This document shows positions 1 to 64,000 of a DNA stretch of 64,000 bases, one piece after another. The translations under genes were made by a program, and so were the position numbers. Where the stretch lies: NCBI GenBank assembly GCA_025617745.1, contig CM046858.1, forward strand, positions 30,580,534 through 30,644,533, given 5' to 3'. The DNA comes from Heliocidaris erythrogramma (lineage: Eukaryota > Echinodermata > Echinoidea > Camarodonta > Echinometridae). Position 1 is the first letter of the stretch. Each line of letters starts with the position of its first letter. Under the pieces are notes generated by a model. It worked only from the letters and a program-made list of their open reading frames with translations, made no database searches and was not told the origin of the DNA.

Positions 1-1162
1 CTACCCCACAAAGGGGGAGAGCGACTGAGGCTCTGCCTGCTCAAACGATGCCGATTCAGAAACCGAAGCTTGAGAAGTCGCCTCCAAATCTGGTTCCGCC
101 TGAATTGATTGGGACAATGGACCGCAAACAAAAGACGAAACAGGCGGACACTCCCATGGACCACTATAGATCTCCTTGCCCGGCGGAGCCCCAAGGGCTG
201 CGGGAATAGGAGGCGCAAGCGATCCCGTCTCAGACAATGAAGAATCAACCATAAAGGCTGATTAGTCTCAATGTCAGACCCTAGAAGAGGGACAGAAGCA
301 GGGGTTGTGGTACCTGGTAAGAGGGACCAACCCTGACTTTGGGCAAAAACCCGCATCATGCTGAGCATCTCAGATTGAGAGGGGTCAGGCGGGTTAGACG
401 GGCCAGACGGGCAAGAGACAGGCAAAGCCTTGCCTCTTTTAGACCCTTTCTTAGGCTTCTTCTTAGCTGGCTCAACAGGAGCCGAAGCCGAGACCCGCTT
501 CTTAGAGCGTCTGATAGATTTCGGACGTATCTCCGAAGCCGCTTCGGAAACACAAACCGAACCCTCCAAAGAGGGATGCCAGCCTACCACTACGGGAGAA
601 GTGCGCTGAGGGTATGTACCCAAAGTCGCGCACATATTACCCATACTGGCTGAGCAAGAAGATGCAACAGCCATGGGCCGGGTGCTCAAGGCACCCAGTG
701 CGAGGGCGTACTGGGAGGAGGTCCCAGTATTTGCCCACCGACTACTAATAGTATGTGAACCCACTATTGTTCCGCAGGTCTCCGCGACCTAGCAGCTTCT
801 TCTTCCGAAATCAAAATGCTGCAATAAAACAGACAATAAAGTATGCAAAAATATGAAATACTTTAAAAGAGTGCAGCTAATAATAAATTTGGCGATGTGC
901 ACAATTTAGATAAGAAATTTAGAAAAGATACAAACAGACCTGATTTCAGGAGCGCCGTGACTCGACATCCTAACTCGACGGGGGCGAGCAAGAAAGAGGA
1001 AGATGGCCGTTGCGTGTTGCCGCGCATGAGTGGCGAAGGGGAGAACGATAGGATTATGGGGGGTGCGCACAATATTGTGACTTATTTGTGTTAAGTTCTC
1101 GAACGGGATCGTGTAGTCAAGTGATTAGCATAATAGGTAGGTATATATGATTTATTGCAGTA
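1..1162 (-). mobile_element. DIRS-like retrotransposon, group A, 5' part (copy A1)
   Basis: This is the 5' portion of a DIRS-like element that continues off the left edge. Bases 1-660 resemble the front of the group A gag-like gene, sharing the AALGAPPG and QAEPQSLS stretches with the copy at 3342-4904. A 5' leader follows to about 930, then the terminal repeat (about 975-1162) with its AAGAGGAAGATGGCC block, and the end sequence TAGGTAGGTATATATGATTT running to GCAGTA. It is a broken fossil with several breaks. Its terminal repeat is close to those at 1515-1698 and 54080-54272. Confidence 0.8.
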
Positions 1163-1514
1163 CCGTATTTGCCGGCGGAAAGGCCGCGGTATTTTCACTC
1201 AAAATATGATCCCAAAGTCGGGGTGCGGCCTATGGGCCGCAACAGACAAAAAATGAAAAATGAACCGCCTCCAAAATCACCACACGTATTGGAATGGACG
1301 GGACAAACGTTAGATCTAACGGTAACACTACAGTAAGCCTGTGCTCTATCTCCAACGATGTAGATCTACTTATCTTTCAAGTACTGAAATATTTTCAGAA
1401 CTAATAACTACATATCTTATCAATATAGTTACAAACACAGCCTCGTATGGTCTTCCGAGGTTGACAGAGGATCCGCGCTCCCGTACGAAGCTCTCTATTG
1501 AGCTCGAGTCCTCG
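1163..1514. other. Unexplained spacer with two small GC hairpins
   Basis: This 350-bp stretch separates two copies of the group A DIRS 5' end. It contains two short GC hairpins, around 1171-1190 (CCGGCGG...CCGCGG) and 1223-1240 (GCGGCCTATGGGCCGC). I see no gene. It may be a remnant of an unknown small element or of the original target site. Confidence 0.4.
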
Positions 1515-1698
1515 TCGGGGGCGAGCAAGAAAGAGGAAGATGGCCGTGGCGTGTTGACGCGCGTGAGTGGCGAAGGGGACAATAGGATTACGGGGGGTGT
1601 GCACAATATTGTGACTCATTTGTGTTAAATTCTCGAAGGGGTCCCGTAGTCAAGACTACTGGCATAATAGGTAGGTATATATGATTTATTGCAGTAAA
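1515..1698 (-). mobile_element. Solo DIRS group A 5' terminal repeat
   Basis: This is a second copy of the outer 5' terminal region of group A, from GGGGGCGAGCAAGAAAGAGG to TTATTGCAGTAAAT. No element body is attached on its inner side. It matches the terminal repeats at about 975-1162 and 54080-54272, and is the reverse complement of the right-hand repeat at 61050-61220. It is probably a truncated copy or a recombination remnant. Confidence 0.75.
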
Positions 1699-1733
1699 TT
1701 TTAGGATTACATCATCATCATATACCTAGAAAA

Positions 1734-3303
1734 GCAAACCCTCGAAGATTCTCCCGACTAAGAGAGAATGCATCCAGGGCCCAAGCCTCCCGGTCGCGAA
1801 CACGGGAGCAGTACCTCGGAAGCTGGCGGTTGAGAGCTGACGCAAATAGGTCTACCTCCAACGGGCCCCAGCAATTCTAAATGAGGAAAAGACCTCTGGA
1901 TGGAGCTTCCATTCTGATGGAAGACACCTGCCCCGGGATAGGAAGTCCGCAATGAGGTTTTCCTGACCGGGGATGAAAGAGGCAACAGGCATGATCGCCA
2001 TGTGACAACACCACTTCCACAGTTGTGCTGCTAAGGCATCCAGGGTGGCAGAACGAGTGCTTCCCTGCCGATTGATATAAGCCGCAACTGTGATATTGTC
2101 CGTAAGAATCAGAACTGAACGACTGAAAAGTCGTCTTCTGAAGTGAAGCAGAGTTAAGAAAACTGCCATGAATTCCAGGACATTGATATGGGGTAGAGTC
2201 CCGAGATGAGACCAATCTCCTGAAACCGTACTGCCGTTGCAATATCCGCCCCACCCTAGCCGAGAGGCATCTGTCGAGATCGAGATTGACTGAAGGGGGG
2301 TACGGAAGGACTTGCCTCACGCGAGAAACGCCGCATTTGACCAGCGGGAGAGAAAGGATTTGATTTCTACTGGGACTGGAATCCAGACCAAGAGAGAATC
2401 CCTGCACGGTTTGTAAAGCTCGAGGAGATGCCTTTGAAAAGGCCTCATAAGGAGCCGACAATCCTCTAAAACATCGACCAGACTGGCTAGATAACCCAAG
2501 AACTGAAGCCACTGCCTGGCCCTGACTCTTCTGGCCAAAATCAGCCTGCGAGCCGCTGAGACAATAGTGAGTATTCTGTCTCGACTGGGCCGTGCTAATT
2601 GGTTCTGATATCAAACACTGCCCCCAGAAAAACTGGTCGGCGTGTTGGAATCAATTCTGACTTTTCCCAATTTATTAGGAAACCTAAGTCTTGGGTGACT
2701 TTGACGAGCATGCGTGCCCCGTCTCTAGACTCCGCTATTAAAGAGGAGCCAATCGTCCGGATAGCACAACAGTCGAAGGCCGCGGCGCCTCAGCGAGGCT
2801 GCCAAGGCAGCCACTACCCGCGTGAAAACCCGAGGGGCTGGACGCAGCCCGAAGGGAAGAGCGCGAAAGGGGAAAGTCTCTAAAAGGAAGGAAAATCCCA
2901 GGTCGCGTGAAGCGGGATGAATAGGGATATGGAAATACGCATCTTTGAGATCTATCGAGATCGCGTAATCCTTCCTCTTGATCAGCGGGAGAATTGAGGC
3001 GAGAATTTCCATCCGAAAATGCACCGCAGGAATGAATTTGTTTATTCTTTTCAAATTCAGTATCAATCGGAGTTTTCCCGAGCGCTTGGAGAAAGAGAAA
3101 GATGCGGCTGGTCTTTTACCCTTTCCATAGCCCTTTTGTTCAACAGAGATTTGATCTCCGTCGAAGCGTGACAACAAGCCTGGGCAGACATGGGAGGTGA
3201 ACGAGATCTTATAGCCCCTCCAGGGAGCAGGGCGGAGAGATCTATGAAGAATCCGTCTCGGTGATGGCCTCCGAAACCGGTAGAAAATAATGAAGTCGGC
3301 CAC
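1734..3303 (-). pseudogene. RT/RNase H region of DIRS copy A3 (fossil)
   Basis: RT motifs are visible in order: LRLILNLKRINKFIP, YAISIDLKDAYFHIPIHP, LPFGLRPAPRVFT and a YPDDWLLF version of the YxDD box. They are followed by the RNase H part with SVLILTDNITVAAYINRQGS and IPGQENLIADFLSRG. These are hallmarks of DIRS-group reverse transcriptases. The region lies in more than one frame and is broken in several places. Confidence 0.8.
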
Positions 3304-3341
3304 CTACCATGTCAGAGTGAACAAGCGCTCAGGAAAGACCG

Positions 3342-4904
3342 TCAAAGGCTAGGCTTAGCCTTGTGCGAACCAGTCGCCTTGCCCCGCAGAGAGCCATGAC
3401 TACCTCTCAAAGGGGCCCTGCCACGTCCGCCTCTCTCACGAGGGGGGTATGCCGGAGGATCAGCAGGTAAAGCCACAGAAACCTGACAGTGTTGTCCCGA
3501 GGTGGGAGCAACTACCCTTTGTCGGGAAGGAGCTCGTGTCGGCTGGTAGGGAGCGCGGAACTGCTTAGTCATCTCAGAGATCTCCTTCCGTGCATCAATC
3601 TCCCTTTGAAAAACTGTAGCGAATTGTCCGCCAAAGAGCGAGGGGCCCCGAGAAGGGAAGTCCTGGAGAAGTGACGAAATGTCAGTCTCCTTAACCCTGA
3701 GGGCGGAGAGGGCCAACGCCCTACGGCGGTTCATAACCGAAGCAGCCGCACTGGAGAGTTGTGACCACTGCAGACCCGAAAGAGTAAGCAGCAGGTCACC
3801 AATTACAAGCTTATCACCATCGGTGACATTCAACTTATCCGCCCTGGATCTGAGGTCCGTAAGAAAGCCTAAAAAGGCGGCCAAGCGCATACCGGCTCTG
3901 ATTTGGCTGCCGACATTCCCCCAACGTCTATCCTCAGTCTTAAAAGAAAAGGTAGTAAGCGAGTTGGGTCTACGCAGACATCGAACCACCGCCAAAATAT
4001 CCGAATAGAGAGACTTAGCTTTGAAAAAGCTTTCCTGATTTTGGGGTTTAAAGGCAAAAGCCTTACCCTTAATCAGAGTGGAGTGCTTAGAAAGAAGCCC
4101 CGACTCGATGCGGTCATACTCTGCCATGAAATCCTCCATGAGGGAAATACCCTCAGAGAATTCCTGTTGTCTGAACCAACAAGAAGTCGGACCCTGCGCG
4201 CGGTCTGACTGAAATTCAGGGAGATATTTGGCCAACAAGGCAGCCGCCTCCGCCCCGCAAAGAGAAAGCGATTGAGGCTCTGCCTGCACCAACAATGTTG
4301 ATTCAGAAACCGAAACTTGAGAAGCAGACTCAAAATCTGGTTCCGCCTGATTTGATCGGGACAAAGGCCCGGAAACAATGGACGCCTCAGACGGATAGTC
4401 CAATGGGTCACTATAGGTCTCCTCACCCGGCGGAGCCCCAAGGGCTGCGGGTGGAGGAGATACGAGAGACCCCGTCTCAGACACAGAGGTATCGAGCACA
4501 CAAGGCCAAGACAAGTCAGGCCGATTAGTCTCAGTGTCAGACCCCCAAAGAGGTATAGAAGCAGGGGCTGCGGTATCTGGTAAGAGGGACCAGCCCTGCA
4601 GCTGAGCAAAAACCCGCATCATGCTGAGTAGCTCAGATTGAGAAGGATCAGACGGGGCAGCAGCAGGCAACGCCTTCCTTCTCTTAGTCCCCATAGATGC
4701 GACCCTTCTTAGGCTTCTTCTTAGCTGGCTCAATAGGAGCCGAAGCCGTGACCCGCTTCTTGGGGCGTCTGACAGACTTCGGGCGGTTCTCCGAAAATAA
4801 TTCGGAATCACGAACCAAACCCTCAACAGAGGGATACCCGCCTCCGTCCAGGGGAGAGGTATGCTGACGGTATGTACCCAAAGTCGCGCACATACTACCC
4901 ACAC
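3342..4904 (-). CDS. Gag-like ORF1 of DIRS copy A3
   Basis: This is an open frame of 520 codons. The N-terminal third has a basic stretch (KRRKALPAAAPSDPSQSELL) and acidic, Pro/Ser-rich linkers. The middle is helical, with KYLPEFQSDRAQG and AGMRLAAFLGFLTDLRSRAD. The tail is basic and Arg/Gly-rich, with ERGGRGRAPLRGSHG, as in nucleic-acid-binding Gag C-termini. DIRS elements carry a Gag-like ORF1 upstream of RT, and this position and layout fit. The same protein recurs in copies at 42800-43530 and 53380-53830. There is no zinc knuckle. The first Met is uncertain, since the frame is open upstream of the conserved part. Confidence 0.75.
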   Translation of the reverse strand: MWVVCARLWVHTVSIPLPWTEAGIPLLRVWFVIPNYFRRTARSLSDAPRSGSRLRLLLSQLRRSLRRVASMGTKRRKALPAAAPSDPSQSELLSMMRVFAQLQGWSLLPDTAAPASIPLWGSDTETNRPDLSWPCVLDTSVSETGSLVSPPPAALGAPPGEETYSDPLDYPSEASIVSGPLSRSNQAEPDFESASQVSVSESTLLVQAEPQSLSLCGAEAAALLAKYLPEFQSDRAQGPTSCWFRQQEFSEGISLMEDFMAEYDRIESGLLSKHSTLIKGKAFAFKPQNQESFFKAKSLYSDILAVVRCLRRPNSLTTFSFKTEDRRWGNVGSQIRAGMRLAAFLGFLTDLRSRADKLNVTDGDKLVIGDLLLTLSGLQWSQLSSAAASVMNRRRALALSALRVKETDISSLLQDFPSRGPSLFGGQFATVFQREIDARKEISEMTKQFRAPYQPTRAPSRQRVVAPTSGQHCQVSVALPADPPAYPPRERGGRGRAPLRGSHGSLRGKATGSHKAKPSL

Positions 4905-5536
4905 TGGCTGAGCAACTAGAGGCTACAGCCACGGGTCGGACGCTCAAGGCGCCGCGTGCGAGGGCAGACTAGGCCAAAGTCCCAGTATTCTGCGGGGCAA
5001 CTTACAGCCCTCCTCCCTCCCCCATGCACGAAAGTACTAGGGAGAGTTCTGGAAGGCCGAGTCGTCTTGCTAGACGACCTAACTGCTTCTTCTTCCGAAC
5101 TCATATTGCTGCAATAAAACAGACAATAAAAGTATACAAAAATATGAAATACTTTAGAAAGCAGGTAATATTAAACCTAAAAATTTTGGGGATACGTACG
5201 AAATTCTACAAACAAACACCGTTTTAATACAAACACCGAAACTAACAGGATTGGGTCAAATGGAAACACCAGCAAGACACACGGAAATAACTACGTGGGG
5301 CTGGTCGTTAAAAGGAAAATAACTGCCTGAAAAGGAACATAAAATTTCCCTTGCAAAAGGCAAAAAGTGACATAAAAACATAAGAGTACTATAATCTAGA
5401 ACGAAAATAAGTACAGAATAGTGCTTTTAAGGGCGTAAAAATGTGCTTAAAAGATACGGGTAAAGACTCGAGGGGCCGGCCTCAGCCCAAAGTGGCCCAA
5501 GAACTGGAGCCATCGGCCTGCCCGAACTCGACGTAA

Positions 5537-6276
5537 CTGTACTATCACACCGGGCTTCCCGACCGTGCCATGACAGTCCCGACTCAAAAATATGGAAAAT
5601 CGGGTGAAAAGTCGTGGCCAAGTCGGGAAGGTCGTGGCGTGATCAGGGTTAGTCGTGGCATGTCCGTGAGGGTCGGGAACGGTCGGGAGGGCTGTCACGA
5701 CTTTTTAGGTCGGAGCTTAATAATCGGGAAACTCTCACGATTCTAAGAAATCGTGGCTATAACGTCGTGAGGACGTGGCGCGGTCGGGATAGTCGGGGCA
5801 CAGTCTTGGCTCAGTCGTGGTGCAGTCGGATTGGTCGTGGCCCAGTCAAAATGAAAGTGAGGTCTGCTTGCAAATCGGCTGTATTTATAGGTCTTGGCGC
5901 GGACGTGGTAGAGAAGGTGATAGATCGGGGCTGTGGCGTGGCTCAGTTGTGGCGCAATCGGATAGATCGTGGCGCTGTCTTGGCGAGAACGTGGCACAAA
6001 CGGGTACTGTCGGGACTCAGTCGTGAGAGTCGTGGGTATAATCGGGGTGCTGTCGTGGCTGGTACATGGCTGGTACATGGCTGGATCGAGACTGTCGGGA
6101 ATCAGTCGTGGCACAATCGGGGAGAGTCGTGGCAGCAACGGGAATGTATAATTTTTTAACCGGCATTCGGGTATTTTTACACGATTCTACCCCGACTCAT
6201 ACAAATGTTTCAAAAATTATAGAATCGGCGTTGTCGGGACGGTCGTAGCAGTCGTGGAGTTTGTTGTGACAGGGGC
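5537..6276. mobile_element. Unknown insert built of degenerate GTCGTGG/GTCGGG repeats
   Basis: This is about 740 bp inserted into the RT part of DIRS copy C1. The uninterrupted sequence is present at 21650-21665 (CTCGACGTAAGAGACGAAG). The insert is packed with variants of GTCGTGGC, GTCGGGA and CAGTCG at irregular 15-25 bp spacing, mostly one orientation on the right and mixed on the left. Ends are roughly CTGTACTATCACACCGG on the left and the complement of CTGTCACAACAAACTCC on the right, which may be weak terminal inverted repeats. There is no convincing coding sequence. It is probably a non-autonomous DNA element of unknown family. Confidence 0.55.
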
Positions 6277-7351
6277 TTTTGAGACGAAGAGATCGAGCTA
6301 GTAAGATAATTGCCTGAACTCTCTCCCGACTGGGGCGGGCAAGTTGGTTCATGATGTCTATTTCCGCACCCAGGTAAATGGGTCTGCGGGTAGTCAACTC
6401 CGACTTGTCCCAGTTGACTATGAATCCTACTTCTTGTGTAGTACAGAGAAGTATGTCCATGTGTGACTGAAGGACGGACACAGAGCTCGCCACCAGGAGC
6501 CAGTCGTCCAGGTAAGTGAAAAGTCTCAGACCGCGATACCTGAGGAAAGCGGCTAGGGCAGAGACTACTCGAGTAAAAACTCGAGGAGCCGGTTTCAGGC
6601 CGAAAGGTAAGGCCTTGACGGGGCGGGCAAGTTGGTTCACGATGTCTATTTCCGCACCCAGGTAAATGGGTCTGCGGGTAGTCAACTCCGACTTGTCCCA
6701 GTTGACTATGAATCCTACTTCTTGTGTAGTACGGAGAAGTATGTCCATGTGTGACTGAAGGACGGACACAGAGCTCGCCATCAGGAGCCAGTCGTCCAGG
6801 TAAGTGAAAAGTCTCAGATCGCGATACCTGAGGAAAGCGGCTAGGGCAGAGACTACTCGAGTAAAAACTCAAGGAGCCGGTTTCAGGCCGAAAGGTAAGG
6901 CCTTGAACCAGAAGGTTTCGCCTTGAAAGGAGAAACCTAGAAGGTCCCTTGAAGAAGGGTGTATCGGTATGTGAAAGTAAGCATCTTTCAAGTCTACCGA
7001 AATGCCCACATCTGACGGTCTGATTGGCGGAAGAATCGAGGCCAAGGTTTCCATGCGGAAACGCTCTCTTGGTATGAAGGTATTTATGACCTTCATATTC
7101 AAGATCATTCTGAGCTTCCCCGAGCGTTTGGGAATTATAAAGCTAGGGAAGAGACACAGATGGGGGTGGTCTCTTACCCTTTCGATCGAGCCTGTCAAGG
7201 ACAAGAGGGCTTCGTCTAGCAACAGGATGTCCGAGTCGGACATCTCGAGTTCCTGGCTCCTAGCGCGAAGGCAAAGGAGCATACCCAAGTAGGCAGTCAG
7301 CCTCAGGCCAGTCCTGGAATGAGCTTCGATCAAGGACGGGAACTTCTCCAT
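6276..7351 (-). pseudogene. RT part of DIRS copy C1 (fossil)
   Basis: RT motifs FIIPKRSGKLRMILNMKVIN, ISVDLKDAYFHIPIHPSSRD and YLDDWLLVASSV are visible, with the YxDD region doubled. The RNase H and recombinase parts that follow in copy C2 are absent. It is fossil sequence with several breaks. Confidence 0.8.
6332..6907 (-). repeat. 288-bp tandem duplication inside DIRS C1 RT
   Basis: Bases 6332-6619 and 6620-6907 are near-identical direct copies. The unit spans the RT stretch from LPFGLKPAPRVFTRV through YLDDWLL to YLGAEIDI. At 288 bp it is a multiple of three, so the frame passes through both copies. Other group C and A copies carry this segment once. The duplication is recent relative to the element, given the few differences between the units. 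Confidence 0.9.
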
Positions 7352-7376
7352 TTTGGCGTAAGGTGCCCTCTTAAAG

Positions 7377-8931
7377 TTAACACCAAGCCTTCCACCTACA
7401 TGTTAGGAGGTCACTGGAACAAGACTTTCTCATAAAATAATCGTGAGTGTCCTGTTGAGAGAAGTTGAATTCCCTGGCCGAGGGACGGGCCCTACCAAGG
7501 ATTGAAAGAGGCTGTGAGGCGAAGTCATTGTACACTCTCTTAAAGTCCTCTGTAAGAGGGATGCCCTTGGAGGGACGCTCCCCCTGAAAAAGGAGAGACG
7601 GATGTCTCGAATCGGCCCGACTCCGCAAAAAGGTGTCGGGAAAATATTTCTCCAGCAGGGCTTGAGTCTCTACCGCCAAGGACCGACTGGTCTGGGGTGT
7701 AATCTCAACCTGCAAAGAGGCATCATCCTCCGAAAATCCAGACTGGGAAACCTGATCCCAAGAAGGACGGTTTAGGCAGTCCCAGGATTCCTCCCCAGGC
7801 GGAGCACCAAGTGCCGCTGGAATGGGAGGGGCCCCGACCGGACGATCAAAAGCTGAACGTGGTCGGGAGACGCCCGAAGTGGGGCAGCAAGACTCCTGTG
7901 TGTTGGAACCCAAACACAATGAGCCGGATACCTGAGAAAAGGAACCGGATCCCAAACCACTGGATGCAGTGGTGGTAAACAAGGGAAAACCAGTGTTCCT
8001 AGTCGGATAACCGGTAAAACCGGATTCGGGACCCGGAAAACCGGTATCCGAATCCGGTATCCGAACCGGAACCGGTATCCGAACCGGACCTGGGTCGGGG
8101 CGGGTACAGGTATCCCCCCTTCCCCCTTGGGGGGAGGGGTTGGAGTCAGGCGTGGTGGGAGGTACGGACACAGAGTCTGACCAACCAATCCGCTCCACAA
8201 TGATCTTCAGATAATTCAGAAATTCATGGGAGACGCCAAACTCAGAAGAAGTAGTCGCCCCTTGGGGGCTAACCTTCTTCTTCTTGGCCCCCCCCTGACA
8301 TATGAGGTGAACACTCAGTCGATGTCAAAGGGAGAGAGTCCGCCCCGCCGGCTGGCTGGGCAGTACTCTGGCGCTTACATTTCTTGGGCAGGTGAGCATG
8401 TTTATCGCTCCCTTTACCCTTAGAAACGGGCACCGCTCCCGTAGTAGACCCTGCGGGGGGTACATTAGGAAGACCACAACTCTTTTTACTCTTTCCCGCC
8501 TTGCTTGTATTAGAAGTGTGCCGAGAGACAAAAGGAGCCGATCCCTGAGCAAACACACCTATGGCTAGGGAGCGAGGAATGATGCTCGAGCGAGACGAAC
8601 TGTGGGAAGGGATAACACCCACAGTTTTATCGGTGAGAGGTATTGGCCTAAGGCACTCACTCCCAACGTTATACAAGTCTCTATCTTCGAGAGAGGTATT
8701 GGCCGAGTCCCAGCACTCACTCTCTCAGTTTTCCCCGCATGAGTTGGTCGTCAAAATAGACGGTGAACTCATAACGGGGCGAGCCGTACACGAAGTAGGC
8801 CCTAACTTACCTACAGTCGAAGCTCCAGGGAAGATGACGGTGGTGCGAGATGAACCTCTCGCAGCCAACCCTCCCAAGGCTAGTCGAGTCCCCACAGGGG
8901 AACCACTAGCCGTAGACGGAGACTTCGACAT
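7377..8931 (-). pseudogene. Gag-like region of DIRS copy C1 (fossil)
   Basis: This Gag-like sequence shares AALGAPPGEESWDCLNRPSW, ETQALLEKYFPDTFL and TASGSPVGTRLALGGLAARG with the group C copy at 22690-24615. An N-terminal linker includes a CCGGTATCCGAA-type short tandem repeat (about 7975-8110), read as RIPVPVRIPDSDTG-like peptides. It is spread over more than one frame. Confidence 0.72.
7975..8110. repeat. CCGGTATCCGAA-type minisatellite in DIRS gag
   Basis: Imperfect 6-12 bp units (CCGGTA, TCCGAA, ACCGGATT) are repeated across about 130 bp. The homologous place in copy C2 is at about 23680-23790 with a different number and order of units, so the tract is length-variable within the family. 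A looser GGxCCxG version occurs in the group B gag at 28380-28510. Confidence 0.75.
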
Positions 8932-9513
8932 TGCTGTAAATTAAAGACAAGCAAGCAATATATATAGAACTAACAAAGGCAACAACCAACTCACAATACG
9001 GAGTGGGAAGAAAACTCCTGTTACGGAGACTAACCAATCGTTCTGATAAAAACCGCTTGTCTAAGCGCGTTGAATCAACCACCTACAATACACGGGGAAG
9101 TGCCCTGACACAGTGTACTAGTACACCGTCTGTGTAAAGCCCAGAATGGGAAGAGAAAACGGCGATTTAATTTGATTAAAAAGACCGTGAAGGAAGTTGA
9201 CTTATGAAAAGTCTGATATACCAAAATGAGTATTAGAATTTGGTGAACGGGATTTTTATTGCGAATAGCAACCAAAAACGCTTTTGGAGGTAAAAATCTC
9301 GCAAATTTGGCCAAGACTTAGCTCATAGATGTCACTTCACTGACGGGCGAGAAAGGAAGAGGAAGAGTATGGCGGTGGCGCGATTGGATTGGTGGACAGG
9401 GAGTACGCGCGCGCGGGCAGGGGCTGCGCGTTTAAGACTTAGTTTTTTCTCGAATGACGGTATAGTTTGGGAAACTAGCAAATAGGTAGATACATCGATT
9501 TATTGCTGTAAAT

Positions 9514-10315
9514 AAACAAACAACAAAACAACCCCCTTCCTTACCACACAGTATACACATTAACCTACTTACCCCTATATACATCACATTACATTACAGT
9601 ACCAGATGAAACAGACAGAATGATAATATAAAAAAGTAGGGGAGAGGGTACATCACATGAATACATACATTGCATTATATTATAGCACCAGATGAAACAG
9701 ACAGGTTTACAATAGCAGCGAGTGAAGATAGCAGCGATTGCGCTCACATTACAAATAGTCACAAGCGTGGTGGGTGATCCACCGCAAAGCGTCGATGCTT
9801 TGTCGCTGGATCCTGAGATTTACTCCTGCTAAACTCGCTGCAAGAATAGTTTGGAAACTCGCTTCTATCTCGTGACTATCTGCGTTCAGACAGTGTTTGG
9901 TCTCGACACTATCTGGTCTTCACCAAAATAGCATCGATGCTATCGCTCTACGTGTGAACGTACCTAATGCAAGATAAGTTTCTTCCTGGTAGGACATTAG
10001 TACATTTCATCACAACATCCCAGTGTTAAGTAGAACATCTAAATATTTTATTACAAACAAATATCTCTTCTACCCATCATTCACACACACTCTCTCTCCC
10101 AGTCATATCAATATCTTTTCAAGGAAAGAGCACAAGTTGCCTCAAATCTACATTTTTCGGTCAAGATGGGGCTCTTTCATAGTAGAACCCTAGAAAAAAT
10201 ATCATGAAATGCAAGCATGAAGAGGAAGTTTTAGTTAAGATAGGGCTTTTCATCTATTAAGCACCTTACAAGATTAAGTAGTTAGAACAATGAAAATCAG
10301 TATTTTACGGCTTAC
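9514..10315. other. Host intron sequence, no gene
   Basis: This lies between the DIRS C1 end and the CEP97-like exon. It contains two loose copies of CAGATGAAACAGACAG (about 9602 and 9687) and small hairpins such as GCAAAGCGTCGATGCTTTG (9792-9810) and TAGCATCGATGCTA (9930-9943). No exon with usable splice sites was found. Confidence 0.5.
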
Positions 10316-10391
10316 CTGGTTCCATAGAAGTTTCAGAGCCTCCATTTGCAGTTCTCTCAGATGTTTCTCTTGCTCGTACATCTGACGTGTC
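10316..10391 (-). CDS. CEP97: CEP97-like gene, coiled-coil exon after the IQ motif
   Basis: This internal exon has an AG acceptor just upstream (10393-10392) and a GTAAG donor at 10315-10311. It encodes 25 codons after one split-codon base. The peptide starts TRQMYEQEKHLREL and ends LQMEALKLLWNQ, a charged helix of coiled-coil type. From memory, human CEP97 carries a closely similar EA(V/I)xFLWNQ segment just behind its IQ motif. CEP97 is a leucine-rich-repeat centriole-capping protein that works with CP110 to limit ciliogenesis. The first base completes the codon left by the exon at 11122-11331, so phase 2 joins phase 2 and gives an unbroken helix, MELDR-TRQMY. The exon ends in phase 0. Later exons must lie left of the window, since nothing coding shows between 9514 and 10315. 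The CEP97 identity rests on the motif pair and not on a database search. Confidence 0.78.
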
Positions 10392-11121
10392 CTAAAAATG
10401 AAAACAAATTCATTGATTAAAGTTATAGGTCTGGTGTTCCTTCTTCCTTGTTTTTCGTTTTTTTCAGAGGGAGTCTTTTTTCCCCTTTGAAAGAATAAAT
10501 CAATTGAATATGCTCAAAATGCTATCAACTCTAATACATTTTACTCAACTGCAATATTTGAATATCTCTTCTTCTATTTCTGTATTATTAAAAAACTATC
10601 TTCAGATTTCAAAGAAATCTTTGCAGTGGATAAACACCAGACAGTTATTCAACTTAAAAAGCTTTGAAATGTACATGTAGATGGAGCTTGATATTTTCCT
10701 TATTCACTTGCTGCTGTATTCAAAAAAGAAAAAAGAAAAAAGAATTATCTTGAGGGGTCAATGATAGCACTGCAATGGATTTGCTAACACAAGACAGTTA
10801 CCTCAACAATCTTAACAAACAAAGGTAGGAATTTATGAAGGAGGTACATATATGTACATGTATATACAACCATGGTTTATACCTCCAGACGCATAATACA
10901 AGCATGTCCTTATGTCCATTGAATGGGCAATTTATGCTTTACATATGCTTACTTTAGTCCCAGTGGAGGTCTAGACCATGCTTTAAATCTAAAACTTATT
11001 GCATGAATTAAGGCAAAATAAAATACCCAACCCTTTTCATAGCTTTCTTCCAACCCCCCTCCCCCACCCTTTCAAAACAATTGGCATTTCCCTCATTCCA
11101 TCATCCAAGGCATAGATATAC
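10392..11121. other. CEP97-like intron (730 bp)
   Basis: This short intron lies between the IQ exon and the coiled-coil exon. It is AT-rich with no recognisable repeat. Its donor is GTATAT and its acceptor is TTTTTAG, both on the minus strand. Confidence 0.7.
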
Positions 11122-11331
11122 CTGTCAAGCTCCATATTAAGATACTTTATATGCTCCTCAACCCTTTGCTCCTGCATCTGTTTCTGGGCACGGCCAGCTT
11201 TCTCCTCCCCTTTGCGGGAGTGGTGACCTCTCCAGTTGGCTTGTATGGTGCTAGCAGCCCCATCCTTGCTTTCTTCTTTACCCCCACCAGCCCAGGCCTC
11301 CTGAGCGGTCATTTGCTCTGCTTCAGGTCTG
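11122..11331 (-). CDS. CEP97: CEP97-like gene, IQ-motif exon
   Basis: This 210-bp exon runs from an AG acceptor (11333-11332) to a GTATAT donor beginning at 11121. It encodes about 70 residues. An acidic, Gly/Lys-rich lead is followed by an IQ calmodulin-binding motif, ASTIQANWRGHHSRKG, then a charged helix containing QRVEEHIKYLNMELDR. Human CEP97 has, by memory, the same order: an IQ motif with QxxWRG, a basic stretch, then an (E/Q)EHI-x2-L helix. The single IQ with this follow-on helix is the main reason for the CEP97 call. The open frame continues past the donor into intron, which explains a longer but false C-terminus in that frame. The exon enters in phase 2, matching the donor of the exon at 46410-47124, and leaves in phase 2, matching the exon at 10316-10391. 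Another IQ-containing centrosomal or ciliary protein is possible but less likely. Confidence 0.8.
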
Positions 11332-11427
11332 CTAGGAGGATTGAAATGAAGTGAAACTGATCATTATACAAGCCATGCAAGACTACTACATAATATGTAA
11401 GGCATGGATTGCAAAGTTTCTGCAGTA

Positions 11428-11674
11428 CCCTTATAAAAAAATACCATGGTAATACTACGTATTTCATGGTATTACCGCCATAATACCACGAAAACATGGT
11501 AAATCCGTGGTACACATCGTATTGCCACAGTATTACTACGAAAAACATTGTATATTCATAGTATTTTCATCTTGACAATGGGTAACGCGGTAAATTCATG
11601 GTACTTTCACAGTAATACCGTCCCAATTTATCGCGGTATTACCATGATATTACCATGGTACTTTTTTGTAAGGG
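11428..11674. mobile_element. Tc1/mariner-type MITE
   Basis: A 247-bp foldback element has terminal inverted repeats starting CCCTTA and continuing AAAAAA, then TACCATGGTAAT. It is flanked by TA on both sides (11426-11427 and 11675-11676). The whole interior is built of TACCATGGTA-like palindromic motifs. The TA target duplication and the terminal inverted repeats fit a mariner-derived MITE. It has no coding capacity and lies in the large CEP97-like intron. Confidence 0.82.
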
Positions 11675-11689
11675 TAGGGATGCGAAATT

Positions 11690-11770
11690 AGGGCTGCGTG
11701 ATATTTCCAGATTTAGATTGTCAGCTGTAATATCGCTGGTATGGCAACATATTTTCATCTTTAAAAATGA
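11690..11770. mobile_element. hAT-like terminus fragment
   Basis: It starts TTAGGGCTGCGTGATAT and includes GTCAGCTGTAATATCGCTGG. The stretch at 48724-48790 (TAGGGCTGCACGATATCG, then CGTCAGCTTCAGTATCGCTA) is clearly related. TAGGGCTGCACGATAT-type ends are common in hAT-derived elements. Only a fragment is present. Confidence 0.5.
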
Positions 11771-11779
11771 CTGTCAAAC

Positions 11780-13084
11780 AATGTTTACGTAATATAGGAT
11801 TTGAAGGTTTGCATGGTGAAGTTGTAATTCAGAAAAAAGGTTTGCGGTACATCCATGTGAGTTGGAATAACTCCACGTTCCGGTCAGAATGCTCTGGCCG
11901 GCGTTAGGAGAATGAGAAGAGTGAATAAATCAGCAGAATTTATATATGAAGGACAAGGGTTTACAGATCAGCGACATTTGGTTTTCACTCTTCCAATAAT
12001 AACTAGTGTTATATTTTTCCGCAGATATTCAACCGTAATTGCTTTCTTCAACAGAATTTTGTGTTTTTTTACTCTTTCTGATTTCGTCATCACCCCTTTT
12101 TTCCACAGGTGGTACATGTTTACCATTGTTCATCACCTTTCCCTCCACAGGCAACTCCTGACGTCATCATTTATCAGCCTTTTTTCCACATGTATTTTAA
12201 CCACAATTTCTTTCAACAGGATTTCATGTTTCTCTCCTCAATTTGTTCATTACCATTGTTTTTTCACCTTTTTCACCTTTCTCTCCACAGGCAACACCTG
12301 TCCACATCATTCATAATATTTATTATATTCATCATTAGGATACTCATTCTGATGTCATTATTTCACCCTTTTTTTCCACATGTTTTTAACCTTAATTTCT
12401 TTCCTCAACAGGATGACTTGTTTCTCTCCACAGATTATCTCCAACAGGATTTCATGTTTCTCTCCTCAATTTGTTCATTACCATGGTTTTTTCACCTTTC
12501 TCTCCACATCCACACCTGTCTACTTCATTCATAATATTTATTATATTTATTATTAGTATACTCATTCTGGTGTCAATATTTCACCTCTTTTCCATATGTA
12601 TGTTTTAACTTTAATTTCTTTCCTCAACAGGATGTCATGTTTCTCTCCACAGATTATCTACGGTCCTAATTCCCCTTTTGTTTCCAGCTTATCCAGACGG
12701 TTAATTGTTTTCTTATTCCTATAGTTCACTTGTTTTCAATGTTTTTTCAACGCAGGATTAGTTTGATGTGACTTATCCTTTCAATGCAGGTACCTTGATG
12801 TAATTTATCCTTTCAATTGCAGGTACTTTGATGTTTTTGTTACTATTTCTTTTTATACTAATTCCGTGATATTATTGTTTGCCTCCATTTTAAAAGTGAA
12901 TTGCCTAACATTACAAACAAGTTGTGAAGCTGTAGAATTTCTACCGCCTCATATATAAAGTCACTCTGCTGATTTATTCGCTCTTCTCATTCTCCTGACG
13001 ACGGCCAGAGCATTCTGACCGGAACGTGGAGTTATTCCAACTCACATGGTTGTACCGCAAACCTTTTTTCTGAATGTTTACGTA
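11780..13084. mobile_element. Foldback Penelope-like/retrozyme-like element with hammerhead-like arms
   Basis: The element at 11792-13072 is flanked by perfect 12-bp copies of AATGTTTACGTA (11780-11791 and 13073-13084), a target duplication. Its arms are inverted: left 11827-11955, right 12935-13075, sharing CAGAAAAAAGGTTTGCGGTA and CTCTGGCC-type blocks. The left side carries about 35 extra bases outside the repeat (GGATTTGAAGGTTTGCATGG), like the short extension known beside Penelope pseudo-LTRs. The right arm holds a hammerhead-like core (12995-13026). The interior, 11960-12930, is T-rich and made of degenerate TTTCTCTCCACAGG and CAACAGGAT repeats with no real gene. A related end lies at 50909. 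Confidence 0.6.
12995..13026 (+). ncRNA. Hammerhead-like ribozyme motif (right arm)
   Basis: CTGACGA (12995-13001), one C, then a 7-bp stem II with one mismatch (13003-13009 with 13014-13020, loop GCAT) and GGAACG (13021-13026). The hammerhead consensus is CUGANGA-stem II-GAAA, so one core A is G here and activity is doubtful. A more decayed copy lies in the left arm on the other strand (about 11877-11908). Confidence 0.4.
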
Positions 13085-13963
13085 CTTGCATATTTCAAAA
13101 CTGAAAGGGAAGATCGTCTTCAACACTCAACAGTACAAGTCACACTGCCAGCGCTGATAACAAGGTCCATTATTACCGCTTGCCTGGTGGCCTTATTAGC
13201 CTGGCAAATCATGTAATGCTAGGGTGAAGTATTTCACCTGTCACATATTTAGCATCTTTCTCTTTGTCCAATACTACATGTTTCTTAGAATTTCTTTATT
13301 GAAAATGTATGAAAGCTTATTCAATTAATCAGTTTTAAAACTTGCTACCATATTAATAACATCACCATCGTCCTACAAACCATCATCATATAAACCATCA
13401 TCATATAAACCATCCCTATCGCACAGTACCAAAAAAAGCTGTTACAAATCCCTAACCAATATTTTAATGCTAATTAAAAGAGAAATCAACTTTCAGACTA
13501 AAGTGCCTTTAACAATAATAATGTTCTTTTAGTTAAGGGAGTCATTTTGAGGATATTACAGTAACATATTGAACCTTGTTAAAGGGTCACTAAAATAAAA
13601 AAAATAATTGCCCATTTTTCGTAGGAAGGTGTCATCAGGAGCCAAAAAATATCCAGCACACAATTTTTTATGCATTCATTCATATTTTATAATCATTTGA
13701 AAAGTACATTTTTGCTGATTTACACAGTCATAAGTCCCGCCCCTAAAAAAACCAATCGAAGCGACATCGTGATCACGTGATCTGTGACGCATGAAAAGTA
13801 AGGGAAAATATTCCACTAACCTATACCGTGCGCGCCTCGAGGCCCCCAGCAGGCCCAGGCCGGTGCCGAGCATGATATTCACCGCATCGACCATTTGCAT
13901 TGCGTATTTTCGTGTGTTTAATTCCTCACAATAACTTTGATTTTGGGACACAGTTTCATCAAT

Positions 13964-14290
13964 AATGCCTAATCGGTTTATAGTTGCGGGCTGTAGCAAG
14001 ACCCCTAAAGATGGTGTAAGCCTACATCATTTTCCTAAAGATGAAAATCTACGGAAATTGTGGGTCGCAAATGTAAAGCTCACGCGGGCAGAGTGGCAAG
14101 GGCCGGCCAAGTGAGTGGAGTACAATCTGCAGCGATCACTTTGCCGAAGATGATTTTGAGAATCCTGGCCTGTATTCCGAATTTGGCATGAAGACAAGGA
14201 TAAGCTAGCTAAAAGATTCAGCTATTCCAAAGATCAGACTTGGAGTCAAGTCTTCCAATTTGTTTTTCAACGACAGCAGCTGCAGCAGCT
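13964..14290 (+). pseudogene. THAP zinc-finger domain pseudogene
   Basis: ATG at 13964 opens MPNRFIVAGCSKTPKDG and then SLHHFPKDENLRKLWVANVK, the front half of a THAP C2CH DNA-binding domain. After GPAK (about 14115) the frame shifts by one base, and the domain continues SEWSTICSDHFAEDDFENPG and YSEFGMKTR, including the conserved CSxHF. A stop follows at 14206-14208, though a related reading (LKDSAIPKI) continues past it. The first cysteine of the C2CH set is not where expected (RF in place of RC). THAP domains occur in P and Kolobok transposases and in host proteins. The element ends favour Kolobok. It is non-functional as it stands. Confidence 0.72.
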
Positions 14291-14296
14291 TCACCC

Positions 14297-14370
14297 GTAG
14301 ACCGAAAATTCTGTCTCTCGTTCGTTAGCTACGACGACCTAACGAACACGAGACAGCATTTTCGGTCTAC
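14297..14370. repeat. Inverted repeat straddling the start of the tandem array
   Basis: Arms at 14297-14328 and 14339-14370 (GTAGACCGAAAATTCTGTCT... and its complement) are separated by a 10-base loop. The array boundary (14325) falls inside the left arm, so only the first unit has the full hairpin. Confidence 0.85.
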
Positions 14371-16625
14371 TTCACCGTAACTCCAGGGAGCTCCAACGCG
14401 TTGAAGCTCCCTGGAGTTACTTCACCCACGGCCCTTCACCGTATTCTGCGAGGGGTTCAAACATATAATATGGTCGAATTTCCCCTTGCCGCTCGAGCGT
14501 CTTTGCCTTCGGGGTCTGATAAATCATCCAGATGATAAATCAGAGTTCGTATCTGCATGGCTCAGAAAAGTCCTCCAACTCGGAATCGCAGGCACTTTTC
14601 CTCTCTCTAGGCCTATATAAGTTACTCGAATTCAGCCAAAATCTAAGTCAGTACTAATGTACTATGTAAAGCGAAATAAAAAAAAAAAGCCGCAAGCGAA
14701 ATAAACAAAACAAAGGCTTTAACCAGTCGCTATGTACGAGTGGAACATAGTCAATGCCGTTCTAAAGATGTGTAGTACATACAGATGCATAAAACGGCTG
14801 TGCACGTGTTTATGACCAATGCAACATTTTCGTTCGGCAAGTTCAGATGGATGAGAACATTGTTCAAAAGAAAAGCTAAAATACAAAACAAGAGCTGTAT
14901 ATTTGGGCAAAAGCGTTTTCTGATCTTGTAGAAAATATATTGCTAATGATTATTCACTCCTAAGATTATACTGATTAATTTCCTTTTTTCATAAATTGTC
15001 CGTTGAACAGAGGGGTCAAATACCGCATTCTGTGTACAATATTATATGCTGCAGCCTGCAGATCTTGTGCCTCTTACTTTTCATACGTCACTTAGCTACG
15101 ACGACCTAACGAACACGAGACAGCATTTTCGGTCTACTTCACCGTAACTCCAGGGAGCTCCAACGCGTTGAAGCTCCCTGGAGTTACTTCACCCACGGCC
15201 CTTCACCGTATTCTGCGAGGGGTTCAAACATATAATATGGTCGAATTTCCCCTTGCCGCTCGAGCGTCTTTGCCTTCGGGGTCTGATAAATCATCCAGAT
15301 GATAAATCAGAGTTCGTATCTGCATGGCTCAGAAAAGTCCTCCAACTCGGAATCGCAGGCACTTTTCCTCTCTCTAGGCCTATATAAGTTACTCGAATTC
15401 AGCCAAAATCTAAGTCAGTACTAATGTACTATGTAAAGCGAAATAAAAAAAAAAAGCCGCGAGCGAAATAAACAAAACAAAGGCTTTAACCAGTCGCTAT
15501 GTACGAGTGGAACATAGTCAATGCCGTTCTAAAGATGTGTAGTACATACAGATGCATAAAACGGCTGTGCACGTGTTTATGACCAATGCAACATTTTCGT
15601 TCGGCAAGTTCAGATGGATGAGAACATTGTTCAAAAGAAAAGCTAAAATACAAAACAAGAGCTGTATATTTGGGCAAAAGCGTTTTCTGATCTTGTAGAA
15701 AATATATTGCTAATGATTATTCACTCCTAAGATTATACTGATTAATTTCCTTTTTTCATAAATTGTCCGTTGAACAGAGGGGTCAAATACCGCATTCTGT
15801 GTACAATATTATATGCTGCAGCCTGCAGATCTTGTGCCTCTTACTTTTCATACGTCACTTAGCTACGACGACCTAACGAACACGAGACAGCATTTTCGGT
15901 CTACTTCACCGTAACTCCAGGGAGCTCCAACGCGTTGAAGCTCCCTGGAGTTACTTCACCCACGGCCCTTCACCGTATTCTGCGAGGGGTTCAAACATAT
16001 AATATGGTCGAATTTCCCCTTGCCGCTCGAGCGTCTTTGCCTTCGGGGTCTGATAAATCATCCAGATGATAAATCAGAGTTCGTATCTGCATGGCTCAGA
16101 AAAGTCCTCCAACTCGGAATCGCAGGCACTTTTCCTCTCTCTAGGCCTATATAAGTTACTCGAATTCAGCCAAAATCTAAGTCAGTACTAATGTACTATG
16201 TAAAGCGAAATAAAAAAAAAAAGCCGCGAGCGAAATAAACAAAACAAAGGCTTTAACCAGTCGCTATGTACGAGTGGAACATAGTCAATGCCGTTCTAAA
16301 GATGTGTAGTACATACAGATGCATAAAACGGCTGTGCACGTGTTTATGACCAATGCAACATTTTCGTTCGGCAAGTTCAGATGGATGAGAACATTGTTCA
16401 AAAGAAAAGCTAAAATACAAAACAAGAGCTGTATATTTGGGCAAAAGCGTTTTCTGATCTTGTAGAAAATATATTGCTAATGATTATTCACTCCTAAGAT
16501 TATACTGATTAATTTCCTTTTTTCATAAATTGTCCGTTGAACAGAGGGGTCAAATACCGCATTCTGTGTACAATATTATATGCTGCAGCCTGCAGATCTT
16601 GTGCCTCTTACTTTTCATACGTCAC
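14325..16625. repeat. Three tandem 767-bp units
   Basis: Units start at about 14325, 15092 and 15859 and are essentially identical. I see one difference, AAGCG versus GAGCG after the poly-A tract near 14694, 15461 and 16228. Each unit has a 44-bp near-perfect palindrome (14377-14420 in unit 1), a promoter-like GC region, an A-rich run and a 63-codon minus-strand frame of no known family. The near-identity means recent duplication or ongoing homogenisation. A possible assembly artefact should be kept in mind. Confidence 0.92.
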
Positions 16626-16801
16626 TTGGGGGTTAGCCAATCAGCTCACAAGTTTTAAGGAACGGTCCCAAAACCTTTACTTTTCCCCCTTTTTCGCCAA
16701 AACGAGACATAATTTGGACAATCGATTGGCAGATTTGTGATTAGAAGGCAAAACTACATGGAAAGAGCACCCATTTTCTCTCTAATTTAGTCAACCTTTA
16801 A

Positions 16802-17207
16802 AGGAAAAATGGTTAAAATCTGTTGTGGAGTGAGTGGCACTTCAGGTTGCACTATGTGAAAGCTCTCCAGTTTTTCAATGGCACTTCCACTTTTATCGAT
16901 CTTGCAACCATTTCTTCTAAACCAGTCTGTTTACTCAGTCGTAGAGGACATACAAGACCAGTTTGAAGTTCTTATATATTTCTTTTCAGCGGATATGATT
17001 GAACATATTGGGGGGGGGGGGGGGACTCTGCCAACATCAATTTCTGCCTAGTACTGTATACATGGCAGTAGTTCAGCATATTGACTTCACAGTGAGCTAT
17101 TATGTTTCATCCTTCTCATTGAGCACAAATAGACATGAATGGACAATGATGGCCAGTCTATTGAAGTTTACTATAAATTGTTCTTGTGTTCTGGTTCTTC
17201 TTTACAA
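16802..17207. other. Unassigned intron sequence with a G15 run
   Basis: This lies between the Kolobok-like element and a Helentron-like element. The first 25 bases match the sequence at 45606-45630. A run of 15 Gs lies at 17010-17024. No gene was found. Confidence 0.5.
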
Positions 17208-18099
17208 CTAGAAATGTCCATTGCCGCGCAATGAGAAATGTATCCCCCGGCACTGGTAGCAATTTGAAGGAGGGACAAGAACCTCCCTCCTCCCCTCCCT
17301 CAAACAAAAGGATGACGTAGAGATTGCCTCCAATGGCCCGGACTATTGTCAACACTATATAGGAGCAGCATCACCGAAACAATGTGTGTAGATTACAGTA
17401 AAATGCATCTCTATAGAAAATTCGAAAGAAATCTGTCACGAAATGTGACCTCAGAGCGCACACAAGATATCCACTAAAATATGACCTTTGACCCTATGAA
17501 AGACGGAACACTGAGGGCAGCATTACCAGAAACTGTAGAGGTCTAGAGTAATCTATTATAGCCCTCCATACAAAATCTGAAAGAAATCAGTAAACAAATG
17601 TGTCCTCCAGAATGCATGCAACCAAAATATGACATTTGACTCTATAAAAAGTGGAACACTGGGGGTAGCAAACACTAAAGATGTGTAGATTTCACTAAGA
17701 CACACCTCCATATAAAATTTGAAAGAAATCCATTACGAAATGTGGCCTGCAGAGTGCACTCACGCCATCCTCCAAAGTATGACCTTTGACCCTATAAATG
17801 ATGGTTAGATTTTACCAAGAGACACCTGCATGCAAAATTTGAAAGAAAACCGTCGAGAAATGTGACCGCTAGTGCGTACACAAGAGTACAGAAAAGACAT
17901 CTATAAAAGACGGAACACTGGGGTCTGCATCACCAGAAATTATCGGTTTCCAGATTTTACCAAGATACACCTCCATACAAAGTTTGAAAGAAATCCGTTG
18001 AGAAATGTGACCGCTAGTCCGTACACAAGAATGCGACGCGGCGGCGGCGGAACGCTGCTGAATCCAAAGTATCCTCCGGCATAATGCCGGGGGATACAA
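17208..18099 (+). mobile_element. Helentron-like non-autonomous element (HINE), copy 1
   Basis: The 5' end is CTAGA followed by a small hairpin (ATTGCCGCGCAAT) and TGTATCCCCCGGC. The 3' end is a hairpin (GTATCCTCCGGCATAATGCC) closing with GCCGGGGGATACAA. The 5' TGTATCCCCCGGC is the exact complement of the 3' GCCGGGGGATACA, giving subterminal inverted repeats plus a 3' hairpin, the Helentron layout. The core (17360-18040) is four to five degenerate units of about 150 bp with TATGACCTTTGACC, ACGGAACACTGGGG and ATTTGAAAGAAATCCGT. No coding sequence is present. The TAA after the end is also present after copy 2. Confidence 0.68.
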
Positions 18100-18905
18100 T
18101 AATGCCTAATCTGTCCAACTCTAGAGAGGAGCTTTTGTCAATTGGAGCTTCTTGTAAGCATAATCCAGTAACATTAGATGTATACCACACACTACAAAAA
18201 TATGTCATATGTATTGTACAACCAAGTAGACATGGACGTCAAGCTTTTCAGAAGGATCAGCATCCAATTCCAGTGGTCACTCGACCACAGATACATCTGA
18301 AATCACGGCAGAGGGATAATGAGAGAAAACAAGATATTAAGAGAAATCTTGTAACTATCAACAATCATTCATTATTGAATAGATATCTGACTGAGTCACA
18401 TGATCAGCAATCACAGCAAAATCTCCCATCCATCATGTTGCTAAATGCAAGGTCACTTTCCAACAAAGTCGATGACCTTCTAGCAACGGTTGATACACTG
18501 TGTACGGATGTTCATCTGATTGCAGTGACAGAGACATGGTTTCCAGAAGAAAAACCTGCTTCTGGATAAGATCTTTACCGACATGGAAGGTGACTATCAC
18601 AATCCTGTAAGGACTGCACCAATAGGGAAAAGCGACATGGTTATTTCTCTAAAACCAAAGAGTAGTCACAGTCCCCGACGGAAATCACAGTACTTCAGTC
18701 GACCTTTCCGAGACTCCTCTGTGCAATGTTTTGAATGAGCTGATCTGGACGAGTTAATTGATACTGATAGGAAAGCTGACTGGTTCCAACTAATCATTAC
18801 AGCTCAGTATAGATTACACTTTGAACAAATTTCCAATGTCTGTCGGCTGAATGATAAAGATAGATCAACAACTATATGTCACCCATCACGTCAAAATGAG
18901 AAAGA
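18100..18905 (+). pseudogene. LINE (CR1/L2-like) 5' fragment with endonuclease start
   Basis: An open frame (18102-18569) encodes a basic, disordered lead and then the start of an apurinic endonuclease-type domain: SIMLLNARSLSNKVDDLLAT and HLIAVTETWFPEE. The NARS and TETW blocks are typical of CR1/L2/Jockey LINEs. The frame stops at 18567. Further on (about 18620-18890) a related reading shows YFSRPFRDSSVQCF and DWFQLIITAQYRLHFEQ, which fits the linker between endonuclease and RT, so most of the endonuclease is deleted. The RT domain is absent. It abuts the 3' end of the Helentron-like element. Confidence 0.72.
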
Positions 18906-19213
18906 AGTCGCATTTTTTGAAATTTCATTTTATTATTATTATTCTCCGTTTCATGGGCTTTGATTTGGTATATAGTTCAACTCTAGAGAGTGAGTATTAG
19001 TGCATATAATAGCTTTTGAAGCTTGAGTAAAGTAGGAATGTGAAAAAGTATTTCTTCGAGAAAAACGCTTCCAAAGTTTGACTTCCGTTTTGCTGACATG
19101 CAGCATTTTCCGTTTGTAATGTTAACTAGATTTGGATAAAACCCTTAGCAACCGTTTATTAATTCTAATAAAAACTAGTCCTTATGTTTCTTTAGGATCT
19201 CTTCTCATGAAAA
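18906..19213. other. Spacer, AT-rich, no gene
   Basis: AT-rich sequence with a short ATT run (about 18932-18944) lies between the LINE piece and DIRS copy C2. Nothing was recognised. Confidence 0.5.
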
Positions 19214-19458
19214 TCAAGAAAATTATAACTAATTTTGTTATTTACTAGATAAATCTATGTATCTACCTATTTGCTAGTTTCCCAAACTATGCCGTCATTC
19301 GAGAAAAACTAAGTCTTAAACGCGCAGCCCCTGCCCGCGCGCGCGTACTCCCCGTCCACCAATCCAATCGCGCCACCGCCATACTCTTCCTCTTCCGAGC
19401 AGTCAGAGACAGTTCTAGGACATGATGTCAGACAAGGAGAGGGGCTGGAGGGAGGGAC

Positions 19459-19553
19459 ATAGGTAGATACATAGATTTATCTAGTAAATAACAAAATTAG
19501 TTATAATTTTCTTGATTTACAGCAATAAATCGATGTATCTACCTATTTGCTAG
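19459..19553 (-). repeat. Internal complementary region of DIRS C2
   Basis: The left half is the complement of the right outer end (19217-19280). The right half (CTTGATTTACAGCAATAAAT...) is the complement of the left outer end (25215-25259). In DIRS replication the ICR is thought to template rejoining of the ends into a circle. Confidence 0.85.
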
Positions 19554-19600
19554 AATAGCACGGATAAAAACCCGGGTGGCATGTCCCGGGACGGGAGTAA

Positions 19601-20800
19601 CTAACGCAGGGCAGACAGAGACGACGAAGCAGCTCTCAACCCAGAGGTTGCAAATCTAACCTCACCCGAAGGAACATCCTTAAGATAGAAGGATGTGAAG
19701 GAAGTAGGGGAACGCCAAAAAGCGGCCCTCAAAATGTCTTCCAAAGGAAGACCCTGAAAAAGCGCCCAGGAGGTGGAAACACTCCTAGTATCGTGCGCTC
19801 GTGGAGGATTCTCAGACAGGAGAGCATCCGAACCCGCAGCTTGGATAGCCTCGACAATCTCCCGTGATGCTGGGGAATAAGGGTGACGGGAAATGAGAAA
19901 GAGCTGATCCTCCTTACGAAAAACCTTAGTCCTATCCAAGTACCATTTGAGAGCCCTAACAGGGCACCAAGACCTATCCTCCTTGACAGAAGAGAAATCT
20001 GACAGAGGACTCAAGAACACTTCGATTGAGCCCGAAGAATCCGTCTGATTCTTAGCAATAAATGAAGGTCGAGGGACAAGACGTACACCTTGCCTTTCCC
20101 ATCTGATATGCCCGGGCGCAGTAGAGAGAGCCTGAATAGTGCTTCTCCTCTGCCCGGAAGCAATAGCGATGAGGAAAGCGGTCTTAATCGAGAGATGGTG
20201 TAGTGACGCTTTGGACAACGGCTCAAAGGGCGGTTTGGCCAAGGCGTCTAAAACCAAAAAAACCACGCAGGAGTCAACTGGCGATTTGCCGGTCGTTTCA
20301 AAAAGAAAGACCTCAGCAAATGAGTCAAGAAAGGAGAGTTTGAAACTCCCGAACCATCAGTAAAACCAAGATGAACCGCAGCAATAGCTGACCGGTAACC
20401 ACGAATGGTAGAGAGGGACCTGCCCTTATCAAAAAGGGCGATAAGGAAATCCGCAATAGCACCCACCGGGGCAGAACGGGAAGAAAATCCCTTCTCCCCA
20501 CACCAATCATGAAAGGCTTCTAATCTCGAGTTGTAAACAGCTCGGGTAGACTCTCGTCTGCTCTGGACTATGAACAGGGAGGCTCTCTCAGAGAGTCCTG
20601 CAGTCCTTGCATCCTCCCCGATAGAGGCCAGGCGGTCAAATGTAGAGCCGTCGGCCGATGGTGGAGGATCCCGGATAGGGGCTGAGATATGAGGTCTGCT
20701 CTCTGGGGAAGGGAGAGAGGTCGACCGTCCAGCAGAGACAGAAGAAGAGGAAACCAAGGTCTCCTCGGCCAGCGAGGTGCCATGAGCAGGACCCACGCCT
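19601..20800 (-). pseudogene. Tyrosine recombinase region of DIRS C2 (fossil)
   Basis: Core recombinase landmarks are visible: the N-terminal SRRESTRAVYNSRLEAF and LSTIRGYRSAIAAVHLGF, the first catalytic Arg in IASGQRRSTIQAL, HxxR in AHDTRSVSTSWALF, and the Tyr in FTSFYLKDV. It is split between frames and broken, but all the landmark residues can be seen. Confidence 0.82.
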
Positions 20801-22612
20801 GATCCTCCTGAATCTTCCTCAGGACCTGAGGAATTAAGGAGACCGGCGGGAAGGCGTAACCCCAGAAGTTCTTCCACTGAAGGGAGAACGCATCGAGGGC
20901 CCAAGCTTCCGGATCTCGCACTCGAGAGCAGTATCTCGGGAGGCGATGATTGAGAGCTGTAGCAAACAGGTCTATCTCCAGAGGGGCGGAGACTGAACTG
21001 AGGTAGTCGAAGACCTCTTGATACAGTGTCCACTCGGAGGGGAGACACATGCCCCGGGACAGAAAATCTGCAATCAGATTGTCCCGCCCGGGAACATAGT
21101 AGGCGATCGGGATCACTCGGTGAGACCGACACCACCTCCAAAGTTTGGCGGTTAGATCGTTCAGGGTAGAGGAACGAGTCCCGCCTTGTCTGTTGATGTA
21201 GGCAGCAACAGTGGTGTTGTCCGTCAAGATCAGGACGGAGCGACCTACAATCATGTTCTCGAAATGGCGGAGAGGCATGAAGGTGCCATCAATTCCAAAA
21301 CATTGATGTGGAGCAAGGTGCACAGGTGTGACCAGTCCCCCGAGACCACCTGGTCCGCACAATGGCCGCCCAATCCCTGTAGGGAGGCATCCGTCGAGAT
21401 GGTGACTGACGGAAGGGCCGTGCGAAGAGACTTGCCCTGTAGAAGGAACGACTCTTTCGACCAGGGAATAAGCAGGCGTTTGATTTCCTCGGATAGAGGA
21501 ATCCACACCTTGAGCGAGTCTACACTGGGCTTGAAAAACTTCAGTAGATGACGCTGGAAAGGCCTCATATGAAGTCGACAGTCCTTGAGGACGTCTACAA
21601 GGCTCGATAAGTGGCCCAAAAACTGGAGCCATCGGCCTGCCCGAACTCGACGTAAGAGACGAAGAGATCGAGCTAGTAAGACAATTGTCTGAACTCTCTC
21701 CCGACTGGGGCGGGCAAGTTGGTTCACGATGTCTATTTCCGCACCCAGAGTCAACTCCGACTTGTCCCAGTTGACTATGAATCCTACTTCTTGTGTAGTA
21801 CGAAGAAGTAGTTCCATGTGTGACTGAAGGACGGACACAGAGCTCGCCACCAGGAGCCAGTCGTCCAGGTAAGTGAAAAGTCTCAGACCGCGATACCTGA
21901 GGAAAGCGGCTAAGGCAGAGACAACTCGAGTAAACACTCGAGGCGCCGGTTTCAGGCCGAAAGGTAAGGCCTTGAACCGGAAGGTTTCGCCTTGAAAGGC
22001 GAAGCCTAGAAGGTCCCTTGAAGAAGGGTGTATCGGTATGTGAAAGTAAGCATCTTTCAGGTCTACCGAAATGGCCAAAGTTTCCACGCGGAAACGCTCT
22101 CTTGGAATTAAGGTATTGATGACCTTCATATTCAAGATCATTCTGAGTTTCCCCGAGCGTTTGGGAATTATAAAGATAGGGGAGAGACACAGATGGGGGT
22201 GGTCTCTCACCCTTTCGATCGCGCCCTTTTCTAGCAGCTCTTGAATCTCGGAAGAGATGTGCTCTAGAAAGGGGGGCGATAGTATAGGCGGGTTGCGGCG
22301 GATGGCTACGTGTGGGAGGGGCTCTGCGAGTTTTATGCAGAAGCCTCCTCGCACGATGAAGAGCACAAATTTGTCGTCGGTAATTTCTTCCCAAGCGGGA
22401 AGAAAGTACTGAAGACGGCCGCCAACCCTCTCCTTCAACGCTCGGGGGGCACCCTCAAACTCGCCGCGAATCGCGGGCCGAACCTCGGCCCCGACCGCGA
22501 CTACGATGCCTTCCCCTACCTCGAGGAGAAGGCTCCGCCCTGACCCCCTGTGTGGGAGGGGCACTGGGCTGAACTTGCGGTGCACGAGAGGCATGATAGC
22601 GGGAAGTGCCAC
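20650..22612 (-). pseudogene. RT/RNase H region of DIRS C2 (fossil)
   Basis: RT blocks FIIPKRSGKLRMILNMKVIN, ISVDLKDAYFHIPIHPSSRD, LPFGLKPAPRVFTRV and YLDDWLL are present. RNase H blocks ISTDASLQGLGGH, HINVLEL, LTDNTTVAAYINRQGGTRSS and NLIADFLSRG follow. The C-terminal FATALNHRLPRYCSR and AFPPVSLIPQVL segments are common to DIRS polyproteins. The region is in two overlapping frames with breaks. The recombinase frame overlaps its end, as usual in DIRS. Confidence 0.84.
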
Positions 22613-22689
22613 CGCGTCTAGGTGGAAACCTAGCCTGGGCCTGGGCCTGGGGCTTAGGAGCCGAGGACTTAAGGCGTTTCAGAAGTTCT

Positions 22690-24615
22690 GTCGCCTGCTT
22701 GCGTGAATCAACCTCAAGTTGGATCACATCAGACACCTTACCTCCAAAGAGGTGTTGACCGGAGTGCGGGACTGGCCAAGAGGGCAGGTATGTCCGCATC
22801 CGCAATGCCCAGAGAGGAAAGAGCAAGACTCCTCCTAGCATTAGTGGCTACTGCTGTCGACACAGACAGTTCTGACCACAACGAGCCTGTCACGGACAAG
22901 AGGGCCTCGTCTAGCAACAAGTTCCTGGCTCCTAGTGCGTAGGGAAAGAAGCGTACCCAAGTAGGCCGTCAGCCTCAGGCCAGTCCTGGAATGTGCTTCC
23001 ATCAAGGACTGGAATTTCTCCTTCTTGGCGTAAGGTGTACCTTTAAAGTTGACACCAAGCCTACCACCTACATGTAGGAGGTCACTGGAACAAGACTTTC
23101 TCGTAAAATAATCGAGAGAGTCTTGTTGGGAGAAGGTGAATTCCCTGGCCGGGGGACGGAGCTTGCCAAGGATTGAAAGAGGCTGTGAGGCGAAGTCATT
23201 ATAGACTTGTTTAAAGTCCTCCGTAAGAGGGATGCCCTTGGAGGGACGCTCGCCTTGAAAAAGGAGAGACTGATGTCCCTGATCGGCCCGACTCTGTAAA
23301 AAAGTGTTGGGAAGATATTTCTCCAGCAGGGCTTGAGTCTCTACCGCCAAGGACCGACTGGTCTGGGGTGTAATCTCAACCTGTGAAGAGGCATCATCCT
23401 CCGAAAAACCGGACTGAGAAACCTGATCCCAAGAAGGGCGGTTTAGGCAGTCCCAGGATTCCTCCCCAGGCGGAGCACCAAGTGCCGCTGGAATGGGAGC
23501 AGTCCCGACCGGACGATCAAAGGCTGAACGTGGTCGGGAGACGCCCGAAGTGGGGCGGCAAGACTCCTGTGTGTTGGAACCCAAACACAAGGAGCCGGAT
23601 ACCTGAGAATAGGAACCGGATCCCAATCCACTGGTTGCAGTGGAGTTAGACAAGGGAAAACCAGTGTTCCTAGCCGGATAACCGGCAAAACCGGAATCGG
23701 GACCCGGAAAACCGGTATCCGAACCGGATCCGATATCCGAACCGGAACCGCTATCTGAACCAGAACCGGTATCCGACCCGGACCCGGGTCGGGTAGGGTA
23801 CAGGTATCCCCCCTTCCCCCTTGGGGGGAGGGGTTGGAGTCAGGCGTGGTGGGGAGTACAGACACAGAGTCTGACCAACCACTCCGCTCCACAATGATCT
23901 TGAGATAATTCAAAAGTTCATGGGAAACGCCTAACTCAGAAGAAGTAGTCGCCCCTTTGGGGCTAACCTTCTTCCTCTTGGCCCCCCCTGACACATGAGG
24001 TGAACACACAGTCGGTGTCAAGGGGAGAGAGTCTGTAGGTTGGGCAGTACTCTGGCGCTTACGCTTCTTGGGCAGGTGGGCATGTTTATCGCCCCCTTTA
24101 CCCTTTGAAACGGGCACCGCCTCCGCAGTAGGCCCTGAAGGGAGTACTTTTGGAGGATTACGACTCTTTTTTCCCTTACCCGCCTTGCTTGTGTTAGAAG
24201 CGTGCGGAGAGACAAAAGGAGCCGATCCCTGAGCAAGCACTCCTATGGCTGGAGAGCGAGGAATGCTGCTCGAGCGAGACGAACTGTGGGCAGGGATAAC
24301 ACCCACAGTTTCATCGGTGAGAGGTATTGGCCGGAGGCACACACTCTCACCGTTATACAAGTCTCTTTCTTCGAGAGAGGTATTGGCCGTGTTCCAGCAC
24401 TCACTCTCTCGGTTTTCCCCGCATGAGTTGGTAGTCAAAAAAGACGGCGAACTCATAACGGGGCGAGCCGTACACGAAGTAGGCCCTAACTTACCGACAG
24501 TCGAAGCTCCAGGGAAGATAACGGTGGTGCGAAAGGAACCTCTCGCAGCCAACCCTCCCAAAGCTAGACGATTTCTGATAGGGGAACCACTAGCTGTAGA
24601 TGGAGCCTTCGACAT
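22690..24615 (-). pseudogene. Gag-like region of DIRS C2 (fossil)
   Basis: It has a long N-terminal disordered part (MSKAPSTASGSPI onward), a basic stretch with KKRKRQSTAQP, the minisatellite-coded linker (23680-23790), AALGAPPGEESWDCLNRPSW, and the helical ETQALLEKYLPNTFLQSRAD with FASQPLSILGKLRPP. It is homologous to 7377-8931. It is spread over several frames. Confidence 0.75.
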
Positions 24616-25259
24616 TGCTGTAAATTAAAGACAAGCAAGCAAAGAATATAGAACTAAAAAGGCAACCAAACCACTCACAAAACGGAGTGGGAAAAACTCC
24701 TGTATACGGAGACTAAACAAAAAGGTATAACAACCCACTCACAATACGAAGTGGGAATAAACTCCTGTATACGGAGACTAGTCAACGTTCTCTACAAACC
24801 GCTTGTCTAAGCGCGTTGAATCAACCACCTATAATACACGGGGAAGATGCCCTGACACAGTGTACTAGTACACCGTCTGTGTAAAGCCCACACGGGGAAG
24901 AGAAAACGGCGATCTTTTTTGATTAAATTAACCGTGAAGGAGGTTGACTTATAAAAAGTCCGATACACCAAAATGAGTATTAGGATTTGGTGAACGGGAT
25001 TTTTATTGCGAATAGCAACCAAAAAAGCTTTTGGAGGTAAAAATCTCGCGTTTTAGGCTAAGACTTAGCTCATAGATGTCACTTCACTGACGGGCGAGAA
25101 AGGAAGAGGAAGAGTATGGCGGTGGCGCGATTGGATTGGTGGACGGGGAGTACGCACGCGCGGGCAGGGGCTGCGCGTTTAAGACTTAGTTTTTCTCGAA
25201 TGACGGCATAGTTTGGGAAACTAGCAAATAGGTAGATACATCGATTTATTGCTGTAAAT

Positions 25260-25639
25260 ATGAATTTTAATTCACGGCACTGAAAATGCTTCCCGCATCA
25301 ACTTCGTGCTTTTTTCATTGAGCCTTTCCTACGCCGGTATGCTTTTCTGAAAGGGTTTATTAACCTAGCTATAGTCAAAAGGTTTATAACTCTGTCATTT
25401 TGTGCGGAGAAATGTATACAGTATTAGATTATAATTCAAACTTTCAGGTTTTTATTTCATTATATTTTTTTCTAAATTAATCATGTAAACTTGATTTCTC
25501 TCAACGTTATTTGTTTTCTTTTTAAAGCTTGGATTCGATTGTCGCAAAGCCATTCAATTATGGCAAAATTACTGAATAGACGAGACTTTTCCAACAATGA
25601 TATTGACAGAGATCGTTGATGTCTGAATATAAAGCTTAT
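25260..25639. other. AT-rich spacer, no gene
   Basis: This is AT-rich DNA between DIRS C2 and a degenerate satellite. Nothing was recognised. Confidence 0.5.
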
Positions 25640-27420
25640 TTTTTTAACTTTTCGTCTTGCGAAAGAGCAATAGAAATCGCCGCTTTCTGAAGCTGAAGAA
25701 TTAACACACGATTATTGATTATCTCTTTCTCCTTGTACATCACGCACTTGTTTCATAATCTCGACAGTTGTCTGTCTTTCTTTCTTTTGAAAGCTAACTC
25801 TCTTTTCTGTTCGCTCTTTACTTATTACCAGATAAAACAACGATGGAATAAAACAGATTCATAATAAAGAAATTTTATCCTGCTTTAGTTCATTCTACCT
25901 TTAAAAATTTCTAAAAGCGTCTTTCTTTTCGCCATGTCATAAAGAGGTATAGAATTTGCCCCTTTCAAAGAACAAGAATTAAGTCACATCCTGCATGCGC
26001 GAGACAATTATTGATTTATTCTCTCTCATTGTCCTAAATCACGGGCTTGTTTCATAATCTCCACACAGGTCCTTTTCTGTATGGTTAAAAAGCTACATTT
26101 CTTTTATCCTCAATTCCTCATCATGTTCAATAGCGGGATAGAGATAAACATCTTCTTATAGCGCCTCTCTATAGTTAATACAGCTTCAAAAAAAAAAATA
26201 ATAATGACAACTACTTTTTGTAAAAATCAACGCCCAGACAATTTTCTCTCTCCTTCAAAATCTTTCACCTGTATCAAAATTTTGAAAGCTAACTCTTTCT
26301 TGTCTGTTCAGCTTTTTAAACGAATAAGAGAAATGGCCGCTAATTATCATCATGTTGACTGGCAGTATGAACATGATGAAGATAAACTGCGTCTTAGCTT
26401 GAAAGTCATCGTTTCTCTCCGCTCTAGTTAACTCAAGCTTAAAACAAATCAGGTACTTGTTTCATTATCGCAACCAAGGGCCTTTTCATTCTAGTTTAAA
26501 AAATAATTTTCTTTAATTTCGGCTGTTAAAAAGAGTTATAGGATTGGCCGCTTTTTATTGTCATGTTCAACAGATAAACTGCTTCTATAAGCGCCGCTCT
26601 AGTTAACTTTAAAAAAAAAATAGTGACAACTTACTGCTTAACACCCAGACAGTTCTCTCTCTCCTTATAAATTTTTCACTTGTATCATATTTTCGCCAGT
26701 TCTTCTTAATTCTGTTTTTAATGCTAACTCTTTCTTTTCTGTTCGGCTTTCGAAATGAATAAGCGAATTGCATGACCGCTAATTATCAAGCTTAAAACAA
26801 ATCAGGTTCTTGTTTCATTATCACAACCAAGGGCCTTTTCATTCTAGTTAAAAAAATAATTTTCTTTTATTTTCGGCTGTTAAAAAGAGTTACAGAGTTG
26901 GCCGCTTATTATCGTCATGTTCAACAGCGGGATGAAGATAAACTGCTTCTTAGCGCCGCTATAGTTAACTAGAGCTTAAAAAAAAAAAATAATAATAACT
27001 GCTTTTTGTAAAAATTGACACCCAGACAATGCTCTCTCTCCTTGTAAATATTTCACCTGTATCATAATTTCAACAGTTCTTCTTAAAACAAATAAGAGAA
27101 TTGGCAGTTAACTGGTGGTATGATGAAGATAAACTGCGTCTTAGCTTGAAAGTCATCGTTTCTCTCCGTTGTTTCATAATCTCTACACAGGTAATTTTCT
27201 TTCTGGTTAAAAGGCCAATTTCTTTTCTTTTCGGCTTTTAAAAGGGTTACAGAATTTACCCCTTATTATTATTGTGTAAAACAGTGTCGTTGTTCGTAAG
27301 TCATCTTTTCACTCCGCTCTAGTTGACGAACCTCTCTCCTTCTAAATCACACACTTCTATCAAAACTTCCAGTTCTTCTTACATCTGTTCTGAAAGCCAC
27401 CTGTTTTATATTCCCCCTCT
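25640..27420. repeat. Degenerate 350-420-bp tandem repeat (satellite-like)
   Basis: Recurring blocks occur in the same order: CCCAGACAATTTTCTCTCTC (about 26230, 26650, 27020), CAACCAAGGGCCTTTTCATT (about 26470, 26825), TTTCGGCTGTTAAAAAGAGT (about 26518, 26870) and GCCGCTCTAGTTAACT variants. Units are diverged and indel-rich, so the array is old. Weaker versions extend left to about 25640. No coding sequence was found. Confidence 0.7.
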
Positions 27421-27849
27421 ACTTTCAATAGATTAAACAGCGATGGCTTAAACCAGCATTATATAAATGAAGAGACATAAGGTACATAAAGTACATGTAC
27501 TTGTTGCAAATTGTTTTACAGAGATCACGTGACTGCGAACGTCCAATGAACAAAGCCACGCGTCGCTAGGGCGGGGCCTAGCGGATGGCTTTCTTTGCAT
27601 GCCAGCTGTCCGAAAAAATAGAAGAGTTGACCCCAAAAAACACTCGTAGAAAAACTGTTTTTTCTACCCTTTCCCCGTTATATTTAGGACTCAATTTTTT
27701 TACAGAGCACTGATGAAACATTGAAGATTCAAATCAGCGAAGAAAAAAAAAAAAATCATCGAAGAAAAAAAAATGAAAGTTTTTAAAGATTTGCCCAATT
27801 TTCTCAAGTTCTAGCCCAGCGACTTCTGTCTCATTTTGTCGTGACAGGT
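27421..27849. other. Spacer with a small GC-rich island
   Basis: The block GGGCGGGGCCTAGCGG (27570-27585) sits in AT-rich DNA, followed by A-rich runs. It resembles a promoter GC box, but no exon follows on either strand. Confidence 0.35.
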
Positions 27850-29913
27850 CACATATCAGACGGCTGATAAAAACTTGTGATGCATATTATCATCGAGGGG
27901 ATGATCGTGCCTACAAACAAGCACGCGGCTGACGTAATCGTCCAAATTCTTCCGACTGAATCTTGGGGACGGAAAGCAAAGCCACGAGCAAGGGGTTGCT
28001 TACCAACATAAGTCCCAGGCTTCGGGTATTCCCAAAGAGGGAACCCCTTGACTGAAGAGAAAAGCCTGAGCCGAAACCGGCTGAGCCAGAGGGAAAGTCT
28101 CAGGTAACCCACGAGAGTGTTGGGGGACCGCACTGGCTTTAGACTCAACATCAGAGTCAGCATCAGGGCTGTCTGTGTGAGAAACCTGACCCCAGGGGGG
28201 CGGATGTATCCACGAACCAAAGGCCTCCTCACCGCCGGTATCGGAGTAGCTCTTCCCGGGAGGCTCTGGGCCTGCCAGGATTGAGCATGACCCTCAAGGG
28301 GCCAAACACGACCGGATAAAAAAGAGCCGGCGTGAGTAAGAGGCTCTTGAGAGCTAGGCACCTGCAAACCAGGGCCTGATATCGGCAGTCCGGAGCCGTA
28401 AAACGGCAAACCGGGGCAAGAATTCAACAATTCGGAGCCGGATACCGGTAGACCAGGGCCGGGAATCGGTGCGGGGTCGGGAATAGTCGAACCGAAACCG
28501 AATAAATTCGGTACCTGGTTCGGATTACCCACGCCTACGGACCGATCATCGTCCGGGCCGGGGTCAGCGGGGTCAGGGGGTAACCACCCGCTCTTCTTTG
28601 CAACTATCTTCACAAGGCGAAGAAGTTCAGCCTGTTCGACCGGTAAGGGAGGAGGATCTTGCATCTCGTGTCAGGAGACCTTATCCTTCTTCCTTTGAGA
28701 GAGACTTGGTCGACTGGTGCCTTTTAGACTTCACGCAGGGAGGGCTTTGGCCCTCTGGCACAGAAGTCGGATCCATGACCGTATCCGGCCTTGCTTGTCA
28801 GGGCGTTCGGATAATGTCTCATGGCTACCCACCTGTTTGGAACGAGGGGTAGCCTTCTCTATAGTGACAAAGGCGGAGCTACAGCTCGGCGAGTCACCAA
28901 GAGCTCCAGTGTCTCTATTCAGGTGGGAGCTTGTTGTCGGGCATCCGACAGGTCCCCCTGTGAGGACGTGAGTGTCAGAGGTCGGAAGACCGGCGAAACT
29001 TACGCCCTGCGTTCGGGGGCCTACGGTCGTTAAACGGGCGACCCGACTGATGTTGTAATGCTGAACACTGCCGGGCTAGCAAACAACAAGTTGCCTGACC
29101 CAGTTCGAGACCCACTGCACGCAGGGGTCCCTAACTTATCTCCCGACGAATAGTCTGGGAAGATAATTCCCCAATGAGTCGACGACCTCACGCCCGTCCC
29201 GGTAGAAAGTGTACTGCGTCTCAAAGAAGAAGAAGCCGTAACACTGGCTCCTGCCGTGTCAGCCTGGTGTACTGGCGGGGGCCGTACGAGTAACCGGAGT
29301 CAAGGAAAAACTCATACCAAAGCTATAGAGTCAATGTGAGACAAAAACCTGAAAATATAAAACAAAAATTAAGTTATATAAACAAGCGCGTGGGGGTGAA
29401 AAATAAAGAGCTCACAGTATTCCTAAATAAGGAAATACAAGCACAACTAAGTGTGAAAGGGGAGCCAACTATCAAACACCCCAAGGGCCCATGCCAAGCC
29501 TGGATCGCACGCCCAGGAAACGAGCGAAAAGCTATGTCACCGGTAGGAACGAAGGAGAAGAAAAGCGAGACCGAAAAATAACTAATTCCCTGTCTTAAAA
29601 CAACGTGACTAGAAAATCCGTACCACAAATAAAATAGGCATTAAATGTGGACAGAAAAATTTATTAAAGCAGATCAGAAAGCGCAAAAAATAGAGATAAA
29701 TCTCAATTTTGGGCGCAGTGACTTATCTGACAATGTTCACTCATTGGCAGCGAGAATGAAAAGAGGAAGATGGCGGGCGTGCGCTCATGCAGGTGACTAT
29801 GGGAAGGCAATATAGCGGGGTGGGGCGTGCGCGAATGTGACTTAAGTTTCTCGGTGGTGGCGTAGTTTGGGTCAACTAGGCTAGGTAAATACATGAATTT
29901 ATTGTAGTAAATC
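27850..29913 (-). mobile_element. DIRS-like retrotransposon, group B, 5' end (copy B1)
   Basis: A Gag-like part (27850-28664, MQDPPPLPVEQAELLRLVKI onward, with a repetitive GPGLPVSGSE-type linker) is followed by the 5' leader. The left terminal repeat (about 29740-29913) has AAGAGGAAGATGGCGGGCG and ends TTTATTGTAGTAAATCA. RT and recombinase are missing. The outer end directly touches the right end of another copy at 29914. It is a fossil. Confidence 0.8.
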
Positions 29914-29975
29914 AGTAAAATCAGAAATGATTTTGTTACTTGCTAGATAAATCTATGTACCTACCTATTTTGCTA
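29880..29975 (-). repeat. Head-to-tail DIRS end junction
   Basis: The left outer end of copy B1 (ATTTATTGTAGTAAATCA) is joined without spacer to the right outer end of copy B2 (GTAAAATCAGAAATG). Over some 90 bp this is the reverse complement of the ICR at 30134-30229, with a few differences. It is the sequence expected at a DIRS circle junction. Confidence 0.85.
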
Positions 29976-30345
29976 GTCTTCCGACTACGCAAGCCATTCG
30001 AGTAATTAAAGTCATGACAGCATATACCCCCCTAGGACCCCGCCTAGGGGCACACACAATCATCCTCTTTACGAGCAGCCCCAGACAAACTTTGACATGT
30101 TGCTAGGCAAGGAGTGGGGTAGAAGGGTGGGACATAGGTAGGTACATAGATTTATCTATCAAATAATAAAATCAGTTCTGATTTTACTGATTTACTACAA
30201 TAAATCAATGTGCCTACCTATTTTGCTAGACCAGCATAAATTCAACTGGGGGGCATGTGCCAAGAGGAAGGTCAACAGGAACCCAAGGAGGACGTTGACG
30301 TTGGAGCTTGCAACGTCTTGTTAGAAAAAGACTCTTCAACTGTCA
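29914..30345 (-). mobile_element. DIRS-like group B 3' terminus with ICR (copy B2)
   Basis: This holds the right outer end (GTAAAATCAGAAATGATTTT...), the right terminal repeat and the ICR at 30134-30229, and then about 100 bp of the recombinase 3' end region, where homology is lost. No coding body remains. The ICR's two halves mirror the outer ends seen at 29880-29975. Confidence 0.8.
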
Positions 30346-30987
30346 GAAGATCTTTTAACCTTATATAGCCTGGGCTATTTTGAAACTGCATAGCCCGGGG
30401 GGGGGGGGGGGGGGGGGGGGGGCTAATTTGGCCCCCCTCAGATCTCGGCCATTTACGTACCGATTGCGACTAAACTTGACGTGTTTGGGTCTCATCATGT
30501 ATTGTGCAAGAATTCATAGTCAAATTCATGATATACATTGTTTTTCTTATTTAATTATGCAAATATGCAAATTTTTTTAGATTGATGATTTTCTTTTTTC
30601 ACTTTGTTGACCAATTCTTATGTATTTCTTTGTTTTTAATTTTTTACGCATTTCTTTGTTTTTAAATCTTTTGTTTTTCATTGTTCTGTTATATAGAATA
30701 GTTAGATGATAGCCAAAAGAGATGTTATCTGAAGAAAAACTTCTTCTGAAAACACTTCTTGTAAAGCCCATATATTGTATACACAAAATTATTGGAAACC
30801 AACATTTTTTGTGACATTGGTCATGAATATGTGCTATAACTCTGCAACCGTACCCCCGATTTTCACAAATAGGGTCTTAAAATGTGCGGGAGATGTAAAA
30901 GAAAAAAGTCATGAAATTTCAGCACGAGATCTTTTCGTGTTAAAAAATTATCGCCAAAAATGTCGAGGGGGACCAATGCGGGTTAAA
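30346..30987. other. Spacer with G26 homopolymer
   Basis: A run of 26 Gs (30397-30422) is followed by AT-rich sequence. A small inverted pair, TAGCCTGGGCTA and TAGCCCGGG, sits just before the G run. No gene was found. Confidence 0.55.
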
Positions 30988-32032
30988 TAAAAAGATGTGA
31001 AGGAAGTGGAGGAGCGCCAGTAGGCTGCCCTCATAATGTCCACTAGGGGCACCCCCTGGAAAAGAGCCCAAGAGGCACTGATGCCCCTGGTATCGTGAGC
31101 ACGGGGCTTCCCATCATTCACAAGGGCCTCCGGCCGAGCAGCCTGGATCGCTTTGACAATCCATCTAGAAATGGATTCTCTGGAAGCAGGGGAAATGGGC
31201 TCTCGAGTGATGGCAAAAAGCTGATCACTCGAAGAAGAGACTTAGTCCTATCTAAATACCATTTCAAGGCCTTCACCGGACGCCAGACCTTGTCCTCCTG
31301 CACTGAGGAATGGGCCGACAATGGTCTAAGACAAATCTCAACTGGTCCAGAGGAAGCACTCTGATTTTTGGCAATAAAGGAGGGCTTGGGTATCAGTCGC
31401 ACACCATGGTTCTCCCAACGGATGTGACCCGGTGTGATACACAGCATGGAGAGTACTCCTCCTCTGTGCGGAAGCAATGGCAACTAAAAACAGCGTCTTG
31501 ACCGTCAAATGGTGAAGGGACGCTTTACCCAAGGGTTCAAAGGTGGCTTCGCAAGCCCATCAAGGACCTTGGGTAGACTCCAAGATGGAGTCAGGATATG
31601 AGTGGATGGACGCTGCAAAAAGAAGGAGCGAATCAACTTAGCCAAAACAGGGGAGTTGGAGACTCCTGAACCATCAACAAAACCAACGTGGATGGCGGCA
31701 ATAGCCGAACGATAGCCATGTATGGTTGAAATCGATCTACCCTTATCGAAAAGGGAGATCATAAAATCGGTAATAACACCAATGGGGGCTTCACGTGGCG
31801 AGACACCCTGATTCTCGCACCAAGAAAAGAAGGCCCCTAGACCACAGTTGTAGAGATCTCTAATGGAGTCTCTACGGCTTCTCATCACAAACTGGGAGGC
31901 CCTCTCGGAGAGCCCCGAGTTTCTGGCGTCTTCCCAAACAACGGCCAGGCAGTCGTTGGAGAAGAGCAAACACCTCCGGATGAAGAGTCCACTCTGACGG
32001 GAAGCATTTGCCCAGAGACAGAAAATCCGCGA

Positions 32033-33421
32033 TCAGATTGTCCTGACCGGAATAATGTTCATAGACCGGCACCACCTCCACAACTGGGCAGCTAAGGTGT
32101 TCAGAGAGGAAGACCGAGTGCCGCCTTGGCGATTGATGTAGGCAGCTACTGTGACATTGTCCGTAAGAACGAGTATAGTGCGACCAACAAGACTGGGCCT
32201 GAAATGAAGAGACAGGCTGACCGCCATCATTTCCAAAACGTTGATATGGGGCATAACTCTCAAGTGAAACCAGTCCCCTGAAATCATCTCGCCCCGGCAA
32301 TGACCGCCCCACCCGAGAAGGGAGACGTCTGTCGTCAGAGAAACTGATGGAAGTGCGGTGCAGAGAGGTTTGCCTTGGGCAAGAAACGAACTGTTCGACC
32401 AGGGGGCGAAAAGGAGCTTGATATCTCTTGTGAGTGGAATCCACCCCAAAGGAGAATCTTTGCCAAGTCTGAAAAATTTCATGAAGTGCCTCTGAAAGGG
32501 CCTCATCAACAGCCTGCAGTCTGGCAAGACGTCCACTAGACTGGCCAGATAGCCCAGGAATTGAAGCCATTGTGTGGCTCTGACCCTGCGGGCCACTCGC
32601 AATGACCGTGCGGTCTTGGTGATAGTCCGAATTCTATCCCAACAGGGGCGGGCAAGCTGATTCGTGATATCTATCTCCGCACCTACGTACACCGGGGTAC
32701 GTGTGGGAGATAATTCCGATTTTTCCCAGTTTATCAGGAAGCCTAAGTATTGCATTAGCCGCAGTAAAAGGCATAACTGATCCAACAGGAGGGACTCTGA
32801 GTTTGCAACTAGGAGCCAATCGTCTAGATAGACAAAAAATCAGAGGCCGCGGTTCCGTAGAAACGCGGCTAGGGCCGACACTAATCGGGTAAAGACTTGA
32901 GGGGCCAGCCTCAGCCCGAAGGGCAGGGCACGAAACCGAAAGTTTCTCCCTGGAATGCGAATCCCAGCAAATTTCTCGACAGAGAGAGGATGGGAATGTG
33001 AAAGTATGCGTCTTTGAGATCGAGGGAGATCGCAGATCAAGGGCAGAATAGATGCCAAGGTCTCCATGCGAAAATGCACTGGAGGTATAAACCTGTTGAT
33101 CCTTTTCATGTTTAGAATCATACGTAAACTTCCCGAGCGCTTGGGAATGACAAAAATTGGGGAGAGACAGAGATGAGGATGATCTCTCACCCTTTCTATG
33201 GCGCCCTTTTCCAGCAGCGTGGCGATCTCTGAGGAGATGTGCTGCTGAAAAAGGGCGGACATTGGAGGCGGGCGGATTCTGATAGCGCCGTCTGGAATAG
33301 GCTCTATCAGATCTATGTAGCAGCCGTCGCGCATGACGGATAGCACAAAGGCGTCGCCGGAGATTGCCTTCCAAACTGGGAGGAATCTCCGGAGCCGCCC
33401 GCCTACACTGTCCACAAGCAC
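32033..33421 (-). pseudogene. RT/RNase H region of DIRS B3 (fossil)
   Basis: It contains the RT front (RDHPHLCLSPIFVIPKRSGS), LPFGLRLAPQVFTRLVSAL, and then YLGFLINWEKSELSPTRTPV, the RNase H start LPSVSLTTDVSLLGWGGHCR, HINVLEMMAVSL and AAYINRQGGTRSSSLN. It is spread over several frames. Confidence 0.8.
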
Positions 33422-33599
33422 CCGGGGTAAGGTATCAAAAGGCCGATTTGGGCCTGACCGGGGCCTTGGCGGCGGTCTTAGGCCCCCCTCTTACTCCCGC
33501 CGAGCCTCTACGACTGCCCCACCACGGCGCCTGGGTAGGGGCTCAACCCGAGGGATAGTCACAGTCACTCAACGATTTAAGGGGTTAGCGCCTGTCGAG

Positions 33600-34935
33600 A
33601 CCGACTTAGACTTCGGAAAGGGCCGAGCAGGCTGAGTGGGCAAGAATTGTCTGGCCATCTCCTTTGCCTGTTTGCGACCCTCTATCTCTTTGTGGAAGAC
33701 CTAGTTAAACCGGCCCCAAAAGAGATTGGGATGAGAGGAAGGGATACCCCGCAAGAGAGGTAGGATGTCTTTCTCTAGCACTCCCAGTGTGGAGAGCGCC
33801 AACTTGCGGCGTTGATGAGTGATTTCAATCGCCGCTGATGAGAGCTGAGACCACTGAAGTCCAGCTAACAAAAGCAGGAGTTCATCCAACAAATTGGAGT
33901 CCTCCTCAGTCACATTCAGTTTAACTGATCTGGCCCGAAGGTGTAACAGTGAACCCAAGTACGCCGATAGTCTTAAGCCCGAACCGACTTTGGTTTCAGG
34001 GCTCACTTGGGGCTTTCCGGCGGTTCTACAGGACTGATACTTAAAGTTGACATTCAGACGTTGTCCCATACCAATAATTTCGTGGGATAAACCCTTGGCA
34101 GAAAAGAAGCCCTGGGTATCCTCCGGATAGAAAGAGAAGGCACTACCATAGGGACGTCGGGTAGCCCGACCCGCATCGGCGAATGCCTCCCTATCCCCAT
34201 ACTCCTCTGTAAGAGGAATACCGGGAGATGGGCCATACTGTCTGAATAACAGCGATGGCTGATCACTGTACTACTAGACTTGGGGAAAATTTCCGGCATA
34301 TACTTCTCTAACAGGGCCTTGGCATCTGCCGCCATAGCCTGACAAGGCTGGGGGTCCAAGCCGGCCTGAGATTCTGAAACAGACAGGGTAGAAACCTGCG
34401 AGACAGAATCAAACTCGGGAGTAGTCCGGTGGAGAAAATCCCGGGGGGGTGGTTATGCCAACGGACCAAGAGCCGCAATCACGGGAGGAGCAGGCCGAGA
34501 TACCGCCTTCGGACAAAATTGTCCCAAGGCTCTGATCATGTATATCGGAGACCAGGAGAACACCAGGGTCCCACTCAGGAACATCCTCCACCAGTGACAA
34601 CTGACTGGGAAGAACCTCAGAGTCTCAGTAGCCGGCAGCGTCGGGGGGTTAGTATCCCAACCTTGCTGCTCAGTAAAGAGTCTCATTAATCTGAGCAATT
34701 CAGATTGAGAGTCGGGGGGAAGAGAGGGCTGAGCCTTCTCACCCGACTTGGGTTTATCCTTGGATTTACCCTTCTTGGATTTAAGCTTCTTAGCGGGGGT
34801 GTGAGCCACCGCAGTAGAAGACCGTTTAGAAGCACGGAAGTGTTTGGCTGCAGTATAGAAGCCCCAATACCCAAATTGTCCGGACCGGGCTCTCCAGTGG
34901 GAGGGAGTAATTCGGCCGCAAACCCAGGTGTAAAG
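33600..34935 (-). pseudogene. Gag-like region of DIRS B3 (fossil)
   Basis: It contains MAHTPAKKLKSKKGKSKDKP (basic N-terminal part), QSELLRLMRLFTEQQGW (shared with group A as SELLSMMRVFAQLQGW) and the helical GSGLRLSAYLGSLLHLRARS. The match to group A gag shows that the groups share one ORF1 ancestor. It is broken. Confidence 0.7.
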
Positions 34936-35436
34936 TTTACTTTTTCACTCTTTTTGACAGTCAAATTAGAAATCATGAATAATTCATTTTGTCAACCAAG
35001 CATTTGCATATGAGGTTATAAGGTCTGGTCAGTCATTTTCACATGTATGCACATATGCTTAATTACTGTGACCTTAGGTGACATTGAGCAAGTATTTTTT
35101 GTTATAGCGCCAACTAGTTGCCAGCTACAAATCAAATGATGGTAGAGCAGTAAGGATGGAAGACTGTTTTTGAGCTAAAGAAATCTTTTTTTATTCAGAG
35201 CATCCTGATCCAAGGTTGCTTTTTACAGTCAAGTATGGAGGCAAAGAGGTTAGTTGATACATTCATTTCATTATTATTTTAAATTATAATACTATAAGCT
35301 CAAAAGAAGTCGGTATAATCTTGTTTTGGCCCATTGAACATTGCAAGTCAATTCAGTAATGTACATTATGTATGTGTATAAATGCAATGCATTTGCCATA
35401 GTCTGTGTTCAGTATACATTACAAAATGACTTCCTG
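34936..35436. other. Intron sequence, no gene
   Basis: AT-rich DNA between DIRS B3 and the foldback element. No repeat or exon was recognised. Confidence 0.5.
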
Positions 35437-37204
35437 GTATTGTAGGCTTTTGCTAAACAGTCGGGTAACGTCGCGTCGCGTTAGTAGAATTTAGTATTTT
35501 TCAGGAAGGTGTCTTCAAGGGGACAAATTGAAAAAGAGTCCATCTCAGTATGATTTTCCCGTTTTCAGGCTAAAAACGACAAACAAGGGAATAAAGAAAA
35601 CAATAGAAGGATAATGCAAAGAAAAACATGAACTATGAAGAGAGAATAGAAGGGTAGGAAGGATGGAAGAAAATATGATAGGATAAAAGCAAAGAATGTT
35701 TTAAGGAAAGTAAGTAAAGATGGGAAGCAGAAAATGATTTTAAAAAGAATAATATGAAAGATAGAGAAATGATAGGATAAAAAAGTTTAACTTATATAAA
35801 GAAAGACAGAGAGAGAAATGATAGAAGGATAAAGATTAACGTGAGGAAGGTGGGGGAGAAAATGATCAACAGGAAACAAAGAATATCATAACGAGAGGAA
35901 GGATGGAAAGATAATTGATTGAAGGATAAAAGCAATTAAGAAATGACAAAGCGAGAGATAGAGAGAAAAATGATAAAAAGATAAATATAAACATGAAGAA
36001 AGGTGGAAGAGAAGATGATAAAAGGGAACAAAGAATAACAAAGTGAAGATGGAAAGCAATAAAAAAAAGAGGATAAAAAGAATAAATATAAACAGTAACA
36101 TTATGAAAGATGGAAAACAAAATGATAAAAGCAATAAAAGAATAACATATAATGAAAGGAAAGGTGGAAAGAAAAAATTAATAAAAGGATTAAAAACAAC
36201 TGCAAAATTAGTAATTACACGATCCTTAATATATGTCCCCGCCAGAAGTGAAGATCTGTGGAATGGCTGTTAATTTATGTAATTTCTGATAGAACCTTGA
36301 AGATAAATGTGAGAAATGAATTATCAAATTAATATTTTATGACTATAAATGCATTTTCTGTTGATTTTGAATAAATTACAATAAATTTGCATAATTAATG
36401 AATTTCAAAATTCTGTGTATAGAGGTTTGACAGCCCCTACCCAGCCCTATCAGATAAAACAATCAGAATCAAAATCGGCGCAAATATCAGATAAAACAAT
36501 CAGAATCAAAATGGGCGCAAATATTCATTTTTGAATGAGGAGCGCCTCAAAACTTAAATAAACAAACAAACATCGGCCAAGAAATGACGGAGAAGTAGCA
36601 TTTTCTAACTTTTTGAGCACACATGGACGGACGGACGGACGGACACGCATTTTATCCTATCATTTCTCTATCTTTCATATTATTGTTTTTAAAATCATTT
36701 TCTGCTTCCCATCTGTACTTACTTTCCTTAAAACATTCTTTGCTTTTATCCTATAATTTTGTTTTCCTTTCATCTTTTCTTTCGTTATGTTATTCCTTTA
36801 TTCAAATTATCATCTTCTCTTCTATCTTTCCTTATGTTACTCTTAATATCTTTATCCTTCTATCATTTATGTCTCTATCTTTCTTTGTTATTCTTTGTTT
36901 TTATCCACTTATATTTACTTTCCAACTTTCCTTTCGTTGTATTCTTTGTTTCCTTTCATCATATTTTCTTCCATCCTTCCTACCCTTCTATTCTCTCTTT
37001 ATAGTTCATGTTTTTCTTTGCATTATCCTTCTATTGTTTTCTGTATTCCCTTGTTTGTCGTTTTTAGCCTGAAAACGGGAAAATCATACTGAGATGGACT
37101 TTTTTTCAATTTGTCCCCTTGAAGACACCTTCCTGAAAAATGTTCGAAAATTTCTACCAACGCGACGCGACGTTACCCGACTGTTTAGCAAAAGCCGTAT
37201 TGCA
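35437..37204. mobile_element. Long foldback DNA element with 8-bp target duplication
   Basis: Inverted ends begin GGCTTTTGCTAAACAGTCGG at 35445 and mirror at 37196. They are flanked by GTATTGTA (35437-35444) and GTATTGCA (37197-37204), an 8-bp duplication with one mismatch. Arms of roughly 350-550 bp are almost pure purine on the left (GGATGGAAGAAAATATGATA type) and pure pyrimidine on the right. The middle has a 37-bp direct repeat (about 36450-36523) and a GGAC run (36626-36643). No transposase is visible. GG-ended repeats with 8-bp duplications occur in Merlin, while hAT and P also make 8 bp, so the family is open. Confidence 0.7.
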
Positions 37205-37999
37205 GCCTATAAAAGGTATAAGTTCTTGTCAGAATGCAATAAAGTTAAGTTGACATCTTGTATAAGAATATACGATAATTATGTGACAAGATATTTGAGG
37301 TAAATTTGATTTTATGATAAATGTGAATCTTAGTGCTTGATAAGTCTATGTAAATTACGAAACCTGATTATATGAATTGCACACTCAGGACAAGTCATGA
37401 TATAATCAAGGTCATTTGAAATTTATGAAAGTATACTGCAATATTACCAGAGGGTATTTGTACACTTATTAATGTCAGTTTTTACCACATTTTATACATG
37501 TACCCTTTGCATTTTTTCACTTGTAGCCCATTCATCTATAGGGTCTAATACTTTCAATTCAAAAGGTTGGGTTTATTATAACAACATTTAATCTAGAAAT
37601 ACATGTAGATATGAAACAATAGATAAGTGCAATGTACTATGGGCTTACAGTTAATCAGAGTATGGGTGTGCAGTTAGTGTTTGAAAGCAAAAGAATTACA
37701 CTTTTAGAATGAAGGCTATAGTACAGAGTTTTTATGGAGAGTTTTTCTTTATAACAGTTAAAAAGATTGTTTATCGAAAGTATAATTAGATGCAATATAC
37801 ATGTATTTTTGTACTTATGATCTTTTCATTATACATTTAACCTACAGTTTTCACGGAATATTATGGAGTTTTCATGACTACGGAATGGAATTAAGGGACT
37901 TTGTTTTGTATTTGTGAAAGCATCAAAGTCACAACGATCCATGTACAATTAAAGAAACGATTGAACTTCATATTTCCTGTTGAAACCTTTGTTTATTTT
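37205..37999. other. Intron sequence, no gene
   Basis: AT-rich sequence with no recognised repeat or exon. Confidence 0.5.
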
Positions 38000-39350
38000 G
38001 CGTCAAACTCAGCTACAGTTACACCAGGGACTGTGCTTCCCCAACCAGAGCCCGATTCGCATTGACTGCCGGCGGACGGACGGGCTGCTTCATTGCAGCA
38101 CTGCTGGAAAAAGCACCTGGCTGGGGGGAACCAGCAGTCTTCCGCTGCGAGAGCCTGCTTGAAGAGGAGGTCTTCTTAGCGGGGTGCAGATTTGCGATAC
38201 CGGCTGTAATTCCCCCAGACACACCGACGGTGGTCGGGTGTCGGGGGAAGCCAGTACCACTGGGTGAATTCTCGCTAGGCGGTCGGGGGTCGGCAAGACC
38301 CAGTAACATCATTAGCTGACCGCTTAGCGGGCTTACCAGTTAATGCCCCCTCCAGGCTCCCGACGGTGGTCGGGGGTCAAGAGGACCCGGTAATAGTAGC
38401 TACCGTACCCCCCCCCCCCCCAACTGCAGACGCGGTGGTCGTGAGTTGGAGGGAGCCAGAATTGCTAATGACGGGTGTTCGGTCCGAAACCTTCTGAACA
38501 CCTAACTTACCTATAAAGCCTGTCTTGCTCGACCCTCCCGGTACAAAAATACCAGAGCGAGCCGACAGACTGACGCCCTTACCTCCCCTGACCACCGTGT
38601 TAGACTCGCTGGTAGGCGAGCGAAACCCAGAGGTCTCCATCACACTCACTGGGCTGACGCCCTTATAAGTGTGAGTAGTGGAAGGGAGGGAAGAAGAATT
38701 GGAAGAGCACGGAGGCAACTAAGACCTTTATTGCTCTTCCTCCAAAGAACTCATTATCACTTGTAAGGAGATATAAAGGAGTCAAACAATTAAACAAGTG
38801 TAAAGAAAAGGGCGTAATAAGCGAGAGTGAAACGGAATGGAAATTTCAAACGTAGTGTGTGGAAATTTCCCTCCACACACAACGAACAAAAAAACACTCT
38901 AGTAAGGGTATATGCACACAACAGCCACACACACGAAACACCAACGGAATGTAACAGGGCTCAGTGCCCAGGACTACTATACAAAAGAGATGAAAAGTGA
39001 GGTATGGATTTAAGCTCAAATATCTCCAAAATAAATACGTGACAGACATAAACCGACCATAAACAGATACTAAAACAAGTCTAGGACGGAAATATTGGCA
39101 AAAGTCACCAGAAAACACGCTATAAGAGTAGCAAACTCTGAATTTTTACGCAAGATAGTGATTTAGCTGCAACTCTTTAGGCTGCAAGAAGGAAAGAGTA
39201 TTATTGTGTGCGCGCGTCATGCGTACGTGCATAGAGGAAGGCGGGGTCCTAGGGGGTATATGCACTGTCGTGACTTTAATTACTTGAATGGCTTGTGTAG
39301 TCGGAAGACCGGCGAAATAGGTAGGTACATTGATTTATTGTAGTAAATCA
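38000..39350 (-). mobile_element. DIRS-like retrotransposon, group B-like 5' end (copy B4)
   Basis: Gag-like N-terminal linker sequence (about 38019-38718, including VPGGSSKTGFIGKLGVQKVS) is followed by the 5' leader. The left terminal repeat ends at 39350 with TACATTGATTTATTGTAGTA. Its outer repeat (CGTGCATAGAGGAAGGCGGG, then CTTTAATTACTTGAATGGC) is nearly the same as that at 58560-58721, so these two copies form a subgroup. No RT or recombinase is attached. It is a fossil. Confidence 0.75.
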
Positions 39351-39358
39351 GCTCATTA

Positions 39359-39645
39359 AACGTGCATCCAGACATCTCTATATCCTGTGTAAATTGAAGA
39401 GGAATGGAGTTCTAACCAGTGATCTTGTGCTCATATACACAATGTATGTCCGACCATTGATGGAATTTTGCGCACCGGTCTGGAGAGGTAGCCTGACAAC
39501 ACAACAGTCAAATAGTATAGAGGGGTAAAATGTAGGGCACTCCGGATGATATCATACCCTGATCAGCATCACTATGAAGAACTCCTGACGCCTGAGCGGT
39601 TTTGGTATTCCCTCTCTTGCTATGCGAAGATATGACATACTTGTA
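39359..39645 (+). pseudogene. LINE (CR1/L2-like) RT C-terminal fragment
   Basis: A plus-strand reading gives RHLYILCKLKRNGVLTSDLV, LIYTMYVRPLMEFCAPVWRG and SLTTQQSNSIE. After a disruption near 39522 it continues with KCRALRMISYPDQHHYEELL. This is the end-of-RT thumb region of CR1/L2/Jockey LINEs. The fragment is squeezed between the outer end of DIRS B4 and the outer end of DIRS A4. It is only about 290 bp with no 3' tail. Confidence 0.7.
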
Positions 39646-40066
39646 AAATCAGCACTGATTTTCTTATTTACTATATAAACCTATATACCTACCTATTATG
39701 CCAGTAGTTTTGTCTACGGGACCCCTTCAAGAATTTAACACAAATGAGTCACAATATTGTGCGCACCCCCACCCCCCCCCGTAATCCTATTGTCCCCTTC
39801 GCCACTCACGCGCGCGTCAACACGTGACGGCCATCTTCCTCTTTATGCGAGCAAACCCAAGTAGGAACATGTTGCTTGCAAGGAGAGGGGAAGGAGGGAG
39901 GGTCATAGGTAGGTATATAGATTTATATAGTAAATAAGAAAATCAGTGCTGATTTTACAAATTTACTGCAATAAATCATATATACCTACCTATTATGCCA
40001 GACCAGCGCCAACTCAAAGACCGGGAGGCATGTTTCAAGCAGAAGGGAATAGGATTACACCGAAGA

Positions 40067-41150
40067 TTACAAAGAAGACACAGCGGCCTTCAAGGTGGCT
40101 GACGCAAACATAGCCTCACCTGCGGGAACATCCCGAAGGTAGCAAGAAATGAAGGAATTGGGCGAACGCCAATAAGCAGCCTTCAAAATATCATCAAGTG
40201 CCACACCTTGAAACAGAGCCCAAGAAGTGCTGACACTACGATTGTCATGAGCATGAGGCTTACTGTCAGATAAAAGAGCCTCTGTGTCGGCAGCCCTAAA
40301 AGCCTCGACAATCCATCTAGGAATGGAATCAAGAGAAGCAGGAGAAAAAGGCTCTCTAGTGATCAGGAACAACTGATCATCCTTACGATAAGACTTAGAC
40401 TTATCAATATACCATTTGAGAGCCCTAACAGGACACCAAACTTTGTCCTCACGCACTGACGAAAACCCAGAAAGCGGACAAAGAAAAATCTCAACAGGCC
40501 CAGAGGAAGCCGTTTGATTCTTGGCAATGAAAGAAGCCTTAGGAATCAATCTAACACCTTTTCTCTCCCAGCGAACATGACCGGGAGTAAGACAGAGGGC
40601 ATGAAGAGTACTGCGCCTCTGCCCAGAGGCAATTGCTACCAAAAAGAGCGTCTTAACCGTAAGATGATGAAGCGAAGCTTCACCTAACGGCTCAAAAGGA
40701 GGTTCTAACGGTACTAACTTAGAACGCGGAGGACGTTTCAGAAAGAACGACCGAATCAAATCACTCAACAGAGGGGAATTAGAAATCCCCGAACCATCTG
40801 AGAAACCCGAGTGAATGGCCCCGATCGCCGATCGGTAGCCTCGGATAGTAGAGATGGATCTCCCTTTGTCAAATAGCGAGATTAGAAAATCCGCAATTGA
40901 ACCAATAGGAGCCTTAGACGGGGTTTGATTTCGCTCTTTACACCAAAGGAAAAACACCTAAAGACGGGAATTATAAATTTCCCTAGTAGAAACTCTACGA
41001 CTGGACATTAAAAAATTCTGCGGCTCTATCACAGAGACCCGACTGTCTTGCAGATTCCCCAACAGGGGCCAAGCAGTCAAATGAAGGGACTCTGGATTGT
41101 GGTGAAGAATCCCCGAGAGGGGCTGCAACACCAGATCCGCTCTTAACAGA
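40067..41150 (-). CDS. Tyrosine recombinase part of DIRS A4 (fossil)
   Basis: Landmarks are SISTIRGYRSAIGAIHSGFS, the catalytic Arg in ASGQRRSTLHALCL, HxxR in AHDNRSVSTSWALF and the Tyr in FISCYLRDV. A long open stretch (40067-40957) covers the catalytic domain. The N-terminal SSRRVSTREIYNSRL block lies in another open stretch. Confidence 0.82.
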
Positions 41151-42728
41151 AGAAGGAACGGTTGAGCCGCCAGAAGGCTCATTAGCTCCGGAAACCAACT
41201 CCTCCTGGGCCAAAAGCGAGCTAACACAAGCACCCGAGCCCGATCTTCCCTTATCTTCCGCAAGACTCGCAGAATCAGCTGGAAGGGAGGAAAGGCAAAT
41301 CCTCGAAGATTCTCCCAACTGAGAGAGAAAGCATCGACAGCCCAAGCTCCCCGATCGCGCGCACGGGAGCAATAGGTGGTTTAGAACCGACACAAAAAGA
41401 TCCACTTCCAGTGGACCCAGGCAACTGCGAATGCGGCAAAAGACCTCTGGATGGAGCATCCATTCCGATGGAAGACACCTGCCCCGAGACAGAAAATCCG
41501 TAATGAGGTTTTCCTGACCGGGGATGAAAGAGGCCACAGGTGTGATCGCCATGCGACAACACCACCTCCACAGCTGTGCTGCTAGGGCATTCAGGATACC
41601 AGAACGAGTGCCTCCCTGCCGATTGACATAAGCCGCCACAGTGACATTGTCCGTGAGGATCAGAACTGAACGACTGAAAAGTCGACTTCTGAAATGAAGC
41701 AGGGTTAAAAGAACCGCCATAAACTCCAGGACATTGATATGGGGAAGAGTCCCAACATGAGACCAATCCCCCGCGATCGTGCTGCCATTGCAATGTCCTC
41801 CCCACCCCAACCGAGAGGTGTCCGTCGAAACCGAGATCGACGGAAGGGGGGTACGGAAGGACTTGCCTCGCGCAAGAAACTCCTCGTTCGTCCAACGAGA
41901 GAGAAGAGACTTGATTCCTATTGGTACTGGAACCCAGACCAAGAGAGAATCCTTGCCCGGCTAGAATCCTGTCTCAACTGGGCCGAGCCAACTGATTCCA
42001 AATGTCCAACACAGCCCCCAGAAAAACTGGGCTGCGAGTAGGAACTAACTCTGACTTTTCCCAATTTATTAGGAAACCCAAGTCTTGAGTAAGATTGACG
42101 AGCAAACGAGTCTCGTCCAACAAACGATCGCGAGACTCCGCTAGGAGAAGCCAATCGTCCAGGTAGCAAAATAGCCGAAGGCCGCGTCGCCTCAGTGAGA
42201 CTGCCAGCACGGCTACGACCCGAGTAAAAACCTGAGGGGCTGGGCGCAGCCCGAAGGGAAGAGCGCGAAAGCGAAAAGTCTCTGAGAGGAAGGAAAACCC
42301 TAGAAGATCAGGAAAACCCTAGAAGATGAATGGGAATATGGAAATACGCATCTTTGAGATCTATCGAGATTGCGTAGTCCTTCCTCTTGATCAACGGGAG
42401 AATGGAGGCGAGAGTCTCCATCCGAAAATGTACCGAAGGAATGAATTTGTTTATTCTTTTCAAATTCAGTATCAAACAAAGTTTTCCCTAGCGCTTGGGA
42501 ATGACAAAGATTGGAGAAAGGGAAAGAGACGGCCGGTCTCTTACCCTTTCTATAGCCCTCTTTTGCAACAAAGACTCGATCTCTTTTGAAGCATGAGATC
42601 GAGCCAGGGCATACATGGGAGGTGACCGAGTTCTTATAGCCCCTACGGGGAGCGAAGCGGATAGATCTATGAAGAATCCGTCTCGCACGACGGAGAGCAC
42701 AAAAGCGTCCCCGGAAAAGGCCTCCCAA
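40995..42728 (-). pseudogene. RT/RNase H region of DIRS A4 (fossil)
   Basis: RT blocks (LLLAESRDRLLDETRLLVNL, FLINWEKSELVPTRSPVFLG) precede an RNase H open stretch (40995-41942) with ISVSTDTSRLGWGGHCNG, HINVLEFMAVLLTLLHF, LTDNVTVAAYVNRQGGTRS and FIPGQENLITDFLSRG. It lies in more than one frame. Confidence 0.82.
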
Positions 42729-43531
42729 GCGGGGAGAAAGAAACGAAGTCGGCCACCTACCATGTCGGAAAGAACAAGCGCTCGGGGAAGACCATCAAAG
42801 CCTAGGCTTGGCCTTATGCGAAGCCGTCGCCTTGCCACGAGAACCTCTCGAAAAGCCTCTGCCACGTCCACCTTTCCCGTGAGAAGGAGATGGCTGAGAC
42901 TCAGTAGGCGGGACCCCAGAAACACGGCTGTGTTGACCCGAAGCAAGTGAGTGTGAAACTGCGTAGTCATGTCAGAGACCTGCTTGCACGCATCAATCTC
43001 TCTCTGAAAAACCGTAGCAAATTGACCACCAAAAAGCGAGGGACCCCGAGACGGAACATCCCGGAGAAGCTGCGCGATGTCCGACTCCTTAACCCCAAGG
43101 GCCGAAAGAGCCAAGACTCTGCGACGGTACGTAACCGAAGCGGCCGCAGAAGAAAGCTGTGACCATTGCAAACTAAAGAGAGTATGCAACAGGTCATCAA
43201 TAGCCAGCTTGTCACCATCAGTGACATTCAACTCCTCCGCCCTAGACCTGAGGTCGGAGAGAAAACCTGAAAAAGCAGCCAAACGCATACCCGCTCTGAC
43301 CTGATTTTCAACACCGTTCCAACGCTTATCCCCCGACTTAAAGGCGACGGAGGTCAGCGGATTGACCGCCCGTAAACGGCGACTCACCGCTAAAATCTCC
43401 GGAGAAAGAGATTTAGCTTTGAAAGAGATTTAGCTTTGAAAAAGCTGTCTTATCCTTAACCGTAACAGGGCGCTTAACCAAAAGCGCAGCCTCGATCCAG
43501 CATAAAATCCTCCTCAAGAGAAATACCCTGA

Positions 43532-43952
43532 CGTCACCCACTCACTATTTCTTTTGTATTTTATTATGTGAAATATAGAATATTTTAATTTCTGCAGATT
43601 TCACAATTAGGAAGCTCTCATTGAATTGTGTATAGGTTGCAACAATGGCAATTACACATGTTCAGCGAGGAATCAAACCTTGTTTCACATTATAACAAGG
43701 AAAAATTAAAATATTTCGTATTTCACGTAATAAAATACAAAAGAAATAGTGAGTGGGTGACGACACTGGTTCCCTCATTTCCATACTGACCAGGATGTGC
43801 ATATAACTGTTTTGCGAAATTAAGCGAAACTTTAAAATACCATAACTTTCTTATTTTACATCCCATTTTGATGAAATTTTCAGTGTTATCCTTGTTGGAT
43901 TTTTCTCTATTTATTCAAATCAACTTTTTGTTAGGGTGGACTTGGCCTTTAA
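43532..43952. mobile_element. TTAA-type foldback MITE, right part
   Basis: An inner inverted repeat (GTCACCCACTCACTATTTCT at 43536 and its complement ending 43763) is followed by GAAATTAAGCGAAAC and GATGAAATTTTCAGTGTTAT, and it ends GGTGGACTTGGCCTTTAA with TTAA at 43949-43952. From memory this matches a very common marine-deuterostome repeat whose full form is a symmetric foldback with TTAA at both ends. Here the left arm is missing and is replaced by DIRS A4. Confidence 0.65.
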
Positions 43953-44687
43953 TGTTTTTATTGTCTTATTCTACTTATATTACAACTTGTATAAACTCAA
44001 CATCAGTATACAATCTAATGTGAAAACTCAATAATAATAGCATTTGTGTAATATTTTTCATTGAGATATTTATAATGTAACAATTTCCATTATCTAGAAT
44101 TTGTGCAAAACAGTAACATAACATAACAGATGTACATACACGTGCATTTCTTCAGTTTATGTATCACATTGTGCCATTTGTACGTTGATAATTTCCACTC
44201 TCTTATAGCAATTGGTCGAACATTTGAACTTACTTTTATAACTGTATAATATACAAATGCATAATTTCTGTCTCATTTTGATGTAATTGAATATAGCACA
44301 CAGATTCACTTAATTGCTTCTTAAAATAATTCATTTAACTTAACTTGATATTTTACCTTATATAGCATATAAAACAATTGTACCACATAATATTCCAGCT
44401 AAGATTTTTATTTGTTTACATATTTCGTTTTAAAAGTGGGTTTAAGAAATCTCCTCTTTTATTCATTAAATACCTTTGCAATCTGATGCTAATTTCTTCA
44501 TCATTATCATTTATTACAATATTAATATAGTTTACTGTAATACTTTTATAATAATCTTGATTATGTAATGATTTCTATTGTTATTCCTATTTCTGATGCA
44601 CATTTTATGCAAACATTGCACTATTAGTCCTTGGACTACTGCATTGTGTATTTTATATTAACAAACGGAAATTGAATTGAATTGAAT
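43953..44687. other. AT-rich intron sequence, no gene
   Basis: Very AT-rich DNA with no recognised repeat or exon. Confidence 0.55.
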
Positions 44688-44732
44688 AATAATATTCTTT
44701 TAGTTAAGGGAGTCATTTTGAGGATACTACAG

Positions 44733-45576
44733 CTAGAGCACTCGGAGGGGGGACCAGTCCGAGTACATGTATCCCCGAACCCATCACCCATCCCCCATTT
44801 GAATCAATGTTGTGACTGAAATGGATAAAGTGGCAATTTGGGACCTCGGGTATCACTGCTGACAAATTTGACCTTTTTGTATTTTTGTCATTTTTTAGTT
44901 GCTTTGAAATTGAAGGTGATCCGACAAAAACTGCAGACGGTAGAATGCTCACAAGAAAGGCTTTACTATTTCTTTAAAAAATATGGTTACCATGGCAACA
45001 ATGTCGACTCCGCCTACACCAAAAACAAAAAGCGTCTTCATCTTATCATAATGCACCTCCAATGTGAAATTTGAAGGTGATCCGACAAAAACTGCAGCCG
45101 GTAGAGCGCTCACAGGAAAATGTTTACCATTTCTTTAAAACATATGGTTACCATGGCAACAATGTCGACTCCGCCTACACCAAAAACAATAAGCGTCTTC
45201 ATCTTAACATAATGCACCTCCATGCGAAATTTGAAGGTGATCCGACAAAAACTGCAGCCGGTAGAACGCTCACAAGAAAATGGTTACCATGGCAACAATG
45301 TCGACTCCGCACACACCAAAAACAATAGGCGTCTTCATCTTACCATAATGCACCTCCATGCGAAATTTGAAGGTGATCCGACAAAAACTGCAGCCGGTAG
45401 AACGCTCACATAAAATCTTTACCATTTCTTTAAAAAATATGGTTACCATGGCAACCATGACTCCGTCCACACCTAAAACAATAGGCGTCAAAATCTTACC
45501 ATAATGCAGACGCGGCTGATGCGGCGCGACGATGCCAAATCCATAGTATCCCCGAACAGTAGTTCGGGGGATACAA
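44733..45576 (+). mobile_element. Helentron-like non-autonomous element (HINE), copy 2
   Basis: The 5' end is CTAGAG with a hairpin (ACTCGG...GTCCGAGT) and TGTATCCCCGAAC. The 3' end is a hairpin GTATCCCCGAAC...GTTCGGGGGATAC ending ACAA. The core has four units of about 159 bp (from 44905, 45064, 45224, 45362) with GAAGGTGATCCGACAAAAAC, ATGGTTACCATGGCAACAAT and GTCGACTCCGC. The ends match copy 1 at 17208-18099 but the core units differ. Flanking sequence 44688-44732 plus 45577 onward reads through as the uninterrupted sequence at 13505-13582, giving a paralogous empty site. Confidence 0.72.
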
Positions 45577-46409
45577 TAACACAGGGGAGTCATGTGGAAC
45601 CTTGTTAAGGAAAAATTGTTAAAATCTGGGCAAATTATGAATTTTACAGTATCATTTACAATCAGACCCCTGTCATGTCAAGTTCAAACAAAAACTAATG
45701 AACACACTCTGAATAAATGACCTATCTCATGTCTCCTTCGCTGTCCCCTCTACAAGAGACTGTTATTTCAAAGCGAACAAACAGTTGCCATGTTATCACA
45801 ATGCTCTGTTCTCTCATCACTCATATCTAGCCAGAGGAACATGGCGATTAGAGACTGCAAACATTCTGCCAGCCAACAACAACACAGCCCTTGACGGCAT
45901 CTCTCTCTGCCATAATCAGGATATCCACACGTTTCCAGTATGGCCAGAGGCTAGGTTGCATCTATCTTCTCTTCCCAGACCCTGAAATATTACACACTCA
46001 TATTGTTACTATTTGCTCCCTAGGTACAAGGTTATATCTGTATGGGCAACAATCTTTTGCTCTCTGAAATTATGCAAATTTGGCTGGGTGCACTGATACC
46101 TTCAAACAACAAAAACCCTCCATGTCTGAAAACTGGTGAAATTTCCATGATTCATGAATTTTTATTCTCCCTGAATAGAGGCAGTGACAACTGCATCGTG
46201 CAAGTCAACATTACTTATCTGAATCTACTTGAACATTCAAATGGCCTAATACAGAATCTTGGAATTATTTCAATATTTGACATGATATACATACATGTAT
46301 GTATGAGAGAAAAACAAATCAGCAGGACAGTATTGAAGTACATAACACAAACGATAGGAAACTTCGCACCTCAGACCGCTCATACGAAAGTTATTACATA
46401 TATACATAC
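45577..46409. other. CEP97-like intron sequence, no gene
   Basis: Bases 45597-45625 form the empty counterpart of the Kolobok-like insertion site. An AG with an upstream pyrimidine tract occurs at about 45983 (minus) but leads to an early stop in the required phase. No exon is supported. Confidence 0.5.
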
Positions 46410-47124
46410 CTCTCAAAGTCAGGGTTGCCGTTGACCTCCCAGTGCCTACCACTCTGGCCTTTGCCCTGTTTCCTGGAGCTGGTCGTATCCTTGCCATGCT
46501 TGCCATCACTCTTGGACCCCAAGGATGCTCCCCTGAGATCCCCACTGCTACCCCCTACCCCTCGTTTCCCCAGATGACTCCTGCCCTTTTCCCTTCCTGT
46601 CTTGGACATGTGGTGGACGTCATGTGGGCTGCGGGGCGTGGGTGTGCTGGGCAGGCTGGATGATGAGTGTCTGGGGGTCGGGGTAGAGGGGAGGCTTGAA
46701 GACTGCCTAGGGGTGGGAGTGCTTGCCTTCTTCGTCCTCCCGTGACCGGATCCGTTCCCTTCAAGCTGCATCTTCAGCATGTTAGTAGCCAAGGGTTTCA
46801 CAGGGCGGTCTTCGTACGCCTGGAACTTGGAGACTGGGGAGGAGGCGTCACCTCCACTTTGAGTCTTCTCTAACTGAGTTCTGACATGGGAAGCAAAGCT
46901 GACAGCATCTGTGATACCATGGGACTGTCTCGTGGGGTGAACATCAGAGTAGTCATCGGATATGTTGGGCTTGGACTTGCTGTGTTTGGTGGCATGATGT
47001 GCTGGCTGCGGCTGTTGGGATGGGGTAGTGCTTGGTCTGGACTGCTGGAGTTCTCTGGGCATGGGATGGTGAGGTAGGAATGACGCCTCAGAAGCTAAGG
47101 GTCCCAGCCGATCAAGTTCACCAT
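46410..47124 (-). CDS. CEP97: CEP97-like gene, Ser/Thr/Pro-rich central exon
   Basis: This is one 715-bp open exon. Its acceptor is TATAG (AG at 47126-47125) and its donor is GAGAG/GTATGT at 46409. It encodes about 238 residues of low-complexity, probably disordered sequence. Visible parts are HPTRQSHGITDAVSFASHVR, a KFQAYEDRPVKPLATNML segment, and three STPTPR repeats within a Ser-rich stretch, followed by a Lys/Gly-rich tail ending NGNPDFE. The sequence alone would not identify the gene. The assignment rests on strand, good splice sites and phase: it enters in phase 1 and leaves in phase 2, exactly as the IQ exon at 11122-11331 needs. In CEP97 proteins the region between the leucine-rich repeats and the IQ motif is likewise long and disordered. 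The leucine-rich-repeat exons are not visible upstream within this window. Exons hidden between 11.3 and 46.4 kb cannot be excluded. Confidence 0.62.
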
Positions 47125-47256
47125 CTATATGTAACATAATGAATGCAATTTTTTTCACAATGTACTACAAATGCGTATTTTATTATAGTAAATAGTGTAT
47201 TTATAATAGGGGCTGCGATTGGTTAGATTCGCATCATGTGAAGTGACGTGACCTGT

Positions 47257-48234
47257 AACAAGAGCCCCAGGGGGCACGACGCTCACCTGAGGTGGATCAA
47301 TTCACATCTGGTGCATGTTCTCTCTAGCACCACCAGGAGATATGTTAGAAATTGAAACAACTAGGAGGATGTACATGAGATGATGTTAGAAATTAACATA
47401 ATTCCCCCCCCCCCCCACCCCATGGTCTACAGTGTCATGTATTATTTGAATCTCCTACATCTAAGGATGATTCCCACCAAGTGTGGTTGAATCATACAAA
47501 AAATCATGCAAAGAATGTACATTTCCCCTCCTGCATATTAACCTCGCACTCGCAGGACCCCTATGGGGCTACCCTGAGAATGTCATGAACAACTTTTTTT
47601 TTTCATCTTCAAGATGTATGTAACATACAAAATATCTAGATAAACTTCTGGTTCTGGAGAAGAAGATGTTTGAAATTGACATAGCTTTTACAATTGGGGG
47701 GCCTCCCCCTGGGCCCCCCTGGGGGCAACATGTACCATTTTAGCAACTTTGGGTCCCCTACCCCTAAGGATGATTCCTACCAAGTTTGGTCGAATTCCGA
47801 TCATTTTTTTTTTGAGAAGATCAGAATGTACATTTTGCCTGGCAGCGCCCCACCCCCCCCCCCCAGTATGTTACCCCCACAGGGCCCCTATAGGGCCACT
47901 CAGAGAAATTTCATGAACAACATTCATTCTTCATCTATAGAGGTATCTCCATACACAATACCAAGTCTGAGCTATGCCTGGTTCTGGAGAAGAAGATGTT
48001 TGAAATTTACAATGCTTTTACAATTGGGGGTCCTCCCCTTGGGCCCCCCTGGGGGCCACACGTACCATTTTAGCAACTTTCGGTCCCCTACCCCTAAGGA
48101 TGATTCCTACCAAGTTTGGTTGAATTCCGATCATGGGTTTTGGAGAAGAAGATGAAAATGTAAAAAGTTAACGCACGACGGACAAATTTCCATCGCAATA
48201 GCTCACTCGAGCCTTAGGCTCAGGTGAGCTAAAA
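47257..48234 (+). mobile_element. Helentron-like tandem-core element, GCTCACCTGAG family (copy 3)
   Basis: The 5' end is AACAAGAGCCCCAGGGGGCA followed by GCTCACCTGAGG. The 3' end is a hairpin (AGCTCACTCGAGCC and GGCTCAGGTGAGCT) followed by AAAA. The 5' CACCTGAG block is complementary to the 3' CTCAGGTG, the same plan as copies 1 and 2 with unrelated end sequence. The core has two to three units of about 330 bp with GAAGAAGATGTTTGAAATT, TTTTACAATTGGGG and AAGGATGATTCCTACCAAG. Very similar ends are widespread in molluscs and echinoderms, by memory. Confidence 0.65.
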
Positions 48235-48235
48235 A

Positions 48236-48476
48236 TGTTGATATAGTGCACGATCGTGCACCATTAATTTTTGCACAGTTATAGATCTAGGGGTCTATTT
48301 ACTATAACAATTAGTGCATGTTCTATTTATGCACAATTACTGGACTATATGAACTCCAACTACTAAATTATCCCTCGTGCAAGTCTATAACAAAGCTGTA
48401 CTCGGAATAATTTAGTATTTGTCGTGCACATAATCCAGTATAGTGCATGATAGATCATGCACTATTTATATAGTAT
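48236..48476. mobile_element. Small foldback element
   Basis: Ends TATAGTGCACGATCGTGCAC and TATAGTGCATGATAGATCAT are each self-complementary and also pair with one another. The interior repeats GTGCA motifs. No coding sequence is present. The target duplication is unclear. Confidence 0.45.
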
Positions 48477-49159
48477 GGGCAATTCCAGCATGGCAGACGG
48501 AACATCCCACCCTCGCTTTTTAAATTTTCACCTGATATTTTAATTTCCTTTAAAAATGATGCATATGTCGATGTACAGTGTGATCTGTGATATTTGGTCC
48601 ACAAAATAGGAAAAAAAATTCAAGCCCAAACAATTTCAGTATGCCTCTGATTTTGTAGTACCATACATCTTTTCAGTAATTTAATGATTAATAATTATCT
48701 TCATAATATCATATCCCATCAAGTAGGGCTGCACGATATCGCATTTTGGTTATTCGATAATCGTCAGCTTCAGTATCGCTACCACCAAAATATGGACATT
48801 TCCATTCATCTAAAATTCAGCCCAACTCAAGACGGTTACCCGCCCAGTCACGGACCATCCTGCTTCAAAATAAAATATATTTTATTTTAAACTGATTTAA
48901 ATCATTCTGATTCATAATAATAGAGCAATATTTTTTTTCATCACTCTAAAAAAGGCAGGATGAAAGGGAAAATTCAAACTTTGTGGTGCAGACTCCTGAA
49001 TAATAAGGGCAACACAAAGCCCAACATCCCCTCGCGGGTACAAATGGCCTATATACGTCAGAACAAGTTAACTACGTTAGACTATACTATTATATTACTA
49101 GGCAAGGAAGTTACTAATACCTAGAGATTGGATGTACAGAAATTTTACTACTTTATGGA
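48477..49159. other. Spacer with a hAT-like terminus fragment
   Basis: TAGGGCTGCACGATATCGCA at 48724 begins a hAT-like end related to 11690. The rest is AT-rich and unassigned. Confidence 0.45.
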
Positions 49160-49949
49160 ATGACCCATGAGGAGATCTGAAAATAAACTTTCTCATGTAC
49201 ATAATTAGCAATTTTTGCATGTTAAATGAGCTGTGACCTTTGACCTTTAACTTACACACTCATCACGTAAAGCACATTTTTTCGCATATATAATTAGCTA
49301 TTTTTACATATTTAGTGTGAACTTTGACCTACATACTCGAAGATCGAACTTAGGCTATATCTTCATACCATATACAAGACGTACCTTCTTACCAAACATT
49401 AAATAGTTACCAAACAGAAACCATATTTTCACATATTAAATGAGCTATGACAAACGGAAACCACATTTCGCATACATAATTAGCTATTTTTGCACATTAA
49501 ATGAGCTATGACATACTTGAAGATCAAACTTAGGCTGTATTTTGATACCATGTACCGTCATATCAAATTTCATTAAAATCCGACCTTTCACCTTTGACGT
49601 ACATACTCCGCAACCGAACAGAAACCATATTTTCACATATTAAATGAGCTATGACAAACGGAAACCACATTTCGCATACATAATTAGCTATTTTTGCACA
49701 TTAAATGAGCTATGACATACTTGAAGATCAAACTTAGGCTGTATTTTGATACCATGTACCTTCATATCAAATTTCATTGAAATCCGTCAAACATTACTTA
49801 AGTTATCGAATGGAAACCACATTTTGGATTTTGGCATATTTAATGACCTATGACCTTTGACCTTTGACATACATACTCCAGAATCGAAATTAGGCTGCAT
49901 TTTGATACCATGTACCTTCATCTCAAATTTCATTAAAATCCGTCAAAAC
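49160..49949. repeat. Degenerate satellite, about 204-bp period
   Basis: The blocks GAAACCATATTTTCACATAT (49417 and 49621), AGCTATTTTTGCACATTAAA, AAGATCAAACTTAGGCTGTA and TTTGATACCATGTACC recur with a 204-bp period in the best part and more loosely on both sides. GACCTTTGACC motifs recall the core of Helentron-like copy 1, so this may be a decayed tandem core. No coding sequence was found. Confidence 0.7.
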
Positions 49950-50045
49950 ATTACTAAAGTTGTAAACAAATCTTTCGGCATATTACTCCCAGTGTTAAAG
50001 ATCGTATGCTCGATCTGTAATGAAAAACACAAGTCAGAAAAAATT

Positions 50046-50118
50046 GGAACCAGCGGGATTCGAACCTGTCATCTACTGCTTGCCGGGCAGCGACTTAACC
50101 ACCAGGCTATTCTGGTTC
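50046..50118 (-). tRNA. tRNA-like SINE head, unit 1
   Basis: A 7-bp acceptor stem (GAACCAG with CTGGTTC), an A-box-like TAGCCTGGTGGTTAAG, an anticodon arm with loop CCGGCAA (formal anticodon GGC) and a B box GGTTCGAATCC are present. Base 33 is C in place of U and the D stem is poor, so I read it as a Pol III promoter of a SINE and not a working tRNA. Confidence 0.55.
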
Positions 50119-50413
50119 ACGGCCAAGTCACGACGAACTAGAATCAAATACCCAAGATCCTCTTCTTTCTGACTCATTAATATTCAAACGGTCCGCCGTA
50201 GACAATGGTTAGTAAACGAAGAAGCTTGACTGGGGAGGAATTTTTAATTTGTAAACAAATCTTTCGGCATATTATGACATTTTAAAATACATTCTTTTTT
50301 AAGGAAGACATTTTACTCCCATTGTCTACGGCGGACCGTTAAAAATGAATATTAATGAGTCAGAAAGAAGAGGATCTTGGGTATTTGATTCTAGTTCGTC
50401 GTGACTTGGCCGT

Positions 50414-50486
50414 GAACCAGAATAGCCTGGTGGTTAAGTCGCTGCCCGGCAAGCAGTAGATGACAGGTTCGAATCCCGCTGGTTCC
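50414..50486 (+). tRNA. tRNA-like SINE head, unit 2
   Basis: The same 73-nt sequence as unit 1, in the opposite orientation, with intact acceptor stem and A and B boxes. Confidence 0.55.
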
Positions 50487-50702
50487 AATTTTTTCCGACT
50501 TGTGTTTTTCATTACAGATCGAGCATACGATCTTTAACACTGGGAGTAATATGCCGAAAGATTTGTTTACAAATTAAAAATTCCTCCCCAGTCAAGCTTC
50601 TTCGTTTACTAACCATTGTCTACGGCGGACCGTTTGAATATTAATGAGTCAGAAAGAAGAGGATCTTGGGTATTTGATTCTAGTTCGTCGTGACTTGGCC
50701 GT

Positions 50703-50775
50703 GAACCAGAATAGCCTGGTGGTTAAGTCGCTGCCCGGCAAGCAGTAGATGACAGGTTCGAATCCCGCTGGTTCC
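50703..50775 (+). tRNA. tRNA-like SINE head, unit 3
   Basis: The same 73-nt sequence as unit 2, 289 bp downstream in direct orientation. Confidence 0.55.
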
Positions 50776-50908
50776 AATTTTTTCTGACTTGTGTTTTTCA
50801 TTACAGATCGAGCATACGATCTTTAACACTGGGAGTAATATGCCGAAAGATTTGTTTACAAATTAAAAATTCCTCCCCAGTCAAGCTTCTTCGTTTATTA
50901 CTAAAGTT

Positions 50909-51416
50909 AGATGATCTTTGAAGGTTTGCATGGTGGAGCTTATAACGTGGAGAAGGTTTACGGTTCACCATGTGTGTTGGTAGGAGGAAAGGGAAAAAGA
51001 GAAATTAGAAATGGATAGACGAGAAAGGATGACAAGAGAGAAAAGAAGAAATATTCTTTCGTGACAATGGGTGAAGTCCTGAAAAGGACTGTAGACCAGA
51101 TGAGATGAGATGAGAAGACTTGGTTGATGATCGATGGATGAGCAGCGATGGATTGAGTAGCGGAGGTTGGAGTAGATGAGGCTTGAGTAGGAGGTTACTT
51201 GACGTTTCGGACAGGTTGACTGTCCGTCATCAGGAGTGAAGTGTGCTAGACGAGGGGCGGGGTTTTGTGGTGTGTGTGCGGACATCGGAGGAATCGGCGG
51301 CCGGTGGTGTGGGCGGGTTGCTGTCGGTGGTGGCGCTATTATGTCCGAGAGTAGAGTGGACATGAGTGCGGACGTCGGAGGGATTGGTAGCGGGGGCCTG
51401 GCGGCGTGAAGTCCTT
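50909..51416. mobile_element. Penelope-like terminal fragment with hammerhead-like motif
   Basis: It starts TTTGAAGGTTTGCATGGTGG, matching the left extension of the foldback element at 11792. A purine-rich stretch follows with GATGAGATGAGATGAGA (about 51095-51115), then the minus-strand hammerhead-like motif at 51201-51233 and a G/T-rich tail. Its right end is cut by DIRS A5. Confidence 0.5.
51201..51233 (-). ncRNA. Hammerhead-like ribozyme motif
   Basis: On the minus strand: CTGATGA (51233-51227), C, stem II GGACAG/CTGTCC with loop TCAAC, then GAAACGTC (51208-51201). The conserved CUGAUGA and GAAAC cores are intact. AAGT directly after the GTC can pair with ACTT upstream of the core as a short stem I, and stem III would be only AC/GU. 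Minimal hammerheads with very short stem III are known from Penelope-like elements. The extra C before stem II is unusual. Confidence 0.55.
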
Positions 51417-54272
51417 TGTGCGCACCCCCGTAATCCTATTGTTCCCCTTCGCCACTCACGCGCGGCAACACGCAACGGCCATCTTCCTCTTTTGCGAGCA
51501 ACCCCAAGTAGAAACATGTTGCTTGCAAGGTGCGGGGAAGGAGGGAGGGTCATACATGTAGGTAGGTATATAGATTCATATAGTAAATAAGAAAATCAGT
51601 GCTGATTTTACAAATTTACTGCAATAAATCATATATACCTACCTATTATGATAGACCAGTGCCAACTCAAAGACCGGGAGGCATGTTTCAAGCAGAGGGG
51701 AATAGGATTACAAAGAAGACACAGCGGCCTTCAAGGTGGCTGACGCAAAAATAGCCTCACCTGCAGGGACATCCCTAAGGTAGCAAGAAATGAAGGAATT
51801 GGACGAACGCCAATAAGCAGCCTTCAAAATATCATCAAGCGCCACACCTTGAAACAGAGCCCAGGAAGTGCTGACACTACGAGTGTCATGTGCATGAGGC
51901 TTACTGCCAGATACAAGAGCCTCTGTGCCAGCAGCCCTAATATCTGTAAAGGATCCATCTAGAAATGGAATCAAGAGAAGCAGGAGAAAAAGGCTCTTGA
52001 GTGATCAGGAACAACTGATCATCCTTACGATAAGACTTAGTCCTATCAATATACCATTTGAGAGCTCTAACAGGACACCAAACTTTGTCCTCGCGCACTG
52101 ACGAAAATCCAGAAAGCGGACAAAGAAAAATCTCAACAGGGCCAGAGGAAGCCGTTTGATTCTTGGCAATGATTGAAGCCTTAGGAATCAATCTAACACC
52201 TTTTCTCTCCCAGCGAACATGACCAGGAGTAAGACAGAGGGCATGAAGAGTACTGCGCCTCTGCCCAGAGGCAATGGCTACCAAAAAGAGCGTCTTAACC
52301 ATAAGCTTCGCCAGGGCTTCTAAGACCTTAGGCAGGCTCCAAGACGGGACTAACTTAGAACGCGGAGGACATTTCAGAAAGAACGACCGAATCAAACCAC
52401 TCAACAGCGGGGAATTAGAAATCCCCAAACCATCTGAGAAGCCCGAGTGAATGGCCCCGATCGCTGATCGGTAGCCTCGGATAGTAGAGATGGATCTCCC
52501 TTTGTCAAATAGCGAGATTAGAAAATCCGCAATTGAACCAATAGGAGCCTCAGACGGGGTTTGATTTCGCTCTTTACACCTAAGGAAAAAGACAGAAAGA
52601 CAGGAATTATAAATTTCCCTAGTAGAAACTCTACGACTGGACATTAAAAAGTCCGCGGCTCTATCAGAGAGACCCGACTGTCTTGCAGATTCCCCAACAG
52701 GGGCCAAGCAGTCAAATGAAGGGAATCTGGATTGTGGTGAAGAATCCCCGAGAGGGGCTGCAACACCAGATCCGCTCTTAACGGAAGAAGGAACGGTTGA
52801 GCCGCCAGAAGGCTCATTAGCTCCGGAAACCAACTCCTCCTGGGCCAAAAGGGAGCTATCACAAGCACCCGAGCCCGATCTTCCCTGATCTTCCGCAAGA
52901 CTCGCGGAATCAGCTGGAAGGGAGGAAAGGCAAATCCTCGAAGATTCTCCCAACTGAGAGAGAAAGCATCGAGAGCCCAAGCTCCCCGATCGCGCGCACG
53001 GGAGCAATATTTCGGAAGTTGGTGGTTTAGAACCGACGCAAAAAGATCCACTTCCAGTTGACCCAGGCAACTGCGAATGCGGCAAAAGACCTCTGGATGA
53101 AGCATTCATTCTGACGGAAGACACCTGCCCCGAGACAGAAAATCCGCATTGAGGTTTTCCTGACCGGGGATGAAAGAGGCCACGGGTGTGATCGCCATGC
53201 GACGACACCACCTCCACAGCTGTGCTGCTAGGGCATTCAGGGTAGCAGAACGAGTGCCTCCCTGCCGATTGATATAAGCCGCCACAGTGACAGCATGGCT
53301 ACAACCTGAGTAAAAACCCGAGGGGCTGTGCGCAGCCCGAAGGGAAGAGCGCGAAAGCGAAGTCTCCGAGAGGAAGGAAAACCCCAGAAGAGGGTTAGAG
53401 TTAGACTTAGAGTGAGCGCGAAACTGCGTAATCAAGACAGAGACCTGTTTTCGCGCATCGATTTCTCTTTGAAAAACCGTAGCAAATTGACCGCCAAAAA
53501 GCGAAGGACCCCGAGACGGAACATCCCGGAGAAGCGGTGCGATGTCCGACTCCTTAACCCCAAGGGCCGTAAGAACCAAGACTCTACGATGGTACATGAC
53601 CGAGGCAGCTACAGTGGAAAGCTGTGACCACTGCAAACTAAACCAGACGCTTAATTAGAAGCGCCGCTTCAATGCGGTCATACTCCAGCTTGAAATAGTC
53701 CGCAAGAGAAATACCCTCGAACCCTGCGCACGGGCTGACTGAAAATCAGGGAGATATTAGGACAACAAAGCAATCGCTTCTACCCCACAAAGGGAGAGCG
53801 ACTGAATTTCACAGCAAAAAACCGTCACAACAAACACCGAACACAAAGGCTCGGTGCCAAACGGAAACACACGCAAACACACAGATAATACTATGTCTCA
53901 AAATAAAACTTTGAATCAAAAATCCCTAGCAATCGGTAAAAGTGACTAACAAAACACAAGAGTACTATACTAGTAGTCTAGACGAATATAAGTACCGAAA
54001 AGTGCTTTTAAGATGCGAAAAAGCGCGCTGAAAAGATACAAAAAGACCTGATTTCAGGAGCGCCATGACTCGACATCCTAACTCGTCGGGGGCGAGCAAG
54101 GAAGAGGAAGATGGCCGTTGCGTGTTGCCGCGCGTCAGTGGCGAAGGGGAACAATAGGATTACGGGGGGGTACGCACAATATTGTGACTCATTTGTGTTA
54201 AGTTCTCGAAGGGGTCGCGTAGTCAAGACTACTAGCATAATAGGTAGGTATATACGATTTATTGCAGTAAAT
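51417..54272 (-). mobile_element. DIRS-like retrotransposon, group A (copy A5)
   Basis: This holds a partial right terminal repeat, the ICR (about 51556-51651), recombinase (51708-52650), the RNase H end (52644-53330), a gag fragment (53380-53830), the 5' leader and the left terminal repeat (54080-54272). It has both terminal regions but is only 2.9 kb, so most of RT and gag is missing. Recombinase marks are TIRGYRSAIGAIHSGFSDG, GQRRSTLHAL, AHDTRSVSTSW and FISCYLRDV. It is close to A4 and A7. It is a broken fossil and could be a non-autonomous derivative. Confidence 0.88.
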
Positions 54273-54838
54273 AGGTCTACCTCCAGCGAACCCCAAAGAT
54301 TGTAAATGAGGGAAAAAACCTGGATGGAGCTTCCATTCTAATGGAAGACACCTGCCCGTGATAGGAAGCTTGCAAAAAGACTTTCCTGAACAGGGAAGAA
54401 GGAGGAAACAAGCAAGAACGCTATGCGACGACACCACCAACACAAAAAGAGGCTAGGGCATCTAGGGTGGCAGAGTGGGTTCCTCCCTGCCAATTGATAT
54501 AAGCCGCAACCGAGACATTGTCCGAGAGAATAACAGAGCGACGGCAAAGCTGTCGTCTGAAAAGAAGCAAACCTGCCATAAGAACATTGATATGGGGTAG
54601 ACTCACAAGCTGAGACCAGTCCCCCCAAAACGTGCTGTCGTAGCAAAGTCCGCCCCACCCGTCGAAAATGAAATCGACAGAAGCGGGGGGGAACTTGCCC
54701 CGTGCGAGAAACGCAATGATTGTCTCGCGGGGTAAGTATGCAGTCTCGGCTGGGCAGTGCTAACTGATTCAGAAAATCTATCACTGCCCCCAGAAAACTG
54801 GTCGGCTTGTAGGGATCAGCTCCGATGTCTCCAAATTT
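54273..54838 (-). mobile_element. DIRS-like RT/RNase H fragment, diverged group A (copy A6)
   Basis: Diverged RT/RNase H sequence (with VSVAAYINWQGGTHSATLDA and LPHINVLMAGLL) starts right where the outer end of copy A5 finishes. It has more differences from A4 and A7 than they have from each other, so it is older. No other parts are present. Confidence 0.7.
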
Positions 54839-57800
54839 ATTAGAACATGAAAATCAGGTGTGATTCTCTTATCTACATCAATAAACTACCTACCTGTCTT
54901 ATTTATATGCTAGACCAGCACAGAGACAAGGGGAGGCGTCCGGCACACCACCTTCCCCCGAATGCGGTAAGTGAACCACTATCGGGAACTTGATGCCGCA
55001 GCAAGAGCTGCTTGCGAAAATGCAGATTCCGATGCGGGGACATCCTTTAATTAAAAGGAAATGAAAGAGGTAGGCGAACTCCAGAAGGTTGCCTTCTGAA
55101 TTTCCTCTACCATGACGGCCTGGAACAGGGCCCAAGAGGTACTAACACTCCTGGTATCATCAGCACGGGGAGACACCCCCGGCACAATGGCTTCTGGACC
55201 CGCATGGACTTGATAGCCTCCGCCAACCAGTGGGAGACCGTGTCCCTGGAAACCAGTCCATAAGGAGCCTTGAACGAGATAAACAGTTGGTCGGATTGTT
55301 GAATGGGCTTAGTTTTACTATTAAAGATACCATTTAAGAGCCCTGAACGGGCCCAAACCTTGTCCTCCACCACACCGGATAAATCGGACAAGGGTTTAAC
55401 CACAACCACAACTTCAACTGGCCCCGAAGAAGGCGACTGATTCTTGGCAATGTAGGAAGCCTTAGGGATCAAGCGTACACCGTCTCGTTCCCAGCGGATA
55501 TGCCCAGATATAGCCCCGGATGGTGGAAAGGGAAAGGCCCCGGTCAAAAAGGTGAATAAGAAAATCCGCTACTGCACTCAAAGAAACAGAACGGGGAGCA
55601 ACTGAGTGCTCCTCACACCAGTGGAATAATCCTGCCAAACAGGAATTGTAGGCTTCCCTAGTGGAATCCCTGTGGCTCCTAGAGATGAAGTCCGCAGCCC
55701 TCTCAGAAAGGACCGCCTCACGGACCGTTTCGCCGATAATGGCCAGACAGTCAGGCTGAGCCTGGATGGGTCGGGATGCAGAATCCTGGAGAGTGGCTGG
55801 CGCAGCAAGTCCTGTCGGCAGGGGAGCAACCTCGGATGACCTGCCAGGAGCTCCACAAGTTCCAGAAACCATGGACGCTTGGGCCAGCAAGAGACTATTA
55901 ACACAAGGGTCGCTCGTTCTTGCCGGACCTTCTCCAACACCCTGGGGACTAGATTGACGGGGGGAAAGGCATAACCCTGGATCACACCCTATTGGATGGA
56001 GAAGGCGTCCACCCACCAGCTGTCCGGATCCTTCACCCTGGGGCAGTACCTTGGAAGTTGGTGGTTCAGGTCCACTTCCAACTGACCGAAAAGATGGGAC
56101 ACAGACCTCAGGACGGAGGAATCGAGACTGCAACGAACTGCCCCTGGACAAAAAGTCCGCTACCAGGTTGTCTTGCCCCGGGATATATGATGCCACTGGG
56201 GTCACACCGTAGTTGCGGCACCACCCTCTAAGCTGGGCCGCCAGACTGTTCAGATCACTGGAATGTGTCCCCCCTTGCTTGGTGATGTAGGCTGCGACAG
56301 TATTATTGTCCTTTTGGACAATGACCGCAAGGCCTTGGACACGTGATTCGAAGTGGGCAAGAGCCAGCATCATCGTCCTGAACTCCAAAATGTTGATGTG
56401 AAGGAGAGGAGAGAGGTGAGACCAATCCCCGGCAATAGTCTCCCCTTGACAGACCCCGCCCCATCCTAAGAGGGATGCGTCGGTAGTCACAGAAATCGAC
56501 AGTTGGAGCGTCTTCAGGGGCTTGCCCTATGAGAGGAATATGCAGACGGTCCAGCGACCAAGTTCCCGCTGAATCATGGGAGGGAACGGAACCCGAGTGC
56601 TGAGAGGGTCGAAATTCGGGCGGAAAAACTCCAGCAGGGGGTACTGCAGGGGCCTCATGTGGCAGTCTGGCAGGACGTCCACTAGACTCGCCAGGTAGCC
56701 CAGGAACCGGAGCCAAATCCTGGCGGGAACTGACCGCTTTCTCCGTAGGGAGTTGGCAGCTGCCACAATCCTGTCCACCCTCTCGGGACTTTGACGGGCT
56801 AATTGGGCTGGCAGGTCTATCGCAGCCCTGAGGAAGAGGGGATACTGGGTGGGAGACAACTCAGACTTCTGCCAGTTTATCAGCAGGCCAAGTCTCCGAA
56901 CGAGGTCCACGACCCACCGTAGGTGGGTACGCAGGAGGGCCTGCGACTCGGCTACTATGAGCCAGTCGTCCAGATAACAAAACATCCTGATTCCCTGCTT
57001 CCTGACATGCGCTACTACGCACGACACCACCCGGGTGAACAGGCGTGGAGCCAGTCTCAGGCCGAAAGGCAGGGCCTTGTACCTGTAACACTTGCAAAGG
57101 AAAGGCCGAAAGGCGGCAACCCACCTCCCCTACGTGCCCGTCTAGTGGGCAAGGAGTCAGAAGCGCCCCTTGCCCTACGACCCTTGTGGAAACAGCGGCC
57201 CCGGCCCGACTGGCCGCCCTGGCCGCGAAAGGAGCCTCGCTGAGGCCTGCCCGGGAAGTGCCCGCCGGCAGGAACGCAGGCCCGCCCTGGAAGTGCCCGT
57301 CTGCAGGAACGCGGGCTCAGGAAGACTGCGAGGCATATGACGGGGCCTGCGGGGCCGCAATCACCATCCTGGAGAGCGGGGTAAAACCCCCCACTGGAAC
57401 GGAGCCACATGTGCCCGAAGGAGGGGAACCCCCTGCTTGGCAGCCTCATCGGCCCACTTCCTTATCCAGAAGGTCTGTCAACTGAGCGACGAACATGAAA
57501 GGGCCCTTGAATGCAACACCCTTACCGGTCTGTTTCGTAGCCGCCTCCGAAAATCCCAGGGCCTGAAGCGCCCGGGACCAGCGGTGTCACGTGGCACAGA
57601 AGGGCAGAGCGATGGGACTGCGACCATAAGAGCTCCGTGAGGCTCAGCAAGAGGGAGCCCAGAAGGGCCAGGTCCTCGGGAACCACCCTCAAAGACTCTG
57701 CCTGAGCCGCCAGTTTGGCAAGCGCCCCGGTGTATGCAGCGAGGCGCATAGACGTCCGAGACATACCCGGAGACTGCTCTAGCTAGAGCGAAAGAGGAAG

Positions 57801-57950
57801 GAGGCCGAGGCCGCCTCTACCTCCTGTTCTGCCGAGGTGTAGTACTGCGGGAGATACCGCCTCAAAAGAGCTTCTGCGCCAAAATTATGAGGCGGCGGCG
57901 CACCCAGAGCCGGCGGCACCACACCCAGCGCATCTTACAGCGGCGGCGCC
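54839..57950 (-). mobile_element. DIRS-like retrotransposon, group D (copy D1)
   Basis: The right end region is reduced (54839-54910, with the ACCTACCTGTCTTATTTATA block). Recombinase follows at about 55000-55700, RT/RNase H at 55700-57120 and a GC-rich gag at 57120-57950. It is clearly diverged from groups A to C. RNase H reads AAYITKQGGTHSSDLNSLAA, RT has CYLDDWLIVAES, and gag is GC-rich with a 44-bp direct repeat (GAAGTGCCCG...GCAGGAACGC, about 57255-57325). No left terminal repeat is present. It is a fossil with several breaks. Confidence 0.82.
55700..57120 (-). pseudogene. RT/RNase H region of DIRS D1 (fossil)
   Basis: RT landmarks are FCYLDDWLIVAESQALLRTH and LGLLINWQKSELSPTQYPLF. RNase H landmarks are TTDASLLGWGGVCQGETIAG and YIPGQDNLVADFLSRGSSLQ. 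The usual LPFGL-APRLFT block is at about 57040-57075. It is in more than one frame. Confidence 0.8.
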
Positions 57951-58721
57951 CTGTCGTCAGAGAAACTGACGGAAGGGGGTACAGAGAGGCTTGCCTTGGG
58001 CAAGAAACGAACTGTTCGACCAGGGGGCGAGAAGAAGCTTGGTATCTCTTGGGAGTGGAATCCACCCCAAAGGAGAATCTTTGCCAGGTCTAAAAAATTT
58101 GAGGAGGTGCCTCTGAAAGGGCCTCATCAACAGCCTGCAGTCTGGTAAGACGTCGACTAGACTGGCCAGATAGCCCAGGAATTGAAGCCATTGTCTGGCT
58201 CTGACCCTGTGGGCCACTCGCAATGACCGTGCGGCCATGGTGATAGTCCGAATTCTGTCCCGACTGGGGCGGGCAAGCTGATTCGGGATATCTATCTCCG
58301 CACCTAAGTACACCGGGGTACGTGTGGGAGATAATTCCCATTTTTCCCAGTTTATCAGAAAGCATAAGTTTTGCGTTAACCGCAGTAAAAGGCATAACTA
58401 ATCCAACAGGAGGGACTCTGAGTTTGCAACTAGGAGCCAATCGTCTAGATAGATGAACAATCGGAGGCCGGAGATTGCCTCCCAAACTGGGAGGAATCTC
58501 CATAGCCGCCCGCCTACACTGTCCACAAGCACTCGGGGTAAGGTATCAAAAGGCCGAGAAGGAAAGAGGAGGATTGTGTGCTCGCGTCATGTGTACGTGC
58601 ACAGAGGAAGGCGTGATCCTAGGGGGGTATATGCACTGTCGTGACTTTAATTACTTGAATGGCTTGCGTAGTCCTAAGACTAGCAAAATAGGTAGGTACA
58701 TTTATTTATTGTAGTAAATCA
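57951..58721 (-). mobile_element. DIRS-like group B remnant (copy B5)
   Basis: An RT fragment (57951-58470, closest to copy B3, with YLGAEIDIPNQLARPSRDRI) is joined directly to a short gag/leader piece. The left terminal repeat ends at 58721 (GTAGTAAATCA). Most of the element is missing. The terminal repeat is nearly identical to that of copy B4 (39180-39350). Confidence 0.82.
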
Positions 58722-59063
58722 TGAAATGTTGGCCAGATGCAAGTTTTCATAACAAAAATATGAACGACCGCCCACTGGCAGCCTGCACGACATATACGGC
58801 GGCGCAGTCCACAGTTCTCCACTATACGAAGGCAAGCAGAATGAACTTCACTTCTCGTGCGAAGGCAAAACACATACAGTATATTGTACATAAAAGGTAC
58901 GTTGTTTTCAATATTTGATCGCAAGAGAGCTAGACTCCACTCGCGCGGTTTGGCTAAACTACATTTCCAGCCTTTTAACCCGTTGAAGACTGAGCCCGCA
59001 TATACGCGGGCTCAGTTTTCCCCGCTCATGGACTGAGCCCGCATATATGCGGTCTGAGAAAAT
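58722..59063. other. Spacer with a TTAA-linked hairpin terminus
   Basis: TTTTAACCCGTTGAAGACTG at 58973 starts a block with two copies of GACTGAGCCCGCATAT, the first folding with GCGGGCTCAG. TTAACCC followed by a hairpin suggests one end of a TTAA-targeting (piggyBac-type) MITE. I did not find its partner end. Confidence 0.4.
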
Positions 59064-60322
59064 CGAAGAGACAAGCTCACTTTTTCATCATTTATTTCAC
59101 TCATTACTACATGAACAAACATAAATCCTTACTGATTCGAATGATTATACATTTGACATAGTGGTTTGTTTTGTTTTACTTTGAAATGATAACGATTTGG
59201 GGTAGAAAACACAGTTTCAAAACCTTATTTCCTCTTGAACTCTTGAACTCGAACTCGCATAGCAACGCTCTGGCTCACTGCCGAGAACCGACCAATCAAA
59301 ATAGGCTTGTGCGCACACGCTCTATTCATTTCCATATAAATTACGTTTACCCTCGATCTCTGTCTTATTTGCATAGTTTATGCAAATTAAATCGATTGAC
59401 CACTTCGCCTCGCGTGCCGAGTTCTTTTTCTCCAGCTTTGCATGCCACCGGATTGATTGTAATATAGAAACTTTTTTTCATTTTTGAATATATTTTCCAC
59501 GGAAGTTGATTTTATCATTGATCGGATTTTTGTTACACTTATCTCATCAATTGTTCTGTCTTCATTTCTGACCTTCTTTATTACCGTCTCTTGTTCTCCA
59601 TTATAAACACTCTATTTTATATTTCTCTCACCCTCTTCAACAACAATTTTGTCTTCTGTGCTCGTCTATAAGCCACTTCGGAGATGCAATCTGAGCATGA
59701 GCAGATAATTCTGTACCATATTCTAAAACCCACTGACACTAATATTCGATATGTGCTCATGAATGTCATGTAATCATTATTCAATTATGCACTAATGGTG
59801 CATTCCATGATATCCAGGTGGAAGTATTCTTTTTAAAGGGGAAAACAAAAGCTATTCATGAGGCACCTCTATCACTCCCAGAGTTATCTTTCTAAAGTGC
59901 ACATAAAGGGACCCTCCATGTCTAAAATATCTGTGGATATTTGGGGTCATTTGTACCATGCGCTAACCCCGAACTGGCTTATTCGTTTAGAACAGAACAG
60001 AAAAAAAAACACCAAGAGGAAAGGTGGAAACAAAGAGTACGATCAAAACTCATGAGGCCAAAAAAAAAATATAATAAATGTCAAATGCATAATGAAATAA
60101 AAGCAAAAGGTTAGAAATAAATACATGAAAATCTTTTGGGGACATTTCTTCTACTTTTTGTTTTACATTCATAGGTTTATTATGGAGTTCACGATTTCTC
60201 ATCATCATGCAGCATCATATTTTCATTATTGCTTCCTCTGCTGAATTGTTTTCTGTATAAAGGAGTAGCATTATTCACATTTTATTGAACTACATACAGT
60301 ATATTCAGTTAGTCGCCGTACT
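59064..60322. other. Unassigned AT-rich region upstream of DIRS A7
   Basis: No recognised repeat or gene. It holds the probable 3' UTR (with AATAAA at 60286-60281, minus strand) of the orphan exon at 60323-60555. Confidence 0.45.
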
Positions 60323-60555
60323 TTACAAACAATAAACAGAGTCAAGCTTGGGTTCTAATGGTTTCAAAAGCATGAATGGATTTCCTGTCTTTTCATCCAG
60401 ATGAGAACAAAGGAAATACAAACGAAGGTTGCCAAGGCCACGCCAGATAATCCCCCATTTTGTCAATGGAGTTCCAATCCAGGGGGCGAGAGGATCTAAC
60501 ATAATAAAACACTCATCGATTACTTTCTTTTCCAAAGGCGGATCAAAGTTGGTGG
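60323..60555 (-). CDS. Orphan terminal exon, unknown protein
   Basis: An acceptor with a pyrimidine tract (CTTATCTACAG, AG at 60557-60556) opens a frame of 77 codons ending in TAA at 60323-60325. The peptide begins TNFDPPLEKKVIDECFIMLD and goes on with LAPWIGTPLTKWGIIWRGLG and LYFLCSHLDEKTGNPFMLL. An AATAAA signal on the same strand lies about 40 bases past the stop (60286-60281), as expected for a last exon. Composition and codon use look like a real globular protein and not repeat sequence. I do not recognise the family. It is on the CEP97 strand but carries its own stop and poly(A) signal, so it should belong to another gene ending here, to a nested gene, or to a captured gene piece. The upstream exon must end in phase 1. 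No such exon is obvious before the DIRS element at 61018. Confidence 0.4.
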
Positions 60556-61017
60556 CTGTAGATAAGAATAATACCGAATATATATATGTATTTAAACTTG
60601 TACCAGTGTACCACCTATAACAGAGGAATTATTATTGAACATTTCCCCTATTTAGACTTTAGAAGTTAGCGAAAGTCGAACCAATTTATAAGGTTTAAAC
60701 TGTGAATTCATTAGTCTTCCGACCACTTCATGAGAGCTTATAATCTGCGGCAAAAAAAAAAAAACCCAAAACGCGAGAATAAATAACACAGAATCCACAC
60801 GAAACGATTCTGTAAAGATGATTATAATAAGAGAAAAATCGTTTTGTTTTTATTATTTTTTTTTGCACAAAAAAACAACACATTAGCACTGTGAAAATGG
60901 TAGTCCTTTTCTTACTACGAAGCTGCTAAAGTTATCAATATTAATTTCTTATAATATAATCATCATTTTACATATACATCAACAAAATTGAATATTAACT
61001 AGAAAAGGCAACAAAAT
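60556..61017. other. AT-rich sequence, no gene
   Basis: Contains the acceptor pyrimidine tract of the orphan exon, then AT-rich DNA with A and T runs. The sequence ends at the DIRS A7 outer end. Confidence 0.45.
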
Positions 61018-61268
61018 TGTAAAATCAGCACTGATTTTCTTATTTACTATATAAATCTATATACCTACCTATTATGCCTGTAGTCTTGACTACGGGACCC
61101 CTTCGAGAATTATCACACATGTGTCACAATATTGTGCGCACCCCCCGTAATCCTATTGTCCCCTTCGCCACTCACGCGCGTCAATACGCTACGGCCATCT
61201 TCCTCTTTTGCGAGCAACCCCAAGAAGAAACATGTTGCTTGCAAGGAGCGGGGAAGGAGGGAGGGTCA

Positions 61269-61362
61269 TAGGTAGGTATATAGATTTATATAGTAAATAA
61301 GAAAATCAGTGCTGATTTTACAAATTTACTGCAATAAATCATATATACCTACCTATTATGCC
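61269..61362 (-). repeat. Internal complementary region of DIRS A7
   Basis: The left half is the perfect complement of the right outer end (about 61019-61070). The right half (AAATTTACTGCAATAAATCA) is the complement of the group A left outer end. The same structure is at 39905-39998 and about 51556-51651. Confidence 0.88.
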
Positions 61363-61429
61363 AGACCAGCGCCAACTCAAAGACCGGGAGGCATGTTTCG
61401 AGCGGAAGGAAATAGGATTACACCAAAGA

Positions 61430-62450
61430 CTACAAAGAAGACACAGCGGCCTTCAAGGTGGCTGACGCAAACAAAGCTTCACCTGCGGGAACATCCCTAA
61501 GGTAGCAAGAAATGAAGGAATTGGGCGAACGCCAATAAGCAGCCTTCAAAATATCAACAAGCGCCACACCTTGAAACAGAGCCCAAGAAGTGCTGACACT
61601 ACGAGTATCATGAGCACGAGGCTTACTGTCAGATAAAAGAGCCTCTGTGCCAGCGGCCCTAATAGCTTCAACGATCCATCTAGAGATGGAATCAAGAGAG
61701 GCAGGAGAAAAAGGCTCTCTAGTGATCAGGAACAACTGATCATCCTTACGATAAGACTTAGTCTTATCAATATACCATTTGAGAGCCCTTACAGGACACC
61801 AAACTTTGTCCTCACGCACCGAAGAAAAGTTAGAAAGAGGACAAAGAAAAATCTCAACAGGGCCAGAGGCAGCTGTCTGATTCTTGGCCACAAAAGAAGC
61901 CCTAGGAATCAATCTAACGCCTTTTCTCTCCCAGCGAACATGACCAGGAGTAAGACAGAGAGCATGAAGAGTACTGCGCCTCTGCCCAGAGGCAATAGCT
62001 ACCAAAAAGAGCGTCTTAACCGTAAGATGATGAAGCGAAGCTTCACCTAACGGTTCAAAAGGAGGTTTCGCCAAGGCCTCCAGGACCTTAGGCAGACTCC
62101 AAGACGGCACTAACTTAGAAAACGAAGGTCGTTTCAGAAAGAACGAACGAATCAAACCACTTAGTAGCGGGGAATTGGAAATCCCCGAACCATCCGAAAA
62201 ACCCGAATGAATGGCCCCGATCGCCGAACGGTAGCCTCGGATAGTAGAAATAGATCTCCCTTTGTCAAATAACGAGATTAAGAAATCCGCAATTGAACCA
62301 ATAGGAGCCTTAGAAGGGGTTTGATTTCTCTCTTTGCACCAAAGGAAAAAGACAGAGAGACGGGAATTGTAAATTTCCCTAGTAGAAACCCTACGACTGG
62401 ACATTAAAAAGTCCGCGGCTCTATCAGAGAGACCCGACTGTCTTGCAGAT
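61430..62450 (-). CDS. Tyrosine recombinase of DIRS A7
   Basis: A continuous open frame covers the recombinase: SSRRVSTREIYNSRLSVFFL (core-binding part), SISTIRGYRSAIGAIHSGFS, FLVAIASGQRRSTLHALCL (catalytic Arg), RAHDTRSVSTSWALFQG (HxxR) and FISCYLRDVPAGE (Tyr). The enzyme joins circular element DNA into the genome without a staggered-cut duplication. The same frame stays open upstream to 63985 across the RT region, where it is a shadow of RT except for its last part. Overlap of recombinase and RT frames is usual for DIRS. Confidence 0.85.
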
Positions 62451-63963
62451 TCCCTGACAGGGGCCAAGCAGTCAAATGAAGAGACTCCGGATTGTGGTGA
62501 AGAATCCCCGATAGGGGCTGTAACACCAGATCCGCTCTTAACGGGAGAACTAACGGTTGAGCCCTTAAAAGGCTCATAAGTTCCGGAAACCAATTCCTCC
62601 TGGGCCAAAAGGGAGCTATTACAAGCACCCTCGCCCGATCTTCCCTGATTTTCCGCAAGACACGCGGAATCAGTTGGAAGGGAGGAAAGGCGAATCCCTG
62701 AAGGTTCTCCCAGCTGAGGGAGAAAGCATCGAGAGCCCATGCTCCCTGATCGCGAACACGGGAGCAATACTTCGGCAGCTGGTGATTTAGCACCGACGCA
62801 AATAGATCCACTTCCAGTGGACCTAGGCAACTGTGAATGCGGCAAAATACCTCCGGATGGAGCATCCATTCCGATGGAAGATACCTGCCCCGGGACAGAA
62901 AATCCGCAATGAGGTTTTCCCGACCGGGGATGAAAGAGGCCACGGGTGTGATTGCCATGCGACGACACCACCTCCACAGCTGAGCTGCTACGGCATTCAA
63001 GGCAACCGAACGAGTGCCTCCCTGCCGATTGATATATGCCGCCACAGTAACGTTGTCCGTGAGAATCAGAACCGAACGACTGAGAAGTCGACTTCTGAAA
63101 TGGAGCAAGGTCAACAGAACTGCCATAAACTCCAGGACATTGATATGAGGAAGAGTCCCAAGATGAGACCAATCCCCCGCAACCGTGCTGCCGTTGCAGT
63201 GTCCTCCCCACCCCAACCGAGAGGCGTCCGTCGAAACCGAAATCGACGGAAGAGGGACAGAGAAGGACCTGCCTCGCGCGAGAAACACCTCGCTCGTCCA
63301 ACAAGCGAGAAGAGACTTGATCTTTACTGGTACTGGAATCCAGACCAAAAGGGAGTCTTTTCCCGGCTTGAAGAACCTGAGGAGATGTCTCTGAAAGGGT
63401 CTCATGAGGAGCCGGCAGTCCTCTAAAACATCGACTAGACTGGCTAGATAACCTAGAAACTGAAGCCACTGTCTGGCCGAGACTCTTCTGGCCAGCAAGA
63501 GCTTGCGAGCCGCAGAGACAATGGTGAGAATCCTGTCTCGACTGGGCCGAGCTAACTGATTCCTTATGTCTAACACCGCCCCCAGAAAAACTGGGCTGCG
63601 AGTGGGGACTAACTCTGACTTTTCCCAATTTATTAGGAAACCTAAGTCTTGAGTAAGAGAGACGAGCAAACGAGTCTCGTCCAACAAACGATCGCGCGAC
63701 TCCGCAAGGAGAAGCCAATCGTCCAGGTAACAAAACAACCGCAGGCCGCGACGCCTCAGAAAGGCCGCTAGCACCGCTACAACTTGAGTAAAAACCCGAG
63801 GGGCCGGGCGCAGCCCGAAGGGAAGAGCCCGAAAACGATAAGTCTCCGAGAGGAAGGAGAACCCCAGAAGATCGCGAGAAGCGCGATGAATGGGAATGTG
63901 AAAGTAAAGCGAGGCGCAAAGATCTATGAAGAATCCGTCTCGCACGACGGAGAGAACAAACAC
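62404..63963 (-). CDS. RT/RNase H of DIRS A7
   Basis: A 519-codon open frame. RT marks are LPFGLRPAPRVFTQVVAVL, FCYLDDWLLLAESRDRL (YxDD) and FLINWEKSELVPTRSPVFLG. The connection is RQWLQFLGYLASLVDVLEDC. RNase H marks are ISVSTDASRLGWGGHCNG, HINVLEFMAVLLTLL, LILTDNVTVAAYINRQGG and FIPGRENLIADFLSRG. The tail LEVDLFASVLNHQLPKYCSR and AFPPFQLIPRVL is typical of DIRS polyproteins. No methyltransferase domain is seen. The front of RT is not complete in this copy. It overlaps the recombinase frame at its end. Confidence 0.86.
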   Translation of the reverse strand: MFVLSVVRDGFFIDLCASLYFHIPIHRASRDLLGFSFLSETYRFRALPFGLRPAPRVFTQVVAVLAAFLRRRGLRLFCYLDDWLLLAESRDRLLDETRLLVSLTQDLGFLINWEKSELVPTRSPVFLGAVLDIRNQLARPSRDRILTIVSAARKLLLARRVSARQWLQFLGYLASLVDVLEDCRLLMRPFQRHLLRFFKPGKDSLLVWIPVPVKIKSLLACWTSEVFLARGRSFSVPLPSISVSTDASRLGWGGHCNGSTVAGDWSHLGTLPHINVLEFMAVLLTLLHFRSRLLSRSVLILTDNVTVAAYINRQGGTRSVALNAVAAQLWRWCRRMAITPVASFIPGRENLIADFLSRGRYLPSEWMLHPEVFCRIHSCLGPLEVDLFASVLNHQLPKYCSRVRDQGAWALDAFSLSWENLQGFAFPPFQLIPRVLRKIREDRARVLVIAPFWPRRNWFPELMSLLRAQPLVLPLRADLVLQPLSGILHHNPESLHLTAWPLSGNLQDSRVSLIEPRTF

Positions 63964-64000
63964 GTCCCCGGAGATGGCCTCCCAAGCGGGGAGAAACGCA

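Follow-up and report, generated by a model that had tools for sequence, protein, structure and literature searches.

In the model of metazoan DIRS1-like elements set out in the available part of PMC3266345, the termini pair with the internal complementary region (ICR), the circle has a 3-bp junction, and this junction recombines with an identical genomic triplet without any duplication. Dictyostelium discoideum DIRS-1 inserts into its own copies (available sections of PMC5633606 and PMC5006619, both citing Cappello 1984). How is such a target chosen? The accessible text of the review (PMC5633606, section 8) describes this self-targeting as having no apparent sequence preference and as perhaps due to homologous recombination, a statement that counts against an AAT-core explanation such as the one put forward below. 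A further parallel is offered by SGI1-type tyrosine-recombinase islands (PMC2297512), where a site-specific element also integrates beside a resident copy; these islands are bacterial and DNA-only, and the parallel is one of mode, with no kinship.

Here we describe an exact end-to-end join of two DIRS1-like elements, called L and R, in a stretch of 64,000 nucleotides from the sea urchin Heliocidaris erythrogramma (the window, to which all positions refer). The locus shares ITRs, an ICR, a probable tyrosine recombinase and clusters with insertions into residents with Dictyostelium DIRS-1 (Cappello et al. 1984, 1985, as relayed in the same sections of PMC5633606 and PMC5006619), from which it differs in the exact contact of two outer ends and in the involvement of two subfamilies. 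Compared with the metazoan DIRS1-like elements of PMC3266345, as far as the available part goes, it has in common a sense strand starting with ATT, a right extension of ~34 nt, termini that match the halves of the ICR, and a length of ~6 kb (element A2); it differs in having two right ends without the expected triplet and in a 5-nt repeat flanking A2. No report of exact DIRS end-to-end joins was found in the DIRS literature, represented mostly by titles and abstract openings, and they are not described in the accessible parts of PMC9210276, PMC5941688 and PMC3212892; they may nonetheless have been published elsewhere. Self-targeting by DIRS elements is not new, and an end-to-end join is an expected by-product of the proposed mode of DIRS insertion, ordinary for the family.

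DIRS1-like elements of the window

Apart from L, the elements fall into three subfamilies: A, with A1 (ending at 9513) and A2 (19212-25259); B2, with right ends at 39641 and 61017, left ends at 1699 and 54272 and a truncated left end at 1162; and that of R, which also holds B3 (ending at 58719). As in DIRS1-like elements, there are ITRs, RT / RNase H, a right extension and an ICR whose halves are complementary to the two outer ends. The left and right ITRs agree at 146 of 151 positions in A2 and at 91 of 98 in R. The right termini match their own ICRs at 52 of 56 positions in R, 56/56 in A2, and 55/56 and 56/56 in two B2 copies, and six left ends match the ICR of their subfamily at between 36/40 and 41/41. 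Pfam RVT_1 is found above cutoff in A2 (E 8e-20) and B2 (E 7e-13) and below it in the pieces of R (0.003), and RT_RNaseH reaches only E 0.13. Phage_integrase matches A2 below the curated cutoff (E 0.0014), with no match in two B2 pieces or in R's pieces; the recombinase regions of R and B2 align to that of A2. Weak PCIF1_WW matches in the DIRS pol stretches 62404-63999 and 20568-22454 (E 0.011 and 0.071) perhaps mark a methyltransferase part. Peptide-pattern and tblastn searches aimed at close relatives gave zero pattern matches in viral_contigs for one YR query, 6 pattern matches and no relative for one RT query, and, in genome_contigs, 23 pattern matches and no relative for one RT query.

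At E 0.001, six queries (RT, RT/RNase H/MT or YR) gave DIRS protein matches on the minus strand only, with zero on the plus strand. AAT outnumbers ATT in the DIRS bodies (590 vs 426), an excess that seems too weak to explain the uniform orientation. The right extension and the ICR of R each carry a palindrome, AAAATCA-n4-TGATTTT (29916-29934 and 30167-30185), whose subfamily A counterpart is AAAATTA-n4-TAATTTT, with one compensatory pair. We make no case for a conserved 7-pair hairpin in the right extension: 5 of 5 distinct rows retain it, yet only one pair varies and 96 of 500 shuffles equal it. Elsewhere in the window, 14325-16627 holds three tandem copies of ~767 bp, 99.9% identical and presumably recent, with no ORF of at least 120 aa.

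The join and its resemblance to the ICR

The left end of L abuts the right end of R with no spacer at 29912/29913, which confirms the spacer-free end-to-end junction of an earlier note on this DNA and moves it by one base (from 29913/29914). The point was placed by splitting the reverse complement of R's ICR after GTAAAT. AATCAG is common to both halves at the join, so that its bases are assignable to neither side alone, and the join is located to within one base. Positions 29882-29968 and 30134-30220 form an inverted match of 87 nt, 90% complementary and 165 nt apart (BLAST E 3e-26). Within 29800-30300 the top ungapped 87-nt inverted match scores 78/87, compared with a maximum of 45 in 200 first-order Markov randomisations, which rules out a chance inverted repeat. 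Placed from 29873 on, the reverse complement of R's ICR agrees with the sequence at 81 of 96 positions; its next-best placements on the plus strand (63, 62 and 61) are all at single element ends. The join also aligns over its full length to the reverse complements of five ICRs of the window (19459, 30134, 39905, 51559 and 61268).

How much of this mirror image belongs to the join itself? Of the 87 matched nucleotides, 56 are R's own right terminus and about 31 come from L. The R share is ordinary DIRS anatomy, since a right terminus mirrors the ICR anyway, and the earlier claim of a ~90-bp junction mirroring the ICR holds for the match as a whole, with 56 of the 87 nt owed to a single element. 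What is particular to the join is the sequence outside R's right end, where 32 nt match the predicted left half at 26/32, compared with only 12, 10 and 14 of 32 outside three other scored right ends; outside six other left ends, the right-half match is 8 to 16 of 34. The truncated left end at 1162 and a truncated right end near 51416 were left out of this scoring. The match includes R's own terminus, as it would if R simply had an extended right end and the join belonged to its normal structure. Similar sequence should then lie outside the three other right ends, where it is absent, and L's ITR and gag-like ORF run on leftward from the join; this possibility is extremely remote.

A false join made by the assembly at repeated ends must also be considered. 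The region is rich in repeats, and a run of 26 G at 30397-30422, ~485 bp from the join, is a spot prone to sequencing or assembly error. Against this, the window is free of any N, and the two sides, coming from different subfamilies, share few bases and would offer no long identical stretch to collapse. An artefact is, in our judgement, very unlikely.

Two partners from different subfamilies

The features on either side of the join are collected in Table 1. L has lost its 3' part (RT, recombinase and right end) as well as its ICR. Its left ITR is 73% identical to 9413-9513 (E 1e-6) and 75% to 25160-25259 (E 2e-8), over ~100 nt each, and 53-63% identical to eleven other aligned ITRs. This ITR extends ~67 nt past the tip that matches the ICR, and the gag-like ORF lies ~1.3 kb inward of it in the orientation correct for DIRS; L can therefore be taken as the true 5' part of an element. 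By eye, R, A1, A2 and a pair of B2 copies carry the gag motif of L as well. Searched by tblastn within the window at E 0.01, the L ORF matches itself only; in the reverse search a piece of R gag matches 37 of its residues (38%, E 0.005).

Table 1. Features at and around the join, with one comparator insertion
Feature	Position	Strand	Basis
Element L, 5' part of DIRS element	27849..29912	-	Gag-like ORF motif at 28631, left ITR, outer end 29912
Gag-like ORF of L, 273 aa	27849..28670	-	Named by motif and position; no Pfam match
Left ITR of L	29815..29912	-	Similarity to left ITRs 9413-9513, 25160-25259
AAT at join, proposed recombination core	29910..29912	.	Role inferred from 3-bp junction model (available part of PMC3266345)
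Right terminus of R with its right extension	29913..29968	-	52/56 to own ICR half, reverse complement
Right ITR of R, conserved part	29947..30045	-	90% to left ITRs 39239-39338, 58609-58709
ICR of R	30134..30229	-	Mirror match; alignment with join
Probable tyrosine recombinase region of R, several broken frames	30975..31954	-	tblastn with A2, B2 YR queries; DNA matches
Methyltransferase-like / RNase H / RT region of R	31968..33490	-	RVT_1 below cutoff
Gag region of R	33701..34944	-	ORFs, tblastn, gag motif
Probable left ITR and outer left end of R	39187..39348	-	90% to R's right ITR
Comparator: DIRS left end inside another DIRS, at AAAT	54272..54273	-	Aligned relatives

The left end of R is likely 39348, judging from sequence comparison; in a shorter relative (57951-58720) an R-like RT stretch runs straight into a left ITR that is also R-like. 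A gap of ~4.2 kb, AT-rich up to ~37900, separates R's gag from the ITR ending at 39348. Part of it is likely R's own 5' region, because A2 and L carry ~1.3 kb from the gag motif to the left end. Within the gap, AT-rich DNA at 35445-37196 has large imperfect inverted repeats and is perhaps another insert.

Left-ITR identity is 60% between L and R, compared with 91% between R and B3 (end 58720). By its ITR and gag sequences, L is placed in a fourth subfamily, distinct from R. The tip alone does not separate the two, as the outermost 32 nt of L are closest to R's subfamily (87.5%). This likeness may be the reason why both elements had been assigned to one group B, an assignment that fits the outermost 32 nt and fails over ITR and gag. 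A dimer of a single element is excluded by these same differences in ITR and gag. With halves from different subfamilies, the join need never have been part of a circle, and probably never was a circle junction. The reading of the locus as a fossil circle junction, or as an insertion at an existing end, accordingly survives in its second form: the exact abutment of outer ends fits end insertion, and the halves come from different elements.

Did the ICR template the join? The left ends at 9513, 25259, 39348 and 58719 match R's ICR at 27/32 or better, and the tip of L matches it at 26/32, so L fits no better than other single left ends and its match is evidence of tip conservation, not of templating. 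The same numbers bear on a heterodimer, in which R's ICR would have served in trans as a splint linking two co-packaged cDNAs end to end, to be circularised and integrated as one unit. R's ICR does pair with both the tip of L (26/32) and R's end (52/56), but the better fit of the other left ends leaves nothing special in this match. We regard a heterodimer as highly improbable; if true, it would mean that DIRS ICRs link unlike elements, building one-orientation arrays like that of this window.

Probable insertion at a resident end

How, then, do two outer ends come to touch without a spacer? Probably, L and R arrived in two independent insertions of like orientation, and the second hit precisely the outer end of the first; the proposed route is circle recombination at AAT. 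The incomer, either R or, with the reverse order, L, would recombine as circular DNA at the AAT closing the resident's end, a reaction presumably catalysed by the incomer's tyrosine recombinase. The outcome would be left end, AAT, right end without spacer, an arrangement that looks like a circle junction and therefore like a reverse-complemented ICR. GTAAAT at a left end may thus serve as a recombination site for an incoming circle and give such a join, and under the model R's own circle junction would now be split between 29913 and 39348. R, which with A2 is one of two elements with both ends, shows no target site duplication.

The two elements may also have inserted apart, with the spacer later deleted exactly between AAT-type end sequences, either through the tyrosine recombinase, with two core sites as its substrate, or through microhomology. 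L-type left ends finish with AAAT and the A2 right end starts with AAT, and either process could yield the sequence. Such a deletion would have to be base-exact at both ends and would take more steps than end insertion, and we consider it unlikely.

For insertion at a resident end, the role of AAT can be judged from the other ends of the window. The left end at 54272 continues into the RNase H stretch of another DIRS, and the nested insertion sits at AAAT. The corresponding site in relatives reads CAAATAG at 1830 and 62780, CAAAAAG at 41380 and AAAAG at 53060 (where the row starts inside the site). AAAT in two of four aligned relatives lends support to an AAT core, as does A2, which has AAT at both ends. 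The right ends of B2 count against it, being preceded by TAC (39641) and AAA (61017), so that AAT is missing at two of four right ends. A2 also has ATGAA directly outside AAT on both sides (19207-25264 with these flanks), a type of 5-nt repeat seen at 6 of the 1381 AAT sites of the window. Either the repeat arose by chance or it could be a 5-bp target duplication; the model predicts no such duplication, and one would count against it. For the left end at 1699 there is no clean empty site, as the bases that precede the adjacent DIRS stretch could not be aligned with the three relatives tried.

We weighed a preference of DIRS for resident ends and did not retain it. Taking 13 ends (8 left, 5 right; two truncated), 2633 AAT/ATT sites and 10 insertions, a rough estimate for this window gives about 0.05 end-to-end joins by chance if any AAT serves, and about 0.13 if AAAT/ATTT (1003 sites) is required; since any AAT yields about 0.05 joins by chance, no end preference is shown. 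Genome-wide counts of joins, which one window cannot replace, would tell whether DIRS circles favour resident ends over ordinary AAT sites. Exact joins of unlike subfamilies are natural records of the DIRS crossover point.
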